From contig NZ_PVTD01000007.1 in the NCBI RefSeq assembly GCF_003003255.1, positions 1 to 64,000 of the forward strand: DNA of 64,000 bases, given 5' to 3'. A program made the position numbers and the translations under genes. Below, one piece after another: positions 1 to 64,000 of the stretch. Within the stretch, counting starts at the first letter, position 1. Each line of letters opens with the position of its first letter. Under the pieces are notes generated by a model. It worked only from the letters and a program-made list of their open reading frames with translations, had not been told where the DNA came from and made no database searches. The stretch is from Aliiruegeria haliotis. Its GTDB lineage: Bacteria; Pseudomonadota; Alphaproteobacteria; Rhodobacterales; Rhodobacteraceae.

Positions 1-74
1 CCGGGAGCCTCAGCCGCGATCTCCGTAACCTCGAACGTCTTCTCGCCACGATAATAGGCCGCCAAAATCGACAT
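1..74 (-). CDS. Zinc-dependent alcohol/sugar dehydrogenase, N-terminal fragment
   Basis: Only the first 24 codons lie in the window; the gene runs off the left edge. The peptide starts MSILAAYYRGEKTFEVTEI, which resembles the N-terminal beta strands of medium-chain zinc-dependent dehydrogenases (threonine or sorbitol dehydrogenase-like). The zinc and NAD motifs lie outside. The ATG is 12 bases downstream of the dehydratase stop, with an AAGGAAAG ribosome site in the gap, so it is probably the last visible gene of the sugar operon that starts near 5771. A role in oxidising a sugar or polyol is inferred from family and context. The family call rests on few residues. Confidence 0.5.
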   Translation of the reverse strand, partial: MSILAAYYRGEKTFEVTEIAAEAP

Positions 75-86
75 CGTTCTTTCCTT

Positions 87-1184
<1,098 letters not shown>

Positions 1185-1185
1185 G

Positions 1186-2190
1186 TCAGGCTCCTTGTTT
1201 CGCCCCGACGCGCGAGACGCGCGACTGCAGGAGAATGACAACGAAGAGGAAGAGGCCGCGAATGACCATCTGCCAATAGGCAGAGAAGGAGATCACGCCA
1301 CGTCCGTTTTCGAAGTTGAGAATATTGAACACGAGGCCAAGCAGAAGCGCGCCCGCAACCGTCGCCGGTACCGAGCCGAGGCCGCCTGTCAGCAGCGTGC
1401 CGCCAACCACGACCGAGGCAATGGCCGAGAGCTCCCAGCCGACGCCTTCCAGCGGTTGGCCCGCGCCGAAGCCCGAAGCGAGGATCACACCCGCGAGCCC
1501 GGCGCAGCCGCCCGACAGAATGTAGACGAAGGCCTTTGCACGGTTGACGGGCAGGCCCATCATCTTGGTCGCATCCTCGCCGCCGCCGATGGCTTCGACA
1601 GTGCGCCCGATGGAGGTCTTTTCCAGCACGATCCAAAGCGCCACGGCAAGAATGGCCACGACGATGATCGACCACGGAAGGATACCGCCGACATTGTTCA
1701 TCCCGAACTTGGTGAAATTCGACGTCCAGTCGACAGAAATCGTCTGTCGGCCCGAGATCACCAGTGCTCCGCCCTTGGCGCCAAGCATGGTGGCCAGCGT
1801 GGCGATGAAGGGCGGAATTCGCATGGCAATGACGAAGAACGCATTGAGCGCCCCGATTGCCATGCCCGCCAGAATGCCACCGGGAAGCGCCACCTGGATG
1901 CCGTAGGGTGACAGGTAGGCGACGCAGACCGAGGTGAAGGCCACCACCGATCCGACCGAGAGGTCGATACCGCCGGTCATGATGACGAAGCACATGCCGA
2001 GCGCGATCGCGATGAACATGGAGTTGTAGTTGAGGAAGGAGGAGATGTTGTAGGCGCCTGCGAAATTGTCGTAGCGCAGCGCGCCGAAGACAATCATCAC
2101 CACCAGGGCAATCCACACGCCCATGGACTGGCCATTGCCCTGGATGTACTTGCGAAGGTCGAAAGTGTTCTGGTCGAGCATATCGTTCAC
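1186..2190 (-). CDS. yjfF: Sugar ABC transporter permease (YjfF-like)
   Basis: A 334-residue inner-membrane permease of the RbsC/BPD_transp_2 family with about ten hydrophobic segments. The family motif [10 protein letters not shown] follows the third segment, and [15 protein letters not shown] lies near the C-terminus. It is the fourth transporter gene in the order binding protein, ATPase, permease, permease, which matches ytfQ-ytfR-ytfT-yjfF of E. coli. Its start overlaps the stop of the upstream permease by four bases (ATGA), so translation is probably coupled. The symbol rests on gene order and on the YtfQ-like binding protein; the substrate could be a furanose sugar or another aldose. 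Confidence 0.8.
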
Positions 2191-3191
2191 TCCTTCCGGC
2201 CTTGCTGGACGTAGACGGCGAGCACGATGATGCCGGCCTTGGCAATCAGCGCCACCTCGTCGGCCACGCCGTTGGCAAGCAGGGTATATTTCACGAGCTG
2301 GATGATGACCGCGCCGAGTACGGCGCCGAAGATGGGCGCCTTGCCGCCCATCAGCAGCGTGCCGCCCACCACGGCGGAGGCGATGGCGTCAAGCTCCATG
2401 AGGTTGCCGATCCGTGCGGCGTCGGAGGCGGAGTTGATCGCCACGACGATCAGCCCGGCGATGCCCGAAAGCCCCGCCGAGATCACGTAGACGCCTGTCT
2501 TGACCCGGCGCACCGGCGTCCCCGTCAATCGCGCGGCGTTTTCGTTGCCGCCGACGGCGAGGATGCGGCGGCCATACATCGTGCGATTGACGATGTACCA
2601 GAAGACGATCGCGATCAGGAGGACAAGCCACCCCTGGAACGGCAGACCGAGGATCTTTCCGGTTCCGAGATAGGAGAACCCGGGATGGGTGAAGGTTTGC
2701 AGGTTGCCGTTGGTGAGCACCTGCGCAATCCCACGCCCCGAGATGAAGAAGATCAGCGTCGCGATGATCGGCTGCACACCTAGGTAGGCGACGAGGACCC
2801 CGTTGAAGAGCCCGCAGAGCAAGGCCACCAGGATCGGCACGATGATCGACGCCGCGAGGCCGAGCGTCGGATAGGCCTGGGCGAAGTCGCTGAGGAAAAT
2901 CAGCGGCGCGAGCGCCCCCGCCACAGCCATGACCGCCCCGACCGACAGGTCGATGCCCGCGGTGGCGATGACAAGCGTCATGCCGACCGCAACGATGGCG
3001 ATGGTCGCAACCTGCGAGATGTTCACGAACAGCGTCTGCATTTGCAGGAAGTTCGGCGTGATCGCGATATTGATGAGCAGCAGCACCGCCAGCGCGATCA
3101 GCCCCCCATGCTTGGTGAGTGTCTTAGCGTCGAAGCCAGCCATGGCAGGGTTCCTGCTCTTGCCCCGTGGGGTCTGCGAAATGTCGGTCAT
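2187..3191 (-). CDS. ytfT: Sugar ABC transporter permease (YtfT-like)
   Basis: A 334-residue hydrophobic protein of the RbsC/BPD_transp_2 permease family with the family hallmark TAGIDLSVGAV around residue 87 and AVVGGTLLMGGKAP near residue 280. It forms the membrane channel as a heterodimer with the next permease. The ATG at 3191 overlaps the stop of the ATPase gene by four bases. The N-terminus has a 30-residue polar stretch before the first membrane segment. The family call is firm; the symbol follows from operon order and is less certain. Confidence 0.8.
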   Translation of the reverse strand: MTDISQTPRGKSRNPAMAGFDAKTLTKHGGLIALAVLLLINIAITPNFLQMQTLFVNISQVATIAIVAVGMTLVIATAGIDLSVGAVMAVAGALAPLIFLSDFAQAYPTLGLAASIIVPILVALLCGLFNGVLVAYLGVQPIIATLIFFISGRGIAQVLTNGNLQTFTHPGFSYLGTGKILGLPFQGWLVLLIAIVFWYIVNRTMYGRRILAVGGNENAARLTGTPVRRVKTGVYVISAGLSGIAGLIVVAINSASDAARIGNLMELDAIASAVVGGTLLMGGKAPIFGAVLGAVIIQLVKYTLLANGVADEVALIAKAGIIVLAVYVQQGRKE

Positions 3192-4735
3192 GCTGCCGCC
3201 CCGTCTTGGGTTCCGTCGGGCGATGCGTCATGCGACTGGGCGATGGCACCGATGAGGCTCTCTTCGGTGATCCCTGGATTGTGAAGCTCGCTGACGGACT
3301 TGCCGTCCTGAAGCACGATGATCCTGTCCGCGCCTTCGACCAGTTCCTCGAATTCCGAGGAGATCAGCAAGACACCGACGCCCTTCTCGACATATTCCTG
3401 AATGATCGACTGGATCTCGAATTTCGCGCCCACATCCACGCCGCGGGTGGGCTCGTCGAGGATCAGCAGGTCGGGCTCCAGCGCCAGCCAGCGCGCCAGC
3501 AGAACCTTCTGCTGGTTGCCGCCCGACAACTCGCGGATCGGCTGTTCGATGGAGGCGAGCTTGATGCCGAGCGCCTCGACGAACTTCTTGACGATTTCCT
3601 CTTCCTTGGCCCGGTCAATGGCGCCATTGCGCACCAGCCGGGGCATCAACGCGAGCGTCATGTTCTCGCGCACCGACATTTCCGGCACGATCCCTTCGGC
3701 CTTCCGGTCTTCGGTGAGGAAACCGATGCCGCTGCGGATCGCTTCGGCCGGATCCTTGAAGCCGGCCGGGTTGGCATGCGTCGCCACCGCGCCGCCGCGC
3801 AGCTTGTCCATGGCAAAGATCGCCCGCGCCGCTTCCGTGCGGCCCGAGCCGAGCAACCCGCCCAACCCCACGATCTCGCCCTTGTGGATGGACACGGAGA
3901 CGTCGCGCAGGTTGCGGTCGGTGTGAAGGTTCGTGGCTTCCAGCAACAACTCGCCGCGTTCATGCGTGCCGCCACCGAGATCGGTCATGCCGGCGGCCGA
4001 TATCTCTTCGGGGTCGCGCCCCAGCATGTCCGCGATCAACCCGAGCTTGGTGCTCTCTGCGATCTCGCGCACGGCGACGGTCTGGCCGTCGCGCATGATC
4101 GTGGCGCGGTCGCAGATGTGGAACAACTCGTCGAGGAAATGCGAGATGTAGATGACCGACACACCCTTGGCCTTCAGCCCGCGAACCACGCCGAACAGCG
4201 TTTCCACCTCGCGGTCATCCAGCGAGGACGTCGGCTCGTCCATGATCACCAGCCGGGAGTTGAGCGACACGGCACGGGCGATGGCGGTCAGTTGCTGGAT
4301 GGCCGTGGAAAAACTGCCCAAAGGCTGCGTCACGTCGATGTCGATGCCAAAATCGGAGAGGATCTCCCGTGTGCGCCGGTGCGCCGCCTTCCAGTCGATC
4401 AGGCCAAGCTTGGTGCGCGGCTCGTACCCCATGATGACGTTTTCCGTCACCGAGCGGAGCGGCACGAGGCTCAACTCCTGGTAGATTGTCGCGATGCCGT
4501 TGTCCTGCGCTTCCCGCGGGGACAGCGCATTCCAGGGGGCATCTTCAAAGGTGATATCCCCGGAATCCTTGCGATAAACGCCAGTCAGGATCTTGATCAG
4601 GGTGGATTTTCCAGCGCCGTTCTGCCCGATGACGGCATGAACTTCGCCCGGGGCGATCTCAAGTTCTGCGGATGTGAGAGCTGCGACGCCCGCAAAGGAC
4701 TTGTTGATGCCCTGCATTCTCAGGAGCGGTTGCAT
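3188..4735 (-). CDS. ytfR: Sugar ABC transporter ATP-binding protein, tandem domains (YtfR/RbsA-like)
   Basis: A 515-residue cytoplasmic ATPase with two fused ABC domains, as in RbsA/MglA. The first domain has an intact Walker A (GQNGAGKST, near residue 37) and Walker B (LVIMDEPTSSL) with a weak signature (FSTAIQQLT). The second domain has the usual degenerate Walker A (GLLGSGRTE), a canonical signature ELSGGNQQK and Walker B LLILDEPTRGVD. This asymmetry is normal for carbohydrate CUT2 ATPases. It energises the two downstream permeases. A 61-base gap with a stable hairpin separates it from the upstream binding-protein gene. Confidence 0.88.
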   Translation of the reverse strand: MQPLLRMQGINKSFAGVAALTSAELEIAPGEVHAVIGQNGAGKSTLIKILTGVYRKDSGDITFEDAPWNALSPREAQDNGIATIYQELSLVPLRSVTENVIMGYEPRTKLGLIDWKAAHRRTREILSDFGIDIDVTQPLGSFSTAIQQLTAIARAVSLNSRLVIMDEPTSSLDDREVETLFGVVRGLKAKGVSVIYISHFLDELFHICDRATIMRDGQTVAVREIAESTKLGLIADMLGRDPEEISAAGMTDLGGGTHERGELLLEATNLHTDRNLRDVSVSIHKGEIVGLGGLLGSGRTEAARAIFAMDKLRGGAVATHANPAGFKDPAEAIRSGIGFLTEDRKAEGIVPEMSVRENMTLALMPRLVRNGAIDRAKEEEIVKKFVEALGIKLASIEQPIRELSGGNQQKVLLARWLALEPDLLILDEPTRGVDVGAKFEIQSIIQEYVEKGVGVLLISSEFEELVEGADRIIVLQDGKSVSELHNPGITEESLIGAIAQSHDASPDGTQDGAAA

Positions 4736-4761
4736 CAGAGGCCTTTCGCCAAAATGCGCGA

Positions 4762-4783
4762 GGGGCCGCCCGAAGGCAGCCCC
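4762..4783 (-). other. Intercistronic stem-loop with TTCG loop between binding protein and ATPase genes
   Basis: On the minus strand the arms GGGGCTGCC and GGCGGCCCC pair with one G-T wobble around a TTCG tetraloop, 14 bases after the ytfQ-like stop codon. There is no T-run, so it is more likely an mRNA-stabilising or processing hairpin than a terminator. Such hairpins commonly keep binding-protein mRNA more abundant than permease mRNA. Confidence 0.6.
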
Positions 4784-4796
4784 CCGGCGGGGAGGA

Positions 4797-5771
4797 TCAG
4801 TACGCCTCGTCGATGTGATCGGCGGCGTTCTCGGCGGTGAAGATACGGTCTTCGACCTTCACCCATGGCGGGATCTCTTCGCCAGCGGCGTATTTCTTCA
4901 TCACCTCGCAGGCGAGCGGCCCGAAGAACGGCGAGGATTCCACCGTCACGCCCATCTTGCCGTCGATGATCGCCTGAAGCGCGTCGCGGGTACCGTCGAT
5001 GGAAACAACCATCACGTCCTCACCCGGCTTGCGGCCGGCAAGCTCAAGCGCCTGGATCGCGCCGATGGCCATCTCGTCATTATGTGCATAGACGATGTTC
5101 ACGTCCGGATGCGCCTGCAACAGTGTCTCCATGACCTGACGGCCAAGGTCACGGGCGAAATCACCGGTCTGCGAGGCGACGATCTCGAAGCGGTCATCCT
5201 GAAGGATGCGATCATCGAAGCCGGACTTGCGATCGTTCGCGGGCGAGGAACCGGTGGTGCCTTCCAGCTCGACGATGATGCCCTTGTCGCCCTCGAAGTT
5301 CTCGATCACCCATTCGGCGACGCGCTTGCCTTGATCGACGAAATCGGAACCAAGGAACGACACGTAATGCTCGCCCGCCTTGGCGACGTTCGGGTCAACC
5401 GAACGGTCGACGAGGAAGGTTGGGATACCGGCAGCCTGGGCCTTCATCACTGCGGGGATGAGCGGCTTTTCTTCGCGCGGCGGCAGGAAGAGCACATCGA
5501 TTCCCTGCGCGATCATCGAGTCGACATCGGCAACCTGCTTCGCGGCGGAGCCGGCGGCGTCGGTTGCGATCAGATCCCAGTTGCAGCTCTCGGCGGTGTC
5601 ATGGAACGACTTGGTTTCCGCGATCCGCCAGGGGTTGTTCGATTCCATCTGGCTGAAGCCGACCTTGTAGCGTTCTTTCTGCTCAAGCGGCGGCGGCTCG
5701 GCCATGGCCGACATGGTCGTCAGTCCCAGACCAAAAGCGATGGCCGTCCCCATCAAAATCCGACGTTTCAT
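4797..5771 (-). CDS. ytfQ: Periplasmic sugar-binding protein (YtfQ-like)
   Basis: A 324-residue type I periplasmic binding protein. The signal peptide is visible (MKRRILMGTAIAFGLG, cleavage near SAMAEP). Stretches characteristic of the galactofuranose-binding protein YtfQ can be seen: FLVDRSVD near residue 136, SQTGDFAR near 202, VYAHNDEMAIGAIQA near 231 and SIDGTRDAL near 258. It delivers the sugar to the YtfR/T-YjfF transporter. It is the first gene of the operon and faces the LacI regulator at 5947 across two palindromic operators. Binding of a furanose is inferred from YtfQ similarity and is not proven. Confidence 0.85.
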   Translation of the reverse strand: MKRRILMGTAIAFGLGLTTMSAMAEPPPLEQKERYKVGFSQMESNNPWRIAETKSFHDTAESCNWDLIATDAAGSAAKQVADVDSMIAQGIDVLFLPPREEKPLIPAVMKAQAAGIPTFLVDRSVDPNVAKAGEHYVSFLGSDFVDQGKRVAEWVIENFEGDKGIIVELEGTTGSSPANDRKSGFDDRILQDDRFEIVASQTGDFARDLGRQVMETLLQAHPDVNIVYAHNDEMAIGAIQALELAGRKPGEDVMVVSIDGTRDALQAIIDGKMGVTVESSPFFGPLACEVMKKYAAGEEIPPWVKVEDRIFTAENAADHIDEAY

Positions 5772-5867
5772 TGTAGTCTCCTCCTTGGTTTTGCGGCATC
5801 GGTTCGTGTCTTGCCGCGTCTTTGTTCTTCTCTAGCAGCGCTTGGACCTATGCCTTGTGGCATCCAA

Positions 5868-5885
5868 AGCTAATGATCATTAGCT
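5868..5885. promoter_or_regulatory. Palindromic operator 1, probable LacI-family site
   Basis: AGCTAATGATCATTAGCT is a perfect 18-base palindrome in the 175-base space between the divergent ytfQ-like and lacI genes. The central CG step of classical LacI/GalR operators is absent (centre is AT). Its centre is 21 bases, two helical turns, from the centre of operator 2. Assignment to the adjacent LacI protein is inferred from position. Confidence 0.75.
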
Positions 5886-5888
5886 GTC

Positions 5889-5906
5889 AACTAATGATTA
5901 TTAGTT
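5889..5906. promoter_or_regulatory. Palindromic operator 2, probable LacI-family site
   Basis: AACTAATGATTATTAGTT is an 18-base near-palindrome, broken only at one symmetric base pair. It shares the CTAATGATNATTAG core with the perfect palindrome 21 bases upstream. The pair lies between the divergent regulator and transporter operon, so two dimers could bind the same helix face and repress both directions. Confidence 0.72.
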
Positions 5907-5946
5907 TCCGCTTGATTTCGCCTCCAATCGGCCCGATACAGACGGA

Positions 5947-7059
5947 ATGGGAAAGAAAACGAAGACGACGGAACACTCCGACCCATCCGGTGTGGGCAAC
6001 GTTGCGGGGCAACGGCGCGTGACGATGCAGGACGTCGCCCGAGTCGCGGGGTGTTCGCAGTCCACGGTCTCGTTCGCTCTGAACAACAACACCTCGGTCA
6101 AGATTTCCGAGCGGACGCGGCAACGCGTGCTTCAGGTTGCGAACGAACTTGGCTATCGGATCCCACCGCTTCCGGCGCTGGAGGACAGCCGCGCGCCGGG
6201 AGATGGCGCCATCGCCTTTGTGATCGACAAGATCTCGACCAGCCCGGAGGGCGTTGTCATGCTCGACGGCATCCGGCAGGTCGCGCGAACACTGGGGTCT
6301 GTCGTGATCGCTTCGGAAACCGACAATGACGCCGCGCTTGAGCCGCAGGCCCTCCAAATGCTGCTGGACATGAAAGTGCGGGCCATCATCTACGCCTGCA
6401 TCTTCACGCGCCAGGTGGAACTGCCGACGATTCTGAAGAACACTGCCGTTCCGGTCGTGCTGCTCAACTGCTACGAACACGGCGGAACCCTGCCCTCCGT
6501 GGTGCCGGGCGAGATCGCCGGCGGCCATCGCGCCACCGCGCTCCTCACCGGCGCCGGACATCAGCGCATCGGGACGATCACCGGCGAAATCTTCATGGAA
6601 GCGGCGCGCGACAGGTTGCAAGGCTACCGAAACGCGCTCGCAACCGCCGACATCCCCTATGCGCCCGAACTGGTTGTCGAGGGCGACTGGTCGACCTCCG
6701 CCGGCTATCGGGGCACGCAGCGATTGCTGGGTCTGGACAAACCGCCGACCGCCATCTTCTGCCAGAACGACCGCATGGCCACCGGTTGCTACGAGGCGCT
6801 CAAGGAAACCGGACTGCGCATCCCCGAAGACATTTCGGTCGTCGGCTATGACGACGAAGAAGTTGCCCGGCACCTTTCGCCACCGCTGACCTCGCTGGTC
6901 CTGCCGAGTCGTGCGATGGGACGCTGGGCGGTCGAGCAATTGCTGAGCGAGCCGGCCGGCACACCGCAACGTCAAGGACTGGTGAAACTGGAATGCAGCC
7001 TTGTGGAACGCGCCTCCGTGGCGCCTCCGTCCGCTACGTCGATTTCCACACGCACCTGA
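5947..7059 (+). CDS. LacI-family transcriptional regulator of the ytf-like operon
   Basis: A 370-residue regulator. After a 26-residue polar N-terminal tail comes the LacI helix-turn-helix (VTMQDVARVAGCSQSTVS) with hinge helix, followed by a periplasmic-binding-protein-like sugar-sensing domain (IAFVIDK near residue 95, AIFCQNDRMATGCYEAL near 273, SVVGYDDEEVARHLSPPLT near 298). It is divergent from the sugar transport operon and convergent with the aldehyde dehydrogenase gene, leaving nine bases between them. It is expected to repress the transporter until an inducing sugar binds. The start at 5947 has only a weak ribosome site; an internal start near 6025 would remove the tail but keep the DNA-binding domain. 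Confidence 0.88.
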   Translation: MGKKTKTTEHSDPSGVGNVAGQRRVTMQDVARVAGCSQSTVSFALNNNTSVKISERTRQRVLQVANELGYRIPPLPALEDSRAPGDGAIAFVIDKISTSPEGVVMLDGIRQVARTLGSVVIASETDNDAALEPQALQMLLDMKVRAIIYACIFTRQVELPTILKNTAVPVVLLNCYEHGGTLPSVVPGEIAGGHRATALLTGAGHQRIGTITGEIFMEAARDRLQGYRNALATADIPYAPELVVEGDWSTSAGYRGTQRLLGLDKPPTAIFCQNDRMATGCYEALKETGLRIPEDISVVGYDDEEVARHLSPPLTSLVLPSRAMGRWAVEQLLSEPAGTPQRQGLVKLECSLVERASVAPPSATSISTRT

Positions 7060-7068
7060 CATCCTGCC

Positions 7069-8535
7069 TCAGCCCCAGTTCAGATAGGTGGTCTGCTTGC
7101 GCAGGTACCCATCGAACCCGTATTTGCCGTCTTCCCCGCCAAGCCCGGATTCCTTCCAGCCGGTGTGGAACCCCTGCACCTGCTCACCATTGGCCCGGTT
7201 GAGATAGATCTCGCCGAATTTCATCGCGTATGGCGTGCGGGCAATGCGTCGGAAATCGCGCGTGAAAACGTAGGCCGAGAGGCCATAGGCGCTGTCATTG
7301 GCGAGTGTCGCCGCCTCCTCGAAGCTCGACACGGTCAGGGCGGGCACGACCGGGCCGAACACCTCGTTCTGCACCAGGGTCGAGGCGTTGTCCTTTACCC
7401 GCAGCACGGTCGGGGAATACCAGTAGCCCTTGTCGTAGGCGCCCTCGCTGAGCGGTCCGCCCGGAAGCAGCACCTCGGCGCCCTCGCCCTCTGCCGCGCC
7501 GACCATCTCGGCGATCTTGTCGACCTCGACCCGGCTCACCTTGGGGCCCATGTCCGGGTCTCCCATCGGGTCGCCGATGCTGAGCGCCTTCGACTTCGCC
7601 ACGAACTTGTCGAGGAACTCCGCAGCGATCGCCTCGTGCAGGTACATCCGCTCGTTGCAGGTGCAAATCTGGCCGCAGTTGGTATAGCGCGCGACGACAG
7701 CCGCCTCGACGGCCTTGTCGATATCGGCGTCCTCCATGACGATGAAGGGCGCCTTGCCGCCCAACTCCAACCGCACCACTTTCATGGTCTCGGCGCCGGT
7801 GCGATAGATCTGCTTGCCGGCGCGCGTCGAGCCAGTCATCGTCACGAGGTCGGAGAGCGGGCTTTCGACCATCGCCTGACCCACCACGGCGCCGCGGCCC
7901 GTGACGACATTCACAACACCTCTGGGAATTCCGGCCTTCTCGGCGAGAGCACAGATGAACATTCCCGAAAGCGGGGTGATCTCGTGGGCCAGCAGCACGA
8001 AGGTATTGCCAGTGACCAGCGCCGGGCCAAGCTTGCGGGCACAGAGCGCCGCCGGGTAATTCCAGGCCGTCAATGCCAGGACCACCCCATGGGGATGACG
8101 GCGGATCTGCACCTCTTCATCGGGATTGTCCGAGGCGACGATATCACCCTCGATCTGGCGAGCGCGGCCTGCGGCGTGGCGCAGGAACATCGACACGGCA
8201 CCAACCTCGCCCCGGGCCTGCCCGATCGGCTTGCCCTGTTCGAGCGTTATGATCCGGGCGAGTTCCTCCGCGCGGGCCTCGACCTCCCGCGCAAGCGCGA
8301 AAACGGCCTCGCCGCGCTTCACGGCCGGAAGCGCCGCCCAGGCCGGTTGCGCCCGTTGTGCGGCTTCAAGAGCTGCGATCGCATCTTCGGCGGTGGCGTC
8401 CGGAATGGTCGCAATGACCTCCTCGTTCGCCGGGTTGTCGACCTCGATCAGACCACCGCTTCCGGAAACCCACTCCCCGTCAACCAGCATCCTTGCGCGC
8501 AGGACCTCTCCCCGTTCCAGGGTGAACCCTTCCAT
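7069..8535 (-). CDS. Aldehyde dehydrogenase (lactaldehyde/glycolaldehyde dehydrogenase AldA-like)
   Basis: A 488-residue NAD(P)-dependent aldehyde dehydrogenase similar in motif order to AldA. The catalytic glutamate (LELGGKAP, E257) and nucleophilic cysteine (NCGQICTC, C291) are present, as are the TAWNYP loop and TGSTRAG nucleotide motif. The conserved lysine of the usual KPSE cofactor motif is replaced: the sequence is VLLAHEITP, with leucine 182 in its place. This is unusual, because that lysine contacts the NAD ribose or phosphate in most family members. A FadR-type operator sits immediately upstream of its AGGAG ribosome site. It probably oxidises the aldehyde made by the GMC enzyme at 9469. 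Confidence 0.85.
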   Translation of the reverse strand: MEGFTLERGEVLRARMLVDGEWVSGSGGLIEVDNPANEEVIATIPDATAEDAIAALEAAQRAQPAWAALPAVKRGEAVFALAREVEARAEELARIITLEQGKPIGQARGEVGAVSMFLRHAAGRARQIEGDIVASDNPDEEVQIRRHPHGVVLALTAWNYPAALCARKLGPALVTGNTFVLLAHEITPLSGMFICALAEKAGIPRGVVNVVTGRGAVVGQAMVESPLSDLVTMTGSTRAGKQIYRTGAETMKVVRLELGGKAPFIVMEDADIDKAVEAAVVARYTNCGQICTCNERMYLHEAIAAEFLDKFVAKSKALSIGDPMGDPDMGPKVSRVEVDKIAEMVGAAEGEGAEVLLPGGPLSEGAYDKGYWYSPTVLRVKDNASTLVQNEVFGPVVPALTVSSFEEAATLANDSAYGLSAYVFTRDFRRIARTPYAMKFGEIYLNRANGEQVQGFHTGWKESGLGGEDGKYGFDGYLRKQTTYLNWG

Positions 8536-8546
8536 GTTGCGGCTCC

Positions 8547-8559
8547 TTGGTCAGACCAA
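8547..8559. promoter_or_regulatory. FCD/GntR-type operator upstream of aldehyde dehydrogenase
   Basis: TTGGTCAGACCAA is palindromic apart from its central base and fits the TNGTNNNACNA pattern known for FadR-subfamily GntR regulators. It lies directly upstream of the aldehyde dehydrogenase ribosome site. A related TTGGT-N3-ACCAA site occurs upstream of the TRAP transporter. Confidence 0.75.
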
Positions 8560-8710
8560 ACTTTCCGGAACCATACGCAGGGCGCTGACGATCAGTCAAG
8601 GATTTCCGCGACAAACAGAATTTCCCCTGTATTATTGAGCGAAAGCAGTTGATACATCAGTCCCGGGTCGATACGACTTGAAGTATCATCATACCAAAGG
8701 GGCTCAAGCC

Positions 8711-9445
8711 GTGAACCAAGCGAGTCGCCCGCAATCCGTTGACACCGCCCCCGCGACCGGGCGGGCCTCTGACGCCATCGTCAGCCAGATCCAGCAGCGA
8801 ATCCTCTCTGGCGAGCTGGCGCACAACTCTCCCCTGCCCTCGGAACGCGACCTCATGGAGCAGTTCTCCGCCAGCCGGACCGTGATCCGCGAAGCGGTCG
8901 CGGCGCTGGCCAGCCGTGGCTTTCTCGAGGCCAAGCCACGCTATCGTCCAATCGTCCGCAAGCCGGGCTACGACACGGCGCTGAACTCCGTCGGCTCCAT
9001 CGTGGAACTCATGCTGCGACAGGAAGACGGTGTCAGATCGCTCTTTCAGGCCCGCGTGTTTGTAGAACGGGGCCTGGTTCGCGACGCCGCCACATCCGCC
9101 ACACGCGAGGACATTGCCGCACTCAAGGACGCGCTGGCTGCCAACGAACGGGCGATCCCGGAATCCGACGCGTTCTTCGCCACCGATGTCGCCTTTCACG
9201 GTGTGCTCTACCGCATCCCGCAGAATCCACTCTTTCCAACGCTGCACGCCGCCTATGCGTCATGGCTGGCGCCGCACTGGTGCCAGATGCTGCGCTCCCC
9301 GGAGCGCAATCAGGTCAATTTCGCCAGCCACCAGGCTATCTACACGGCCATCCTCGAACGCGACCCAGATGCCGCAGAGGAGGCGCTGGTCACCCACCTG
9401 GACACCGCATGGAACCACGTGCGGGAGACATTCGGCCTCGACTGA
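8711..9445 (+). CDS. GntR-family (FadR/FCD subfamily) transcriptional regulator
   Basis: A 244-residue regulator with an N-terminal winged helix (DAIVSQIQQRILSGEL, PLPSERDLMEQFSASRTVIREAVAAL) and an all-helical FCD effector domain. The FCD metal-ligand histidines are plausible in DVAFHGVLY and FASHQAIY. The open frame begins with TTG at 8678, but the GTG at 8711 has an AAAGGGG ribosome site nine bases upstream and is the likelier start. It is divergent from the aldehyde dehydrogenase and lies 23 bases upstream of the GMC gene. It probably represses this alcohol/aldehyde/TRAP module and responds to a small organic acid. Confidence 0.88.
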   Translation: MNQASRPQSVDTAPATGRASDAIVSQIQQRILSGELAHNSPLPSERDLMEQFSASRTVIREAVAALASRGFLEAKPRYRPIVRKPGYDTALNSVGSIVELMLRQEDGVRSLFQARVFVERGLVRDAATSATREDIAALKDALAANERAIPESDAFFATDVAFHGVLYRIPQNPLFPTLHAAYASWLAPHWCQMLRSPERNQVNFASHQAIYTAILERDPDAAEEALVTHLDTAWNHVRETFGLD

Positions 9446-9468
9446 GCGCCGAACCGGAGGAGAACGAC

Positions 9469-11088
9469 ATGGAAAGCTTTGATCACATCGTCGTCGGAGG
9501 CGGGGCGTCCGGATGCGTCGTCGCCGCCCGACTGGCGGAGGCAGGACACCGCACATTGCTACTGGAAGCGGGCCACTCACACCATCACCCCCTGCTCGAC
9601 ATGCCGCCGGGGATCTTCAAGCTTATCAACGGGTCGAAATACATGGTCCAGCACCAGGCGGTGCCACAGGCGCAGCTTGGCGGCCGCCAGCCCTATATCC
9701 CGCAGGGCAATGTGCTGGGCGGTGGATCGACGGTAAACGGGCAGGTCTACATGCGTGGCCGCCCGTCGGATTATGATCGTTGGGACGCGATTCTGCAGGG
9801 ATCGCAGGACTACGTGCCCTGGGATTTCGAAACCTGCCTGCCGGTCTTCACCGGCATGGAGGACAACAACCGCCTGCTCAATCGATACCATGGCACCGGC
9901 GGACCGCTCAAAGTCTCCGATCCGGGTCATATCGAACCCGCCTCCCGCTGGTGGGTGCAGGCGGTGCAGGCGATGGGCGAGCCTTTCAACACCGATTTCT
10001 GCGGCGAGAGCCAGCGGGGAGCTGGCTACTATCAGTTCATGAACCGCGACGGGAAACGCTCCTCGGCGGCCTATTCCCATGTCGAGCCGCTCAGGAACAA
10101 CCCGAACCTGACCGTGAAGCTGCAATCCCCGGTGCACCGCGTGGTTGTCGAGAAAGGTCGCGCGGTTGGCGTGACCTACGCAGACAAGAGCGGCGTGGTA
10201 CAGGAAGTGCGCGCCGAGGGCGAAGTGATCGTGACCGCCGGCGCGTTGGTCACGCCCAAGATCCTGCTGCTTTCGGGCATTGGCGCTGCGGACCACCTGA
10301 ACGAGGTCGGCGTCGACGTCGTGCATGATCTGCCGGGCGTCGGCGCAACGCTCATCGACCATGCCGAAGTGCCCATCACAGCCTATTTCAACGGGCGCCA
10401 TGGCTACCACAAGCAGGGCGAAGGCTGGCGGATGCTGCTCAACGGCCTGCAATTCATGCTCTTCGGAACCGGCCGTGTCTGCTCCACCGGCGTGGAATGC
10501 GGCGCGTTCGTCAACCCGATCGACCGCGAGGCGGAACCGACCATCCAGACCTTCTGCGTCAACATGGTCTATATCGACCGGGACGCCCAGGACCTGGTCG
10601 AGAACCGGCCCGGCGTGACCGTCGCGACCTCGGTGATCCAACCCAAATCGAAGGGCTGGCTGCGGCTTGCCTCGAGCGACCCGAAAGACATGCCACTGGT
10701 GAACCCCAACATGCTGAGCCATGAAGACGACATGACGATGATGGTCGAGGGCCAGAAGTTCTTCTGCGAGGTCTTCAACCAGGACCCCCTGCGCTCGCGG
10801 ATCAAGGAAGTGGTGCTACCGAGCCCGGAGACGTTGAAGTCGGATGCCGCGATTGCCGAACACTGCCGGCGATTTGCCAAGACCGGCTATCACCCCTGCT
10901 GCACCGCCCCGATGGGCCATGACAACGACCCCCTGGCCGTTCTCGACCCCCGGCTTCGGGTGCGCGGCATCGAGGGCCTGCGGGTCTGCGACATGTCGGC
11001 CACGCCCTACATCACCGCCGGCAACACCAACGCCCCGGCGATGATGATCGCAGATCGCTGCGCCGACATGATTCTCGGCAATATCTGA
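9469..11088 (+). CDS. GMC-family FAD-dependent oxidoreductase (alcohol/choline dehydrogenase-like)
   Basis: A 539-residue glucose-methanol-choline oxidoreductase that oxidises an alcohol using bound FAD. The N-terminal ADP-binding motif is VVGGGASGCVVAARLAEAG with LLLEAG, and the family signature GNVLGGGSTVNGQVYMRG is near residue 80. The C-terminal active-site region has the histidine of HPCCTAPMG and the asparagine of AGNTNAPAMM at the usual second catalytic position. The frame is open upstream to 9262, but the ATG at 9469 follows GGAGG and overlaps no conserved sequence. It is co-transcribed with the GntR gene. Substrate unknown. Confidence 0.88.
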   Translation: MESFDHIVVGGGASGCVVAARLAEAGHRTLLLEAGHSHHHPLLDMPPGIFKLINGSKYMVQHQAVPQAQLGGRQPYIPQGNVLGGGSTVNGQVYMRGRPSDYDRWDAILQGSQDYVPWDFETCLPVFTGMEDNNRLLNRYHGTGGPLKVSDPGHIEPASRWWVQAVQAMGEPFNTDFCGESQRGAGYYQFMNRDGKRSSAAYSHVEPLRNNPNLTVKLQSPVHRVVVEKGRAVGVTYADKSGVVQEVRAEGEVIVTAGALVTPKILLLSGIGAADHLNEVGVDVVHDLPGVGATLIDHAEVPITAYFNGRHGYHKQGEGWRMLLNGLQFMLFGTGRVCSTGVECGAFVNPIDREAEPTIQTFCVNMVYIDRDAQDLVENRPGVTVATSVIQPKSKGWLRLASSDPKDMPLVNPNMLSHEDDMTMMVEGQKFFCEVFNQDPLRSRIKEVVLPSPETLKSDAAIAEHCRRFAKTGYHPCCTAPMGHDNDPLAVLDPRLRVRGIEGLRVCDMSATPYITAGNTNAPAMMIADRCADMILGNI

Positions 11089-11182
11089 CGGACAGGCGCT
11101 TCGCGCGACACAGACGATTCCGCATGCATCGCCCCGATGGAATTGTCGGGGGCAGGAGGTCGCACGATTTTCGCAATCCAAT

Positions 11183-11195
11183 TTGGTTCTACCAA
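11183..11195. promoter_or_regulatory. FCD/GntR-type operator upstream of TRAP operon, site 1
   Basis: TTGGTTCTACCAA has perfect TTGGT/ACCAA arms around three bases, the same architecture as the site at 8547 in front of the aldehyde dehydrogenase. It probably binds the GntR protein encoded at 8711. Confidence 0.72.
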
Positions 11196-11299
11196 GAATA
11201 AGCGGATTCCTGATTTTCTCACGACCAAGGGCCATAATACCGCCGCTTTCCGCAAAAATTCTTGACTTTCGTCGCATACTTTGGGAAACCTGCGGAAGA

Positions 11300-11310
11300 T
11301 GGTCATACCA
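11300..11310. promoter_or_regulatory. FCD/GntR-type operator upstream of TRAP operon, site 2
   Basis: TGGTCATACCA has TGGT/ACCA arms around a three-base centre. It is a slightly shorter relative of the sites at 8547 and 11183 and lies about 200 bases before the TRAP binding-protein start. Confidence 0.62.
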
Positions 11311-11507
11311 AATGGGAGGGTGACACGCGAAAATCCGCACCGCGACATGCCTGGGAGGGTTGCGCGGTACAGCGAAGGGTTTGCCCGTCTTTCCTCCTCT
11401 CACCGGAATGGCTCCATCTCCTGAACCGACACGGCTCACAGTCCCGTCGCACCTGCCGCGGGCCGACTTTCCGGAGCATCAGCTCCGTCTCAAAGGGAGT
11501 AGAACAG

Positions 11508-12497
11508 TTGAAACTCGACAAACTCATCAAGGGCATCGCCGTATCGGCCATGGCCGTCGCCGCGGCCACCGTGGCCAATGCCGCCGAAACGCTGAAGTTC
11601 GCGCATGTCTACGAAGTGAACCACCCGCTTCACATCGGCGCCGAGCAGGTTGCCAAGGAGGTCGAGGAAAAGACCGAGGGCCGTGTGACGATCAAGGTTT
11701 TCCCCGCCTCGTCGCTCGGCAAGGAGCTTGAGCTTTCCGAAGGCCTCTCCCTCGGAACGGTCGACATCATCTACACCGGCATCGGTTTCGTCTCCGCGTT
11801 CTATGCCCCGATCGGCATGGCCGACTACCCGTTCACGATGCGTGGTATGGAGCACTGGCGTGCCTATCGCGACAGCGAACTGTTCAAGGAGCAGTCGGCA
11901 AAGCTGTCCGAGAACATGAACGGCAACGTCGTCGCGGCGCTCAGCTACTACGGCTCGCGTCACGTGACCTCAAACAAGCCGATCCTGACGCCCGCCGACA
12001 TGGAGGGTTTGAAGATCCGCGTGCCGAACGCACCGGCCTACCTGATGTTCCCGCAGGCCACTGGCGCCAACCCGACCCCGATGGCCTTCTCCGAGGTCTA
12101 CCTTGCATTGCAACAGGGCGTCGTGGACGCGCAGGAAAACCCGCTCACCACGATCCAGGCCAAGAAGTTCTACGAAGTTCAGTCGAACATCAACCTGACC
12201 AGCCACATCATGAACTCGACCCTGACACTGGTCTCCAAGATGAAGCTCGACAAGCTGTCCGAAGGCGACCGCGAGATCCTGCTTCAGGCGCTCAAGGACA
12301 ATGCCGACTTCGTGACCGACACGATCGAAAAGGCTGAAGGCGAACTCGCCGGCTGGTTCGAGGAACAGGGCATCACCGTCAACGAGGTTGATCGCGGCCC
12401 GTTCATGGAAGCCGTGGCCCCCGCCCTGATGGGTGAAGGTCTGCCGTTCTCGAAGGAAGACTTCGAAGCCATGCAAGCCCTGCCCGGGAACAAGTAA
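11508..12497 (+). CDS. dctP: TRAP transporter solute-binding protein (DctP family)
   Basis: A 329-residue periplasmic binding protein. The signal peptide is clear (MKLDKLIKGIAVSAMAVAAA, cleavage after ANAA). DctP-family features follow: LKFAHVYEVNHPLHIGA at the mature N-terminus, the ligand-carboxylate-binding arginine in LKIRVPNAP near residue 170, and LQQGVVDAQENPLTTI near residue 205. No ATG fits; the start is TTG at 11508 with AAAGGGAG eight bases upstream. It captures an organic acid or related compound for the DctQM permease that follows. Confidence 0.88.
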   Translation: MKLDKLIKGIAVSAMAVAAATVANAAETLKFAHVYEVNHPLHIGAEQVAKEVEEKTEGRVTIKVFPASSLGKELELSEGLSLGTVDIIYTGIGFVSAFYAPIGMADYPFTMRGMEHWRAYRDSELFKEQSAKLSENMNGNVVAALSYYGSRHVTSNKPILTPADMEGLKIRVPNAPAYLMFPQATGANPTPMAFSEVYLALQQGVVDAQENPLTTIQAKKFYEVQSNINLTSHIMNSTLTLVSKMKLDKLSEGDREILLQALKDNADFVTDTIEKAEGELAGWFEEQGITVNEVDRGPFMEAVAPALMGEGLPFSKEDFEAMQALPGNK

Positions 12498-12510
12498 ATC
12501 CCGGCACATC

Positions 12511-12534
12511 CGCCCCCGGCACCTGCCGGGGGCG
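12511..12534 (+). other. Intercistronic stem-loop between dctP and dctQ
   Basis: CGCCCCCGGCA and TGCCGGGGGCG form a perfect 11-base-pair stem with a two-base loop, 14 bases after the dctP stop. No T-run follows. It probably stabilises the dctP message or limits read-through into dctQM. Confidence 0.62.
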
Positions 12535-12556
12535 ATTTCATCTGAAAGCAGGTTCC

Positions 12557-13111
12557 ATGCAAGACACGCACGAGAATTCCCGCCCGGAGCTCGACCTGAG
12601 CGAGATGGACACCGCCAGCGAAGATATCTCGGATGTCTCCTGGCTCGATGTCCCCGTCCTGGTCATCTTTGTCGTCCTGATCCTGATCGTCGCGACGCAG
12701 TTCTTCACCCGATACGTGCTCAACAATTCGCTCGGCTGGACCGAGGAAATGGCGCGATACCTCCTTATCATGCTCGGTTTCGTGGGCTCGGTGACATGCG
12801 TCCGCAAGGGCTCGCACATCTACCTGGAATTCTTCTACCGCTACGTCCCGCGCGGCGTCATCAAGCCGATGGCCCTGCTGGTGGAGGTCATCACCGGCCT
12901 TTTCTTCGGCTATATCGGGTATCTCGGACTGGCAATGATCGAGCGCACCTCGGGGCAGAAAATGATCACCGTGCCATGGCCCAAGGCCATCATCTGGTAC
13001 GTCGTCATGGCCGCCTGCGCGATGATGGTGCTCTACGTGATCCGCAATATCTACCGGCTCATCCAGACGGATGCCGACGAGGTTGCGCACAAGAAACTCG
13101 AAAACTTCTGA
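12557..13111 (+). CDS. dctQ: TRAP transporter small permease subunit (DctQ family)
   Basis: A 184-residue membrane protein with four hydrophobic segments and the DctQ core RYVLNNSLGWTEEMARYLL near residue 55, followed by FVGSVTCVRKGSHI. An N-terminal acidic tail of about 30 residues precedes the first segment, slightly longer than usual. It pairs with the large subunit encoded 13 bases downstream to form the sodium- or proton-driven TRAP permease. Confidence 0.88.
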   Translation: MQDTHENSRPELDLSEMDTASEDISDVSWLDVPVLVIFVVLILIVATQFFTRYVLNNSLGWTEEMARYLLIMLGFVGSVTCVRKGSHIYLEFFYRYVPRGVIKPMALLVEVITGLFFGYIGYLGLAMIERTSGQKMITVPWPKAIIWYVVMAACAMMVLYVIRNIYRLIQTDADEVAHKKLENF

Positions 13112-13124
13112 GGGCGGGCCCGAA

Positions 13125-14402
13125 ATGGAACTCACCATCATGTTCGTCACCCTTGCGGTGATGCTTGTCATCGGCGTGCCGGTCGCGGTGTCTCTCGGCC
13201 TCGCATCGCTGATCTACGTGCTCATGTCCGACCTGCCCGACGTGGTGGTCTTTCACAACATGACCAACGGGATCAACTCCTTCCCGCTGCTGGCAATTCC
13301 CTTCTTCATTCTTGCTGGCCACCTGATGAACACGGCCGGCATTACCACCAAGATCTTCAGCTTTGCCCGCGCGCTCGTCGGCTGGCTTCCCGGTGGCCTC
13401 GGGCATGTGAATGTCGGCGCCTCGGTGCTCTTTGCGGGCATGTCCGGCGCGGCCGTGGCCGATGCCGGCGGGCTTGGCAATGTCGAGATCAAGGCGATGC
13501 GCGATGCGGGCTACGACACCGACTTCTCGGTGGGTGTGACGGCCGCGTCCTCCACCATCGGCCCGATCATCCCGCCATCGCTGCCACTGGTGATCTATGG
13601 CGTGATGGCCTCGGTCTCGATCGGCGAATTGTTTGCCGCCGGCCTTGTGCCCGGGTTGCTGATGGCACTGTCGCTGATGATAATGGTTGCCTGGTACGCA
13701 CGGAGGCGGAACTACCCCAAGGACGACCGGTTCGAGCTTTGCCGCCTCTGGCAGACTTTCAAACAGGCCTTCCTGCCGCTTCTGACGCCGGGCATCATCA
13801 TCGGCGGCATCGTCACCGGTGCCTTCACCCCGACAGAGGCCGCCGTGGCCGCCGTGTTCTACGCGCTGTTTCTTGGACTCTTCGTCTACCGCTCGCTGTC
13901 GTTGCGCCACCTGATCCGCGTGTCCATCGACACGATCGAGACGACCGCCGCTATCCTGATGATCGTGGCCGCCGCCGCCATCTTCGCCTGGATCCTGACG
14001 GCCAATCAGGTTGCCGCCATCTTGGGCGACGCATTGCTGGGCGTGACCACCAACAAGGAAATGGTGCTGCTGATCATGATGGTCATGGTGCTGTTGATCG
14101 GGCTGTTCATGGAGACCATCGCGGCGATCACCATCCTCGTGCCGGTGTTGCTGCCCATCGCGGCGCAGGTTGGCATCGACCCGGTACACCTCGGCATCAT
14201 CGTCATCCTGAACCTGATGATCGGCTTGCTGACCCCACCCATCGGTATGGTCCTCTATGTGCTGGCCGAGGTCTCTGGCGTCAGCTTCGAGAAATGCGTG
14301 AAGGCAACGATGCCGTTCCTGGTGCCGCTGATCACCGTGTTGATGCTCATCGTGTTCTTCCCGAAACTGGCGCTGTTCCTGCCGGAACTTTTCTACCGCT
14401 AG
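13125..14402 (+). CDS. dctM: TRAP transporter large permease subunit (DctM family)
   Basis: A 425-residue inner-membrane protein with about a dozen membrane spans. DctM motifs are present: the early GVPVAVSLG, LFAGMSGAAVADAGGLG near residue 105, AASSTIGPIIPPSLPLVIYG near 142, and LTPPIGMVLYVL near 365. The open frame reads upstream to 13071, but the ATG at 13125 gives the canonical N-terminus. It ends the TRAP operon; a 9-base-pair hairpin follows 21 bases after the stop. Confidence 0.92.
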   Translation: MELTIMFVTLAVMLVIGVPVAVSLGLASLIYVLMSDLPDVVVFHNMTNGINSFPLLAIPFFILAGHLMNTAGITTKIFSFARALVGWLPGGLGHVNVGASVLFAGMSGAAVADAGGLGNVEIKAMRDAGYDTDFSVGVTAASSTIGPIIPPSLPLVIYGVMASVSIGELFAAGLVPGLLMALSLMIMVAWYARRRNYPKDDRFELCRLWQTFKQAFLPLLTPGIIIGGIVTGAFTPTEAAVAAVFYALFLGLFVYRSLSLRHLIRVSIDTIETTAAILMIVAAAAIFAWILTANQVAAILGDALLGVTTNKEMVLLIMMVMVLLIGLFMETIAAITILVPVLLPIAAQVGIDPVHLGIIVILNLMIGLLTPPIGMVLYVLAEVSGVSFEKCVKATMPFLVPLITVLMLIVFFPKLALFLPELFYR

Positions 14403-15009
14403 GCCAGAGACAGGCGAAAAAGCGACCTGCGGGGCAAACGCCTCCGCAGGTCACCATCCACCTTCGGAAAGACGCACGATCCGGGAACGCTTGGCAGGGC
14501 CACCTGACACGAGCCCCTGACGCCCAAATAGCCACGCCTTCCAACGTATTTGGACGAAGATGCCCACCTTGTCGGCCCACGCCACACAAGCGCGGCCACA
14601 GGCCCTGCAGGGAGAGCCCGTCTCCTCCCGGCGCATCGTCTGTTTTTTTCAATCCACAAGCGGAAAGCAGGCATCCCCGCTCCCCTGACAGCCGCAACCG
14701 ACATGGCGGGCGCCCAGTCTCTGCATTGCGGCCCGGACCTCCCCGACGACCTTTGGCTCCCGGATGCCGCGACAGGTCATCTCCGCGCTTTCCGGATCTC
14801 AAGATGATGGAAAGGTGGGCCAGTCACGGCCCCAAAAAGACGTCCGCGTTTCTGGCAAAGGTCGTTTCTGCGTGAGGCGCGGCGAGAACAGCGGGGATGG
14901 TCGACACCTCCATCCACCCAAGGCGGCATCTTCGATCTGCCATCGTCGCCGAACAGGATAAGCGAAGCGATCCGGGCTCAGCCACATCGCCAATTGCCAA
15001 TGCGCGGCA
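14403..15009. other. Non-coding spacer between TRAP operon and phnM
   Basis: About 600 bases without a convincing gene on either strand; the short open frames are arginine-rich and match nothing I recognise. Both flanking genes point into it (dctM from the left, phnM from the right). Because the phn operon next door is decayed, this may include a gene eroded beyond recognition. Confidence 0.5.
14424..14452 (+). terminator. Stem-loop after dctM, possible terminator
   Basis: GACCTGCGG and CCGCAGGTC form a perfect 9-base-pair stem with an 11-base loop, 21 bases after the dctM stop. The expected T-run is missing, so termination may be weak or the element may only protect the transcript end. Confidence 0.5.
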
Positions 15010-16224
15010 TCAACCGACCTGGACCCCACCTCGCCATACAGTGCGCACCACGGGCGTATCGCCCAGCGGGTGCACACGGACCAGATCCGCGACGCATCCC
15101 ACCTCGATACGACCCCGATCAGGCAGTTTCGCCGCCGACGCAGGGGTTGAGGTGACCGTATGCACCGCCTTCGGCAGATTGCTCCAGAGCCGGGACAGGT
15201 GCCATGTGGCGGCAATCAGCAGCGAGGGAGCGTAGTCCGACGACACGATATCGAGGAGGTCCGCTTCCGCCAGATCCCGGGCCGAGACATTGCCGGAATG
15301 AGACTGGCCCCGGACGAGGTTCGGTGCGCCCATGATGATCCGGATTCCCGCGTCGCGACAAGCTTGCGCCGCCTCCAGAGTTGTCGGGAACTCCGCCAGG
15401 TCAATCCCCATATCTCTTGAGTACCGGACCTGATCGCGGGTGGTGTCGTCGTGACTGGCAAGGGTCGCCCCAAGACGCCGCGCCTCGGACACCGTGGCCG
15501 CCTCGTGGTCTGCTCCGAACCGCTCCCGGCGCTCGACCTGCTCCTTGACATGGGTGTCGAATTCGGACCGGCCCATCCCGTATTTGCCCTCCAGATACAC
15601 CCGAAGCTTCGCGAGGTCGCGGAACTGCCGCTGACCCGGCGTGTGGTCCATCATGCTGACCAGACCGACGCGGTCTTCCGGGCCGAACTCGGCCAGTTCA
15701 TCGACCAGCGTGTCCGAACAGATCTCGGCCCGCAGGTGGATCATGTGACGGACCCGGAACACCCCCGCGGCGTTCAGCTCCAGCAGTTCGCTGGCGACAG
15801 CGCGGGCGTATTTTCGATAGTTCGAATCCGCCTTGACCACCGACCCCAATCGCAACGCGTCGAAAACGGTCGTGATCCCGCAGGATGCCATTTCGCCATC
15901 ATGCGCAAGAATGGCGCTGATATGTGGCATCTCGACCTTCGGGCGTGGCTGGATATGCCGTTCAAGGTTGTCGGTATGCAGTTCGACGAGCCCCGGGATC
16001 AGGATATCGCCCGCCGCGTCGATGGCTCCCGCCGGAACGGCATCGCCCTCCGACACGTCGACAATCCGGTCGCCCTGAACGTGAACCGCCCCGGGCATCA
16101 CGCGATCTTCCAGAACGATGCGCGCATTCGCGATGCAAAGCTCGCCCTGCTCCGGGTGGGGGCTGTCATTCCTTCGGGGCGCGGCGGCAAAGGGAGAGTT
16201 CATGTCAGTGTCCCATGTTGTCAT
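15010..16224 (-). CDS. phnM: PhnM, alpha-D-ribose 1-methylphosphonate 5-triphosphate diphosphohydrolase
   Basis: A 404-residue amidohydrolase-superfamily enzyme. In the C-P lyase pathway PhnM releases pyrophosphate from ribose methylphosphonate triphosphate. Metal-site and family motifs are intact: LVELHTDNLERH near residue 65, MMDHTPGQRQF near 185, LASHDDTT near 245 and SSDYAP near 340. The start at 16224 is chosen because ATG overlaps the TGA of the frame-2 end of phnN (ATGA); a second ATG seven codons later is possible. It is the only enzyme gene of this phn operon that looks fully intact, although its pathway partners upstream are wrecked, so its present role is unclear. Confidence 0.9.
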   Translation of the reverse strand: MTTWDTDMNSPFAAAPRRNDSPHPEQGELCIANARIVLEDRVMPGAVHVQGDRIVDVSEGDAVPAGAIDAAGDILIPGLVELHTDNLERHIQPRPKVEMPHISAILAHDGEMASCGITTVFDALRLGSVVKADSNYRKYARAVASELLELNAAGVFRVRHMIHLRAEICSDTLVDELAEFGPEDRVGLVSMMDHTPGQRQFRDLAKLRVYLEGKYGMGRSEFDTHVKEQVERRERFGADHEAATVSEARRLGATLASHDDTTRDQVRYSRDMGIDLAEFPTTLEAAQACRDAGIRIIMGAPNLVRGQSHSGNVSARDLAEADLLDIVSSDYAPSLLIAATWHLSRLWSNLPKAVHTVTSTPASAAKLPDRGRIEVGCVADLVRVHPLGDTPVVRTVWRGGVQVG

Positions 16225-16804
16225 CTTGCTGTGCCGTTGGCCGGCGAATGGGTCAAGGGCACCAACGGTGCCTTCAGGTGCAGAACGTCGAGGATCCGCA
16301 GGACGGTACCGTGCACTGGTCCGTCGTTCGAGACGGTGATCACCTTGATGTCGTCCCAAGGTGCAACGATGCTGCACGCAAATCGTCGTCCGATCGCTGC
16401 CGCATCCACCCGCCCCCCGCAATGAGCCGACGCGCAAGGAGCCGTGGCGAGACCGTGAGATGCAGCACGACCAGTTCGGGAACGGTGCAGGCGGCCAGTC
16501 CGAGCGCGTTTCTGGAAAGGTTGACGAGCATCATTGAACCCATCGCCACTCTCAGCCGCACATCGCCCGGGATGCCATAGTGCAACCCATGGGCTCGCCA
16601 AGTCAGGCAGAACGCACCGGCGGCCTCGCGGCGCTCAAACTTGGGCAGACTGACGGATCCGAAATCCTCACCGCCCAGCTTCGGGACGCCGGTGATCACC
16701 CGCCACACGAGGGCAAGGTCTGGGACAGCCTCCGACAGGGCCCGCATCACGGAGTCCTTGCCGACACCGGAGGGCCCGACAACTCCGATGAGCCGACCGC
16801 TCAT
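16221..16804 (-). pseudogene. phnN: phnN (ribose 1,5-bisphosphokinase) with frameshift
   Basis: The first frame (from the ATG at 16804) encodes a Walker A loop GVVGPSGVGKDSV and the PhnN-like FCLTWRAHGLHYGIP, then leaves register in a run of six G residues (plus-strand C run near 16412-16417). The second frame continues as GRVDAAAIGRRF and ends with VITVSNDGP, the expected PhnN C-terminus. Joined, the gene spans about 194 codons, the normal family length. One extra G in the run would restore the frame, so a single-base loss or a sequencing error are both possible. Its start overlaps the upstream remnant by ATGA and its frame-2 stop overlaps phnM by ATGA. Confidence 0.78.
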
Positions 16805-16992
16805 GCCGCCATGCCCGGCGCGAAGGCGGAGATCTCAACTCCACGGTCCGCAACCCGATCCCGCATGGCCTCATCGTGGGAAATACCCATGACTTCGCCG
16901 GGCCAGAGCGAGAGGCTGACGTCCCCGCCGCGGATTTGGTGGCCATTCCGCCGCCCGACCTTCCGAACATCGAGACGTAGCGTCACGGTCAT
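16801..16992 (-). pseudogene. Remnant fusion of phnK N-terminus and phnL C-terminus
   Basis: A 63-codon frame. Its first half (VTLRLDVRKVG, then GGDVSLSLWPGEVMG) resembles the opening of the C-P lyase ABC protein PhnK up to just before its Walker A loop. Its second half (ISHDEAMRDRVADRGVEISAF) resembles the extreme C-terminus of PhnL. The nucleotide-binding cores of both proteins are gone, consistent with one deletion joining the two genes. The ATG overlaps the phnJ remnant stop (ATGA) and the stop overlaps the phnN start (ATGA), so the original operon joints survive. A functional mini-protein cannot be excluded but no ATPase activity is possible. Confidence 0.72.
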
Positions 16993-17203
16993 TCATTTGC
17001 CTCCCTGGTTGGGCCGCCGCGCGCCCACTCTGCCCGGCGGCGCTCGCAATAGTCGGTGTCGCAGCATACAAACAACTGCCCGCCCGAGTCATCACCTCGT
17101 CGAGGCAGATGCCCTCCGCGCCAAAGCTCCCGAATCGATGGCGCCGGATCGTCCGCCTCGCCTGTTCGTCCACAGAAGTAGAATTGCCACTCTGTCCGGT
17201 CAT
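16989..17203 (-). pseudogene. Remnant of phnJ (C-P lyase radical enzyme), internally deleted and frameshifted
   Basis: The frame from the ATG at 17203 begins like PhnJ (TSVDEQARRTIRR matches the DEQTKRxIRR N-terminus), then jumps to the C-terminal part GAEGICLDEV. After a frameshift near 17090-17096 it resumes as DDSGGQLFVCCDTDYCERR, the PhnJ C-terminal cysteine motif. Roughly 200 residues including most of the catalytic domain are missing. Where intact PhnJ has C-x-x-C before GAEG, this sequence reads FGSF, so two iron-sulfur cysteines appear lost as well. The gene cannot make an active C-P lyase. Confidence 0.75.
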
Positions 17204-17229
17204 TCTGCGCCCTCCGGTGCCGGAACCGC

Positions 17230-18210
17230 TTAGCGGTGCTGCTTGCGGAATAGTTTAGGCTCCAGTTTGAAATCGACGTAGTGGGGCGGCGTGATAGGTT
17301 CGAGGATCCCCGCCGCCTCGAAGTTGCCGGAACGGCAAAGGCTACTCTCGGCATCTTGGGCGAACGCGCCGAGGTTGGCCTCCGCCAAGCCCTTCCATCG
17401 CAACGCCCAATCCATCCACGTGCCCGGGATCGCCGTGCGCTCGCATAGCCCGATGACGAGGCCATCGCCGCGCGCGACCTGCGGCGGCTCGGTCATAGCG
17501 CCCGCAAAATGTTTGACCGTCTCGCATTCGGTGACAGTGAATTCACCTATCTCGTTGGCAAGGCTCACTTCGGGGATCTCCGTTGCGACTGCGACCTTGC
17601 CGATCCTGAGTTCGCCCATGACGGCATGGCTGCGCGCACGTCCACGTTGCGTGGAACAGGCCAGATCAAGTTTGCTCCCCGCGTCCAGCGCCTTGTCGGC
17701 GTGCGGTCCAAGCGGCGCGCGGGTCAGGCTCGCCGGGGCAGCGCGCTCCTCCTCCGCCGAGCCCATCATGCCTCCGCGGTCCGGGAACACGGTGGCATGT
17801 GAGACCAAGCCTGCCGCCTTAACCTCAAGTCTCGCTGCCATTGGAACTCCGCCTTCGGCCGCCAGTCTGAAACCTGGACTCCGGTGCGTGCCGTCGAATG
17901 GCCGCCCGGGAGCCTGCCCGCCGGGAAAAACTTTGCAGGTTGCCGAAATCCGCCATGCGCAGTGCATCCGCGACGTACCTAACGGCTCGGAACAGCCAGA
18001 ACGCTGTGGGGTCGTGAGATAGGCGTAGATCGGGAGTTCCGCCTCGATCAGGTCGCCGCGAGCCCGCTTGATGGCAAGTGCCTCCAGATCCGGATCATGG
18101 AGCGAACCTTCGGCAATGCCCCGGTTGATTGCCCGCGTGGGCTGTTCGCGGGTCTGCCCTACCGAAAGCCGGGCATGAGCATTGTCGACAGCGCGTTTGC
18201 TGCAATTCAC
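17230..18210 (-). pseudogene. Degenerate phnI (C-P lyase core complex subunit)
   Basis: An uninterrupted 326-codon frame starting at GTG. PhnI signatures are recognisable but eroded: AVDNAHARL, EGSLHDPDLEALAIKRARG, WRISATCKVFPGGQ, then CSTQRGRARSHAVMGELRIG, EFTVTECETVKHF, TEPPQVARGDGLVIG and ITPPHYVDF. Intact PhnI is usually 350-380 residues; many normally invariant positions differ here (for example GDGLVIGLCERTAI where GYGLVFGQxERKAM is usual) and the central region does not align. Because the frame is open it could be a diverged gene, but the loss of phnG/H/J/K/L around it argues for an early-stage pseudogene. Confidence 0.7.
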
Positions 18211-18221
18211 CTAAATACTCA

Positions 18222-18567
18222 TCATCCGTTCCGAGTCGAACGGGGAAGCCTGGCGCACCGGTCGCTTTCCATGAAGATGAAGTCGAACCCGAGCGGATGC
18301 AGTGCGTGACTGGCATCGCACAGGGTGAGCCGCGCCACTCCGGCGGCGACCGAATGTGGCGCGGGTAGCGGTGATCTCGCTCAGGTTGGATGGCGATCCC
18401 TTGCCACCGATCTGGCTGCGGAGCACCGCGGGTCCGTCCACCGGCCGGTGCGGCCAGCCAATCGGCACCGGTGCCCCTGCCGCGCCGAGCGGGGTCGCGA
18501 CGTGCACGACTGAGTGTCTCGCCAACAAACACACCCACTCGTTGCGTGCTTCAGCTACCCGGCTCAC
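18222..18567 (-). pseudogene. Remnant of phnG joined to the C-terminus of phnH
   Basis: From the GTG at 18567 the first frame reads RNEWVCLLARH and later AVLRSQIGGKGSPSNLSEIT, an eroded version of the PhnG pattern VxxRGRxGGTGxPFNLGEMT. A different frame then reads ARLTLCDASHALHPLGFDFI and DRCARLPRSTRNG to a TGA at 18222, matching the PhnH C-terminus (PRGxDLxxVAGxxxAALPRTTR). So most of phnH and the end of phnG are lost. It lies 11 bases upstream of the phnI remnant in the normal G-H-I order. Confidence 0.68.
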
Positions 18568-18596
18568 TATACAACTCCACCCGCCTCTATACAACT
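18567..18596. promoter_or_regulatory. Direct repeat CTATACAACT x2, probable PhnF operator
   Basis: CTATACAACT occurs at 18567-18576 and again at 18587-18596, exactly 20 bases apart, in the gap between phnF and the divergent phnG remnant. The first copy abuts the remnant's GTG start. Regulation by the adjacent PhnF is inferred from position and from the AT-rich ATACAA-type sites known for this GntR subfamily. Confidence 0.58.
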
Positions 18597-18642
18597 AGAC
18601 AGATCATAGGGGAATCGCTCCCGGAAGGCTTTTAAAATCTTG

Positions 18643-19380
18643 ATGCCCCGCTCCGCGAATGTGCTAACACCGCTTTGGAAGTCGATCGCCGCAACGTTGC
18701 GGTCGGCAATCGCCGACGGGCAATATCCCGAGGGCAGCCGGCTTCCGACCGAGGCAGACCTGGCGGCGCGGTTCGGGGTCAACCGTCACACCGTCCGCCA
18801 TGCGCTCGCGACGCTGATAGAGGACGGGCTGGTGCACAGCCGTCGTGGTTCGGGCACCTTCGTGCTGTCGAAACCGCTGGACTATCCGCTCAGTGAGCGG
18901 GTCCGCTTCCACCGGAACCTGCGCGATGCCGGGCGCCTCCCCGGCCGCGAGATCCTCGCAATCGAGGTTCGAACGGCCACGGAGGCAGAGGCACGGCGGC
19001 TCAGCATGACACCGGGGGACGAGATCTGCGTGGCACATACGCTGTCTTTCGCAGACCACACGCCGATCGCACTGGCCGAAAGCCACTTCCCCGAGGCTCG
19101 CCACCCTGGCTTCGCGGATGCACTGCGCAGCTCACGAAGCGTCACCGATGCCTTGGCCACCGTTGGCGTTGCCGACTACCTGCGGACGGAAACACGGCTC
19201 TCCGCCACGATTGCCAACGCGACGCAGGCGTCTCATCTTCGGTTGCCCGAAGGCGCACCGCTGCTGCTGACGGAATCCCGAAGTGAATCCGATGGGGTGC
19301 CAGTGGAGTGGGGCCAAACCTGGTTTGCCAGTGACCGCGTCACGCTGACATTTGATTTCCAGCGCGATCAACTACCCTAG
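18643..19380 (+). CDS. phnF: PhnF-like GntR (HutC subfamily) regulator
   Basis: A 245-residue regulator: winged helix (LWKSIAATLRSAIADGQYPE, LPTEADLAARFGVNRHTVRHAL, HSRRGSGTFV) followed by a UTRA/chorismate-lyase-like effector domain (ARRLSMTPGDEICVAHTLSF, PIALAESHFPEARHPGF). Divergent position next to phn remnants identifies it as PhnF. The frame is undamaged, so the regulator has outlived the core genes it controlled. The ATG at 18643 is chosen; a TTG directly before it is an alternative. The repeats at 18567-18596 are its probable operator. Confidence 0.85.
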   Translation: MPRSANVLTPLWKSIAATLRSAIADGQYPEGSRLPTEADLAARFGVNRHTVRHALATLIEDGLVHSRRGSGTFVLSKPLDYPLSERVRFHRNLRDAGRLPGREILAIEVRTATEAEARRLSMTPGDEICVAHTLSFADHTPIALAESHFPEARHPGFADALRSSRSVTDALATVGVADYLRTETRLSATIANATQASHLRLPEGAPLLLTESRSESDGVPVEWGQTWFASDRVTLTFDFQRDQLP

Positions 19381-19649
19381 AGTTCGAAAGGGCCTGCGTG
19401 GGCAGACACCGGAGTTCAACGACGCCTGCTTGAAGCCCGGTGTCGTTTCTGACCCTCCGGCATGGCGGTTTGCCCCGCCGGAGTGGTGGCGACCGGACGA
19501 AAGTGCTGTTCAAGCCAGCACCCGAAGTCCGGCGCCCGATGCCCATTTGGTCTTTCCACCGGCCCACGGCTGGGCCCGGGCATCGTCGTGGCCGACAACG
19601 CCCGGACCAGCAATTGCCTGCGACGAGACCGAAGGCCTCGGACAGCCCG

Positions 19650-22004
19650 TCAGTGGGCGCCCAGATCCGCCTTTGTGCGGGCGGCAACGGCCAGCGCCTG
19701 AATCGGGCGCAGGTCGATCCAACCAGCTTTCTGCATCCCCTTGATTGCAGGACTTTTTTCGAGCGCGGCTTCCAGTGTCGCAGCCGGAGCCGCGATCCGA
19801 ACCGAAAGGCGCACTGGCTCATGAATGGCGCGATCCCCAAGAATTGTGCTCTGGACCGACGGGCCGCCGCGCAGCGCGCCGGAGGTGCCCTCCAGGATAC
19901 CGAAGCCGCCAGCCACGTTGTGCAGCAGCTTGTTGCCACTGCCGAAGGCCTGCGGAGTCACGGTCGCACCGTAGTACTGGAGGTTGATCCAGGCCGCGAC
20001 ACACACTGGGCCACCAAGGATCTGCGCCAGCCAACTGCCATCAGGGTCCTGCGCTGCATCGTAGTCGTGCAGGAACGCCTTGCCTCCAAGGTTCCGGCCG
20101 ATGGTCGCCGATCGCGGTGCGGCGACGAACCAGCTGCACCCGGCAAGGCCCCATTCAACGCGGGTCTGCGCCCAGTCCATGCCGCGCCGAAGCAGGTCCT
20201 CCGGGTCCGGCTGCCCGGGCAGCGCGCGTGCCCGCTCTGTGCGCACAGCGTCGCCTGCCCGCGCGAGCGAGACTTCAAGCTGCTTCACGGACGGCCTGTA
20301 CCGCTCGCCGAAGTAGTCCTTGTTGAAGATGGTCACCCGGTCGGCGGCCGTGTCGTGGACTGCTGCCCGGAACACGGTCTCCGCCGGAATCTCGATCCCG
20401 CGGGCGACCAGCGACTTGCGCACGGGCGTTTCATTGAGCAGTTGCGCCAGCGCCCGCGCATTTGTTGCCCCGCTGTGCCCACCACAGGCACCGCACTGGA
20501 GCAGGCCCGCCTGGGCATCGTTCTTCACATGCGCTTCGTGGCCGACGAAAACGACCATCGGCGCGAAATCCTGCGTCAAACCCATCGTGCGAAGGGCGGC
20601 TTCGGCGGCATCCGCCGCTTCGGGGGCTGTTGCTGCGAATGCCAGTTTCGGGGCCGGTCCATGGGCCTCCTCGGGCGGCAATGGCTCGGTGGATTCAGTG
20701 AACAACTTGCCGATGCGCAGTGGGCCAGCAGCCTCGACGAAGGCAAAGCTCGACACAGCCGCCCGCGAGAAGCGGGAGACGGCCCGCGCTGCCCGCCCGC
20801 GAATGCGCCGCAGCGCTTCATCTGCACGGACCTCGCGGGAATCGTGCTCAGGCTTGAGCAGAACGGGCGCGTGGCTATCGGATTCGTTGGACGCCGCAGG
20901 ACGGTGTTTCAGGGTGAGGCCAAAGAACCCGGCGACACCATGGGTCCGGATGTCCGGTGCGGCCTCTTCGAGCACGCGCCGAAAGCGCTCAGAGCGGACG
21001 TCGATGCAGAACACCAGCTGTGCGGAGACTTCGGAGGCCGCGTCGACGGTCGTGTCGTCGGCCAGCAACCCGTCAAGCCGCCGCCCCGACGCAACCTCGG
21101 CCGCGCGCAGCAGGATCGCGTCGATCAGGTCGTCCGTGCCCGGCGTGACGGGCTGGCGATGCCTTTGGCAGGCCTCTCCCCATCTCTCGGCGACGGCTGT
21201 CCCAAGGTGCGCATAGAGCGCCTGTTCCCAGACCAGCCGGATAACCAGCAGTTCGCACAGGGTCGTATCACTGTCGCCTGACAGCTCTGCCTCCCAGGAC
21301 AGATGGCGGGCATGCCCCGACCAGCCGCCAAGGTCCCAGAGCAACCGACGGAACACCGCCGGAGCCGTTGCCGCGTCGATCCCGAGCGCCTTGCAAGCCT
21401 CGCCCAGGGCGCGCCAGGGGTTGCGATCGGTTTGGCTGACCAGTTCCGCAAAGCCAGAGCAGCCGAGGATCTCCGGCGTGAGGTCATGCGTGGCCCAGTC
21501 CCGCCAGTCCGCCCAAGCGCTCGGACGAGGCGCCCTGCCCCACAGCGCCTGTCCCCGGTCAAAGAAGCTCTGGGCCCAGGCGCCGATACGCTCGGTCACG
21601 ATCCCAGGCCAATCCCTGCCCGTGGCCGCCGCCGCCAGATCGGCAACGGTTGGGGTCGCCACCGGAGCGGGCCGTGCGTCGTCGAGGGCCGCGCGTACCG
21701 CTGACGGGGTCAACCCGGCCTCCGGCGCGGTTTCGGCGATGGCGCGCTCGATATCCGCTTCGGTGATCGAACCCCGTGCGACGCGTTGCGCATGGTGAGC
21801 GCGGTCCGGGAAGATGCGCAGACCGGCGGCGCGTTCCAACCGGGCGGCAACCAGGGCGATCGGCACGTCCGACTGGCCGTGGAAGGGATTGACCGCGACA
21901 GCCCGATCGAGCGGAAAGAGCGGCGCCATTTCGCGGGCTGCATCCTCTGCTGTTGCTGCAAAATCAACGACGTCCGGGGTGAAGTCCTCGTGATTGATGA
22001 ACAT
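19650..22004 (-). CDS. dabA: DabA (DUF2309), inorganic carbon uptake subunit
   Basis: A 784-residue cytoplasmic, carbonic-anhydrase-like subunit of the DAB dissolved-inorganic-carbon accumulation complex. Zinc-site regions are visible: LVFCIDVRSERFR around residue 330 (Cys and Asp ligands) and LLQCGACGGHSGATNARAL around residue 510 (His and Cys). The N-terminal AVNPFHGQSD is also typical. It starts one base after the dabB stop codon, so the two are co-translated. Known DabAB pairs couple bicarbonate or CO2 uptake to an ion gradient. In a heterotroph this may feed carboxylation reactions or pH control. No carboxysome or RuBisCO gene is in the window. Confidence 0.9.
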   Translation of the reverse strand: MFINHEDFTPDVVDFAATAEDAAREMAPLFPLDRAVAVNPFHGQSDVPIALVAARLERAAGLRIFPDRAHHAQRVARGSITEADIERAIAETAPEAGLTPSAVRAALDDARPAPVATPTVADLAAAATGRDWPGIVTERIGAWAQSFFDRGQALWGRAPRPSAWADWRDWATHDLTPEILGCSGFAELVSQTDRNPWRALGEACKALGIDAATAPAVFRRLLWDLGGWSGHARHLSWEAELSGDSDTTLCELLVIRLVWEQALYAHLGTAVAERWGEACQRHRQPVTPGTDDLIDAILLRAAEVASGRRLDGLLADDTTVDAASEVSAQLVFCIDVRSERFRRVLEEAAPDIRTHGVAGFFGLTLKHRPAASNESDSHAPVLLKPEHDSREVRADEALRRIRGRAARAVSRFSRAAVSSFAFVEAAGPLRIGKLFTESTEPLPPEEAHGPAPKLAFAATAPEAADAAEAALRTMGLTQDFAPMVVFVGHEAHVKNDAQAGLLQCGACGGHSGATNARALAQLLNETPVRKSLVARGIEIPAETVFRAAVHDTAADRVTIFNKDYFGERYRPSVKQLEVSLARAGDAVRTERARALPGQPDPEDLLRRGMDWAQTRVEWGLAGCSWFVAAPRSATIGRNLGGKAFLHDYDAAQDPDGSWLAQILGGPVCVAAWINLQYYGATVTPQAFGSGNKLLHNVAGGFGILEGTSGALRGGPSVQSTILGDRAIHEPVRLSVRIAAPAATLEAALEKSPAIKGMQKAGWIDLRPIQALAVAARTKADLGAH

Positions 22005-22005
22005 C

Positions 22006-23595
22006 TCAGATCTCCTTGACGGGCTGCGGGGCGGTGGCGGTCGGGACGGGCGCGGTGGCCCATGATCCCACCAGCCGGTCGGTGAACGCGCTCAGGTAGA
22101 GGCCGTTGGCCAGGTGGATGCGCAATCCGCGTGCAGCCGGATGTGCCGACCAGACCGGCAACAGGGCCTGCACCACGGCCAATGTGCCAAAACTCACGAG
22201 CGTGAGCGTGATGAGCGCCCATTCCAGCGGTCCGGCAACCGGCGTAGGCGGCAGCGCGCCCTGCGTCACGGCATTGGCGACCCACTGGAACGTGAAATAG
22301 CCAGCGGCAAAGAGTGCAGAGGCACGCGCCGTCGTCACACCCAGCGCCCGCGGCGCCTCGTCGGCAAGGCCCTGCGCCACCAGGTAGGCAATGCCCGTGA
22401 CCAGAATGGCGCCAAGCGCAACCGCCTGCGGCGATTTCTCGACAAGTCCGAGTGGCAGGCCCACCGCGACGTAGATCGCGAGTGCAATGCTCATTGCGCG
22501 GGCCACCGCCCGCCCGCCCGGGATGGCCACCGGGCCGAGACGACGGGCCGATTGCACGGCCTTGGCGGCATCGGCTGCGGTGAGGAAGGCATGCGACTTG
22601 TAGAGCGCGTGCGCGACAATGTGCAGAAGCGCAAGCGCGAAGAGCCCGAAGCCGCATTGGAGCACCATGAAGCCCATCTGAGAAACCGTCGACCATGCCA
22701 GCGCCGTCTTTGCGGCCGGTTGGGTCAGCATGACGATCGCACCGATCAACGCGGAGAAACCGCCGATCATCACCAGCGCAGCAAGAACGGCAGGCGCGCC
22801 CAGCAGGACGTCGGCGAACCGGATGAGGAGAAATCCGCCGGCATTGACGACACCGGCATGCAACAACGCGGACACCGGCGTCGGGGCTTCCATGACCTCG
22901 GTCAGCCAGCCATGTGCGGGCAGGAGCGCGGATTTCAGGATTGCTGCCGACGCGAGAAAGACCGTCGCGACGATGGCGGGAAGAGGCACCGTGCCGCTGC
23001 GCGCCGCATCCGTGATGGCGGCAATGTCCGAGGTGCCGTAGGCAAACACCAGCAGACCGGCCGCAGCAAGGAGCGCGGCGTCGGCACAGCGGGCGACGAG
23101 CCTCTTCTTCTGCGCGGCGCGACGGGCGCCGGGGCGCTCGGGATAGAACAGCAGCAACCGGTTCACGCCAAAGCCCGTCAACACCCAGCCGACAACCAGC
23201 TGCGCAAGATGCCCTGCGGACACAAGCAGCATGACACCGGCAAGCGTGACGCTCAGCCAGACGGTGAAGCGCGCCTCGCCGGGTTCGCCGTGCAGATGCG
23301 TGGCCGAGAACCGCAGGATGACCCAGGCCAACCCGCTTGTCAGCAGCATCATCACGACCGAGACGACGTCGAGCCGCACGGAAAGCCCCACCTCGCCGAT
23401 CCCGAGCACCGGTGAGGTAACAGGACCTGTATAGGGAAGCGCCGCGGCGGCGATGGCGGACAGGCCAAATGCCAGCAATGCGCCGCGCTCCGGTCCACGC
23501 GGCGGACGTTTGGGAATACCGGTTTCAAGGGACCGTACTGCGCCAGCGGACAACACAGCCAGCGGGGCGAGCAGAAGCGTGAGGGCGGCAATCAA
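22006..23595 (-). CDS. dabB: DabB, NuoL/MrpD-like membrane subunit of the DAB complex
   Basis: A 529-residue membrane protein of the proton-conducting antiporter family with about 13-14 hydrophobic segments. Family features include the lysine in ILKSALLPAHGWLTEVMEAPTPVSALLHAG and the LAWSTVSQMGFMVLQCG segment. The long open frame upstream lacks a good ATG; TTG at 23595 follows GGAGAAGGAG and gives MIAALTLLLAPL. It anchors and energises DabA. It faces the LysR gene across 99 bases. Confidence 0.88.
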   Translation of the reverse strand: MIAALTLLLAPLAVLSAGAVRSLETGIPKRPPRGPERGALLAFGLSAIAAAALPYTGPVTSPVLGIGEVGLSVRLDVVSVVMMLLTSGLAWVILRFSATHLHGEPGEARFTVWLSVTLAGVMLLVSAGHLAQLVVGWVLTGFGVNRLLLFYPERPGARRAAQKKRLVARCADAALLAAAGLLVFAYGTSDIAAITDAARSGTVPLPAIVATVFLASAAILKSALLPAHGWLTEVMEAPTPVSALLHAGVVNAGGFLLIRFADVLLGAPAVLAALVMIGGFSALIGAIVMLTQPAAKTALAWSTVSQMGFMVLQCGFGLFALALLHIVAHALYKSHAFLTAADAAKAVQSARRLGPVAIPGGRAVARAMSIALAIYVAVGLPLGLVEKSPQAVALGAILVTGIAYLVAQGLADEAPRALGVTTARASALFAAGYFTFQWVANAVTQGALPPTPVAGPLEWALITLTLVSFGTLAVVQALLPVWSAHPAARGLRIHLANGLYLSAFTDRLVGSWATAPVPTATAPQPVKEI

Positions 23596-23694
23596 GGGTC
23601 GATCTCCTTCTCCGTGGGTTCCGATGGATATGGTGGACGTCGAGCCGAATAAAAAATACAATGATTGGGATGAAACGTTCTATTCAGGTGAACG

Positions 23695-24564
23695 ATGGTC
23701 AGTCTCAACTACAACCACCTGCGCTACTTCCATGCCGTCGCACATGAGGGGAACCTGACGCGCGCGGCGGAACGATTGAACCTGTCGCAATCCGCACTCT
23801 CGACCCAGATCCGGGCGCTGGAGGCGCGGCTTGGACATGACCTCTTCGAGCGGCGGGGACGCGCGCTGCATCTGACCGAAGCAGGCCGGATCGCACTGGA
23901 GCACGCCGATGCGATCTTTGCTGCCGGACGGGACCTCGTCGACACGCTGGGGCAAACCGGGCAGGTACGGCGCGCCTTTCGGGTTGGCGCCGAAGCCACG
24001 CTGTCCCGAAATTTCCAGATGCGCTTTCTCGCGCCGCTCGTGGGGCGGGACGACACCGATCTCGTCCTCCGCTCCGGTCGACTGGGCGAGCTGCTCGAAG
24101 GGCTGCGCGCCCATGCGCTCGACGTGGTCCTTGCCACGACGCCACCTCCCGACGATGCAATTGGCCGGCTGGAGGCGCACCTGCTGTCGGAACAGGCAGT
24201 GTCCATCGTTGGCGCGGCGGAGCGCATGTCAGGCTCGCTCGCCGAGGTCCTGACTCGGGAGCCGGTTATCCTCCCCGCGCGAGGGTTCGAGATGCGGACG
24301 GGGTTCGACGCGCTGGCCAGCCGATTGGATGTGCGCTGCGAGGTCGCCGCCGAGATCGAGGATATGGCGATGATGCGGCTGATGGTTCGCGCGGACATGG
24401 GTGTCGCGCTGGTGCCGCCCGTTGTCGTCGCCGACGAACTCGCATCGGGAAGGCTGGTGGAACACGGCGAAACCACCGGCCTGACGGAACGCTTCTGGGC
24501 CGTGACCTATCCACGGCGCTTCCCCAACCCGCTGGTCCGGCAGCTGATCGATGCAAATCTGTGA
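23695..24564 (+). CDS. LysR-family regulator (NhaR-like)
   Basis: A 289-residue LysR-type regulator with the N-terminal helix-turn-helix (LNYNHLRYFHAVAHEGNLTRAAERLNLSQSALS) and a substrate-binding domain. The HLRYFHAVAxEG opening is typical of NhaR-like proteins, which respond to sodium or pH. It is divergent from dabBA and its stop codon abuts the stop of the last Mrp-like gene with no gap. Control of dabBA, perhaps by ions or CO2/bicarbonate, is inferred from position. Confidence 0.87.
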   Translation: MVSLNYNHLRYFHAVAHEGNLTRAAERLNLSQSALSTQIRALEARLGHDLFERRGRALHLTEAGRIALEHADAIFAAGRDLVDTLGQTGQVRRAFRVGAEATLSRNFQMRFLAPLVGRDDTDLVLRSGRLGELLEGLRAHALDVVLATTPPPDDAIGRLEAHLLSEQAVSIVGAAERMSGSLAEVLTREPVILPARGFEMRTGFDALASRLDVRCEVAAEIEDMAMMRLMVRADMGVALVPPVVVADELASGRLVEHGETTGLTERFWAVTYPRRFPNPLVRQLIDANL

Positions 24565-26274
24565 TCATGGCGTCGTCGCGACGGTCCGATCGCCGGTCAA
24601 CTCTCCGGTGGGGGCGTCGGGCAACAGGGCGAGAAACGTGAGCGCGGCCGTCATGCCAAGGATCGCCAGCGAACCGCTCTCCGGTCGCACCAGCCGGGTG
24701 CGCGCGCGGCGCAGCACAAGCCCCCGGTTGCGGCTGCGCGGCAGGCGCGGAGGCGGCAGGGCGAGCACGGGTTCGGGCGCCGTCTGTTGCCGCAACAGGC
24801 CCAGGATTTCCCCCGGTGCAGGCGGTTCGACGCGAAGGGAGGAAACACGGCAAAGGACCATTGCACACAGTCCGAGACCCACAGCCAGAGCGACCGGCAG
24901 GACGTCTGGCAGTTTCACCACACCGGCATCGACGAAGGGAAGCGGCGCGGCGGAGAAACCGATGCCCACGAACAGGAGCAGCGCCAGCCAGGGAAAGACG
25001 ACATCTTGTGGAACGTCCGGCTTCGGGGCGGTAGAGGCAAGTAGCGTCAGGGCGCGCATCATCAGCAGTGCCGTGCCGAGACTGGCACAGAACAACGCCA
25101 GTCCAAGCCACACGGCCCAGCCTTCAGGCGCCGCGGCGAACGCGGATTTGAGAGCTTCCTTCGCCTTGAAACCACCGGTCCCCGGCATTCCGGCCAGGGC
25201 CAGCGCCGGAAGACACAGCGCCAGGATGATTGCGGGTCGGGACACGCCTCGGGACGACGCCCAGACGGCGGGCACGCCCAGAAACAGCGCGGCCTTGGCG
25301 AATGCGTGGGCGGTTGCGAGCAGGATCAGGGCAGCGGCGACAAACGGCCAGCTTTCCGGGGCAGCCAGGGCAACCGCGAGGCCAAGCGCCATGAGGCTCA
25401 TCTGCCCGATGCTGGAATAGGCCAGCGTCGCCTTTGCGTCCGCTTGTACCAGTCCGAGAACCGGCGCAAGAATCAGGCCGGCAAGCGCCATCGCCGCCAG
25501 AGCTGTCGCGGCAGCCGGCGAGGCGGTTTCTCCAAGCGGCAGTATGATCATCAGGCCGAAGAGGCCGGCTTTCAGCATCGCGCCAGAGAGCACCGCGCTC
25601 GCCGGAGCCGGTGCCGCCGAATGCGCGAGCGGCAGCCAGAGATGCAGTGGCACCGCACCGAGTTTCACCAGCAACCCGCCGGCGGCGAGCGCAATGGCCA
25701 GGGGGGGCACGCCATCGGACGCCATTGCCGGGAGCGCCATGCTGCCCGTGAAATAGGCTCCGATCGCCAGGCCCGCGAAAAGCGCGACCTCTCCGGCAAC
25801 GGCAAAGGTGATGTACACCCTTCCGGCGAAACGCTGCGGTGCCCCGCCCCCATGCAGGACAAGCCCCCAGGAGGCGAGGCTCATCATGGAGAAGAAGCTG
25901 TAGAAAGACGCCATGTCCTGCGCGACCAGAAGACCGAAATTGCCCGTCATCGCGAGGAGGAAACACCCGAAGAAGCGGTCACGATGCCGGTCGTCGGCGA
26001 GAAGCCGCAGCGCCTGCCACCCCGCGAACCCCCAGAGCAGCGACGAGAAAAAGAGGAATGCGGCACCGGTATCGGAGAGAGAGAACTCGCTTCCGAGGAG
26101 CAGCCATTCGAGACGAACCGACAGTGGTCCGGGTGTCGCTGTCGCGGTAAGGAGCGCCGGTAACGCGGCCAGCGGCACCAGGTTTCGCGCCACGCCACGC
26201 ATGGACGGCAGCACGAAAGCCAACAGCAGAACCAGGGGAGCGGCGGGGACGAGCCAGAGCGGGATAGCGATCAT
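24565..26274 (-). CDS. MrpD/NuoM-type proton-conducting membrane subunit (third copy)
   Basis: A 569-residue membrane protein of the proton-conducting family. It has the conserved LLVKLGAVPLHLWLPLAHSA with its lysine, the loop APASAVLSGAMLKAGLFG and KATLAYSSIGQMSLMALG. It carries a basic C-terminal tail (PRLPRSRNRGLVLRRARTR) before one final hydrophobic segment. The ATG at 26274 overlaps the preceding gene by four bases. It is the last of eight genes. It is longer than the two other MrpD-like proteins and closer in feel to HyfB/NuoL-type subunits. Confidence 0.82.
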   Translation of the reverse strand: MIAIPLWLVPAAPLVLLLAFVLPSMRGVARNLVPLAALPALLTATATPGPLSVRLEWLLLGSEFSLSDTGAAFLFFSSLLWGFAGWQALRLLADDRHRDRFFGCFLLAMTGNFGLLVAQDMASFYSFFSMMSLASWGLVLHGGGAPQRFAGRVYITFAVAGEVALFAGLAIGAYFTGSMALPAMASDGVPPLAIALAAGGLLVKLGAVPLHLWLPLAHSAAPAPASAVLSGAMLKAGLFGLMIILPLGETASPAAATALAAMALAGLILAPVLGLVQADAKATLAYSSIGQMSLMALGLAVALAAPESWPFVAAALILLATAHAFAKAALFLGVPAVWASSRGVSRPAIILALCLPALALAGMPGTGGFKAKEALKSAFAAAPEGWAVWLGLALFCASLGTALLMMRALTLLASTAPKPDVPQDVVFPWLALLLFVGIGFSAAPLPFVDAGVVKLPDVLPVALAVGLGLCAMVLCRVSSLRVEPPAPGEILGLLRQQTAPEPVLALPPPRLPRSRNRGLVLRRARTRLVRPESGSLAILGMTAALTFLALLPDAPTGELTGDRTVATTP

Positions 26275-27743
26275 AGGTACTCCAGGGAAACGATGAAACG
26301 GGTCCAGCCAAGGGGGCTGAAAGGGGCGCTCGCCATCAATCCGGCGACGAGCACGAGCGCTGCGGTGGTGGCAGGTGGCACAGCCAGCATCCAGCCGATG
26401 CGCCGGGAGGCCTTGGCGCCCTCCGTCGGCGCACAGAACCATCCACGATAGAGGATCGGCAGGAAGTAGGCGGCGTTGAGCAGGCTGGATCCGGCCAGCA
26501 ATGCAATAACCATCGGCTGCCCGGCATCGAGCCCCCCGGCACCGAGGTACCACTTGCTCACGAAACCGGCGAGCGGCGGGACGCCGATCATGCCGAGCGC
26601 GCCGATCGTGAAGGCGAGCATCGCGCCGGGCATGCGCTGGCCCATGCCGTCCATGGCCCGCACGGTCTTGACCCCCTGCCCTTCGGCGAAATTGCCAGCG
26701 GCGAGGAAGAGCGTGATCTTCATGATCCCCTGGTGCACGAGGTGCGCAAGGCCACCGATTGCAGCCACCGGCGAGATCAGCGCGACACCAAGCGTGATGT
26801 AGCTCACCTGGCTGACGGTGGAATAGGCAAGGCGTTTCTTCAGGTCATCTTGCGTCAGGGCGCGGAACGACCCCCAGAGGATCGTGACCGCGGCGAGCGC
26901 CGCGAGCGGCATCGCGAGCCCCATCGCCTGCAGGGTTTCGACGCCAAAGACGTCGTAGACGATGCGCATGATGCCAAACGCGCCGGCCTTCACCACTGCG
27001 ACAGCGTGCAGAAGCGCGCTGACGGGCGCCGGTGCGACCATGGACAACGGCAGCCAGCCGTGAAGCGGCACCAGCGCGGCCTTTACACCCACGCCCGCGA
27101 TCAGCAGCACGAAAATGGCGGTGAGCGCCAGCGGCGCCGTTTCCGGCAGATCCCCCAGCACACCGCGCGGGACGAAAGGCACCTCGCCGGCCAGCGCGTA
27201 GAGCCAGATCGTTCCCAGCGTCAGCGCCAACCCGCCGCCCAGCGTGTAGACGAGGTAGATCCGGCCAGCCCGATGCGCCTCTGACGTGCCGCGGTGCACG
27301 ACCAGGGGCCATGTCGCAAGGGTCAGAAGTTCGAAGAAAACGAGGAAGGTGAAGAGGTTGCCTGCCATCGCGATGCCGACCGTCGAGGCCACGCACAGAG
27401 AGAAAAAGCCAAAGAACCGGCTCCGGTCCGTGCCACCCTCAAGATAGCCCACAGCGTAGATCGTGGTCAGCAACCAGAGGATCGACGACAGCGCCAGAAA
27501 CAGAACCGCAAGCGGGTCGGCCTGCAGGTGCAGCTCCAGTCCCGGTGCGATGCTGTGCCGGAGGTCGAAGCTGTTGCCGCGCGTCACCTCAAAGGAAAGC
27601 CAGACAACCAGCGCGACCTTGACCGTCGCCGCGGCGAGGTTGACCCCGGTGCGCAGGCGCCGGGCACTCTCCGGCATCACGAGGATGATCGGCACGATAC
27701 CGAGCGATGTCATCAGGATAGCAAGAGGAAGGTATTGGCTCAT
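26271..27743 (-). CDS. mnhD: MrpD-type cation/proton antiporter subunit (second copy)
   Basis: A 490-residue membrane protein with MrpD/NuoN features: GVGVKAALVPLHGWLPLSM with the conserved lysine, APVSALLHAVAVVKAG, KKRLAYSTVSQVSYITLG and the LVHQGIMKITLFLAAG helix. The ATG at 27743 overlaps the upstream paralogue's stop by four bases. The call as antiporter or proton channel is firm at family level. Confidence 0.86.
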   Translation of the reverse strand: MSQYLPLAILMTSLGIVPIILVMPESARRLRTGVNLAAATVKVALVVWLSFEVTRGNSFDLRHSIAPGLELHLQADPLAVLFLALSSILWLLTTIYAVGYLEGGTDRSRFFGFFSLCVASTVGIAMAGNLFTFLVFFELLTLATWPLVVHRGTSEAHRAGRIYLVYTLGGGLALTLGTIWLYALAGEVPFVPRGVLGDLPETAPLALTAIFVLLIAGVGVKAALVPLHGWLPLSMVAPAPVSALLHAVAVVKAGAFGIMRIVYDVFGVETLQAMGLAMPLAALAAVTILWGSFRALTQDDLKKRLAYSTVSQVSYITLGVALISPVAAIGGLAHLVHQGIMKITLFLAAGNFAEGQGVKTVRAMDGMGQRMPGAMLAFTIGALGMIGVPPLAGFVSKWYLGAGGLDAGQPMVIALLAGSSLLNAAYFLPILYRGWFCAPTEGAKASRRIGWMLAVPPATTAALVLVAGLMASAPFSPLGWTRFIVSLEYL

Positions 27744-29149
27744 GCGAATGGCACCTCGAGAAGGGTAAGTGGAAGCGCAGCGGCGAGGCCGAGGAGCAGT
27801 GCCCCCGTGGCCAGTCCGAGCGCCGCGACGTCGCCGCTGCGCCATGGCAGACGCTGGGCGGTGGCAGAGACATGTGGCCCGCCACGCAGGCATCGGGACA
27901 CGACCCGCGACAGATAGGCAGCCGACAGGGCGGTCCCCAGCAGGAGGAGTGCAATCCAGTGCACGGCACCCTCGTCGACAAGGCCCTCGATCAGGATCCA
28001 CTTGCCAATGAAGCCCGCGGTCGGCGGCAGTCCGACAAGGCTGATTGCGGCGATGGCAAAGGCGAATTCCGCAGCGCCCGGGCGCAGTTCCTCGCGGTTC
28101 AGCCCCGATATCCGGTCATGTCCGAGCGCCTCGGCGATCCGCCCGACGGCGAGAAACATGGCCGCCTTTGCAAGCGCATGGGACAGCATCAGGAGCGCCG
28201 CCGCCGTCCAGAGCCCGTTTTGCAGCGGGTCTCCGGCGACACCGATCGCCAACGCGATCAGGCCGATCTGGGCGACGGTGGAATGGGCGACCAGGAGCTT
28301 CAGGCGCTCCGCGCGCAGCGCGTTCCAGGCGCCCCAGAGCATGCCGCCCGTACCGAGCACGGCGAGGGCGCTGCGCAGGAACTCCGCACCGGCGCCACCT
28401 TCGATGGAGAGGCGCAGCGCGAGGTACAGCGCCCCCTTCACGACAAGTGCCGAGAGCAGCGCGCTGGCAACCGGCACCGCGCTCGAATGCGCCGCCGGCA
28501 TCCAGAAATGCAGCGGGAAGAGCGCGGCTTTCACCGCAAGGCCCGCAGCGATCAGAGCCAGCGCGATACGCCCGTTGCTGCTTTCGGTCAGGACAACCAC
28601 GGTTTCCAGGTCCACCCGACCCGTCACCGAATAGCTCAGGGCGATGCCGAGCAATATGAGCAGGCTGCCTGCTAGCCCCGCGGTCAGGTAGTCGAATGCG
28701 GCGCGCAGGGCCATCGGGGTCCCCGCGAGCGCCGTCAGGCCGACTGCGGCCAGACCGAGGATCTCGAAGGCGACGTAGAGGTTGAACAGGTCGCCCGAGA
28801 GGAACAGGCCATTGAGCGCCCCGAGCGTCGCCATCCACAGCGGCCAGAAACCGGCGCGCCCCGGCGTGGACATCGCCTGGGCGGTGATGGCGAGGCTGAC
28901 AATGGCCGTCATGGCGAGCATGACGGCGGCGAGGCCATCGCCGACAAAGGTGATCCCGAGCGGTGCGGCCCATCCGCCAATCACCTGCTCGACGGCGCCA
29001 CGCGCGATGATCTCGCGGCACAGGCTCACGACGAGCAAGGCATTTGCCGCAGTGGCGACCAGCCCGAGCGATGCGGCCCGGCCGGGCACCGCAACAGTAA
29101 GTGTCGCGGCGAGGAACGGCAGCAGGACAAGAAGCGACAGCTCACTCAT
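27740..29149 (-). CDS. mnhD: MrpD-type cation/proton antiporter subunit (first copy)
   Basis: A 469-residue membrane protein with LNGLFLSGDLFNLYVAFEI, the MrpD hallmark near residue 110, GLAVKAALFPLHFWMPAAHS with the conserved lysine, and KLLVAHSTVAQIGLIALA. The frame is open further upstream, but the ATG at 29149 gives the usual N-terminus and overlaps mnhC by eight bases. Of the three paralogues it is closest to canonical MrpD. Confidence 0.88.
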   Translation of the reverse strand: MSELSLLVLLPFLAATLTVAVPGRAASLGLVATAANALLVVSLCREIIARGAVEQVIGGWAAPLGITFVGDGLAAVMLAMTAIVSLAITAQAMSTPGRAGFWPLWMATLGALNGLFLSGDLFNLYVAFEILGLAAVGLTALAGTPMALRAAFDYLTAGLAGSLLILLGIALSYSVTGRVDLETVVVLTESSNGRIALALIAAGLAVKAALFPLHFWMPAAHSSAVPVASALLSALVVKGALYLALRLSIEGGAGAEFLRSALAVLGTGGMLWGAWNALRAERLKLLVAHSTVAQIGLIALAIGVAGDPLQNGLWTAAALLMLSHALAKAAMFLAVGRIAEALGHDRISGLNREELRPGAAEFAFAIAAISLVGLPPTAGFIGKWILIEGLVDEGAVHWIALLLLGTALSAAYLSRVVSRCLRGGPHVSATAQRLPWRSGDVAALGLATGALLLGLAAALPLTLLEVPFA

Positions 29150-29417
29150 CGCGATCCTCCGCGATACGCTCGGCCAGAGCCAGAAGCACGGCAGTGACGC
29201 CGACAAGCACCACGATTCCGGTCAGAACGAAGGCCTGGGGAACGGCATCGGTCCCGCTGGCGCCCATGCCGGACACGAGAAGCAACATCGCAATTCCGAC
29301 GGCAAGAACATTGAGCCCGAGAACGCGCATCAGCAGGTCTGCGCTGGTGGCGAGGCGAAGGAGGGCAAGACCGACGAGGCCGGCTCCGGTGGCGAGAAAG
29401 GCATATTCGGAAATCAT
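29142..29417 (-). CDS. mnhC: MrpC/MnhC-like (NuoK-like) antiporter subunit
   Basis: A 91-residue protein with three membrane segments, like MrpC and NuoK. The glutamate or equivalent buried acid of NuoK is not obvious, but the pattern LNVLAVGIAMLLL and VPQAFVLTGIVVLVGVTAVLLAL fits MrpC. The ATG at 29417 is one base past the mnhB stop; an in-frame ATG eight codons earlier would overlap mnhB. Confidence 0.8.
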   Translation of the reverse strand: MISEYAFLATGAGLVGLALLRLATSADLLMRVLGLNVLAVGIAMLLLVSGMGASGTDAVPQAFVLTGIVVLVGVTAVLLALAERIAEDRDE

Positions 29418-29418
29418 G

Positions 29419-30312
29419 TCAGTGTCTTTCAGCTGGTCCAAAGAAAAGGAGGAAGAGCGTTGCGGCGATGGACAGTGTCAGGGCGCTTTCGATGGCGATG
29501 ATCCAAGTCTTCGCCTCGCCCGCGGGGTAACCAAGCAACGCACCGGTCAGGACCTCGGCCGCCAGGGCCGCGAGCGCGAAGATTGCCAGCCCGGCGATGG
29601 CGAGCAGGGCCAATCCGTTCTGCCGCGTCAGCTTTGAGCCGATTACACCGCTCAGGCCGAGCGCGATCGCCCCACCCGCAAGCACGGCTCCCGCCTGGAA
29701 GGCTCCCCCCGGGGCATGCCCACCCTGCCAGAGAAGATGGCCACCGATCAGGACGGTGAGTGGCAGAAGAACACGCGCGAAGGGCTGCACCAACGGTCCG
29801 AGCGGCGCTGTGCGCGGGCGTGCCGGCGCCACCATGATGACCACCGTCAGCGCAACGAAGAGCACCGCGATTTCCAGCAGGGTGTCCCAGGCACGGAAGT
29901 TCAGCAGAACGGCCGTCACCGGGTTCTGGGCACCGCTCTCGGGCAGGTTGTCTGCGACGAGAGACGGATAGACCGGTGCCGCACCGAAGCTTGTCACGGT
30001 CCACACGATTGCACCGCTGATCGCGATGGCGAGCGCACCGGCGGCGCACCAGAGCGAAGGCGGCAGGGCCTTCGATGGCGCGCAGGGGATCCGGTGGGCA
30101 CTGCGCAGGAGCAATGCGCCGGTCAAGCCCGCGCCGATGGCGGCCTCGGCCAGGGCAACATCCGGCGCCCCCAGTCTCAGCCACGAAAGTGAAACCAGCA
30201 GACCGGTCACGAGGAACCCCGACACGGCCGCGATACGATCGCGCACCCACAGGGCAAGTGCGGCACTGACGAGGATGGCAGCGGCAAGCACGACGTCAAA
30301 GACAGGCAACAT
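29419..30312 (-). CDS. mnhB: Fused DUF4040 (MbhD/E-like) and MnhB-domain antiporter subunit
   Basis: A 297-residue membrane protein. The N-terminal part (LRLGAPDVALAEAAIGAGLTGALLL, near residues 50-75) is the DUF4040/MbhD domain, which in classical Mrp sits at the end of MrpA. The middle (LNFRAWDTLLEIAVLFVALT) matches the MbhE/MrpA C-terminal segment. The last third (LLWQGGHAPGGAFQAGAV) is the MnhB domain. So this gene carries the end of MrpA and all of MrpB, while the large NuoL-like N-terminal part of MrpA is absent. It overlaps mnhG by one base. Confidence 0.83.
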   Translation of the reverse strand: MLPVFDVVLAAAILVSAALALWVRDRIAAVSGFLVTGLLVSLSWLRLGAPDVALAEAAIGAGLTGALLLRSAHRIPCAPSKALPPSLWCAAGALAIAISGAIVWTVTSFGAAPVYPSLVADNLPESGAQNPVTAVLLNFRAWDTLLEIAVLFVALTVVIMVAPARPRTAPLGPLVQPFARVLLPLTVLIGGHLLWQGGHAPGGAFQAGAVLAGGAIALGLSGVIGSKLTRQNGLALLAIAGLAIFALAALAAEVLTGALLGYPAGEAKTWIIAIESALTLSIAATLFLLFFGPAERH

Positions 30313-30620
30313 CAGGCCCCCTCTTCGGCATCGGCCACGCTCGGGTTGAACTGATCGCGCGCAATTAGGTGCCCGGTCGTCGCACCGGATACCGCCACGA
30401 GCAACGTGCACAGGGCCAGGCTCAGCGTGGCGGCGACGTCCTGGACGTGAATGGCGGCGCCGATGGCAATCAGCGCGACACCGGCGGTGTCTGCCTTCGT
30501 CAGCACATGCAGCCGCGAGAGAAGATCGGGCAGGCGCCAGACACCGATCGCCGCAACGACCAGGAAGGCGGTGCCGGCAAGCATCATTGCCAGGCCGAGG
30601 GCTTCGACGAAGGCGGTCAT
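30312..30620 (-). CDS. mnhG: MrpG/MnhG-like antiporter subunit
   Basis: A 102-residue protein with three membrane segments and the MnhG core AIGVWRLPDLLSRLHVLTKADTAG near residues 25-48. It overlaps mnhF by four bases and mnhB by one. The C-terminal tail is polar and acidic. Confidence 0.87.
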   Translation of the reverse strand: MTAFVEALGLAMMLAGTAFLVVAAIGVWRLPDLLSRLHVLTKADTAGVALIAIGAAIHVQDVAATLSLALCTLLVAVSGATTGHLIARDQFNPSVADAEEGA

Positions 30621-30868
30621 GCGGTCCTCCGTCCGAGAGCGACGAAGGCAATGCCCGCGACAGCCGCGAGGGCCGAGAAGACGAGCGCGATGTCGAAAAA
30701 CGCGGGCGCCCGTTCGGCTGCGCCGAGCAGGAGCAGCGTTGCCACCGTGCCCGTTCCGGCCAGTTGCATCGCGAGTATCCGGTCCGCCGCGCTTCGCGCA
30801 CGGACAAGACGGGGCACGACGGCAACCGTCGCCAACAGTGTGATCAGGGCAAGGTACTCGGGGATCAT
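30617..30868 (-). CDS. mnhF: MrpF/MnhF-like antiporter subunit
   Basis: An 83-residue protein with three membrane segments; RARSAADRILAMQLAGTGTV matches the MnhF pattern in which an arginine and aspartate precede the second segment. The frame is open upstream to 31084 but the ATG at 30868 overlaps mnhE by four bases and gives the normal length. Confidence 0.86.
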   Translation of the reverse strand: MIPEYLALITLLATVAVVPRLVRARSAADRILAMQLAGTGTVATLLLLGAAERAPAFFDIALVFSALAAVAGIAFVALGRRTA

Positions 30869-31446
30869 GTATTCTCTCCTTTCAGGGAAAGACCGAAGAG
30901 GCCGGCAATACGATGCTCCAGCGCATCCAGATCGCCTTGGACGGCTTCGCCGCAGTCGAGCGCATGGACGACCAGCATTTCGCCATCCAGGCGCACGGTC
31001 AGCGTCCCGGGAAGCAGGGTGATCGTCAGGGCAAAAAGGCGGCGCGGCCGCCCTTCCGGAAGGCGGGTCCTGAGCGTCAGGCACCCCTGGTTGAGGCGGC
31101 CCGGACGCAGGCTCAGGAGACTGACGTCGACCGCGCCACGGAGCACGCCGGTAATCGCAAAGGCGGAAAGGCGCAGGGCGCCCGTGAAGGAAATTCGCGG
31201 CGAGTTCGATACCGGCAGCAGCGTCGAGGCCGCGGCACCCGCGACCGCGGTCGGCAGACCAATGACCCAGCTTGCCGGATCGTCCCAGTGCAGCACCGCC
31301 CAGGCCGCCGCCAGCATGACACCGGTGCCCAGTGCCGCACGCACTTTTCCGGTGGTCCGGTTGTCCCGGATCGGGGTCGTGTCGGGCACGATCGGGTGGT
31401 TGCCCTGCACGGCAACCACGCTCGCAAAGTCCTGTCGAACCTTCAT
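30865..31446 (-). CDS. mnhE: MrpE/MnhE-like antiporter subunit, first gene of the operon
   Basis: A 193-residue protein with an N-terminal soluble stretch, two or three membrane segments and the MnhE C-terminal domain (ALTITLLPGTLTVRLDGEMLVVHALDCGEAVQ). The N-terminus (to about residue 33) is longer and more polar than usual. It opens the operon mnhE-F-G-B-C-D-D-D. The GGGATGAAA-N13-CGTC motif at 31595-31623 could be its promoter. Confidence 0.84.
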   Translation of the reverse strand: MKVRQDFASVVAVQGNHPIVPDTTPIRDNRTTGKVRAALGTGVMLAAAWAVLHWDDPASWVIGLPTAVAGAAASTLLPVSNSPRISFTGALRLSAFAITGVLRGAVDVSLLSLRPGRLNQGCLTLRTRLPEGRPRRLFALTITLLPGTLTVRLDGEMLVVHALDCGEAVQGDLDALEHRIAGLFGLSLKGENT

Positions 31447-31594
31447 TGGATCTCCTTGGGCAGCGTCAAACGGCGCTGTACGAGGGATCCGACATCACAA
31501 CCGGCTGCCATTCGGTTGTCAGAGGGGCCCGGATCCGGGTCTCCTGTTCTGTTTCTGGGAAGATCCGGCGACAGATCGCCGGGCCTTTGGTTGA

Positions 31595-31623
31595 TAGACG
31601 CGCGAGGACGCCTTTTCATCCCT
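31595..31623 (-). promoter_or_regulatory. ECF-type promoter-like motif upstream of the Mrp operon
   Basis: On the minus strand AGGGATGAAA is followed after exactly 13 bases by CGTCTA. The same arrangement, with identical spacing, occurs upstream of the genes at 32087 and 33820. It lies just after the terminator at 31632-31667 and about 150 bases before mnhE. Confidence 0.55.
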
Positions 31624-31631
31624 CCGGGGGA

Positions 31632-31667
31632 CAAAGAAAAAGAGAGCCGGCGCGATGGCCGGCCCTC
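31632..31667 (-). terminator. Rho-independent terminator of the small membrane protein gene
   Basis: On the minus strand GAGGGCCGGC and GCCGGCTCTC pair with one mismatch around a six-base loop, followed by TTTTTCTTTG. It lies 57 bases after the stop of the gene at 31725-32087. Confidence 0.8.
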
Positions 31668-31724
31668 AAGGTGCGGAGCAAGGAGCGAGCAGGGTTGAGG
31701 ATGCTCCGCGGTATGTTGGTGAAA

Positions 31725-32087
31725 TCAGGTCTCGTTCGTGCCTTCCGGCTCGTTGGAAACAAGGTCTGTCGCCATGTGGCGGATCGCGGCGATGGCGACG
31801 ATGGTGCCGAGCACCGGAAACGCCCAGGCCGATCCCGAGGGCATTTGCCAGGCAAAGACCGGCACGAGAATGGCGAGCGCACCGCCGCCGATCAGAAGCA
31901 GGTCATCGCCTTTGCCCGGCCGCCAGACAGCTTTCGAACCGAGTGCCATCAGCGTCACCCCGATGAGATGCGCCCCAACGGCCTTCTCCGGCGAAAAGCC
32001 GATGAAGTAGGGGAGCAGGAAGGCGACCGCACCGGCGACAAGCGCGACGAGGTGCGGCCTGTGGTCGGCGTGAAAAAGTCTGGACAT
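31725..32087 (-). CDS. Small four-helix membrane protein (SPW-repeat-like)
   Basis: A 120-residue protein with four hydrophobic segments and the stretch LLPYFIGFSPEKAVGAHLIG, which recalls SPW-repeat membrane proteins (SPWxxGFS, then a small-residue helix). Function unknown. The frame reads upstream, but the ATG at 32087 has a TCAGGAG ribosome site. A motif shared with two other promoters lies 66-94 bases upstream, suggesting control by the neighbouring ECF sigma factor. It has its own terminator. Confidence 0.65.
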   Translation of the reverse strand: MSRLFHADHRPHLVALVAGAVAFLLPYFIGFSPEKAVGAHLIGVTLMALGSKAVWRPGKGDDLLLIGGGALAILVPVFAWQMPSGSAWAFPVLGTIVAIAAIRHMATDLVSNEPEGTNET

Positions 32088-32152
32088 TGCGGTCTCCTGA
32101 AGCTGGACCTGCGCCGCACCGCGGCCGCTGCATGTACGTTGCTGATGACTGA

Positions 32153-32181
32153 AGAACGCTTTTCCCCGCGATTTCATCCCC
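32153..32181 (-). promoter_or_regulatory. ECF-type promoter-like motif upstream of the small membrane protein
   Basis: On the minus strand GGGGATGAAA is followed after 13 bases by CGTTCT, the same elements and spacing as at 33762 and 31595. The gene start is 66 bases downstream. Confidence 0.6.
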
Positions 32182-32231
32182 AGAATTTTTCCATGGCGAA
32201 CAATTGCCTGAAGTAGCCGCGGATCAAGCAA

Positions 32232-32330
32232 GGCGGCCCGGGCACAAGTGCCCGGGCCGCCGGGCGTGGCGATCACCCCATTGATCGCCACCGCGCGTGT
32301 TGCCCGCGCCGGAGCGGGACGGGCAACGCG
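32232..32330 (-). repeat. Three consecutive stem-loops downstream of the anti-sigma gene
   Basis: Hairpin A (32232-32261) has 14 perfect pairs (GGCGGCCCGGGCAC arm). Hairpin B (32266-32291) has 10 perfect pairs (GTGGCGATCA arm). Hairpin C (32292-32330) has an 8-pair core (GTTGCCCG arm) extended by GCG pairs. None has a strong T-run. Together they fill the space just after the anti-sigma stop and probably end or protect that transcript. Confidence 0.6.
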
Positions 32331-32332
32331 GG

Positions 32333-33121
32333 TCAGATCCTGCTCGAAAGGTCCATCGCGATCTTCTGGACCTCGGCGGTGTCGCCCTCGCCAACAAGCG
32401 CGAAGTCGACATCGGCGGTGCGCCAGTAGCCAACCGAACGGCTTGGATAATCAACGACCTTGACCGGACCGATAGGTTCCTTTTTCGGGTGCTGCGCGAG
32501 CGTCAGGGAGTATCGCGCACCCTCCCCGTCCTCATAGATATACTGCGCCAACGGGCCTTCCTTGGTGCCGAGCAGTCGCGCACCCACCAGTTCCACTCCA
32601 TAACCGCCGAGATCCGGCGCAGAGATTGGGACACCGATCTTGCCGGAGAACCAGTCTTCGACGCCATCCACGGCGGCCCCGGCAAACTCCACGGGATAGT
32701 CGGGATCTCCGGCAAAGACCTGGTGCGCGCCGACCGCTTCGGAAACATATTCCGGAACGCCGGATGTCGTGGTTGTGACCGTCGCATGCCCCCACCAGCC
32801 AAAGGCAAAGAGGGCGCATGCGGCGGCCACCTGCGCACCGGGCCGCAGCCAGCCGATGGCGGGCGTGGCGCGCCGGGGCGCAACGCGGCGAACGAGCCGG
32901 TCGGCAAGCTTGCGCTTGAGCCGTTCGGTCTGCATGTGGGCCGGCCCGGTGTCGAGCGCTTCCAGCGCTTCACCGAGCTGGAGATTTTGGCGGGACATTG
33001 CTTCGAACGCGGCGCGCACCTCCGGGTCGTCGGTCATGCGGGCCTCGAACTCGGCCGCTTCCTCCGGGCCGATTTCTCCGTCGATGTAAGCGTTCAAGGA
33101 CTCGTGGACTACGTTTGTCAT
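32333..33121 (-). CDS. Anti-sigma factor, membrane-anchored
   Basis: A 262-residue protein with an N-terminal helical anti-sigma domain (HESLNAYIDGEIGPEEAAEFEARM), one membrane segment near residues 95-112 (AQVAAACALFAFGWWG) and a periplasmic C-terminal domain. No zinc-binding HxxxCxxC is visible, so it is not a classical ZAS redox sensor. The YIDGEL-like start is typical of anti-sigma proteins paired with ECF factors. It follows the sigma gene by 13 bases and is probably co-transcribed with it. Confidence 0.82.
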   Translation of the reverse strand: MTNVVHESLNAYIDGEIGPEEAAEFEARMTDDPEVRAAFEAMSRQNLQLGEALEALDTGPAHMQTERLKRKLADRLVRRVAPRRATPAIGWLRPGAQVAAACALFAFGWWGHATVTTTTSGVPEYVSEAVGAHQVFAGDPDYPVEFAGAAVDGVEDWFSGKIGVPISAPDLGGYGVELVGARLLGTKEGPLAQYIYEDGEGARYSLTLAQHPKKEPIGPVKVVDYPSRSVGYWRTADVDFALVGEGDTAEVQKIAMDLSSRI

Positions 33122-33134
33122 TTCCTCAGCCTCC

Positions 33135-33644
33135 TCAAACGACCAGTTTCAGTCGTTTCGATTTCAAGCCGTCGATGATTTTCCGGAGCGCAACGCGGCC
33201 CCGCCCGAGACGGCTGTAGAATGTTCCAAGCGGCAGATCGAGCGTACGCGCGGCATCGGCATAGCTCATCTCCTTCAGCGCGACGAGAACGATGGGCTGC
33301 CGCTGCGCCTCTGGCAGTTCCTGGAGCGCATCCAGCACCTGCTGCAACTCGATCCGCTTGGTCGGGTCAGTGTCTTCAATCGGTTCCGGGATCATCAGGC
33401 GCGCATCCTCGCGGACCTTGTGACGACGCCTTTCACTCACGTGGGTGTTGTGCATTATCCGGAACAGCCAGACACGAAGGTCGCTGCCAGGTTGCCACTG
33501 GTCGGCCGCGGCAATCGCCTTGGTCAGCGTTTCCTGCACAAGATCTTCGGCTGCATCGCGATTACGTGTCAGCACCATCGCGTAGCGCCTCAGACTGGCG
33601 ACATACTCATCAAGGTTCCTTTCCAACTGGGCTCGCGCGTCCAT
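33135..33644 (-). CDS. ECF-family RNA polymerase sigma factor
   Basis: A 169-residue sigma-70-family protein with region 2 (RRYAMVLTRNRDAAEDLVQETLTKAI, LRVWLFRIMHNTH) and region 4 (LQELPEAQRQPIVLVALKEMSYADAARTLDLPLGTFYSRLGRGR). The ATG at 33644 has a CAGGAG site five bases upstream; another ATG at 33704 with GGAG would add 20 residues. Its cognate anti-sigma factor follows. It may read the GGGATGAAA-N13-CGT motifs nearby. It is not an obvious EcfG, since no NepR or PhyR gene is adjacent. Confidence 0.88.
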   Translation of the reverse strand: MDARAQLERNLDEYVASLRRYAMVLTRNRDAAEDLVQETLTKAIAAADQWQPGSDLRVWLFRIMHNTHVSERRRHKVREDARLMIPEPIEDTDPTKRIELQQVLDALQELPEAQRQPIVLVALKEMSYADAARTLDLPLGTFYSRLGRGRVALRKIIDGLKSKRLKLVV

Positions 33645-33761
33645 GTTCTCCTGTTCTCCTGCAATCGCTTCCTGTGTCACATACGTGTGAGCCCCCGGAT
33701 TCATCCCACTTTCTCCAATAAAAAATCACTCACGGCTTTGTGTGCCGTTGCGCGCGGCGGC

Positions 33762-33790
33762 GGGGATGAAAACGCTCGCTGTCGCGTATG
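33762..33790 (+). promoter_or_regulatory. ECF-type promoter-like motif upstream of the DUF2333 gene
   Basis: GGGGATGAAA, 13 bases, then CGTATG. The expected transcription start falls about 25 bases before the GTG at 33820. Two further copies with identical spacing lie upstream of 32087 and 31446 on the other strand. Confidence 0.62.
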
Positions 33791-33819
33791 TCGTGTGAAG
33801 CCACAAGGGAAAGAGCCCA

Positions 33820-34833
33820 GTGACCACCACGACAAGCGATACCACCGAAGCTCGCGGATCCGGGCTCGTGCCTGTTCCCGCAAGTCCGCAGACCGCGCGC
33901 TTGCGGGACAGGTCTCGTCGATCCTCCGTCCTGCGCGCCGCGCGATATATAGGGGTGGGCGTCTCGATCTGGGCCGTGGTTACCTACGGCATCCTCGGGC
34001 CGCTCAAGCACACGATCGTCACGGACCTGCCCGTCATTCCGTCGGAGGAAACAGCCGGCAGCGCGGCCGTCGCATCGGCTGCGGCGCTGATCCGCCGCGA
34101 ACTGGACGTGAATGGCTGGACCCCGAATGATCCGCCCATCGCGCCAGCCGCCGTGCTCGACAACATGCCAAATTTCCAGACCGGGGTGATCGAGGCGGTC
34201 GGAAGGTTCAGCTTTGAAATGCTCGACCAGATTGCACGCACGCGCGGGTCGTCGAGCGACGACCCGGACCTGGAGCGCGCGACCGGTTTTCTGCAGTTCC
34301 CGCCCGATATCTGGATCTGGGAACCGTCACGCTCGCTCCTGCCGTCGGTGTCGTCGGAAACCCAGTACCGGCAGGGCCTTGCGGCGCTTGAAAGATACAA
34401 TGCGCGCCTCGCGCGGGGGGACGCAGTCTTCGAGCAGCGCGCCGACACGCTGGCCGCAACCCTGTCCCGGATCTCTGCTGACCTCGGAGCCCAGACGGCG
34501 CAGCTCGAACGGGCCCAGGATACCGGGCGCTGGATCTTCAGCAGCCATGCCGACGACGTGTTCTATCACAACAAGGGCATGCTTCATGGCTATCACGTGC
34601 TTCTGTCGGGGCTCGGCTATGATTTCGACAGGATCATCCGCGAACGCAACCTCGGCCCGATTTGGAACCAGGTCCTCGACGGCCTTCAGCAGGGTGCCCA
34701 GTTGCGGCCACTCGTGGTGCTGAATGGTGACCGGGACCGGTCGATCTTTGCCAACCATCTTGCGCTGCAGGGCTTCTACATGAAGCGGGCAATCCTGCAG
34801 CTGGAAGAAGCGGTCAATGTCCTGGCCGTCTGA
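33820..34833 (+). CDS. DUF2333-family inner-membrane protein
   Basis: A 337-residue protein with one N-terminal membrane segment (AARYIGVGVSIWAVVTYGIL, near residues 40-59) and a large, probably periplasmic, helical domain. WIFSSHADDVFYHNKGMLHGYHVLL and the LQFPPDIWIWEPS stretch match the uncharacterised DUF2333 family as I know it. It starts with GTG after AAGGGAAAG. It is divergent from the sigma/anti-sigma pair and heads a three-gene unit. Function unknown; an envelope-stress role is inferred from position. Confidence 0.75.
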   Translation: MTTTTSDTTEARGSGLVPVPASPQTARLRDRSRRSSVLRAARYIGVGVSIWAVVTYGILGPLKHTIVTDLPVIPSEETAGSAAVASAAALIRRELDVNGWTPNDPPIAPAAVLDNMPNFQTGVIEAVGRFSFEMLDQIARTRGSSSDDPDLERATGFLQFPPDIWIWEPSRSLLPSVSSETQYRQGLAALERYNARLARGDAVFEQRADTLAATLSRISADLGAQTAQLERAQDTGRWIFSSHADDVFYHNKGMLHGYHVLLSGLGYDFDRIIRERNLGPIWNQVLDGLQQGAQLRPLVVLNGDRDRSIFANHLALQGFYMKRAILQLEEAVNVLAV

Positions 34834-34863
34834 CCCGCGGCCCTACCTCAGGAGACTCCCAGA

Positions 34864-35220
34864 ATGATCAATCGACTTTTCTCGATCTTTGTCGCGCCCG
34901 AGACGGCCGCGGATGATCAGGCAGGCCGGAACAGGCTGGCCGCCCTCCGGCAAGCTTATGAAGACTGGCGCTTCGGACGCGACTTCGCTGCAATCATGGC
35001 CGCCTTCGGGCGCATGTCTGATCACCAGCTTCACATGATCGGCCTGTCTCGCGACACGCTGTTCGAGACGGTGGAGGACATGATGCTCGATGCCGAGCGC
35101 GAACGGGCACTTGGCCGCGAAGTGGCCGCGCTCCTCGAAGTATCGCCATCGGCGATGCAAATGGATGCCGAGGCAACCGTGGTGAAGAGCGACCCGGATC
35201 GCAAATTGCAAGCTGCGTAA
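34864..35220 (+). CDS. DUF1127-like small protein
   Basis: A 118-residue, soluble, helical protein. YEDWRFGRDFAAIMAAFGRMSDHQLHMIGLSRDTL has the DUF1127 layout (aromatic-W-R, then the LSDRELxDIGLSR motif). DUF1127 proteins in alphaproteobacteria are often stress-linked and some bind RNA. This copy is longer than the typical 50-70 residues, with an N-terminal segment similar to the family's second class and an acidic C-terminal extension. It is 30 bases downstream of the DUF2333 gene, with CAGGAG before the ATG. Confidence 0.65.
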   Translation: MINRLFSIFVAPETAADDQAGRNRLAALRQAYEDWRFGRDFAAIMAAFGRMSDHQLHMIGLSRDTLFETVEDMMLDAERERALGREVAALLEVSPSAMQMDAEATVVKSDPDRKLQAA

Positions 35221-35268
35221 GCCCGCGCGCAACAGGCGCAAGCAAACCCGTTCAATGAAAGGAGACAG

Positions 35269-35589
35269 ATGTCAGTTCTGAAGCAACGCAAGCAATCGAT
35301 GGAAACCAAGTTCGCCCGGGATGGCGAGTTGGAGTTTCATGCCCGGATCCGAGCCTTCCGCAGCCTCGCGGCCTGGGCCAGGAGTGAAAACGGCGGCACC
35401 TCGGCGGATGAAGAGGCATTCGTCAAGGCGTTGATCCGAGAAGACATGCGGCAACCCGGTGACGAGGCCGCGTTGGCCGTCGCCCGAGACCATCTTGGCG
35501 GGTTGGTGGAGGATGCTCGGTTGCGGGCGAAGCTGGAAGAATTCACCCGCGATGCCCGGTCAGCTGCAATGCTTGCCAAGGCAAGCTGA
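35269..35589 (+). CDS. DUF1476 / ATP synthase zeta-subunit-like protein
   Basis: A 106-residue helical protein. METKFARDGELEFHARIRAFRSLAAWA aligns well with the zeta inhibitor of alphaproteobacterial F1-ATPase (AKFAHDxExxFKxxARRNxLLGxWAA), and DEEAFVKALIREDMRQPGDE matches the following helices. The inhibitory N-terminal tip, usually FDDRE, is replaced by LKQRK. Most relatives carry a single zeta gene elsewhere, so this may be a divergent, stress-controlled paralogue. GAAAGGAG precedes the ATG. A strong terminator follows. Confidence 0.72.
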   Translation: MSVLKQRKQSMETKFARDGELEFHARIRAFRSLAAWARSENGGTSADEEAFVKALIREDMRQPGDEAALAVARDHLGGLVEDARLRAKLEEFTRDARSAAMLAKAS

Positions 35590-35613
35590 CTGACATGTAA
35601 CCCGATAAAGACG

Positions 35614-35654
35614 CGGCGCGCCGAAAACCCGTTTCGGCGCGCCGATCTGTTTTT
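35614..35654 (+). terminator. Rho-independent terminator after the zeta-like gene
   Basis: CGGCGCGCCGAAA and TTTCGGCGCGCCG form a perfect 13-base-pair stem with a five-base loop, followed by ATCTGTTTTT. It closes the DUF2333-DUF1127-zeta unit, 25 bases after its last stop. Confidence 0.92.
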
Positions 35655-35877
35655 GGTGTGTTCCGATCCGGAGACCGACTACGCATTTTCCCTCGCGCCG
35701 GAGCTGTGTCGACGGGCACTCCAGTCAACCACGCCGAAAGGATCAAACCCGCCCCTTCAGGACCGCAGTCCGTAGGCCGTAGGCATCTTCGCAACCTCGG
35801 GATTGATCCGACGCCAGCCACCTGGGTGCGCGCGATTGCCACTACCGATTGTGGTGACAGAACCCCGTGGAAAGCCC

Positions 35878-37095
35878 CTATTCGATCACCCGGAAGTTCT
35901 CCCGGTGTTCGTCGCTCAGGCTGAGACCCAGGCCCGGTTCGTTGCCGATCCGGATTTTCCCGTTTTCGGCCAGCGGCTCACCCTTGAACAGATACCAGAA
36001 CAGCTCGTTTCCGATCTCCACCGGGTTGGGCGGGAAGTACTCCACGATCGGGCAGATCACCGAACTGAGCGACAGATGGAAATTGTGCATCTGCCCGGCA
36101 TGGGGCACGACGGGCACGGAAAATGCCTCCGCCATCGCGATGATCTTGCGTGCCTGGCTGATGCCGCCGACACGGTTGGTGTCGAACTGGATGTAATCGA
36201 TGGCGCGAGCCTCCAGCAGACGACGGAAGCCATAGATCGTGTGCTCGTGCTCGCCGGTCGCGATAGGAATGCGACTGTCGCGGCGCAACTCGGCAAAGCC
36301 TTCGACGTCATCGGCGATCAGCGGCTCCTCGACCCACCGCAGCCGGAACTCCTCCAGCCGGGGCAGCATCTGGCGGGCGTATTCGAGCGTCCAGCCCATG
36401 TAGGCTTCGAGCATCAGGTCGACGTCTTCGCCGATGGTGTCGCGCACAAGCGCGATGTTTTCGATGTTGCGGCGCATGCCCTCCGCACCATCCGCCGGTC
36501 CATAGCCAAGGCGCATCTTCACAGCCGTGAAACCTTGCTCGACATAGGTTTGGGCCTCTGCCCTCAGCCTGTCGGCGGGCTGGTTGTAGAGCTTGCTGGC
36601 ATAGGCGGTCAGCTCCGGTTTCACACGTCCGCCCAGCAGGCGATGCACCGGCAGGCCGGTCAGCTTGCCCATCAGGTCCCACAACGCGATATCCACGGCG
36701 CTGATGGCGATCATCGCCGCGCCCTTGCGACCGAAAGCCATGGTCTGCCGGTACATCCGTTGCCACAGCAGCTCGACATCGAAAGGCGATGCCCCCAAGA
36801 CGATCGGCGTGAGGTAGCGGTCGACAATCTCCTTGGTGACATGCGGCGCCACGGCGGCATTGCCCAGTCCCACCGCGCCGCTGCGGGTCTCGATTTCCAC
36901 CACAAGCCAGGCGTGGAACGCATAGCCCCGCATCCGGTCCTCGTTGCTGGTGACGATATCGGTGGCGCTGATGCTGATCCGCTCCGGGATCGGAGCGGTC
37001 GGGCCAGTCCATTCAAAGACGCGAGTGCGCACGGCGACGATGGGATCGTCCTGAATGGCGAACACGTGGGCCGGGGTATCAATCATGGTCTTCAT
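35878..37095 (-). CDS. Enolase-superfamily sugar-acid dehydratase (rhamnonate dehydratase-like group)
   Basis: A 405-residue MR/MLE-family protein. Active-site positions: TAVKMRLG (K193, with arginine 195 where many members have a second lysine), E230 in LMLEAYMGW (most members have aspartate here), E256/E257 in WVEEP, E282 in ATGEHEH and H332 in VVPHAGQMHN. The H-based C-terminal motif and GEHE resemble rhamnonate or related aldonate dehydratases. It is the last gene of the LacI-controlled ABC operon and probably dehydrates the aldonate derived from the imported sugar. Substrate not determinable by eye. Confidence 0.82.
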   Translation of the reverse strand: MKTMIDTPAHVFAIQDDPIVAVRTRVFEWTGPTAPIPERISISATDIVTSNEDRMRGYAFHAWLVVEIETRSGAVGLGNAAVAPHVTKEIVDRYLTPIVLGASPFDVELLWQRMYRQTMAFGRKGAAMIAISAVDIALWDLMGKLTGLPVHRLLGGRVKPELTAYASKLYNQPADRLRAEAQTYVEQGFTAVKMRLGYGPADGAEGMRRNIENIALVRDTIGEDVDLMLEAYMGWTLEYARQMLPRLEEFRLRWVEEPLIADDVEGFAELRRDSRIPIATGEHEHTIYGFRRLLEARAIDYIQFDTNRVGGISQARKIIAMAEAFSVPVVPHAGQMHNFHLSLSSVICPIVEYFPPNPVEIGNELFWYLFKGEPLAENGKIRIGNEPGLGLSLSDEHRENFRVIE

Positions 37096-37119
37096 GGCGT
37101 TTGCCTTTTCTTGGCGAGG

Positions 37120-38100
37120 TCAGGCTTCAACGCGGATCGGGCTTCGGCCCAAACGCTCTGAAAGCTGGTTTCGCAAGGTGTCGATCAGCACGACGATGAA
37201 AATGACAGCGCCGGTGATGAGAGGATAGAGGTAGGGGTCGGTATCCATCAGGACCAGCCCGTTCTGAACGGTCTGCATCAGGATGGCGCCGAACACCGGG
37301 CCGAAAGCGTTGCCGCGGCCACCGAAGAGGCTTGTCCCGCCGAGCACCGCCGCGGCGATGGCCATGAACTCCTTCTCCTGCCCGAAGGTGGAGGAGGCCG
37401 CTGCGATCTGGCTCATCAGCACCACGCCGGACAGGCCGGCGAAACCACCGCAAAGGACGAAGAGCATGAAGGTCACGCGCTCCACCGGGATACCGGCCCG
37501 GCGCGCGCCCTCGGGATCGTCGCCGATGGCATAAACGGAGCGACCAAACGGCGTTCCCGACAGCAGCAGGTGCACGAAAACCAGTGACAGGCCCGCCAAC
37601 AGGATCGGCACGGGGATGCCAAGGAAACTGGCACGGGACATTTCCAGCAGGTGCGGCGCGGCAAAGACCATCTTGGTATCTGAAATCCAGAGCCCCACCC
37701 CGCGCAGCAAGAACAGCATCGACAGGGTGACGATGAAGGCGGCCACGCGGACGCGCACCACAAAGAATGCGTTGATCGCCCCCAGCACGAGGCCGATGCC
37801 ACATCCCGCCAGCAACCAGATCAGGACCGGCGCACCGGGCATGAATACCCCGATCAAGGCGGCTGCGACATACATCGTCGCACCGACGCTCAGGTCCACA
37901 CCGGCGACCAGCAGAACAAGGCTGGCGCCGAGCGCGAGAATGGCCAGATGCGACGATTGCAGCAGGATGTTCTTTACATTTGCCCAGGTCGCGAAGCTGT
38001 CAGTGGCAGCGGAGAAGAACACCGCGACAAGCAGCATCAGGACGACCGGGACCAGATCCAGAAGGCGCGGGTTCGAAAGGCGTTGCGTGAGCGTTTTCAT
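37120..38100 (-). CDS. Sugar ABC transporter permease (RbsC family)
   Basis: A 326-residue hydrophobic permease of the CUT2 type with LVAGVDLSVGATMY near residue 65, LGGTSLFGGRGNAFGP near 265 and the EGARRAGIPVERV loop. It overlaps the ATPase stop by one base. It probably forms a heterodimeric channel with the permease encoded at 39635. Confidence 0.87.
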   Translation of the reverse strand: MKTLTQRLSNPRLLDLVPVVLMLLVAVFFSAATDSFATWANVKNILLQSSHLAILALGASLVLLVAGVDLSVGATMYVAAALIGVFMPGAPVLIWLLAGCGIGLVLGAINAFFVVRVRVAAFIVTLSMLFLLRGVGLWISDTKMVFAAPHLLEMSRASFLGIPVPILLAGLSLVFVHLLLSGTPFGRSVYAIGDDPEGARRAGIPVERVTFMLFVLCGGFAGLSGVVLMSQIAAASSTFGQEKEFMAIAAAVLGGTSLFGGRGNAFGPVFGAILMQTVQNGLVLMDTDPYLYPLITGAVIFIVVLIDTLRNQLSERLGRSPIRVEA

Positions 38101-39638
38101 CAGGCGGCCTCCACGTCCGCTGCGGTTGCGCGCGCCATTATCGCGGCACGGTCGAAGCCGCCGTCCTGGCGCTCGAAGACGCCGACATTCATGCCCCGGC
38201 TCATCACCATGATCCGGTGCGACAGACCGGCAAGCTCCTCCAGTTCAGAGGAGATCAACATGACAGCCAGCCCCTGCCCCGCCAGTTCGGCGATGACACG
38301 ATAGATTTCTTCCTTGGCGCCGACATCGATACCGCGGGTCGGCTCATCCAGGATGAACAATCGCGGCGCGTCGACCAGCCACTTGCCCAGAACCACCTTC
38401 TGCTGGTTTCCACCCGACAGCGACTTGGCCGGAAGGCGGACAAGGTCGCGGGCCTTGATGCGCAACCGGTGCGCGACGTCTTCGGCGTTGGAGACCTGTT
38501 GCTTGCGGTCCACCGGCACATGTGCGCCGCTGCCCGCTCCGGAGAGGTGGACCAGTTCGAGGTTCGTCGTCAGGCTCTGCGTCAGCAGGAGCCCTTCATG
38601 GCGTCGGTCTTCTGTCAGGAAGGCCATGCGTTTCGACACGCAGTCCCGCGGGGACGGATCGAACGGCGCGCCTTCGTAGGAGATCGTTCCGGTGCCGTCA
38701 TGCGGGTCCAGTCCGAAAAGGATCCGCGCAAGCTCGCTGCGGCCGGAGCCCATCAGCCCGGCCACGCCCAGCACCTCGCCCGCCGCGATGGAAAAGGAGA
38801 CGTCCTTCAGCACCCGTGGCTGTGTCAGCCCCTGGACTTCGATCACGGGGCGCCGCTCCCCGAGAGGCGGAACATCGGGATAGAGTTGGGAGACCGGTCG
38901 ACCGACCATCGCTTCGACAATCCCGTCGCGGGTCAGGTCCCGGGTCGCGGTGCTTTTGACGGCATGGCCATCGCGCAGCACGACGATCCGATCCGACAGG
39001 CGTTGAACATCGGACAGCACGTGGCTGATATAGACAATCCCGATACCCTGCGCCTGCAGATCGGCAATCACCTCGAACAGGCGTCGGCATTCCGGTTCGG
39101 TCAGGGATGTCGTCGGCTCGTCGAAGATGATCATGCGCGGGTTCTGGGAGACGACCTTTGCGATCTCCAGCAATTGCCGCTCGCCCGGTGCCAGCGACCA
39201 GCAAGGCGCATCGGGGGACACGTCAAGCCCCACCCGCTTCAGCGCCTCGGCCGTGGCGAGACGTTTGGCGCGGTGGTTGATGAAGGGCAGCTTCTCCCAC
39301 CGGCGGGGATAACGGCCGATCATCATGTTGTCGGCCACGCTCATGTTGCCGAAGATATTCAGCTCCTGGTGGATGAACCCGATCCCGGCCTCCATCGCGT
39401 CATTCGGCTGGGTGGGCACATAGGCGTCGCCGTTCAGGCGCATCTCGCCCGAATCCGGGCGCAGAATGCCGCCGATGATGTTCATGGTGGTGGATTTGCC
39501 CGATCCGTTTTCCCCGATCACGCCCAGGAACTCGCCCGCTTTGATGGCGAAACCGACATCGAACAGGACCTGCGTGCCAGAGAAACTCTTGTTGATGCCG
39601 CTGCATTCGAACAGCGGGACTGCCTTGGCATCCATCAC
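38100..39638 (-). CDS. Sugar ABC transporter ATP-binding protein, tandem domains (RbsA/MglA-like)
   Basis: A 512-residue double ABC ATPase. The first half has Walker A GENGSGKSTT near residue 41 and Walker B MIIFDEPTTSL. The second half has the usual degenerate Walker A (GLMGSGRSE), signature SLSGGNQQK and Walker B LFILDEPTRGID. It lies between two permease genes, overlapping each. It powers import of the sugar bound by the protein at 40773. Confidence 0.9.
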   Translation of the reverse strand: MMDAKAVPLFECSGINKSFSGTQVLFDVGFAIKAGEFLGVIGENGSGKSTTMNIIGGILRPDSGEMRLNGDAYVPTQPNDAMEAGIGFIHQELNIFGNMSVADNMMIGRYPRRWEKLPFINHRAKRLATAEALKRVGLDVSPDAPCWSLAPGERQLLEIAKVVSQNPRMIIFDEPTTSLTEPECRRLFEVIADLQAQGIGIVYISHVLSDVQRLSDRIVVLRDGHAVKSTATRDLTRDGIVEAMVGRPVSQLYPDVPPLGERRPVIEVQGLTQPRVLKDVSFSIAAGEVLGVAGLMGSGRSELARILFGLDPHDGTGTISYEGAPFDPSPRDCVSKRMAFLTEDRRHEGLLLTQSLTTNLELVHLSGAGSGAHVPVDRKQQVSNAEDVAHRLRIKARDLVRLPAKSLSGGNQQKVVLGKWLVDAPRLFILDEPTRGIDVGAKEEIYRVIAELAGQGLAVMLISSELEELAGLSHRIMVMSRGMNVGVFERQDGGFDRAAIMARATAADVEAA

Positions 39639-40666
39639 GATTTTCCTTCTGCATAGCGGAGCCGGAGCGCATCGAGCACGGCGGCCAGCAGGATGATCGC
39701 GCCCTTGACCGACAGCACGACGAACAGCGTGAGCCCGATGAACTGCATGCCCTTGTCGATGACGGTGAGCAGCAACACACCGAGGAAGGCCGCCAGCACC
39801 GATCCGCGCCCGCCAAAGAGCGACACGCCCCCGATCACGGCAGACCCGATGATGTCCAGCAACAGGTTCTGGGACAGAACTGGCGTGCCGGTTTCAAGCC
39901 GGGCGCTGTAGATCATCGCTGACAGGCCCGCACAGGTGCCGCACAGCGTATAGGCCGACACCTGCACCGCCCGGACCGGCACGCCGGAGATCAGCGCCGC
40001 TGTCGGATTGTTGCCGATGGCGAACAACCAGCGCCCCCAGGTTGTGCGACGCAGCCCGAAATCGGCGGCGACCACGACAAGGACGGTCAGGATCAGCGCG
40101 AAGGCGATCGGGCCGATGGTGCCATAGCCGATACGGGTGAACCCCGATGGCAGGCCACCGATACTGACAGATGTCGTGTGCCAGGAGGAATAGAGCACGG
40201 CCGCCCCGGAAACGAACATCATCGTCGCCAGGGTGACGATGAAGGGCGGCATGCGAATGAAGGCGACGCAGAGACCGTTGAACAGTCCGACGAGCGCGCC
40301 GAAGAACAGAAAGCAGAAGATCCCGACCGGTACGGCCAGCGCACTGTCGGCAAGGTAGCCGCCGTTGGCCGTCATCACCGATCCGGCGATCACGCTGGTC
40401 AGACCCATCGTCGCCGTGACGGACAGGTCGATCCCGGCCACGATCATGACGAAGCTCTGGCCGATCACGGCAATCAGAAGCGGCAGAAGGCTGATGAAGA
40501 TCGCCGACAAGGTGCCCGCGCCCAGAAACCCCGGCACGGCGGCGGTGACGGCGAGGGTATAGACGACCAGGAGGCCGATGACTGTGAAGGCGGGTTCGGA
40601 CAGCAGGCGCGCGATCAGAACGCGATAGCCTTGCTTCCGGGGTGGTACCGTGGTGTCGGAAACCAT
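39635..40666 (-). CDS. Sugar ABC transporter permease (RbsC family)
   Basis: A 343-residue permease with the CUT2 motif VAGIDLSVTATMG near residue 85 and VIGGVSLFGGRGSVLA near 285. The frame is open upstream to 40819, but the ATG at 40666 has an AAGGAGAATT ribosome site. It overlaps the ATPase gene by four bases and follows the binding-protein gene after a 106-base gap containing a hairpin. Confidence 0.87.
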   Translation of the reverse strand: MVSDTTVPPRKQGYRVLIARLLSEPAFTVIGLLVVYTLAVTAAVPGFLGAGTLSAIFISLLPLLIAVIGQSFVMIVAGIDLSVTATMGLTSVIAGSVMTANGGYLADSALAVPVGIFCFLFFGALVGLFNGLCVAFIRMPPFIVTLATMMFVSGAAVLYSSWHTTSVSIGGLPSGFTRIGYGTIGPIAFALILTVLVVVAADFGLRRTTWGRWLFAIGNNPTAALISGVPVRAVQVSAYTLCGTCAGLSAMIYSARLETGTPVLSQNLLLDIIGSAVIGGVSLFGGRGSVLAAFLGVLLLTVIDKGMQFIGLTLFVVLSVKGAIILLAAVLDALRLRYAEGKS

Positions 40667-40724
40667 TGAATTCTCCTTGCAACAGACGCCCGAACCTGGC
40701 GGCGTCGATGCAGCGTCGTGATAT

Positions 40725-40753
40725 CCCGCCCGGCTTCGGGAGCGCCGGGCGGG
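40725..40753 (-). other. Intercistronic stem-loop between binding protein and permease genes
   Basis: CCCGCCCGGC and GCCGGGCGGG form a perfect 10-base-pair stem with a nine-base loop, 19 bases after the binding-protein stop (minus strand). No T-run follows. Comparable hairpins follow the three other binding-protein genes in this window. Confidence 0.65.
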
Positions 40754-40772
40754 GGTTTCGAGATCTCGGGCG

Positions 40773-41768
40773 TCAGCCGTTCTGGGATTTCCAGACCAGG
40801 TAGCCCCACATCTCGTCACGCTTCTCTTCGAAGTTGTACGGGGTGATGACGAACCCAGGGTCGAGCAGAAGGTCGTCGACCTCCTTGCCGTCCCACATGT
40901 CCTGAAGCGCGTTGAGCGTCAGGTCGACTTCGAAGAACACGTTCTGCACGCCCACGGCATCCAGATACCCGTCGGCGAGGCGCGCATAACCGCCTTCGTC
41001 GCCGTCGAAACCGGCAAACAGGACGTGGCCCTCTTCGCCGCGCTTGTGCCACTTGCCGGCAACCTTCAGCGCCTGTTCGATCTGCGGGTGCAGGAAGTCG
41101 GACGAGGTAACCAGGAAGTTGATGTCCGGGTTGGCCTGCAGCGCGTTGGTCAGCCCGGCAAAGGCCACATCGGCGTTCCACTCGGTGGCGATGCGGGCAA
41201 CGACCTCGACCGTATCGGTGTTCTGATCGACGACATCGAAGAAACCGTCGCGGCGCGCGATCGCGTTCTGATCGCCCAGATCCCCGATCAGAAGCGCCGC
41301 CTTGTACTTGCCCCCCTGTTTCTTCGCCTCTTCGACGAGCGCCGTGACCGTGTCACGCATGATGGTGCGGTTGTCGGCCTGGACGGCCACCGATTTCGCA
41401 TCGCTCTCGGCGGGCGGGCGGTTGTAGTGCACCATCGGGATGCCGGCGGCATTGGCGGCACGGATGGCCGGGATCACGGCATTGGCGTCGGTCTGCACGA
41501 TCACGATGCCGTCCACGCCGCGTTCGATCATGGACTGAACCTGCTGGAACTGGCGGCTGTCGTCGAGGTTCGAGATGTTTTCCAGCATCGTCCAGCCCCG
41601 CTCGGCGATCTCGGCCTTGAAGGCGTCAAAGCTGGAGATCCAGAACGGCGACTGAAGGCTGTCAAACATGACAGCAATCGTGCGGCTTCCTTGCGCGAAG
41701 GACGCAATGGGAAGCCCTGCGGCGACCGCGCCCAGAAGGGCTGCCTTGGTGAATTCTCTCCGGTTCAT
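40773..41768 (-). CDS. Periplasmic sugar-binding protein with Tat-like signal
   Basis: A 331-residue type I binding protein. The N-terminus MNRREFTKAALLGAVAAG has twin arginines in an RREFxK context and a mild hydrophobic core ending near ASFAQG, which suggests export by the Tat pathway, unusual for this family. The mature part reads like RbsB (AVMFDSLQSPFWISSF, GVDGIVIVQTDANAV near residue 85, LIGDLGDQNAIARRDGF near 160). It is the second gene of the operon, after a Gfo/Idh/MocA gene. Confidence 0.85.
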   Translation of the reverse strand: MNRREFTKAALLGAVAAGLPIASFAQGSRTIAVMFDSLQSPFWISSFDAFKAEIAERGWTMLENISNLDDSRQFQQVQSMIERGVDGIVIVQTDANAVIPAIRAANAAGIPMVHYNRPPAESDAKSVAVQADNRTIMRDTVTALVEEAKKQGGKYKAALLIGDLGDQNAIARRDGFFDVVDQNTDTVEVVARIATEWNADVAFAGLTNALQANPDINFLVTSSDFLHPQIEQALKVAGKWHKRGEEGHVLFAGFDGDEGGYARLADGYLDAVGVQNVFFEVDLTLNALQDMWDGKEVDDLLLDPGFVITPYNFEEKRDEMWGYLVWKSQNG

Positions 41769-41804
41769 GATATTCCTCCCTTGGATGTTGAAACGGTCTG
41801 GCGG

Positions 41805-42830
41805 TCAGGTGGCGGCGACGGGTCTTTCGGCCCGTCCGGATCCGGCGGCGCGATAGGCTGCCTCGATCACGCGCAATGTTTGCAGGTTGTCGCGCCCGGA
41901 CGTCTCGGTCTCGCGGCGCGCGGAAAGACAGTCGAGCCAGTGGCGCTGGATGGCGATGACACTGTCCTGGACGACCTCCCACGGAGGCTCCATCCACGGC
42001 AGAACCTCCGGCTTGATCACTTCGCGGTGCTCACCGGCTCCCTTTCGGATGGTGACGCCGAGGTCGGGCGCGAGCACGACCGCGCCGTCTGTCCCTTCCA
42101 CCGTGACGTGGAACTGCGGGAACGGGTCGCCCGGCACCGGACTGGCGTAGGAGCATTCCACAACGCCAATGGCCCCGTTTTCATGGCGCAGCAGCAGGGT
42201 CGCGGAATCCTCGCCGGTGATCCCGGGGCGGATGCTGTCAGTCTCGCAGGACACCCGCACAACATCGCCGAGCACGGAGCGGATCAGATCGACCACATGC
42301 ACACCAACATCGAACAGGATGAAGCGTTCCAGATCGGCAAGGTACGGTTGACCTGCATAGATATCCCACGCCGTACGAAAGGCGACGCGTGCATAGGTCG
42401 GCCTGCCGATCTCTCCCCCGCGGACCACGTCAAGCAAGCGGCGCATCGGGGCCTGAAAACGGAAGTTTTCGTGCACCATCAGCGGTAGCCCGCGCGCTTC
42501 CATCATGGCCACGGCTTCCTCCGCCTCTTTCAGATCGAGCGACAGTGGCTTTTGAACGATGGCCGGCACGCCAGCGGCGGCGGCAGCCCGGATCAGGGCG
42601 CAATGGGTGTGCGGTGGCGTGATGATGTCCACGAAATCGACGAGGCCGCTACCGAGCATATCGTCTGCGTCCCGGAATCGCTGCACATCGTGGCCAGCGA
42701 TGTCGACGGCGGCCTCGAGCCGCTCCGGGTCCGAATCGCAAATTGCGGTGACGCGGGCGCCTTCGACCTCCTGCCAGCCGCGCAGATGGTTGCCTGCAAA
42801 GAACCCGCAGCCGATGACACCAACTCGCAT
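41805..42830 (-). CDS. Gfo/Idh/MocA-family NAD(P)-dependent oxidoreductase
   Basis: A 341-residue dehydrogenase with an N-terminal Rossmann fold (MRVGVIGCGFFAGNHLRG), the family motif VQKPLSLDLKEAEE near residue 97 (catalytic lysine) and a C-terminal substrate domain with FDVGVHVVDLIRS near residue 180. Members oxidise sugars, inositols or reduce related ketones. It is the first gene of the LacI-controlled operon, with GGGAGG before the ATG, and may oxidise the imported sugar to the lactone that leads to the aldonate. Confidence 0.86.
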   Translation of the reverse strand: MRVGVIGCGFFAGNHLRGWQEVEGARVTAICDSDPERLEAAVDIAGHDVQRFRDADDMLGSGLVDFVDIITPPHTHCALIRAAAAAGVPAIVQKPLSLDLKEAEEAVAMMEARGLPLMVHENFRFQAPMRRLLDVVRGGEIGRPTYARVAFRTAWDIYAGQPYLADLERFILFDVGVHVVDLIRSVLGDVVRVSCETDSIRPGITGEDSATLLLRHENGAIGVVECSYASPVPGDPFPQFHVTVEGTDGAVVLAPDLGVTIRKGAGEHREVIKPEVLPWMEPPWEVVQDSVIAIQRHWLDCLSARRETETSGRDNLQTLRVIEAAYRAAGSGRAERPVAAT

Positions 42831-42883
42831 CAAGACCTCCCAGTCACGGGCAAACCGCCGCGCTTCGCAGCGGGAACACCCAA

Positions 42884-42897
42884 TGTTGACGTCAACA
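42884..42897. promoter_or_regulatory. LacI-family operator, copy 1
   Basis: TGTTGACGTCAACA is a perfect 14-base palindrome with a central CG, as in many LacI/GalR-family operators. An identical copy lies 32 bases away. Both are in the gap between the divergent oxidoreductase and lacI genes. Confidence 0.85.
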
Positions 42898-42915
42898 GGT
42901 GCCAAAATGGAATTA

Positions 42916-42929
42916 TGTTGACGTCAACA
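42916..42929. promoter_or_regulatory. LacI-family operator, copy 2
   Basis: TGTTGACGTCAACA, identical to the copy at 42884, with centre-to-centre distance of 32 bases, about three helical turns. It probably binds the LacI protein encoded at 43000 and controls both divergent promoters. Confidence 0.85.
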
Positions 42930-42999
42930 AAAATTTTGGGCTTTCTCCTGACAGACGTCCCCGGCAACAAGTTTAACGTTTACGGAGAGGGAGCACGAC

Positions 43000-44058
43000 G
43001 TGAAGCGCAAGCCGACGATCAACGATGTGGCCCGTGTGGCCGAGGTCTCCAACATGACCGTCAGCCGGGTCGTGAACGGTCGCCCGAATGTCACCGAGGA
43101 CACGCGCCGAAAGGTCCTCGATGCAATGCAGGCACTTGGATATCGTCCGAACGCCGTCGCGCAGAGCATGCGGTCCGACAGGACACGGACTATCGGGTTG
43201 CTGTTGCCGGACATTTCAAACGCGACGAACGGCTCGGTTGCCCGCGTTGTCAGCGACCGCCTGCGCGAGATGGGCTATCGGTTCCTGCTCGGCAGCACCG
43301 GGTTCAACGTCGAAGTCGAGCTTGACTACCTGAAGGACTTCCAGAGCGGCGTTGTGGATGGCATGATCCTGTTCCTCGCGAATGATCAGGATCCCCGGAC
43401 CCGCGCGGCCCTGTCCGACATCTCCGTTCCGGCCGTCCTGGTCGATCGCTCACCGGGGATCGCGATGGACCGCGTGCTGTCCGAACACACGCACGCAATG
43501 ACGGAAGCCGTGGAGCACCTGATCGCCCACGGACACCGGAAAATCGGGATCATCATGTCCCCGAACTCGATGCGTCCCGGCCGCAAGCGGACCGAGGCCT
43601 TCCTGGAGACGATGCGTCGCCATGGCCTACCGGTCGATCCCGCTCACGTGGTCGATACGCGCCAGACGGTCGAGGACGGCTACGCCGCCGCCATAAGGAT
43701 GCTGACCGGCGATCGCCCCACGGCGCTGATCGTTGGTGCAAACCAGCAGGTTTTCGGAGCGGTGCAGGCCGTGCGGGAGCTTCGGCTGCGCATTCCGGAC
43801 GACCTGTCGCTGCTCGGGGCCGACGAGAGCCAGGCGTCGGCGCTGATCCAGCCGCCGCTGACCATGATCGAACGCGACATGGAGGCCATTGGGGAAGCCG
43901 CCATCTCGACCCTGCTGGCGCGGCTGGAAACGCCCGCAGCCCCCCTGCAAACCATGACCTTGCCATCGATTCTCACCTGCCGGGCGTCCTGTGGACCGCC
44001 GCCACTGACGGGGTCGGTTCCTGCCGGCACAATCACGAAGGGTTCCCCCTCCCAATGA
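43000..44058 (+). CDS. LacI-family transcriptional regulator
   Basis: A 352-residue regulator with N-terminal helix-turn-helix (TINDVARVAEVSNMTVSRVVNGR), hinge (ALGYRPNAVAQSMRS) and a sugar-sensing domain (IGLLLPDISNATNGSVARVV near residue 63, ALIVGANQQVFGAVQAVREL near 243). It starts with GTG after GGAGAGGGAG. Its stop overlaps the start of the 2-hydroxyacid dehydrogenase gene by four bases. It controls the divergent ABC operon through the TGTTGACGTCAACA sites. Confidence 0.9.
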   Translation: MKRKPTINDVARVAEVSNMTVSRVVNGRPNVTEDTRRKVLDAMQALGYRPNAVAQSMRSDRTRTIGLLLPDISNATNGSVARVVSDRLREMGYRFLLGSTGFNVEVELDYLKDFQSGVVDGMILFLANDQDPRTRAALSDISVPAVLVDRSPGIAMDRVLSEHTHAMTEAVEHLIAHGHRKIGIIMSPNSMRPGRKRTEAFLETMRRHGLPVDPAHVVDTRQTVEDGYAAAIRMLTGDRPTALIVGANQQVFGAVQAVRELRLRIPDDLSLLGADESQASALIQPPLTMIERDMEAIGEAAISTLLARLETPAAPLQTMTLPSILTCRASCGPPPLTGSVPAGTITKGSPSQ

Positions 44059-45086
44059 GCGCATCAGATCGCCCGCTTGTCATCTCTGCCCCGGAGCCAC
44101 GCACTCTGGACCTGATCTTCACCGAGCCGCAGAAGCACCGCCTTTTCAAGGACTACGACGTCCACGAGACAACGGCCGAAGCGGTCGGCCAGCTTCCCGC
44201 CGAGACACTGAACCGCTGCCGCTACATCGTCGGCCAGCCGCCCCTGTCGCGGGACCTGCTAGACCGCATGCAGAACCTGCGTTGCATCTTCAATGTGGAA
44301 AGCAATCTTATCAACAACATGCCCTATGACGTGCTGTTTGCGCGCGGCATCCACGTTGTGACCACAGGCGCCGTCTTTGCCCAGCCAGTGGCGGAGATCG
44401 GGCTCGGTTTCGCTCTGTGCCTTGTGCGTGGGATCATCGACGCCGACCTCGCCTTCCGCGAAGGACGGGAGCTTTGGGGTGGCGATGGCAACGCGGCGGC
44501 ACGTCTGCTGGCCGGCGGGAGGATCGGGATCATCGGTTTCGGAGACCTCGGCCGCGCGCTGTGCGGCCTGCTTGCCGGGTTCCGCGCGGACATAGTCGTG
44601 CACGACCCCTGGCTGCCGGACTCGCTTCTGCACGATGCCGGGGTAACGCCCTGCGGTCTGCCGGAACTACTGGAAAGCTCCGACATGGTGTTTGTCGTCG
44701 CCGCCGTCACCTCCGAAAACCGCGGGTTCCTGAACCGGGACGCTTTCGTCCGCATGAAGCCCGGCGCCGGGTTGATCCTGTTGAGCCGCGCCGATGTTGT
44801 CGATTTCGACGACCTGATGGAGGCCGTCGCCTCGGGCCATATCGTCGCCGCCAGCGATGTCTTCCCCGAAGAACCTCTGCCCGCCGACCACCCGGTGCGC
44901 ACCCTGCCCGGCTTCCTCCGCTCTGCCCACCGCGCCGGCGCCATGGATGTTGCCTTCAAGCAGATGGGCGACATGGTTCTGGACGACATGGACCTGATCG
45001 ACCGCGACCTGCCGCCGATCCGGTGCAAGCGCGCCGAGCGTGAAACCGTGTCCCGGATGCGGTCCCGGCCAGTGGAGACGAATTGA
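44055..45086 (+). CDS. D-2-hydroxyacid dehydrogenase family protein
   Basis: A 343-residue NAD-dependent dehydrogenase. The nucleotide-binding loop is IGIIGFGDLGRALCGLL near residue 155, and the catalytic residues map to the arginine of LLSRADVVDFDD, the glutamate of FPEEPLP and the histidine of SAHRAGAMD. It is translationally coupled to the LacI gene, so it belongs to the same sugar or sugar-acid regulon. It may reduce a 2-keto acid formed after the dehydratase step. Confidence 0.83.
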   Translation: MSASDRPLVISAPEPRTLDLIFTEPQKHRLFKDYDVHETTAEAVGQLPAETLNRCRYIVGQPPLSRDLLDRMQNLRCIFNVESNLINNMPYDVLFARGIHVVTTGAVFAQPVAEIGLGFALCLVRGIIDADLAFREGRELWGGDGNAAARLLAGGRIGIIGFGDLGRALCGLLAGFRADIVVHDPWLPDSLLHDAGVTPCGLPELLESSDMVFVVAAVTSENRGFLNRDAFVRMKPGAGLILLSRADVVDFDDLMEAVASGHIVAASDVFPEEPLPADHPVRTLPGFLRSAHRAGAMDVAFKQMGDMVLDDMDLIDRDLPPIRCKRAERETVSRMRSRPVETN

Positions 45087-45115
45087 GACAGACGTGCGTC
45101 GACCGGACGTCCGGT

Positions 45116-45811
45116 TCAGGTCGACCCACCCGACGTCGAACCTTCCGGCGCGTGATCGCGCAGGTACAGGTCCTTCGACGGCAGGATGTGCCGAACGCAC
45201 AACGATGCGAGGGCCTCCCTCTCGCCCGCGCGCGCCAGAGCGATCATCTCCCGATGCTCCGCCGCCGCCTGTTCCAGAAGCTGCGGATCATTGACCCGAT
45301 AGGACCGTATCGCGTGGCTCGCCGATCCGAGTTGCCGGATGCTGTCAGCCACGAAACGATTGTCGCATTGGTCAAAGAGCAGGTCGTGAAAGGCGTTGTT
45401 GCACAGGATAACCGTCGCAAGATCGCCGTCACGGATGGCCGCCTCGTGGCGCCCGGCAAGCACCTCAAGGTCGGCGACAACCTTCTCCGCCAGTGGCAGG
45501 CGCATCCGGACGATCGCAAGCCGATGCAGGTCGGCGCGAAAGGTATACAGTTCCTCGACCTCGTCGAGGCTGTATTCCCGCACCATTGCCCCCCTGTTGG
45601 GCCGACGCTCGACAAGACCAGCGTGTTCCAGGTCCGAAAGTGCGCCGCGAACGACATGACGCTTGGCGTCGAACCGTTCCATGATCTCGTCCTCGACGAG
45701 CCTTTCGCGCGGCTTCAGACGTCCAAGAACCAGATCGAGTTCGAGGTGCTGGCGAAGCTCGTCACGCCCCGTTCCAGCGCGCCGCGCCGCTATCTGTTCT
45801 GGCTTTGCCAT
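45116..45811 (-). CDS. GntR-family (FCD subfamily) transcriptional regulator
   Basis: A 231-residue regulator with winged helix (RQHLELDLVLGRLKPRERLVEDEI, FDAKRHVVRGALSDLEHAGLVE) and an FCD domain with likely metal-ligand histidines in NNAFHDLLF and AAAEHREMI. The ATG at 45811 is preferred. A GTG at 45859 overlaps the hydrolase stop and would add 16 residues. It lies downstream of the alpha/beta hydrolase gene and probably controls the divergent operon starting at 46922. Confidence 0.84.
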   Translation of the reverse strand: MAKPEQIAARRAGTGRDELRQHLELDLVLGRLKPRERLVEDEIMERFDAKRHVVRGALSDLEHAGLVERRPNRGAMVREYSLDEVEELYTFRADLHRLAIVRMRLPLAEKVVADLEVLAGRHEAAIRDGDLATVILCNNAFHDLLFDQCDNRFVADSIRQLGSASHAIRSYRVNDPQLLEQAAAEHREMIALARAGEREALASLCVRHILPSKDLYLRDHAPEGSTSGGST

Positions 45812-45855
45812 TTCTTCATTCCGTCTCACTTTGGCATGACAGGGCCGATGCCCGA

Positions 45856-46824
45856 TCACAGGGGCGGGTGGGTCCCGGATGCAGCAGCGGTGCTATCATT
45901 CAGAACCCGATCGAAAAAGCTTGAAATCCGTTTGAAGGCTTCGTCGGCCTCGGACAGATCGCCGGCATAATGGATGAACCCATGCGCCATGCCGACAAAA
46001 CGATCGACCTCGCAATGGACACCCTCCCGGGACAGCTCGTCCGCGAGCCACAGGCTGTCATCGCGCAACGGATCGGCATCCGCGACCAGCAAATGTGTCG
46101 GCGGCAGTCCCGAAAAATCGGCATTGCGCAGATCACCGTAGGGCGCCTTTCCCGGGCCATACATGTCCCAGAACCATCGCATCCTTTCGGTTCCAAGCCC
46201 CGCCCGGCCATCGCCCCACTCCAAATGGCTTGGCGTGTCGAAGACCCTTCGATAGCAACCGTACTGAAGGGAAAGCCCGAGCACTGGCAACGGGTTGCCT
46301 TCGTCTCTGCATCGAAGGACAGCGGCAAGCGCGAGGTTTGCGCCTGCGGAATCGCCAGACAGCAGGATGCCCGCCGGACTTGTCCGGGCGATCTCTCGCA
46401 AGGCGGCCATCGTGTCCCTCAGAGGCGTGGGAAATGGATGCTCCGGCGCGCATCGCGCATGCGGTCCAATGACCTCGCGTTCGGAGGCCAGGGCCAGACC
46501 GGCGTAAATCGAAAGGTGTGTTTCAGGATCACAGATACACCACCCTCCCCCATGCACATGGACAATCGGCGGGCTTTTCACGTCGCCGGCCGCCACCCTT
46601 CGAAGCGGGAGAATCGCACCATTCCCCCGAATCTCCCCGTCCCGAACCTCGACATGGGACCGCGCGGCGGAGTTCCAGGATGCCTTTCCGATCAACGCGT
46701 TCTCGCGCATTGTTTCGACGTCCTCCGTATCCAGATCAGGCTGACGAGCGAGTATCGCGGCCATCCCTGGCGCGAGCCCATCGGAAAACAATCCGCCACA
46801 ACCTATTGAATTCAATACATACAT
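45856..46824 (-). CDS. Alpha/beta hydrolase (HSL-type esterase/lipase)
   Basis: A 322-residue hydrolase of the hormone-sensitive-lipase family. The oxyanion motif HVHGGGW is near residue 95, the nucleophile is in GDSAGANLA near residue 158, the acid is likely in DADPLRDDS near 250 and the histidine in GMAHGFIHY near 282. It may open a lactone or ester in the same pathway as the divergent ABC operon. The palindrome at 46804-46817 lies within codons 3-7 if ATG 46824 is the true start, so a later start (for example codon 21) should be considered. Confidence 0.82.
   Translation of the reverse strand: MYVLNSIGCGGLFSDGLAPGMAAILARQPDLDTEDVETMRENALIGKASWNSAARSHVEVRDGEIRGNGAILPLRRVAAGDVKSPPIVHVHGGGWCICDPETHLSIYAGLALASEREVIGPHARCAPEHPFPTPLRDTMAALREIARTSPAGILLSGDSAGANLALAAVLRCRDEGNPLPVLGLSLQYGCYRRVFDTPSHLEWGDGRAGLGTERMRWFWDMYGPGKAPYGDLRNADFSGLPPTHLLVADADPLRDDSLWLADELSREGVHCEVDRFVGMAHGFIHYAGDLSEADEAFKRISSFFDRVLNDSTAAASGTHPPL
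46804..46817. promoter_or_regulatory. Palindrome TATTGAATTCAATA, possible GntR operator
   Basis: A perfect 14-base palindrome at the start of the esterase gene. Its half-site TATTGA recurs in opposite order at 46843-46858. Both lie in the divergent control region of the GntR-hydrolase and ABC transporter units. Confidence 0.55.
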
Positions 46825-46842
46825 TTGGATCTCTTATTATTA

Positions 46843-46858
46843 TCAATAAAATTATTGA
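46843..46858. promoter_or_regulatory. Inverted repeat TCAATAA-N2-TTATTGA, possible GntR operator
   Basis: Seven-base arms pair perfectly around AA. The site lies 64 bases before the binding-protein ATG, in the AT-rich stretch where its promoter should be. Confidence 0.55.
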
Positions 46859-46921
46859 CGAATTCTGCGATTTCGACAAGCCTTATGTTCAGGGCAAATG
46901 AAAGCCCATAGGGAGGACAAG

Positions 46922-48178
46922 ATGCTCAGGACTACCGCCATGCTGGCGCTTGCCGCAGGTATTATCGGCAATGCCGCGAGTGCTCAGGAAATCACGCTCT
47001 GGTCGCATTGGGCAGACCAGGCTTCGAAGGTCGAGTTCGTGGAGAACGCGGCAAAGGCCTACGAAGAGGCCAACCCCGGCGTGACGATCAACATCAGCTG
47101 GTATCAGAAGGAGCCGCTGTACGCGGCGCTGAAGACCGCGCTGACGGCAGCTCAGGGACCGGACATTTTCTATGCCGAGTCCGACCAGACCGAATACATG
47201 CAGAATGATCTGGTGCTGGATCTTTCAGACAAGCTGAACTGGGACAACATCGAGCCGTGGGCCACCGAGGTCTGGGGCTACGAAGGCGGCGTCTACGGCT
47301 TCCCGCTGGAGGCCTGGACGGTCGAGACCTACGTCAACAACGCGGTGATGGCGGAAAACGGTATCGAAATACCGGTCGCGGGCATGGAAGGCCAGGCCTT
47401 CGTCGATGCCGTTCAGAAAATCGCCGATGCCGGCACGACGCCGCTTGCGCAGGGTGTGGGCGACCGTCCCTACCCCGGTGCATTCCTGACCCACGAAATC
47501 CTGGTCAAGAAACTCGGAACCGACGACTACCGCAGCCTGCTGAAGGGCGAAGGCGTGGCATGGTCCGACTCGCGCGTGAAAGAAGCGCTGGACTATGCCA
47601 AGCAGATCATCGACGCGAGTGCCTTCCCGGCATCCTTCTCCTCGATCAAGTTGGGCGAAGCGCACCGCTACTTCCACACCTCGCCGGGTGCCGCGATGCT
47701 CCAAATGGGGTCGTTCTACCCATCCCGCGCCTTTGCCGCGCCGGATGAGGGCGGCCAGCCGGACGGGTTCGACCTGGGCATCGTGAATGGCCCGATCCCC
47801 GATGGTGCAGCCTGCCCCGAGTGCAAGACGATCGCCGTGGGCGGCTCTTTCGTAGTGAACGCTTCCAGCGAAAACGCCGATCTCGCCGCCGGTTTCCTGA
47901 ACTCGATGGCCACACCCGAGATGGGCAATGCCTGGCTCGAAGCCAATCTCGTCGGCACCGGAATCAAGTCCGATGCGTCCAAGATCACGGGCGAGAACGC
48001 CGATTATTTCCAGAAACTCGCCGCGGCCAACGAAGGCGCGAAATACACCTTCGGCATTCCTGTTCAGCAGATGCAGGGCACCCCGCGCGAGACCTTCACC
48101 CAGGTCATCAACCAGGCATTCCCCGCCGGTCTGATCGGCGTGGACGAAGCGATCTCGATGATGGAATCGGCCTACTGA
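46922..48178 (+). CDS. Carbohydrate ABC transporter substrate-binding protein (CUT1, MalE-like)
   Basis: A 418-residue extracellular solute-binding protein of family 1. The signal peptide is MLRTTAMLALAAGIIGNA with cleavage near ASAQE. ITLWSHWADQASKVEFVENA, VTINISWYQKEPLYAALKTA and PDIFYAESDQTEYM are typical of the family. The ATG at 46922 has GGGAGGACAAG in front; an ATG eight codons upstream does not. It is the first gene of an eight-gene operon. Confidence 0.88.
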   Translation: MLRTTAMLALAAGIIGNAASAQEITLWSHWADQASKVEFVENAAKAYEEANPGVTINISWYQKEPLYAALKTALTAAQGPDIFYAESDQTEYMQNDLVLDLSDKLNWDNIEPWATEVWGYEGGVYGFPLEAWTVETYVNNAVMAENGIEIPVAGMEGQAFVDAVQKIADAGTTPLAQGVGDRPYPGAFLTHEILVKKLGTDDYRSLLKGEGVAWSDSRVKEALDYAKQIIDASAFPASFSSIKLGEAHRYFHTSPGAAMLQMGSFYPSRAFAAPDEGGQPDGFDLGIVNGPIPDGAACPECKTIAVGGSFVVNASSENADLAAGFLNSMATPEMGNAWLEANLVGTGIKSDASKITGENADYFQKLAAANEGAKYTFGIPVQQMQGTPRETFTQVINQAFPAGLIGVDEAISMMESAY

Positions 48179-48193
48179 TCTCCTCCCGACTGT

Positions 48194-48219
48194 CCGGGGG
48201 CGCATGGCCGCGTCCCCGG
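48194..48219 (+). other. Intercistronic stem-loop between binding protein and first permease
   Basis: CCGGGGGCGC and GCGTCCCCGG pair with one G-T wobble around a six-base loop, 15 bases after the binding-protein stop. The ATG at 48204 falls inside this hairpin, which argues for the GTG at 48258 as the permease start. Confidence 0.62.
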
Positions 48220-48257
48220 ATCCTTCAAATCCCCAAAGCCAATCCGGAGCCAGTTTC

Positions 48258-49196
48258 GTGACAGCGAGCACTCAGCCTGCGACCGTGGCCACCCCGCCCC
48301 GGAAGGAGCGCGACCACGCCAATCCCCGCAGCGCCATCGCGACTTTCCTGTTTCCGGCCCTGCTGATCTACGCGGCCTTCACAGCGCTGCCCGTGATGCG
48401 GACGATCTACAATTCCACGCACCTGATCGTGCCCAACAAACCCGCCGAATGGGTCGGCTTCACTCACTACATCGAACTTTGGAACGACAACATCTTCTGG
48501 AAGGCTGTCGGCAACACCCTGACGTGGGCCACTGTCGCGCCGCTCATGGAAGTGTCCATCGCCACGATCCTTGCGCTCGCGCTCTACGCCAAGGTGCCCT
48601 TCTCGCGCTTCCTGCGCGTGGCGTGGTTCACGCCGGTCCTCATGTCCTACGTTGTTGTCGGCATCCTCTGGATGTGGATCTACAACTACGACTGGGGTGC
48701 GGTGAATTCCTTTCTCCGCTGGATCGGCCTCGACGGCTGGGCGCAGCCCTGGCTGGGCCACCCGGACACCGCCCTGCCTGCGCTGATCGCCGTTACCACA
48801 TGGATGTGGACCGGCTTCAACATGGTGGTGATCCTGGCCGCCATGTCCTCCCTGCCATCCGAGGTGCTGGAAGCGGCCGAACTCGACAATTGCGGCTGGT
48901 TCGGCAAGCTCTGGTTCGTCATCCTGCCGCTGATCCGCCCGACATTGCTGAACCTCATCGTGCTGAGTTTCATCGGCAAGATGAAGATCTTCGACCTTGT
49001 CTGGGTCACGACCCAAGGCAACCCGCTCTGGGCCACCGAGACCGTCTCCACCTACGTCTACAAACGCGCGTTTCAGTGGAGCACGTTCGATCTCGGCTAC
49101 CCGTCCACCATCGCCGTGGTCTGGTTCGTTATCGTCATGGCCGGTGTGCTCGCCCTGACGCGGCTGTTCCGCCAGAAAGACAAGCTGGAATACTGA
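48258..49196 (+). CDS. Carbohydrate ABC transporter permease (MalF-like)
   Basis: A 312-residue permease with six to seven membrane segments and the inner-membrane EAA loop (LEAAELDNCGWFGKLWFVILPLI near residue 210 of this start). GTG 48258 is chosen because GGAG lies ten bases upstream and the alternative ATG at 48204 sits in a hairpin. It overlaps the next permease by one base (TGATG). Confidence 0.85.
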   Translation: MTASTQPATVATPPRKERDHANPRSAIATFLFPALLIYAAFTALPVMRTIYNSTHLIVPNKPAEWVGFTHYIELWNDNIFWKAVGNTLTWATVAPLMEVSIATILALALYAKVPFSRFLRVAWFTPVLMSYVVVGILWMWIYNYDWGAVNSFLRWIGLDGWAQPWLGHPDTALPALIAVTTWMWTGFNMVVILAAMSSLPSEVLEAAELDNCGWFGKLWFVILPLIRPTLLNLIVLSFIGKMKIFDLVWVTTQGNPLWATETVSTYVYKRAFQWSTFDLGYPSTIAVVWFVIVMAGVLALTRLFRQKDKLEY

Positions 49197-50032
49197 TGCA
49201 ACGCACGCTCTCCCCCTCCGGCCTGCGCATGGCGGCGCTCCTGATGTTCATCGCCATCTACACGGCCTATTCCGCCGGCCCGTTTGTCTGGGTTGCGATG
49301 ATGTCGTTGCGGACAACGACCGAGATTTCGGCCGCGCCCTACGCCCTGCCGGAAACCCTCCATTTCTGGAAATTCGCCTCCGCCTGGACCGAAAGCAACT
49401 ACGACACCTACTTCTTCAACTCCGTGACAATCGTGTTCTCCGCCGTGGCGATCCTGACCATCGTCGGCGGCATGGCGGCACATTGCTTTGCCCGCTACCG
49501 GTTCCGCTTCAAGGGGCTGATCTACCTGCTGATCTTCTCCACCATCATCTTCCCGCCACAGGTCACCGTGATCGGCCTTTTTCAGATCATGGTGGAATAC
49601 GGGCTCTACAACAGTCGTGTCGGACTGGTGATGGTCTATGTCGCCATCCAGATGCCGGTGACGATCTACATCCTTGAATCCTTCTTTGCCCGCATCCCCA
49701 AGGACCTGTTCGATGCGGCCCGGATCGACGGGTATTCGGAATGGGCGATCTTCTGGCGCATCTCGCTGCCGGTGGCCCTCCCCGCGATTTCCACCACCAT
49801 CATCCTGAACACCATTCTGCTCTGGAACGAGTTCCTCTATGCGGTGGTGCTCATCACCGAGGACGACAAGCGCACCCTGCCGCTCGGAGTGCTGCGCTTC
49901 CTCGGCGACCAGCTGGAGGATGTCGGCATGATCGCCACCGGTCTGATGATCGCCATCGTCCCCGTCGTCCTCATCTACGTCTTCTTCTCCGAACGCCTCA
50001 TCCAGGGGATGACGGCCGGCGCCGTGAAATAA
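49196..50032 (+). CDS. Carbohydrate ABC transporter permease (MalG-like)
   Basis: A 278-residue permease. The EAA loop is DLFDAARIDGYSEWAIFWRI near residue 170, followed by LPVALPAISTTIILNTILLWNEFLYAVVL, a strong MalG signature. The ATG overlaps the preceding stop. Twelve bases separate it from the ATPase gene. Confidence 0.88.
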   Translation: MQRTLSPSGLRMAALLMFIAIYTAYSAGPFVWVAMMSLRTTTEISAAPYALPETLHFWKFASAWTESNYDTYFFNSVTIVFSAVAILTIVGGMAAHCFARYRFRFKGLIYLLIFSTIIFPPQVTVIGLFQIMVEYGLYNSRVGLVMVYVAIQMPVTIYILESFFARIPKDLFDAARIDGYSEWAIFWRISLPVALPAISTTIILNTILLWNEFLYAVVLITEDDKRTLPLGVLRFLGDQLEDVGMIATGLMIAIVPVVLIYVFFSERLIQGMTAGAVK

Positions 50033-50044
50033 GGAACCCACCAC

Positions 50045-51118
50045 ATGGCAGTCGTTGCACTGGACAACATCTGCAAGAGCTACGGCGCATATTCGGCCGT
50101 GCGGGATGTCAACATCACCGTGGCCGATGGCGAGTTCATGGTGCTGCTGGGGCCCTCCGGCTGCGGCAAGTCCACGACCCTTCGGATGATCGCGGGGCTT
50201 GAGAGCATCACTTCGGGAACGCTCTCCATCGACGACGCCTGCATGAATGGCGTGCCGGCCAAGAACCGCGACATCGCGATGGTGTTCCAATCCTACGCGC
50301 TCTATCCCCACATGACCGTTCGCAACAACCTCGGCTTTGGCCTGAAACGGCGCCAGACCGACCGGGCCGTCGTGAAACGCAGGGTCGACGAGGTCGCCGC
50401 CTCCATCGGCCTGACCGAGTATCTTGACCGCAAGCCGCACGCGCTGTCGGGCGGGCAACGCCAGCGGGTTGCGCTTGGCCGCGCCATCGTGCGCGACCCG
50501 AAGGTGTTCCTGTTCGACGAACCGCTCTCCAACCTCGATGCCGCCTTGCGCGTCTCCACCCGCGCCGAACTGGTCCGCCTGCACCGGGACCTGAGCGCGA
50601 CGATGATCTATGTCACCCACGATCAGGTCGAAGCGATGACCATGGGCGACCGCGTCTGCATCATGTCGGACGGCGAGGTTGCCCAGATCGGGCGCCCGAT
50701 GGACGTCTATCTCAATCCCGCCTCCACTTTCGTCGCCGGTTTCCTCGGAAACCCGCCGATGAACCTGATGCCGGCGACCACGGACGAAGGTGGCATCCAG
50801 ACCGGCAGCGGACGGCTCGCGCATGCGGGCTTTGCCCCCGGACGCAAGGTGACCTTTGGCATCCGGCCCGAAGACCTCACCTCGACCGACGATGCCGCCC
50901 AATCGGTGATTTCCGGCCGCGTGATCTCGCTCGAACCGCTCGGGGCCGAAACGCTGATCCATGTCGATGCCGGCGGCGACAAGCCCGTCATCGTGCGGGG
51001 CGGGCGCATTGCGGCGGCCGAGATCGACCACACGATTCACCTTTCCTGCGACCCGGCTCTTGCCCGGTTCTTTGACCCGCAAAGCGGCGTCGCCATCCAA
51101 CCTGGAGTGTCCCAATGA
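50045..51118 (+). CDS. Carbohydrate ABC transporter ATP-binding protein (MalK/UgpC-like)
   Basis: A 357-residue ATPase with Walker A GPSGCGKSTT near residue 38, Q-loop VFQSYALYPHMTV, signature LSGGQRQRVALGRA near 137, Walker B VFLFDEPLSNLD and switch VTHDQVEAMT, then a C-terminal TOBE regulatory domain (GRPMDVYLNPASTFVAGFLG, VTFGIRPEDLT). It energises the two permeases upstream. It overlaps the RraA-like gene by four bases. Confidence 0.9.
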   Translation: MAVVALDNICKSYGAYSAVRDVNITVADGEFMVLLGPSGCGKSTTLRMIAGLESITSGTLSIDDACMNGVPAKNRDIAMVFQSYALYPHMTVRNNLGFGLKRRQTDRAVVKRRVDEVAASIGLTEYLDRKPHALSGGQRQRVALGRAIVRDPKVFLFDEPLSNLDAALRVSTRAELVRLHRDLSATMIYVTHDQVEAMTMGDRVCIMSDGEVAQIGRPMDVYLNPASTFVAGFLGNPPMNLMPATTDEGGIQTGSGRLAHAGFAPGRKVTFGIRPEDLTSTDDAAQSVISGRVISLEPLGAETLIHVDAGGDKPVIVRGGRIAAAEIDHTIHLSCDPALARFFDPQSGVAIQPGVSQ

Positions 51119-51798
51119 GTTACTCGGACGTGCTGCGCGCACCCCGTTCCATCGACCGTGCCCCGGCCGAAGACATCGCCGCCTTTGCCGACGCACCCGT
51201 GGGCAACATCGTGGACGCCATTGGCCGGACCGGCGCCATGGATGCGCCGATCAAGGCAATCACACAGGCAAATCGGTTTGCCGGGTCCGCGCTGACAGTG
51301 GACGCCGGGCCGCGCGACAACCTCGCCCCCTGGGCCGCATTGCGGCTGGCGAAACCCGGTGACGTCATGGTGATCACGACCGGCGGTCACATGGCCTCGT
51401 CGGTCTGCGGCGACCTGCTCATCGGCATGGCCCGCAATGCCGGGATCGTTGCCATCGTGACGGACGGCGTCGTCCGCGACACCTCGGGCGCGAACGCGGT
51501 CGGCATCCCCGTCTTTGCCGCCGGCGTCAGCCCCAACTCACCGCAGAAGAACGGCCCCGGGGCAGTTGGCCTGCCAATCGTTGCGGGCGACGTGTCAGTC
51601 GCGGCCGGTGACATCGTCTGCGGTGACGAGGACGGCGTTGTCGTCATCCCCTCGGCGCAGATCGCCTCCGCCAAGGCAGAGCTCGCTAATGTCCGCGCAA
51701 AGGAAGCCTCGATGGAACAGGCCGTCTCCTCCGGCGCGACAGCGCCCGGCTGGCTGGCCGACCTGCCGCTCGACGACATCTTCAGCTTCACGGAGTGA
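51115..51798 (+). CDS. RraA-family protein (HMG/CHA-aldolase-like)
   Basis: A 227-residue protein of the RraA/HMG-aldolase fold. GDLLIGMARNAGIVAIVTDGVVRD (near residues 99-122) carries the conserved glycine-rich loop and the D-G-x-x-R-D metal/substrate motif. Catabolic members of this family are metal-dependent aldolases or decarboxylases for hydroxy-keto acids; others bind RNase E. Its place in a transport and catabolic operon favours an enzyme role. Confidence 0.84.
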   Translation: MSYSDVLRAPRSIDRAPAEDIAAFADAPVGNIVDAIGRTGAMDAPIKAITQANRFAGSALTVDAGPRDNLAPWAALRLAKPGDVMVITTGGHMASSVCGDLLIGMARNAGIVAIVTDGVVRDTSGANAVGIPVFAAGVSPNSPQKNGPGAVGLPIVAGDVSVAAGDIVCGDEDGVVVIPSAQIASAKAELANVRAKEASMEQAVSSGATAPGWLADLPLDDIFSFTE

Positions 51799-51803
51799 AC
51801 CGC

Positions 51804-52784
51804 ATGCCCCGCCCCCTGCGCGTCTACTACAATTCCCTCGGCACGCCAGAGATGTACGCCATGATTGCCGCGCGCATGGGCGAGGGGCTGGAGCTTGTCA
51901 CGCTGGACACCGATGACGATGCCGAACGCAAGGCAAAGATCGCCGAATGCGAGGTCGCCATCGTCGCCGCCAAGCCACTGACGGCCGAAGTGATCTCGGC
52001 CGCGAAAAAGCTCGAACTGGTGCATCACCAGGGCGTCGGCTACCATGATACCGTGGCAACCGATGCGCTGGCCGCGCGCGGCATCCGCCTCGCCCTGACG
52101 CCCGAAGGAACGACCATCGGCGTGGCCGAGCATACCGTCCTGCTCGCCCTCGGCGCGGCACGGCGCGCGGCCTTTGCCGATGCCGAGCTGCGACAGGGCC
52201 GCTGGCACGTTAACGCGCTGCGGCCCGTTTCCGTGGAACTCTTCGACAAGACCGTCGGCTTCATCGGCTTTGGCCGCATCGGGCAGGAGGCCGCCCGCCG
52301 CTTCGCCGCCTTTGGCACACGGCGGCTCTACCACGACCCCGCAGTGCCCGCCTCTGCCGACCTTCCGGCGGAGCCCGCCGCGTTCGACGACGTGATCGCG
52401 CAATCCGACATCCTGAGCCTGCACCTGCCGCTGTCCGATGCCACAAGTCACCTGATCTCGGCCGAGGTGATCGGGCGGATGAAACCCGAGGCCATTCTGG
52501 TCAACACCGCGCGCGGCGGCATCGTCGACGATGCCGCCCTTGCCTCGGCGCTGGCCGATGGCCGCTTGCTTGCCGCCGGGCTTGACGTGTTCGAAGGGGA
52601 GCCGATCGACCCCGACAACCCCTTCTGCGGCCTGCCCAACGTCTTTCTTACCCCGCATATCTCCGCCGGAACCCGCGACGCGCTCGGCCACAAGATGACC
52701 GCGCTCTTTGCCAATATCGACCGCTTCCGCAACGGTGATGCACTTGCCAACGAAGTCACCCTGGGCACATCCTCCGGCGCATGA
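51804..52784 (+). CDS. D-2-hydroxyacid dehydrogenase
   Basis: A 326-residue NAD(P)-dependent dehydrogenase. The nucleotide loop is VGFIGFGRIGQEAARRF near residue 150; catalytic residues are the arginine of VNTARGGIVDD, the glutamate of FEGEPID and the histidine of LTPHISAGT. The ATG at 51804 has GGAG eight bases upstream; a GTG three codons earlier overlaps the RraA stop. It probably interconverts a 2-keto acid and a D-2-hydroxy acid in the same pathway as the RraA-like enzyme. Confidence 0.88.
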   Translation: MPRPLRVYYNSLGTPEMYAMIAARMGEGLELVTLDTDDDAERKAKIAECEVAIVAAKPLTAEVISAAKKLELVHHQGVGYHDTVATDALAARGIRLALTPEGTTIGVAEHTVLLALGAARRAAFADAELRQGRWHVNALRPVSVELFDKTVGFIGFGRIGQEAARRFAAFGTRRLYHDPAVPASADLPAEPAAFDDVIAQSDILSLHLPLSDATSHLISAEVIGRMKPEAILVNTARGGIVDDAALASALADGRLLAAGLDVFEGEPIDPDNPFCGLPNVFLTPHISAGTRDALGHKMTALFANIDRFRNGDALANEVTLGTSSGA

Positions 52785-53578
52785 TCGACACACAGGCCCA
52801 TATCCTCGACCCGGCCCGCTTCCCCTATCCTTCGCCCTGCCCCGGATACCGGCCCGCCCCGGACGAAATCGGCACCATCGAGATGCTGCTTCAACAGATG
52901 GACCGAACAGGCATCTCGCGTGCAGTCCTCGTGCAGCCAAGCACCTACGGCACGGACAACAGCGCCATTCTCACTGCGATGGCCGGGGCGCCCGAGCGGT
53001 TCCGCGCCGTCGTCGTTGCCCGGAACGATCCGGACGAGATCACCCGCCTCGCCCGGCAACCCGGCGTCTGCGGTGTTCGGCTCAACCTGACACACAGCCG
53101 CGAACTTCCGGCAGAGATCTCCGCGCTCCGCGACATGGCCCGCCGCATCGCGTCTACCGGGCTGCTGGTGCAGGTGCAGGGCACGCCCGAGACCCTGCCA
53201 TCCTTGCTCGACGGGCTCGATGACGTGCCGGTTCTAATCGATCACTTTGGCCGGCTCGATGTATCCAATCCGGCCTCTGTCGCCGCCATATGCCGCCTCG
53301 CCGACGCGCCCGGAAACCTCCTGAAGGTGTCCGGCGGTTTCCGGCTGGCCCCTAGCGGCGACTGGCGCAACAACCTGTCGCCGTTTGAGCAGGTTATGGC
53401 GGCCTTCGGGCCTGAGCGGCTCGTCTGGGGATCGGACTGGCCCTTCATCAACCATGATGGCCCGACGCCGACCTACACGGAATGCCTCGACTGGGGGCGC
53501 GCACTTCTGCCCGATGAACGCACCGCCGATGCAACCGCTGCCACGCTCTTTGGCTGGGACAATGACGATGGCGGGTGA
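52781..53578 (+). CDS. Amidohydrolase-family protein (LigI/lactonase-like)
   Basis: A 265-residue TIM-barrel hydrolase resembling 2-pyrone-4,6-dicarboxylate lactonase and sugar lactonases. The N-terminal motif is MIDTQAHI (usually DxHxH; here the first His is Gln), followed by AVLVQPSTYGTDN, GVRLNLTH near residue 105, PVLIDHFGRLD near 150 and RLVWGSDWPFINHD near 210. It likely opens a lactone, consistent with a sugar-acid route. The start overlaps the dehydrogenase stop by four bases. Confidence 0.82.
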   Translation: MIDTQAHILDPARFPYPSPCPGYRPAPDEIGTIEMLLQQMDRTGISRAVLVQPSTYGTDNSAILTAMAGAPERFRAVVVARNDPDEITRLARQPGVCGVRLNLTHSRELPAEISALRDMARRIASTGLLVQVQGTPETLPSLLDGLDDVPVLIDHFGRLDVSNPASVAAICRLADAPGNLLKVSGGFRLAPSGDWRNNLSPFEQVMAAFGPERLVWGSDWPFINHDGPTPTYTECLDWGRALLPDERTADATAATLFGWDNDDGG

Positions 53579-54566
53579 CCTTCGCGTCGGACTGGTCGGG
53601 GCCGGCATGGTCGCCGCGTATCACATCGCCGGGTGGAGCGACTGCCCCGGCGCAACGCTTGTCGGCGTGGCTGACCCTGATCCTGCACGCGCCCGCGACC
53701 GCGCCACGGCGGCGGGCGCGCAGGCCTTCCCCTCGCTGGCTGAGATGGCAGAGATCGGACTGGATGCCGTGGACATCGTCGCGCCCGCGCCGATCCATGG
53801 CGCGTTGATCGACGAGGCGCTGTCGCATGGCCTGCACGTCAAGTGTCAGAAGCCGCTCGCCCCCGACCACGCCTCCGCCCGGCGGATCGTTGATCGTCTG
53901 CCCGATGGGGCCAGGGTCATGATCCACGAGAACTGGCGTTGGCGGCCGCAGTATCGCGCACTCAGAATGGCCATGGAGGAGGACACTCTCCAACGCCCCA
54001 CGGGCTTCGAGTTCAGGGTCGAAAGCTCCGGACTGCTTCCCCGTCCCGACGGCAGCTTCCCGGCACTTGAGCGCCAACCGTTCTTTGCCGACATGCCGCG
54101 CTTCCTCGTCCTCGAACTGTTGATCCACCACCTCGACACTCTCGAATTCCTGTTCGGCCCGGTCGAGATCCACTCGGCCCGACTGGATCGTCGTTGTATG
54201 GCAATCCGCGGCGAGGACCTTGCCGTGATCACGCTCGTCGCGGGTGGTGTTCCGGGCCGGTTGATCGGGGATTTCTGCGTTCCGGGTGCGCCGCCCTTGC
54301 CGCGGGATCGACTTGCCTTGACCGGGAGTGAGGTGCCGGTTGTCGATGGATGGCGAATTGCGTTGCCCGGGCAACCGGGATGCGATTTCGACCCGGAGAA
54401 AGCCTACCAGCAGAGCTACACCGACACGATCGGACATTTCGTCGATTGCATCAGGCAGAACCGGGTGTTCGAAACCCCTGCCCAACAGGGGCTCCGGGCC
54501 CTCGACCACGTCGCTAAAATCTACGCGATCGCAGACCCGAGCCTGATCCCGGCCGCGGCGACCTGA
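53562..54566 (+). CDS. Gfo/Idh/MocA-family oxidoreductase
   Basis: A 334-residue dehydrogenase with the Rossmann motif LRVGLVGAGMVAAYHIAG, the catalytic lysine region HVKCQKPLAPDHASA near residue 92 and IHHLDTLEFLFGP near 190. It overlaps the amidohydrolase gene by 17 bases. An ATG two codons later is an alternative start. It is the last gene of the operon and may carry out the first oxidation of the imported compound. Confidence 0.84.
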   Translation: MTMAGDLRVGLVGAGMVAAYHIAGWSDCPGATLVGVADPDPARARDRATAAGAQAFPSLAEMAEIGLDAVDIVAPAPIHGALIDEALSHGLHVKCQKPLAPDHASARRIVDRLPDGARVMIHENWRWRPQYRALRMAMEEDTLQRPTGFEFRVESSGLLPRPDGSFPALERQPFFADMPRFLVLELLIHHLDTLEFLFGPVEIHSARLDRRCMAIRGEDLAVITLVAGGVPGRLIGDFCVPGAPPLPRDRLALTGSEVPVVDGWRIALPGQPGCDFDPEKAYQQSYTDTIGHFVDCIRQNRVFETPAQQGLRALDHVAKIYAIADPSLIPAAAT

Positions 54567-55042
54567 AGCGCATGGGCGTGCGAGGCTGCATGCCGCCCGG
54601 AATGCGCGTTGCAGATCTCGGTTGCAAAAGCCGGGCCGAACCCGGTTGTCCAAGAACGAGCAGGTTCGTGGCGGATCTCGATCTCGCGATCATTCAGCAA
54701 GCTCCGCACGAGGATTCGAACCTCACGTACCGCATCGACCGCTTGCATTCTCTGCCGAAAAGTAGATCAACATTGCACAGTCTCTCAACAAGCGACGAAG
54801 GAGCAACCTAGGCGGGACACGCTAAACCACGCCCTGCCCCGTTTAACCGGCGTCTCCATAGCTCCGACTTTGGGGGATCACTACTCGCGGGCACTTCGTC
54901 ATCCACGGCCACCCAAACGGACCCTGCCCAACTGAGGTTTCCGAGATGGCGCTATTAGGTCGACGATGAGATTCTCATGTAGAAAGGGGAACCATTTCTC
55001 ACCGGCGGACTTACCTTTACAAAGGGACAAAGCGGAGCAGCA
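54567..55042. other. Intergenic region with no recognised feature
   Basis: The 476 bases between the catabolic operon and the phospholipase D gene hold only short, unconvincing frames. GAGGATTCGAACCTC near 54710-54724 looks like a tRNA T-arm but has no matching acceptor or anticodon arms. No terminator with a clear T-run was found. Confidence 0.5.
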
Positions 55043-56581
55043 ATGAACGAAGAGCACACCTCGTCGGCCATGGGAACGGCCGGGCTCCTTTCTGAGGGCC
55101 GGAACTGTTGGCGAAAGAGCACGGCACAGGATTTCACCCTGGTCGTCGATGGGGCTGCCTATTTCAAGGCATTGCGCCACTCCTTGTGCGAGGCACGGGA
55201 TCAGGTCCTGCTGATCGGGTGGGACTTCGATTTCGAGATCGAGATGCTTCCGGGCGAGAGCGATGCTGACGGAAACGCACCGGACGGGCTGCCCAACCAC
55301 GTCGGGCCGTTCCTTGAAGCGCTGGTTGACCGCGAGCCGAACCTGAGCATCTTTCTCCTCCGTTGGACCGGCTCCACCGTGTTTGCGCCCGGCCGCGTGG
55401 TGCCCGCGCTCAAGCTTGGCCTCGGAGGGTCTGACAGGATCCGGCTGGCCTTCGATGGCCGCCATCCCGTCGGCGCCTGCCACCATCAGAAGATCGTGGT
55501 CATCGATGACGCGCTCGCCTTTTGCGGTGGCATCGATGTGACCGACGCCCGCTGGGACACGCCAGACCACGCCCCCGGAAATCCACTGCGCCACCTGCGT
55601 GACGGCTCACCGGCGGCGCCCTGGCATGACGTGGCTGCGGCCGTTACCGGGCCGGTTGCATCCGATTTCGGCGACCTCGCCCGAACCCGCTGGGAGCGCG
55701 CCACCGGCGAACGTCTTTCCCCGCCGACACCGGCCGAGACGCCTGTGTGGCCGAATGGTCTCGATGTTGATTGCAGCGATGTGCCCGTCGCGATCTCAAG
55801 GACCGAACCGCCCGAACAAGACACGCCCCTGGTGTGCGAAATCGAGCGGCAGCTGCTGGATGGGATTGCCGCGGCAAAGGAGACCATCTATCTCGAAAGC
55901 CAGTATTTTGCGTCTGACACGGTGACCGACGCCTTGGAGCGGCGACTGAAGGAAACCGGCGGCCCGGACATCATCGTGATCAACCCCACACGGGCGTTCA
56001 GCGCGATAGAACACGAGGCCATGCACGAGACCCGGGCGCGGATGATTGCGCGATTGGCGGAGGCTGACCACGAGAACAGGTTTCGCATTTGGGTGCCCGT
56101 CAACACGGCGGGAGAGCCAATTTACGTTCACGCCAAGCTTTGTGTGATCGATGATATTCTGCTCCGTGTGGGTTCCAGCAACCTCAACCAGCGTTCGATG
56201 GGTTTTGATACCGAGTGCGATCTTTCGCTGGAAGGCACCACTCCCGAGATCCGGGAGACGATTTCGACGTTCCGGGATCGAATGCTGGCCGAGCATCTCG
56301 GCGTGGACCTGCCGCGATTGCAAGACAGGATCGCGCAGGAAGCCCGTGTTCTATCAGCCGTCGAAGCCCTGAATGCACCCGAAGGGCGTGGCCTCCGGCA
56401 ACTGGCCGAGGGCGGCGACAGTGTCATTGCAGATGTGCTGGCGGAGACACGCCTGCTCGATCCGCGCTACGAGCAAGGCGAGGTCAAGAGCACCGGTGTC
56501 ACGGCCCGCCACATGGCCATTGGAGCCCTTGGCGTACTGGCCATCGCGGCCGTCTGGTGGAATTGGCGGCAGGGCAAATAG
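55043..56581 (+). CDS. Phospholipase D-family protein with C-terminal membrane anchor
   Basis: A 512-residue protein with two HKD motifs: HHQKIVVIDDALAFCGG near residue 147 and HAKLCVIDDILLRVGSSN near residue 362, matching the phospholipase D/cardiolipin synthase superfamily. Unlike cardiolipin synthases it lacks N-terminal membrane segments and ends with a single hydrophobic helix (MAIGALGVLAIAAVWW). It may transfer or hydrolyse phosphatidyl groups at the inner membrane. A separate PLDc_N mini-protein follows at 56756. Confidence 0.86.
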   Translation: MNEEHTSSAMGTAGLLSEGRNCWRKSTAQDFTLVVDGAAYFKALRHSLCEARDQVLLIGWDFDFEIEMLPGESDADGNAPDGLPNHVGPFLEALVDREPNLSIFLLRWTGSTVFAPGRVVPALKLGLGGSDRIRLAFDGRHPVGACHHQKIVVIDDALAFCGGIDVTDARWDTPDHAPGNPLRHLRDGSPAAPWHDVAAAVTGPVASDFGDLARTRWERATGERLSPPTPAETPVWPNGLDVDCSDVPVAISRTEPPEQDTPLVCEIERQLLDGIAAAKETIYLESQYFASDTVTDALERRLKETGGPDIIVINPTRAFSAIEHEAMHETRARMIARLAEADHENRFRIWVPVNTAGEPIYVHAKLCVIDDILLRVGSSNLNQRSMGFDTECDLSLEGTTPEIRETISTFRDRMLAEHLGVDLPRLQDRIAQEARVLSAVEALNAPEGRGLRQLAEGGDSVIADVLAETRLLDPRYEQGEVKSTGVTARHMAIGALGVLAIAAVWWNWRQGK

Positions 56582-56613
56582 TGGGCTACCATTGCCACAT
56601 GCGCCAACGCTGC

Positions 56614-56638
56614 GGAACCTTTCAGGGGCTTGCGCGTT
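56614..56638 (+). promoter_or_regulatory. EcfG-type (general stress) promoter for the PLDc_N gene
   Basis: GGAAC, 17 bases, then GTT matches the alphaproteobacterial EcfG consensus. It lies 118 bases before the ATG at 56756. Two further matches with the same spacing occur at 58565 and 59005. Confidence 0.72.
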
Positions 56639-56755
56639 GGATCTTCGATCCGTCTGCGGACGAGCGAAGCGGCAGCTAGCGTCGTTCGCACCAACACGCG
56701 CCGACGGAGGCATCAGCCGCGGGTTTTGTACCCTGGCAAACCAAGGAGAAGGTGA

Positions 56756-56932
56756 ATGGAATTCCTTATCGGTCTGGTCGTTCTGGTGGCTGACATCTAC
56801 GCGATCATCCAGATACTTTCATCGTCGGCGACGACCGCCGCAAAGATCATCTGGACACTCGTTATTCTGTTCCTGCCGGTGCTGGGGCTGATCGTCTGGT
56901 ACTTCGCGGGTCCGAAACCTGGCTCCGTTTGA
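56756..56932 (+). CDS. PLDc_N mini-membrane protein, copy 1
   Basis: A 58-residue protein made of two membrane segments: MEFLIGLVVLVADIYAIIQI, then a short loop, then IWTLVILFLPVLGLIVWYFA and the end GPKPGSV. This is the PLDc_N domain normally found at the N-terminus of cardiolipin synthases, here as a stand-alone gene. AAGGAGAAGG precedes the ATG. A near-identical paralogue is at 58622. Confidence 0.82.
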   Translation: MEFLIGLVVLVADIYAIIQILSSSATTAAKIIWTLVILFLPVLGLIVWYFAGPKPGSV

Positions 56933-57147
56933 ATTGGAGCTGTCGATCCGAGCGTAAGACACGTCATGCGCGATGGCGACCCGTTCATCCACTTCGCACC
57001 GGTCTGACGCCGTTTGGCGCAGGATCGGTGCCCTCTTGCGGGGGCTTTCCAAGTGGCGCGTCCATCGGGCGATAAAACCTGTACGTGGCCTGAACTTGAG
57101 TACGTGCCACCGGGTTCCACACGGCAAAAAACGGGATCTAGGACCCC

Positions 57148-58512
57148 ATGAGAAAACTGTCTCTCCTCCTTTTCTGCGCGGCGCTTCTTGCCCTGCCGGG
57201 CCTTGTTTCCGCGCAGTCGGCGTCCGAGCCGGTTCAGACGGAGAGCACAATCGAGGTCGGCACTGATGCGGTGAGTGACGCCGAGATCCGGGGACGGATC
57301 GAACGGCTGCTGCGGGAGTTCAGCGGCTATGACAAGGTGCGCGTTTCGGTCTCCGAAGGTGTGGTTACGCTCAGCGGGACAGTCATAGACAACACCGCAA
57401 AGGATCAATTGACCAAGATTGCCGACCGCGTTGCAGGTGTTGTGGCAATCAACAACAAAACCGAACTGAGCGCCTCGCTCGAAGAGCGCCTGACACCGGC
57501 CGCCGAGAGAATTGCGAACCGGGCGCGAGACCTTATGGCCAATGCGCCGATCTTTCTCGTCGCTGTCGCCGCATTCCTCGTCGTGGCAATCGGTGGTTGG
57601 TTCCTGACCTCCCGGCTTCCGGTCTGGGACAGGATCGCGCCGAACAGGTTCATTTCCGATGTCTATCGTGCAGTCGCGCGGATTGTTTTCATCGTACTTG
57701 GTGTCGTTCTGGCGCTGGACATCCTCAACGCCACCGCACTGATCGGCGCGGTGCTTGGTGCCGCCGGTGTCGTTGGCCTCGCCCTCGGTTTTGCCGTTCG
57801 TGACACGGTCGAGAATTTCATCGCCTCGATCCTGCTCAGCTTGCGGCAACCGTTTCGCCCCGACGACTTCGTGGACATTCAAGGTGATACCGGCATCGTC
57901 GCGCGCCTCACCTCTCGCGCTACCATCCTGATCTCGCCCGAAGGCAACCACATCCGCATCCCGAATGCGACCGTCTACAAGGGACGGATTGTCAATTTCA
58001 CCCGCGACCCACACCGCCGTTTCGACTTTGAGCTGGGGGTCGACGCCGATGCCGACCTGGCGGCTGCTATGGCAACGGCCGTGGCTGCGCTGGAGGGTTT
58101 GTCTTTCGTGCTCAACGACCCGGCAGTCGGCGCATGGGTGGAAAAGGTCGGAGACTCCAACGTGGTCCTCATATTCACAGGCTGGGTCGATCAACGAAAG
58201 ACGAGCTTTCCGAAAGCCCGCGGAGAAGCCATTCGAACCGCGAAAACGGCCTTGGAATCCGCTGGGTTTGGGTTGCCTGAACCGATTTACCGCGTGCGGC
58301 TCGACGGGCAAGCGCCAGGTGGTCCGCCCCATCACGAGGCCGCGCAAGAAAGACCGGTGCGTCCCGCCGCATCTACGGCCGATGAGACGGCGCTGCCTGC
58401 GGCATCGGACCCGGCGCGAAAGGAACACGCCCAAACCGAAGCCGCCTCCCGCGAACGCGCCCTGGGCGAAAACGAGGAAAACCTGCTCGACCCATCCCAA
58501 AAAGCGGAATGA
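57148..58512 (+). CDS. BON-domain mechanosensitive ion channel (MscS family)
   Basis: A 454-residue membrane protein. A signal peptide (MRKLSLLLFCAALLALPGL) is followed by a periplasmic BON domain (IRGRIERLLREFSGYDKVRVSV, residues about 50-110), three membrane segments, and the MscS pore helix with glycine/alanine packing (IGAVLGAAGVVGLALGFAVRDTVENFIAS near 210-240). The beta domain follows (PFRPDDFVDIQGDTGIV, IRIPNATVYKGRIVNFT). The C-terminal tail of about 90 residues is acidic and disordered. The channel releases solutes on hypo-osmotic shock. Confidence 0.9.
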   Translation: MRKLSLLLFCAALLALPGLVSAQSASEPVQTESTIEVGTDAVSDAEIRGRIERLLREFSGYDKVRVSVSEGVVTLSGTVIDNTAKDQLTKIADRVAGVVAINNKTELSASLEERLTPAAERIANRARDLMANAPIFLVAVAAFLVVAIGGWFLTSRLPVWDRIAPNRFISDVYRAVARIVFIVLGVVLALDILNATALIGAVLGAAGVVGLALGFAVRDTVENFIASILLSLRQPFRPDDFVDIQGDTGIVARLTSRATILISPEGNHIRIPNATVYKGRIVNFTRDPHRRFDFELGVDADADLAAAMATAVAALEGLSFVLNDPAVGAWVEKVGDSNVVLIFTGWVDQRKTSFPKARGEAIRTAKTALESAGFGLPEPIYRVRLDGQAPGGPPHHEAAQERPVRPAASTADETALPAASDPARKEHAQTEAASRERALGENEENLLDPSQKAE

Positions 58513-58564
58513 GTTGCGGATTCCGAAATGCCGTAACTGGCTTCAAAAAAAGGTCGCGATCAAT

Positions 58565-58589
58565 GGAACTCATGCATGAGTTCAGGGTT
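58565..58589 (+). promoter_or_regulatory. EcfG-type promoter for the second PLDc_N gene
   Basis: GGAAC, 17 bases, GTT, 33 bases before the ATG at 58622. The spacing equals that of the sites at 56614 and 59005. Confidence 0.75.
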
Positions 58590-58621
58590 TTATTTCGGTA
58601 GGCAGATAATGGAGCACTGAA

Positions 58622-58807
58622 ATGGAATATGGTATTTTCGGAATTCTGGTCCTGATCGCGGACGTCTATGCATTGTACCACGTACTGAGTTCGAGCGCAT
58701 CGACCGGATCCAAGGTCCTCTGGACAGTCGTGATCCTTCTTTTGCCGGTTATCGGCTTTATCGCATGGCTCGTCGCCGGTCCGCGGTCAGGTTCCGTACA
58801 GGCTTGA
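58622..58807 (+). CDS. PLDc_N mini-membrane protein, copy 2
   Basis: A 61-residue, two-helix membrane protein: MEYGIFGILVLIADVYALYH, then LWTVVILLLPVIGFIAWLVA and the end GPRSGSVQA. It is a clear paralogue of the protein at 56756 and shares the D-x-Y-A and L-P-V-x-G motifs of PLDc_N. It has its own stress-type promoter and a strong terminator, so it is a single-gene unit. Confidence 0.85.
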   Translation: MEYGIFGILVLIADVYALYHVLSSSASTGSKVLWTVVILLLPVIGFIAWLVAGPRSGSVQA

Positions 58808-58836
58808 TCGGACCTTAAATCCCCTCTTTTGAAAAG

Positions 58837-58869
58837 GCACCCGAAGCAATTGCATCGGGTGCTTTTTTT
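58837..58869 (+). terminator. Rho-independent terminator after the second PLDc_N gene
   Basis: GCACCCGA and TCGGGTGC form a perfect 8-base-pair stem with a ten-base loop (itself containing GCAATTGC), followed by seven T residues. Confidence 0.92.
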
Positions 58870-59004
58870 GCCTGGCCAACACGAAAAACCCTCTGAATCA
58901 TCCTTCTTGCCCGACTACAGAAAACCATTTTATTTCATGATCTTGTCGAGACCATAAAACAAAACCGCCAACACAAAATATTTCAAGAATCCGACAGGTC
59001 AGCG

Positions 59005-59029
59005 GGAACCATATCCGGGACACGGCGTT
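59005..59029 (+). promoter_or_regulatory. EcfG-type promoter for the PRC-barrel gene
   Basis: GGAAC, 17 bases, GTT, with a preferred C before GTT. It is 63 bases before the ATG at 59092 and downstream of the terminator at 58837. Confidence 0.75.
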
Positions 59030-59091
59030 CTCTTATCACAAGCGCCGGCAAGCAGGCTGGCAGACAAACGGACAACAGATAGGAGATCACA

Positions 59092-59511
59092 ATGAAGCGC
59101 ATTATCACTGCAGCAGCCCTGACGTTTGCAACCTCTGCAACCGCCGAAATGGCGATGACAGACGACATGCTGCGAGCCCGCGACATGACAGCAGCCGACA
59201 TCTACACGACCGCAACGCAGGACGGCTACAAATGGGATCTCGAAGTCGAAATGACCGGGCTTGATCCCGAATGGAACCGGATCGGCGAAATTGAAGACGT
59301 GATGTTCGACAAGGAAGGCAAAATCGCCGGTGTCGTGGCCGAGGTCGGCGGTTTTCTTGATATCGGTGACAAGCACGTGTTCATCGGGATCGACGAAGTT
59401 CGTATGATCCGCAACGGAGACGCCGACGATGCCGAACTGGTCTTCGTCACCGGCGCCACCGAGGAACAGCTGGAAGAACGTGAAGGCATCGACGAAGGGT
59501 TCTGGGAGTAA
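59092..59511 (+). CDS. Exported PRC-barrel-like protein
   Basis: A 139-residue protein with a signal peptide (MKRIITAAALTFATSATA) and a PRC-barrel-like core (NRIGEIEDVMFDKEGKIAGVVAEVGGFLDIGDKHVFI split over residues 60-98). The C-terminus is acidic (EEQLEEREGIDEGFWE). Such proteins are often found with general-stress genes in alphaproteobacteria. AGGAGATCAC precedes the ATG and an EcfG-type promoter lies upstream. Confidence 0.78.
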   Translation: MKRIITAAALTFATSATAEMAMTDDMLRARDMTAADIYTTATQDGYKWDLEVEMTGLDPEWNRIGEIEDVMFDKEGKIAGVVAEVGGFLDIGDKHVFIGIDEVRMIRNGDADDAELVFVTGATEEQLEEREGIDEGFWE

Positions 59512-59537
59512 TCTCCCCACTCTCTGACAATACCATT

Positions 59538-59559
59538 GCCCGGGCCATTGGGCCCGGGC
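59538..59559 (+). terminator. Stem-loop between the PRC-barrel and DUF883-like genes
   Basis: GCCCGGGCC and GGCCCGGGC form a perfect 9-base-pair stem with a four-base loop. There is no T-run, so it may attenuate rather than stop transcription into the next three genes. Confidence 0.55.
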
Positions 59560-59589
59560 GCGTTCCCCGATTCCAGGAGGCGACCCAAG

Positions 59590-60063
59590 ATGACACAGCA
59601 CCCCAGCAAGATCACCCCGAAATCCCCAACCGACACTACATCGGGTACCGGTTCATCCGATGCCAAGGCTGCGCGGATTGACGAAGCCATCGAGACGACC
59701 GGCGACGCCGTTAAATCCACCGCACAAGAGCTGAAATCGGGCGCGGAAGACATACTGGACAGCGCTCGGGACACCGCCGACACCACTGCGGAGCGTGTCA
59801 GCAACGCGGTCGACCGGGCATCCGACACCTTGCGTGGCGCAGCGAACAGCCTGCGCGAAGGCTCCTTGCAGGAGCGGACGTTCGGCCAGTTGGCCGCCAG
59901 CCTTGCGGACGCATCGGATGCGATCCGTGACAGGGATCTGGGCCAGTTGAGCAAGGACGTGTCCAGCTATGCGCGGAACAATCCCATTGTGTTTATCGGC
60001 GGCGCTGCCCTTCTGGGCTTCGCAGTCGCGAACATGATGAACAAGTCGCGCCAGCAGTCGTGA
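59590..60063 (+). CDS. DUF883-like (ElaB/YqjD-type) membrane-anchored helical protein
   Basis: A 157-residue protein: a polar N-terminus, long amphipathic helices (DEAIETTGDAVKSTAQELKS, AEDILDSARDTADTTAERVS) and one C-terminal membrane segment (NNPIVFIGGAALLGFAVANM). The layout matches ElaB/YqjD/DUF883 proteins that attach to the inner membrane under stress. The frame is open upstream, but CAGGAGGCGACCCAAG precedes the ATG at 59590. It starts a coupled three-gene set. Confidence 0.75.
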   Translation: MTQHPSKITPKSPTDTTSGTGSSDAKAARIDEAIETTGDAVKSTAQELKSGAEDILDSARDTADTTAERVSNAVDRASDTLRGAANSLREGSLQERTFGQLAASLADASDAIRDRDLGQLSKDVSSYARNNPIVFIGGAALLGFAVANMMNKSRQQS

Positions 60064-60458
60064 CAGCCATGAAACAGAACACAACCACAATCGGACTGGT
60101 CACCGACATCCTGCGCCAGGCGATGCGCCTCTTCCAGCACGAGGTGGAGTTGGCGAAAGCCGAGGTCTCCGACGGTGTCACGCGCGGCGCGGTTGCCGCC
60201 GGGATGCTACTGGGTGCTGCCGTGATGGCGATGATCGCATTGAACTTGCTGGCCGGTGCGCTGGTCGGATTTCTGGTCGCGGGCGGGATGGCGACGGGTG
60301 TGGCGACATTGCTCGTCGCCGGTCTTTTCGCGGCCGGCACCGGAATCCTGTATGCTGTCGCTGTCCGCATGTTTCGCCGTGCCAGCATCGTCCCGCGTCA
60401 GGCCTTTCACAGCGTCCGTCGTGACGCAGCTATGATCAAGGAGAACGCTCGTGTCTGA
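60060..60458 (+). CDS. Phage-holin-superfamily III (DUF1469/YqjE-like) membrane protein
   Basis: A 132-residue protein with an amphipathic N-terminus (RQAMRLFQHEVELAKAEV) and two adjacent membrane segments (residues about 45-100). This is the YqjE-type arrangement. Its GTG overlaps the DUF883-like stop by four bases; an ATG three codons later is an alternative. The yqjD-yqjE-like pairing with a third helical gene is a common stress-linked arrangement. Confidence 0.78.
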   Translation: MTAMKQNTTTIGLVTDILRQAMRLFQHEVELAKAEVSDGVTRGAVAAGMLLGAAVMAMIALNLLAGALVGFLVAGGMATGVATLLVAGLFAAGTGILYAVAVRMFRRASIVPRQAFHSVRRDAAMIKENARV

Positions 60459-61377
60459 TATCAATGACATTCAAAGTGACATTGCCGCCGAACGGATGGC
60501 GCTGGATGCCAAGCTTTCTGCACTGGGAAACCGGCTCTCTGTCGACAACCTGGCCGACGAGGCCAAGGATCACGCCCGCGGTCTCACGGACGATCTGGTC
60601 CGACCCATCCTCGACCGGGTATTGGAAAACGTCCAGCAACGCCCTGTTGCGACCGCGATGGTCGGGGCCGGACTGAGTTGGTTAATGTCGAAGCCCGCAC
60701 AGCCACAGGCAGTGGCAACCAGTGAGCATCGATCCGTCGGCACATATAACGGTCCCAAACCAGCGGAGGGCGACCCCGGTCTGGAAACAACGGTTTATGG
60801 CGCCCCGGTTCACGGCCCGTCTGATCCGCCCAGCGATGCAACTGCGGTGGAAAAGGCACAAGACGTCGCCGAGCAAGTCGCCGAACAGGGGCGTCGGAAA
60901 CTCATGGAACTCCGTGGCCAAGCCCGGGAATTGCGCCGTCACATTGCCGACGGCACCGAAGAGATGAGCGACGCTGCAAGGACGCGAGTCATTGAAGCCC
61001 GGGAGAAGGCGATTGACGCGATCGACAGCACCCGCACCCAGGCCCGGCGCTCCGCCCGGAGCAGCGCAGATTTCGTGCGAGAGAACCCGGCACTTGTTGG
61101 TGGGCTTGCTCTGACCGCAGGCGCGGCCCTGGCTGGCATCCTCCTGACTCGGCGCAGCTCGGACGAGGACACCGACCGTGACGATGATCGCCGTTTCGAC
61201 GCATTCGACGAAGCCGACCGCATCTATGACGAGGAAGTGGCAAGGATGCACGTGGGCACCGATCATTCCATCACGGGAGAGCTGAACGACAGTGAAAAAC
61301 GACAGGACGCCGGCACGTCGAGCCCCTCGCGCTCAGCCACAAGTGACGGCTCCGTCCTGTCGAAACTCAACGATTGA
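60451..61377 (+). CDS. DUF3618-like membrane-associated protein
   Basis: A 308-residue protein. The first 80 residues (IQSDIAAERMALDAKLSALGNRL, then RPVATAMVGAGLSWLM) resemble DUF3618, a one-helix domain found after YqjE-like genes. It continues with a low-complexity linker, a long charged coiled-coil-like helix (VAEQGRRKLMELRGQARELR), a membrane segment near residues 215-230 (ALVGGLALTAGAALAGI) and an acidic tail. It starts with GTG after AAGGAG. Function unknown; probably structural at the envelope. Confidence 0.7.
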   Translation: MSDINDIQSDIAAERMALDAKLSALGNRLSVDNLADEAKDHARGLTDDLVRPILDRVLENVQQRPVATAMVGAGLSWLMSKPAQPQAVATSEHRSVGTYNGPKPAEGDPGLETTVYGAPVHGPSDPPSDATAVEKAQDVAEQVAEQGRRKLMELRGQARELRRHIADGTEEMSDAARTRVIEAREKAIDAIDSTRTQARRSARSSADFVRENPALVGGLALTAGAALAGILLTRRSSDEDTDRDDDRRFDAFDEADRIYDEEVARMHVGTDHSITGELNDSEKRQDAGTSSPSRSATSDGSVLSKLND

Positions 61378-61782
61378 GTGTGTCATGGAACGCGGCAGGC
61401 AGGAGTGGACCGGTTCTGACAACGGCAAACAAATGGGGCGATTCTGCGTTGCGGGTCGCTGCCCGCAACGCAGCGCGCCATTCTACCGTGGTAGCATTCG
61501 CTCGTCCTTCCGCACTTCCACGCACTGGCCGTACATTCCCTTGTCGGCTGGATCCACTACCGGCGGCCCGACAACTCATTTGGAGGATTCCCCACGCGTC
61601 CTCCGCGCAGTCCGGCGTGTGTCCAATTCCCATCGGGTGCCTGAGCATCGTCCCAACTTGCCTCGACCAAGGCGAATGCCAATGCCCGATCCGCAGAGAT
61701 ACCTCGGATGTCTTGCGTCGCCTCCATTCGGCAACGCAGGGTCGTCCGGGCAAACGAAAGGCCCCAACTCCAGGCAAAGTCC
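61378..61782. other. Intergenic region with a strong hairpin
   Basis: No credible gene in 405 bases. It contains a 12-base-pair hairpin at 61444-61473 and little else that can be supported. Confidence 0.55.
61444..61473 (+). terminator. Stem-loop after the DUF3618-like gene, possible terminator
   Basis: CTGCGTTGCGGG and CCCGCAACGCAG form a perfect 12-base-pair stem with a six-base loop, 67 bases after the stop. There is no T-run, so the terminator role is uncertain. Confidence 0.5.
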
Positions 61783-62877
61783 ATGAAATCTGAACGCACC
61801 CCCCGCGCGCATTGGTCTGTCATCGGCCTGTTTCTGATGGCGGCAGTCTACATGCTGCACTGGGCGCACGAATTCCTCGTGCCTCTGACCGCGGCGGTGC
61901 TGGGTTTCTTCGTGGCATGGCCGCTGGACAAACGCCTGTCACGGCTCGGGATTCCCAGCGCCGTCACCGCTCTGCTTTTCACCGGTGCCGTTGCCGCAGC
62001 CATTGTCGTCGCCATCGGTGTTCTGATCACACCGTTGACAACACTGCTCACCGATTTACCGGACATGATCCGCAACGTTCAGCGCGACCTGGCTGGCGCC
62101 GGCGGCGAGGCGATGGAGCAATTGCAGGAAGCAGCCGAAACGGCAGAGGACGCGCTCAACGGCGACACCGAGGACAAGATCGAAGTCGAGGTGGCATCCG
62201 ACACCACTCTCCTGTCGCGTCTCCTTGCCACGGCACCTGCCGTGTTGGGGCAGATCGCATTGTCCCTGATCCTCATGTTCTTCCTGATCGCATCCGGTTC
62301 CAAGTTCGTCAGAAGCGTCGTTCAGGCCTCCGACAATTTCTCTGACAAACGCAAATCGGTGGAGACAATCCGGGCCGTCACTGACCGCCTTGGCACCTAT
62401 CTTGGCGGGATCACCGCGATCAACGCCGGGCTCGGTGTGGCCATCGGCTGCGCGATGTGGATGCTGGGCCTGCCCAATCCGATACTCTTCGGGTTCATTG
62501 CGTTTCTGTTCAACTTCGTCCCTATCCTCGGGGCGATGGCCGGAGCGGGACTTGCGGCAATGGTGGGATACAGCGAAAGCACAGACCTTGCGGTGTCGTT
62601 CTGGGTGTTCGGGACCTACATGGCGATCACCTCGATTGAAGGCCAGTTCGTCACGCCCTACCTGATTTCGGGGCGGCTCAACCTGAATCCTGCTGTCGTC
62701 TTCATCTCGGTGGCGTTCTTTGCCTGGACCTGGTCGATCATTGGCATGGTCGTCGCCGTCCCGATCCTCGTGGCTGTCAAGATCCTGCTGGACGAGAACC
62801 CGTCCACGCGGGCAATTGGACGGTTCCTCGGCGAAGGGGAGGCGATTGCATCAGAAAACCAAGACCCGACGGATTGA
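61783..62877 (+). CDS. AI-2E-family (PerM-like) membrane transporter
   Basis: A 364-residue membrane protein with about seven to eight hydrophobic segments in the AI-2E/PerM layout. There is an N-terminal group (FLVPLTAAVLGFFVAWPLDKRL), a soluble central region (residues about 90-150) and a C-terminal group with FNFVPILGAMAGAGLAAMVGY, EGQFVTPYLISGRLNLNPAVVF and VAVPILVAVKILLDE. Family members export varied small molecules or sodium; the substrate here is unknown. The ribosome site before the ATG at 61783 is weak (CAGG). Confidence 0.85.
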   Translation: MKSERTPRAHWSVIGLFLMAAVYMLHWAHEFLVPLTAAVLGFFVAWPLDKRLSRLGIPSAVTALLFTGAVAAAIVVAIGVLITPLTTLLTDLPDMIRNVQRDLAGAGGEAMEQLQEAAETAEDALNGDTEDKIEVEVASDTTLLSRLLATAPAVLGQIALSLILMFFLIASGSKFVRSVVQASDNFSDKRKSVETIRAVTDRLGTYLGGITAINAGLGVAIGCAMWMLGLPNPILFGFIAFLFNFVPILGAMAGAGLAAMVGYSESTDLAVSFWVFGTYMAITSIEGQFVTPYLISGRLNLNPAVVFISVAFFAWTWSIIGMVVAVPILVAVKILLDENPSTRAIGRFLGEGEAIASENQDPTD

Positions 62878-62895
62878 GTACAACCCGTGTGACCT

Positions 62896-64000
62896 TCAGC
62901 GGCTGACCGGTTTCACTGCCCGTTCGAACATCCCTTTCGCCCACTGGTCCGCGACCATGCCGAAGCAGTCGTGTATGCTGTCGGCAGCAATGACGCTGCC
63001 CTCTGTCAGGCGCCCCAGCATCGACATTCCCCGCGTCGTGATCCCGTCTGCGGCCACAACCTGGCCATCCGAAACGGTTTCGACCCCAGCTGTGTCGGCA
63101 AGCGCCCGGACCGCGCCCCGCCCTGCAAGCCCGCGGATCAGCTTCGAGTCGAGAGAGGAAAAGGCAGCGGAGGGGAGGACGGCATCAATCATCACGCCAG
63201 CGGTGCGCCGCCCGTCAAGCCGCCAGCCTTCCGGCACCAGTTCGATATCGGGATCGTTGGCAACGGTCAGGCGAACCAACCCTTGCTCGATTAGCGCAAG
63301 CAGCAACCGCGCATCCTCGACCGGCGGGCCGTAGGAATAACGTTTCAGCCCGGTGTCGAAGCCGACAATGGCCATACGCGTGTCAGCGCGGGCGGGTGTG
63401 TTGCGCAAGACGCGCCGCAGATCGGGCTGCCAGCCGCGCCAGATCTGGCCAACCGTGTAGCCAACCGAAGGTGGCTCGTCGCCGGCCGCGATCGCGATAT
63501 CCCGGCGCAGCGCGGCGACCGGATCTTCACCGCGTTGCGTGCCCGGGTTGATGAGTTCCGTGTCAATCCACTCGGATGCATCAGATCCGCAGATGCGGGC
63601 GACCGGTTGCAGGAGTGTCTGTGCCAGATGTCGCACGGATGCGTCCGGATCCAGCGCCAGTGCCTCCGCGAGCAAACGGCGGAACGTCTCTTTCTCAGAG
63701 GCGTCCAGCGCAAAACGCGCTGCCAGTTCCGCAGTTTCGGGCTTGGGCGCTGGCGCCATTCCATCGAGGGAGAACGGCAGGATCGTGGCGGGTTCACGAC
63801 CCGAAGGGATATAGCGCCCCGCATGCATGTGACCGCCGCGCCCGAGCGTCAACACGCTGATCATGTCGAGTGTCGACAGCCCGAGACCACGGATGCCAAC
63901 CACCGAATCCGTCCAGTTCTCCGCCGCAGCGACAACAGCCTCTGTGGGATACGCGGCCAAGAAAGGCAGGCGATGGCGATCCGCATGCGCCCGCCAGCGC
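62896..64000 (-). CDS. FAD/NAD(P)-binding protein, N-terminally cut by the window edge
   Basis: The frame is open through the right edge, so the N-terminus is missing. At least 368 residues are visible. VVGIRGLGLSTLDMISVLTLGRGG is a second dinucleotide-binding motif preceded by AYPTEAVVAAAENW, as in FAD-NAD(P)-binding proteins of the PF13454/COG4529 type. The rest is a helical region with little similarity I can name. It converges with the AI-2E-like gene, leaving 18 bases between stops. Function unknown. Confidence 0.65.
   Translation of the reverse strand, partial: RWRAHADRHRLPFLAAYPTEAVVAAAENWTDSVVGIRGLGLSTLDMISVLTLGRGGHMHAGRYIPSGREPATILPFSLDGMAPAPKPETAELAARFALDASEKETFRRLLAEALALDPDASVRHLAQTLLQPVARICGSDASEWIDTELINPGTQRGEDPVAALRRDIAIAAGDEPPSVGYTVGQIWRGWQPDLRRVLRNTPARADTRMAIVGFDTGLKRYSYGPPVEDARLLLALIEQGLVRLTVANDPDIELVPEGWRLDGRRTAGVMIDAVLPSAAFSSLDSKLIRGLAGRGAVRALADTAGVETVSDGQVVAADGITTRGMSMLGRLTEGSVIAADSIHDCFGMVADQWAKGMFERAVKPVSR

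Follow-up and report, generated by a model that had tools for sequence, protein, structure and literature searches.

It is proposed that the dabB-dabA pair and the adjoining mnh genes of the marine bacterium Aliiruegeria haliotis encode two separate, separately controlled membrane systems that lie side by side and form no common complex, an explanation that we consider likely as a whole. The antiporter operon would supply the transport function of a local ECF-sigma stress unit: transcription of mnhE would begin at an ECF promoter, and a terC RNA in the leader would gate translation, its P1 helix competing with a hairpin in which the ribosome site is concealed. The product would combine two subunits (D1 and D2), in which all antiporter residues checked are present, with a conserved third one (D3) that lacks the TM5 glutamate. 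The dabB-dabA pair would form a LysR-controlled, PMF-driven CO2-hydrating DAB pump that delivers bicarbonate and a proton to the cytoplasm. Tropicimonas and one other genus would have this neighbourhood as a lineage trait, which arose or was lost through mobile-element traffic and is possibly retained because both systems act on cytoplasmic pH and ions.

Gene content of the dab-mnh locus

In the window, which is the whole stretch of 64,000 nucleotides analysed, dabB-dabA, a LysR gene and mnhE-F-G-B-C-D1-D2-D3 lie where the original prediction had placed them (Table 1), with Pfam families matched over curated cut-offs, namely MnhE, MrpF, MnhG, MbhD/MbhE/MnhB, Oxidored_q2 and Proton_antipo_M for the mnh genes. 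Successive mnh genes, eight in all, overlap or adjoin one another, with gaps of -8 to +1, consistent with one operon. The LysR gene is on the strand opposite to mnh. Its last base adjoins that of D3 (24564/24565) and it points away from dabB, so that it separates the antiporter operon from the dab pair. In the upstream direction the antiporter unit reaches to genes for an SPW-like protein, an anti-sigma factor and an ECF sigma factor (31.7-33.7 kb).

Table 1. Features of the dab-mnh locus (positions in the window)
Feature	Positions	Strand	Match or basis
dabA	19650..22004	-	PF10070 712.5 bits (cut-off 25); 9rd0_A E 4.6e-125
dabB	22006..23595	-	DabB2 chain 9rd0_B, E 2.3e-68; proton-path residues kept
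Putative LysR-type regulator of the dab module	23695..24564	+	PF00126, PF03466
D3, antiporter-like subunit without TM5 glutamate	24565..26274	-	PF00361
D2, antiporter-like subunit	26271..27743	-	PF00361, PF00662
D1, MrpD-like antiporter subunit	27740..29149	-	PF00361; groups with MrpD
mnhC	29142..29417	-	PF00420
MbhD-MbhE-MnhB fusion ("mnhB")	29419..30312	-	PF13244, PF20501, PF04039
mnhG	30312..30620	-	PF03334
mnhF	30617..30868	-	PF04066
mnhE	30865..31446	-	PF01899 68.3 bits
Predicted hairpin, 3' strand of terC RNA P1 with mnhE Shine-Dalgarno region	31448..31490	-	minimum-free-energy folds
terC RNA (Rfam RF03067), mnhE leader	31480..31540	-	58.2 bits (gathering score 39.9), E 1.7e-7
ECF-type promoter motif before mnhE	31594..31621	-	
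Small SPW-domain-like membrane protein	31725..32087	-	PF03779 24.9 bits, below cut-off 31.5
ECF-type promoter motif before SPW-like gene	32152..32179	-	
Anti-sigma factor	32333..33121	-	zf-HC2 PF13490 marginally over cut-off; NCBIfam anti-sigma below cut-off
ECF sigma factor ORF	33135..33704	-	Sigma70_r2/r4_2 Pfam matches
ECF-type promoter motif before sigma gene	33679..33706	-	
ECF-type promoter motif (GGATGAA-N14-CGTNNNT), DUF2333 side	33764..33791	+	
DUF2333 gene, divergent from sigma gene	33820..34833	+	PF10095 on 33955-34833 part

The subunits B, C, D, E, F and G of Mrp (CPA3) antiporters are found together in the single operon, which would encode a Mrp-like cation/proton antiporter. A single mrpA gene joining the NuoL-like and MbhD/MbhE parts, as in Mrp groups 1 and 2, is absent from the locus, and these parts lie on separate genes; in "mnhB", MbhD, MbhE and MnhB are fused, which corresponds to the C-terminal piece of MrpA plus MrpB. 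D1 has its best match among solved structures in the MrpD chain 7qru_D, and the best NCBIfam model of D2 is NF005561 (447 bits, below its cut-off of 718). The TM5 Glu and TM7 Lys are present in D1 and in D2 (21 of 21 sequences each), whereas D3 keeps the TM7 Lys and has the TM5 Glu replaced in all 21, and DabB, like D3, is without this glutamate. The four proton-conducting subunits of the original prediction are thus too strong a claim.

The zinc ligands and the Asp-Arg dyad of DabA (C, D, R, H, C) are kept in the window, in T. marinistellae (G001) and in G032, as they are in 83 of 83 others, a comparison set that counts two genomes twice; equivalents of DabB S256, H260, K310, S316, H339, H343 and K347 and of the DabA finger E444 are kept as well. 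The three linked DabAs form a long branch. In their T1 tunnel, F375 is replaced by V, A and A (window, T. marinistellae and G032, respectively), A703 by G and V696 by W, and G525 beside a zinc ligand becomes E, E and A; A376, F378, P704, H684 and I700 of T1 are kept, and the other DabAs have F375 in 83 of 83 and A703 in 81 of 83. The departure of the linked DabAs from the conserved T1 bottleneck, which is no published membership criterion, is not counted against their DAB membership. In a fold search with an AlphaFold model of DabA (pLDDT 81.3, built from 35 sequences) against a library with entries to 2026-04-08, the best 50 of 234 matches did not include 9rd0 and no match reached E <0.001. 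The LysR gene is the usual companion of dab; it had been called NhaR-like, and NhaR is indeed its best NCBIfam model, but the 127.6 bits are below the cut-off of 219.

The window had been said to hold no autotrophy genes, and for RuBisCO, the pathway checked, this extends to the whole genome (G000), where the large subunit has no match and where the RuBisCO expected with a CO2-concentrating mechanism of an autotroph is accordingly missing. A large-subunit match is found in seven of nine genomes of the genus (own among the nine) and in T. marinistellae, which also has linked dab. Replacement of carbonic anhydrase by DAB was rejected: the beta class (PF00484), which is the class checked, occurs in 362 of 390 genomes, with one in A. 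haliotis, and is absent from 4 of 123 DabA-bearing as against 24 of 267 DabA-less genomes, the opposite of a swap.

An ECF-type promoter motif and a terC RNA ahead of mnhE

The motif GGATGAA-N14-CGTNNNT has seven matches in the genome, four of them inside 2.2 kb of the sigma/antiporter unit, and its reversed-pattern control has 0; GGATGAA-N14-CGT is common to the antiporter operon and to the sigma, SPW and DUF2333 genes next to it. Because the motif overlaps the called start of the sigma gene, the true start is probably at about 33644, and the DUF2333 start was taken from the ORF list because a motif lies just upstream of it. The motif also precedes the sigma gene in G001, G003, G032, G418, G294 (which has a homolog of the SPW-like protein at the equivalent place), SC52, G256, G335, G080 and G374, and lies at most 700 bases upstream of mnhE in nine other operons. 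The loci G256, G335, G080 and G374 are outside the motif derivation; all four have it at the sigma gene and three also at mnhE. Upstream of dabB or lysR the motif was not found, with a single match in 79 dab loci totalling 1.43 Mb, and ECF control of dab was rejected on this absence. A half-site (GGGATGAAAC) before the lysR of the window was dismissed as not conserved in T. marinistellae. The GntR gene of SC52 was rejected as an ortholog of the window GntR gene, which is PhnF; the SC52 gene matched a different window regulator, at 33% only.

The terC RNA in the mnhE leader belongs to a family with a TerC gene downstream at 5 of 19 sites, a place taken in the window by mnhE. It stands ahead of a Mrp-like antiporter operon in six genomes and one plasmid, and elsewhere ahead of TerC, DUF475, Na/Ca-exchanger and Bax-inhibitor genes; none was found in the 4 + 7 loci scanned outside the order, and one terC RNA scan used the stricter filters of Infernal, by which weak matches are lost. 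Covariation among 20 sequences supports the two-helix structure (41 double-change cells against 16.7 after shuffling; 88.4% paired, and 42.4% at most after sliding), with double changes at six of seven pairs of helix 2 and two of seven of P1; one outer P1 pair is unformed in 12 of 20, and many terC RNAs do not form the outer P1 pairs. Among seven antiporter leaders, six have a predicted fold in which the 3' strand of P1 covers the ribosome site; the exception is the G418 leader, in which the site is left exposed. This suggests that the RNA may be a translational ON switch of mnhE, the ON direction being our reading of these folds.

We know of no ligand of terC RNA, a family reportedly discovered by Weinberg in 2017; among the papers listed in open-licence searches none is, by title, about RF03067, some of them dealing with telomerase, and the association with antiporters may already be published. 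Since the RNA precedes genes of five kinds, for membrane transport or membrane proteins, the ligand search is narrowed to ions or pH. The antiporter's terC RNA also precedes calcium/metal transporters in relatives, which makes the signal testable, and this target, a defined multi-subunit antiporter operon with a predicted ribosome-site hairpin, could be used as a reporter for it.

Linkage of the two operons and its possible causes

The linkage extends beyond the window: the whole dab-lysR-mnh arrangement is kept in 3 of 15 DabA-bearing genomes, own included (two Tropicimonas and one other genus), with conserved adjacency, order and orientation across two genera at 72-83% DabB identity. In Histidinibacterium lentulum the position beside dab is taken, in the same orientation, by an ordinary Mrp operon. 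However, each operon is alone in most genomes examined. Among 390 genomes of the order, 15 encode the MbhD-MbhE-MnhB fusion protein (E<1e-38), at 16 places in all, and three of these places have dab within 20 kb on the same contig (the window, G418 and G256, the last retaining only E-F-G-AB of the antiporter operon); several other places are on short contigs, so that some dab linkage may be missed. No dab was seen near the eight-gene operon in 12 phylum-sample regions or 4 of 6 plasmid matches, and among 80 dab loci, the eight-gene operon adjoins one and an ordinary Mrp operon another. Five genomes besides the window have dab and MnhE within 20 kb, against 1.6 expected (P 0.025, a weak, nominal enrichment whose chance estimate takes a single mean genome size and ignores contig ends and relatedness), and DabA is present in 11 of 15 genomes with the eight-gene operon as against 112 of 375 of the rest (P 0.0009, nominal), both P values being inflated by relatedness of the genomes. 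The adjacency, the Histidinibacterium case, the 20-kb enrichment and the co-occurrence point to some functional link between dab and the antiporter; co-occurrence is enriched but far from regular, and regular co-occurrence with common control of DAB and Mrp was not found.

One loss is directly visible: G003, a Tropicimonas, has kept all eight antiporter genes, while dabBA is gone from the site, lysR is a 58-residue stump and transposase genes (672 of 708 bases identical) flank the unit on both sides. A phage-integrase gene adjoins the antiporter unit in G032, D2 relatives are on six plasmid records, the closest of which, SC52, has the unit in full, with no dab in the stretch viewed, and DabA occurs in just four of nine genomes of the genus. 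It is quite possible, if short of probable, that the antiporter unit of eight genes and the dab cassette, both mobile cargo, were brought side by side by chance in one lineage, which is compatible with two separate systems; the order and orientation conserved in two genera, the purifying selection acting on dabA (dN 0.22, dS 1.55) and Mrp-dab adjacency elsewhere speak against chance.

Also compatible with two separate systems, and in our view possible rather than probable as one answer to why the genes stay together, is that alkaline, sodium or low-CO2 stress needs both: the antiporter would import protons against a cation and DAB would make bicarbonate and a proton, both acidifying the cytoplasm. 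Although the linkage is rare overall, the inferred controls differ and the P values are inflated, this is in line with the adjacency in two genera and beside an ordinary Mrp operon, with the two nominal enrichments, with NhaR as the nearest, if below cut-off, NCBIfam model of the LysR gene, and with CO2 binding and a proposed PMF-driven CO2 hydration by DAB2, as given in excerpts of PMC13144422. A wider version, which we regard as rather unlikely, takes terC RNA as a cation- or pH-responsive translational ON switch with an ion-homeostasis regulon (the ECF-driven antiporter with three antiporter-like subunits, the third without the TM5 Glu, and TerC, DUF475, Na/Ca-exchanger and Bax-inhibitor-like genes) and the neighbouring DAB, with its remodelled CO2 tunnel, as a variant adapted to acidifying the cytoplasm when that stress acts.

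A supercomplex of DAB and Mrp in which DabB would be the fourth proton channel is very improbable: the operons are adjacent and DabB and D1-D3 have the PF00361 domain in common, but most genomes examined carry one module without the other, G003 lost dabBA and kept the antiporter, DabB groups apart from D1-D3, the inferred controls differ and, in the DAB2 structure as excerpted from PMC13144422, TM12-14 of DabB are displaced, accommodating DabA finger helices whose glutamate is kept here. Of the sodium/proton-coupled bicarbonate or pH system originally predicted, the ion and pH theme is plausible, and the joint complex is not supported. That prediction was set against operons unlinked in relatives and responding to unrelated conditions; the unlinking is largely what we found, and the conditions are represented by regulators of mnh and dab deduced from sequence. 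The explanation by two separate systems replaces a weak joint-complex idea with testable ones.

Comparison with known systems

The Mrp (CPA3) antiporters of groups 1-3, as far as the excerpts of PMC5703873 describe them, have subunits B, C, D, E, F and G and the MrpA C-terminal domain in common with this locus, which differs in having no single mrpA, a fused MbhD-MbhE-MnhB, the order EFG(AB)CDDD and three antiporter-like subunits, one of them without the TM5 Glu; the same excerpts give two mrpD for Aphanothece of group 3. With such a conserved third subunit, the antiporter is a naturally occurring variant of the proton-channel module of complex I.

The LysR-nuoL-ybcC operons of COGNAT clade A, in the excerpts of PMC5700660, likewise have a reverse-oriented LysR gene 5' of dabB-dabA, and are unlike the present locus, in which the eight-gene antiporter operon comes immediately past lysR. 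The DAB2/DAC pump of Halothiobacillus (DabA2-DabB2, PDB 9rd0) is homologous to the window pair over most of its length, and equivalents of its zinc ligands C351, H524 and C539, D353-R355 dyad, finger E444 and DabB proton path are kept, whereas the linked trio is altered at the T1 bottleneck of the CO2 tunnel. These variants reveal which DAB tunnel residues may change while active-site residues stay intact.

The RNA of the mnhE leader is like terC RNA RF03067 in sequence, structure and position before a gene, and differs in its downstream gene, a Mrp-like antiporter operon in place of terC, and in the ECF-type promoter motif upstream.

Gene organization and linkage of the two operons

The gene content noted in the original prediction, dabB-dabA, a lysR gene and eight mnh genes, is borne out by Pfam matches over curated cut-offs, and every product of the compact run mnhE-F-G-B-C-D1-D2-D3 exceeds the cut-off for its family. 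The single 'mnhB' gene encodes fused MbhD, MbhE and MnhB domains (the fusion protein, AB). No subunit reaches the cut-off of any NCBIfam model listed for it, the listing covering the best 25 for the large subunits. Between the lysR and dabB starts there are 99 bases. The genome encodes one DabA, one beta-carbonic anhydrase and, at another place, a second MnhE; no RuBisCO large subunit match was found in it, and such a match exists in seven of nine genomes of its genus, Tropicimonas, T. marinistellae among them.

Adjoining dabA (window 15010-19380) are an amidohydrolase gene resembling phnM and a kinase-like ORF resembling phnN, both recognized by eye, and a PhnF gene (TIGR02325 over cut-off), separated by poorly coding stretches; this is possibly a remnant C-P lyase locus. 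At 55043-62877, gene calls read by eye give a run of membrane/stress-type genes comprising a phospholipase-D-like protein, two small membrane proteins and an AI-2E-like permease.

Features of the window and of two related loci
Feature	Position	Strand	Remark
terC RNA (RF03067)	31480-31540		between promoter motif and mnhE; Rfam 58.2 bits vs 39.9
mnhE to D3	31446 to 24565	minus	compact eight-gene run, gaps -8 to +1 bases
lysR		opposite to D3	its end abuts the D3 end base to base
Remnant E-F-G-AB, then ATPase fragment, then lysR-dabB-dabA, genome G256 (L118)	6422-15371		C and D1-D3 missing
Transposase genes flanking the eight-gene unit, third Tropicimonas genome (G003)	L154 253-960; L155 14732-15439		672/708 bases identical

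DabA occurs in 15 of 60 genomes, the window's own counted, and the complete arrangement, with dab beside the eight-gene operon, in three: the window's genome, T. marinistellae and G032 from another genus (the linked trio). Order-wide, 123 of 390 genomes contain DabA and the fusion protein is found at 16 places in 15 genomes (E<1e-38). Genome G418 has dab near the eight-gene operon, with lysR 9 kb beyond D3, and G256 has it near an operon remnant in which only E-F-G-AB is left, followed by an ATPase gene; at the remaining 13 fusion-protein places dab is absent or on a different contig, some contigs being short. Among the best 80 of 542 dab loci by DabB similarity, 76 have lysR upstream of dabB and one has it downstream of dabA, and in three it is undetected; the eight-gene operon adjoins dab in one of these 80 (L038), and an ordinary Mrp operon does so in one, that of Histidinibacterium lentulum (L048). 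In the 123 DabA genomes, MnhE within 20 kb of DabA is seen in six genomes versus 1.65 expected; with the window excluded the counts are 5 versus 1.63 (P 0.025), and within 10 kb 3 versus 0.86 (P 0.057). Of the 15 genomes that encode the fusion protein 11 have DabA, versus 112 of the 375 that lack it (P 0.0009), all of these P values ignoring the relatedness of genomes.

The third Tropicimonas genome keeps all eight genes, with lysR reduced to its last 58 residues and dabBA missing from the site, and is a case of loss; its only DabA is on another contig and is 45% identical to that of the window. One flanking transposase, when scanned, is a DDE_Tnp_IS240 protein, and a serine recombinase lies nearby.

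DabAB and antiporter subunits

The window DabA and DabB align with the chains of Halothiobacillus DAB2 (9rd0) across most of their length. The numbering of the DAB2 paper (PMC13144422), transferred through these alignments, locates the residues tested there: kept are the DabB proton-path residues and, in DabA, the Asp-Arg dyad, the ligands of the zinc and the finger glutamate E444. In a FastTree phylogeny of 86 loci plus the window, with T. marinistellae present twice, the linked trio is placed on a long branch within the DabABs of the order. The trio has common changes at DabA sites otherwise near-fixed: the T1 bottleneck F375, unchanged in all 83 others (two genomes being counted twice), has become V/A/A; A703, retained in 81 of the 83, is replaced by G; W stands for V696; and G525, beside a zinc ligand, is E/E/A. 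Columns changed in all three linked loci number 29 of 233 conserved in DabA and 12 of 153 in DabB. With dN 0.22 and dS 1.55 between the window and T. marinistellae, dabA is still under purifying selection.

The group neighbouring the trio in the tree holds loci of G080, G256, G418 and G050, each of which owns the eight-gene operon or its remnant (confirmed for G050); dab and the operon are unlinked in G080 and G050, and 9 kb separates them in G418.

A FastTree phylogeny places D1 with MrpD, D2 and D3 in separate clades, and DabB at a distance from all three, beside MrpA. The TM5 glutamate is present in D1 and D2 (21/21 each); all 21 D3 sequences have A, S or T in its place and retain the TM7 lysine. 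The eight-gene arrangement extends beyond the lineage of the window: it is carried by plasmids of Rhodobacteraceae SC52, Aminobacter and Rhizobium (four of six plasmid D2 matches inspected), and in a Rubrobacter version the D genes are ordered differently and mnhC is not annotated. A phylum sample of 398 genomes contains 31 that match D2 at E<=1e-80, and for 13 of these the identity is at least 56%. Twelve of the matching regions were fetched: D1, D2 and D3 lie side by side in the 11 with D2 identity of at least 56%, the twelfth (44%) has D2-like matches only, and no dab was found in any of the 12.

Putative transcriptional and leader control

The motif GGATGAA, 14 bases, CGT was found by eye across seven leaders, where it precedes both the sigma gene and mnhE and also lies on the DUF2333 side. 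As GGATGAA-N14-CGTNNNT it gives 46 matches in six of the seven leader genomes versus 2 for the reversed control. Seven matches are in the window's own genome, four of them between 31594 and 33791, and the four exact window sites all fall within the ECF/antiporter unit; a looser form of the pattern, without the final T and tolerating one mismatch, gives 10 matches in the window versus 5.3 expected (4 of 100 shuffles reach 10). The motif lies at most 700 bases upstream of mnhE in T. marinistellae, G003, G032, G418, G294, SC52, G256, G080 and G374, and in G335 at the sigma gene only, its derivation having left out G256, G080, G374 and G335. It was found in none of the twelve other eight-gene loci checked, two of which (L127 and L130) lose the upstream stretch at a contig end, nor in front of dabB or lysR at the loci examined, and 1.43 Mb of 79 dab loci contain one match. 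We read the motif as a putative autoregulated ECF promoter common to sigma, SPW, DUF2333 and the antiporter; conservation of the divergent lysR-dabB arrangement suggests that dab would instead answer to its LysR gene.

The motif is also found inside clusters at L193 (G032:C2, 2814-9061) and L124 (G294, 14129-19901) that contain DUF2333, a dynamin-like GTPase, a small zf-HC2 anti-sigma-like protein and an AAA ATPase, and that look like additional ECF regulon members; Pfam searches covered the G294 GTPase and ATPase and the small G032 protein, the last falling below the cut-off.

In a non-random survey of 80 hand-picked genomes under stricter filters, terC RNA occurs in 12 of 19 genomes with the eight-gene operon and 3 of 61 without it (Fisher P 2.8e-7). 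Since 7 of the 19 have no match and in six more it is distant from the antiporter, terC RNA on the antiporter is restricted to one subclade, which counts against a tight tie. The 19 sites precede mnhE (6), a TerC gene (5), DUF475 (3), a sodium/calcium exchanger (3, one with an intervening 111-residue ORF) and Bax1-I (2); SC52 provides a seventh antiporter leader with this RNA. At L194-L212, terC RNA precedes DUF475, Na/Ca-exchanger and Bax1-I genes besides terC.

A two-helix model of 20 terC RNA sequences has 88.4% of cells paired versus at most 42.4% in slid controls, and 41 double-change cells versus 16.7 when shuffled (0 of 500 shuffles reach 41); how many of the pairs show double changes is unremarkable (matched by 79 of 500 shuffles). 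Covariation support comes chiefly from helix 2, and one outer P1 pair does not form in 12 of 20. In free folds the ribosome site is hidden by a hairpin with the 3' strand of P1 in six of seven leaders (the exception is G418), and requesting P1 costs the folds 4.8 to 12.7 kcal/mol of stability. Taken alone, the window leader exceeds its shuffles in stability by a modest margin only (z -1.74). If P1 forms on ligand binding, the ribosome site would open, making the leader a putative ON switch.

Proposed mechanism and comparison with known systems

In the most likely mechanism, envelope or ion stress would free the ECF sigma, which would then transcribe the antiporter together with SPW, DUF2333 and the sigma operon itself, with terC RNA as a second check. 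The antiporter would exchange a cation against protons through D1 and D2, D3 being an altered third unit; its ion need not be sodium, because a calcium-moving Mrp is on record in Thermomicrobium roseum (PMC5703873). Separately, DAB would hydrate CO2, with bicarbonate and a proton remaining inside. Both systems would acidify the cytoplasm, a possible reason why dab and the antiporter stay together.

Among the open-licence papers listed, none was found that treats the eight-gene operon together with dab, the operon's control, or a terC RNA preceding it. DAB and the LysR-dabB-dabA module have already been described (PMC13144422 and PMC5700660), and terC RNA is already a curated Rfam family. The gene order of the window operon differs from those of Mrp groups 1-3 as laid out in a review (PMC5703873).
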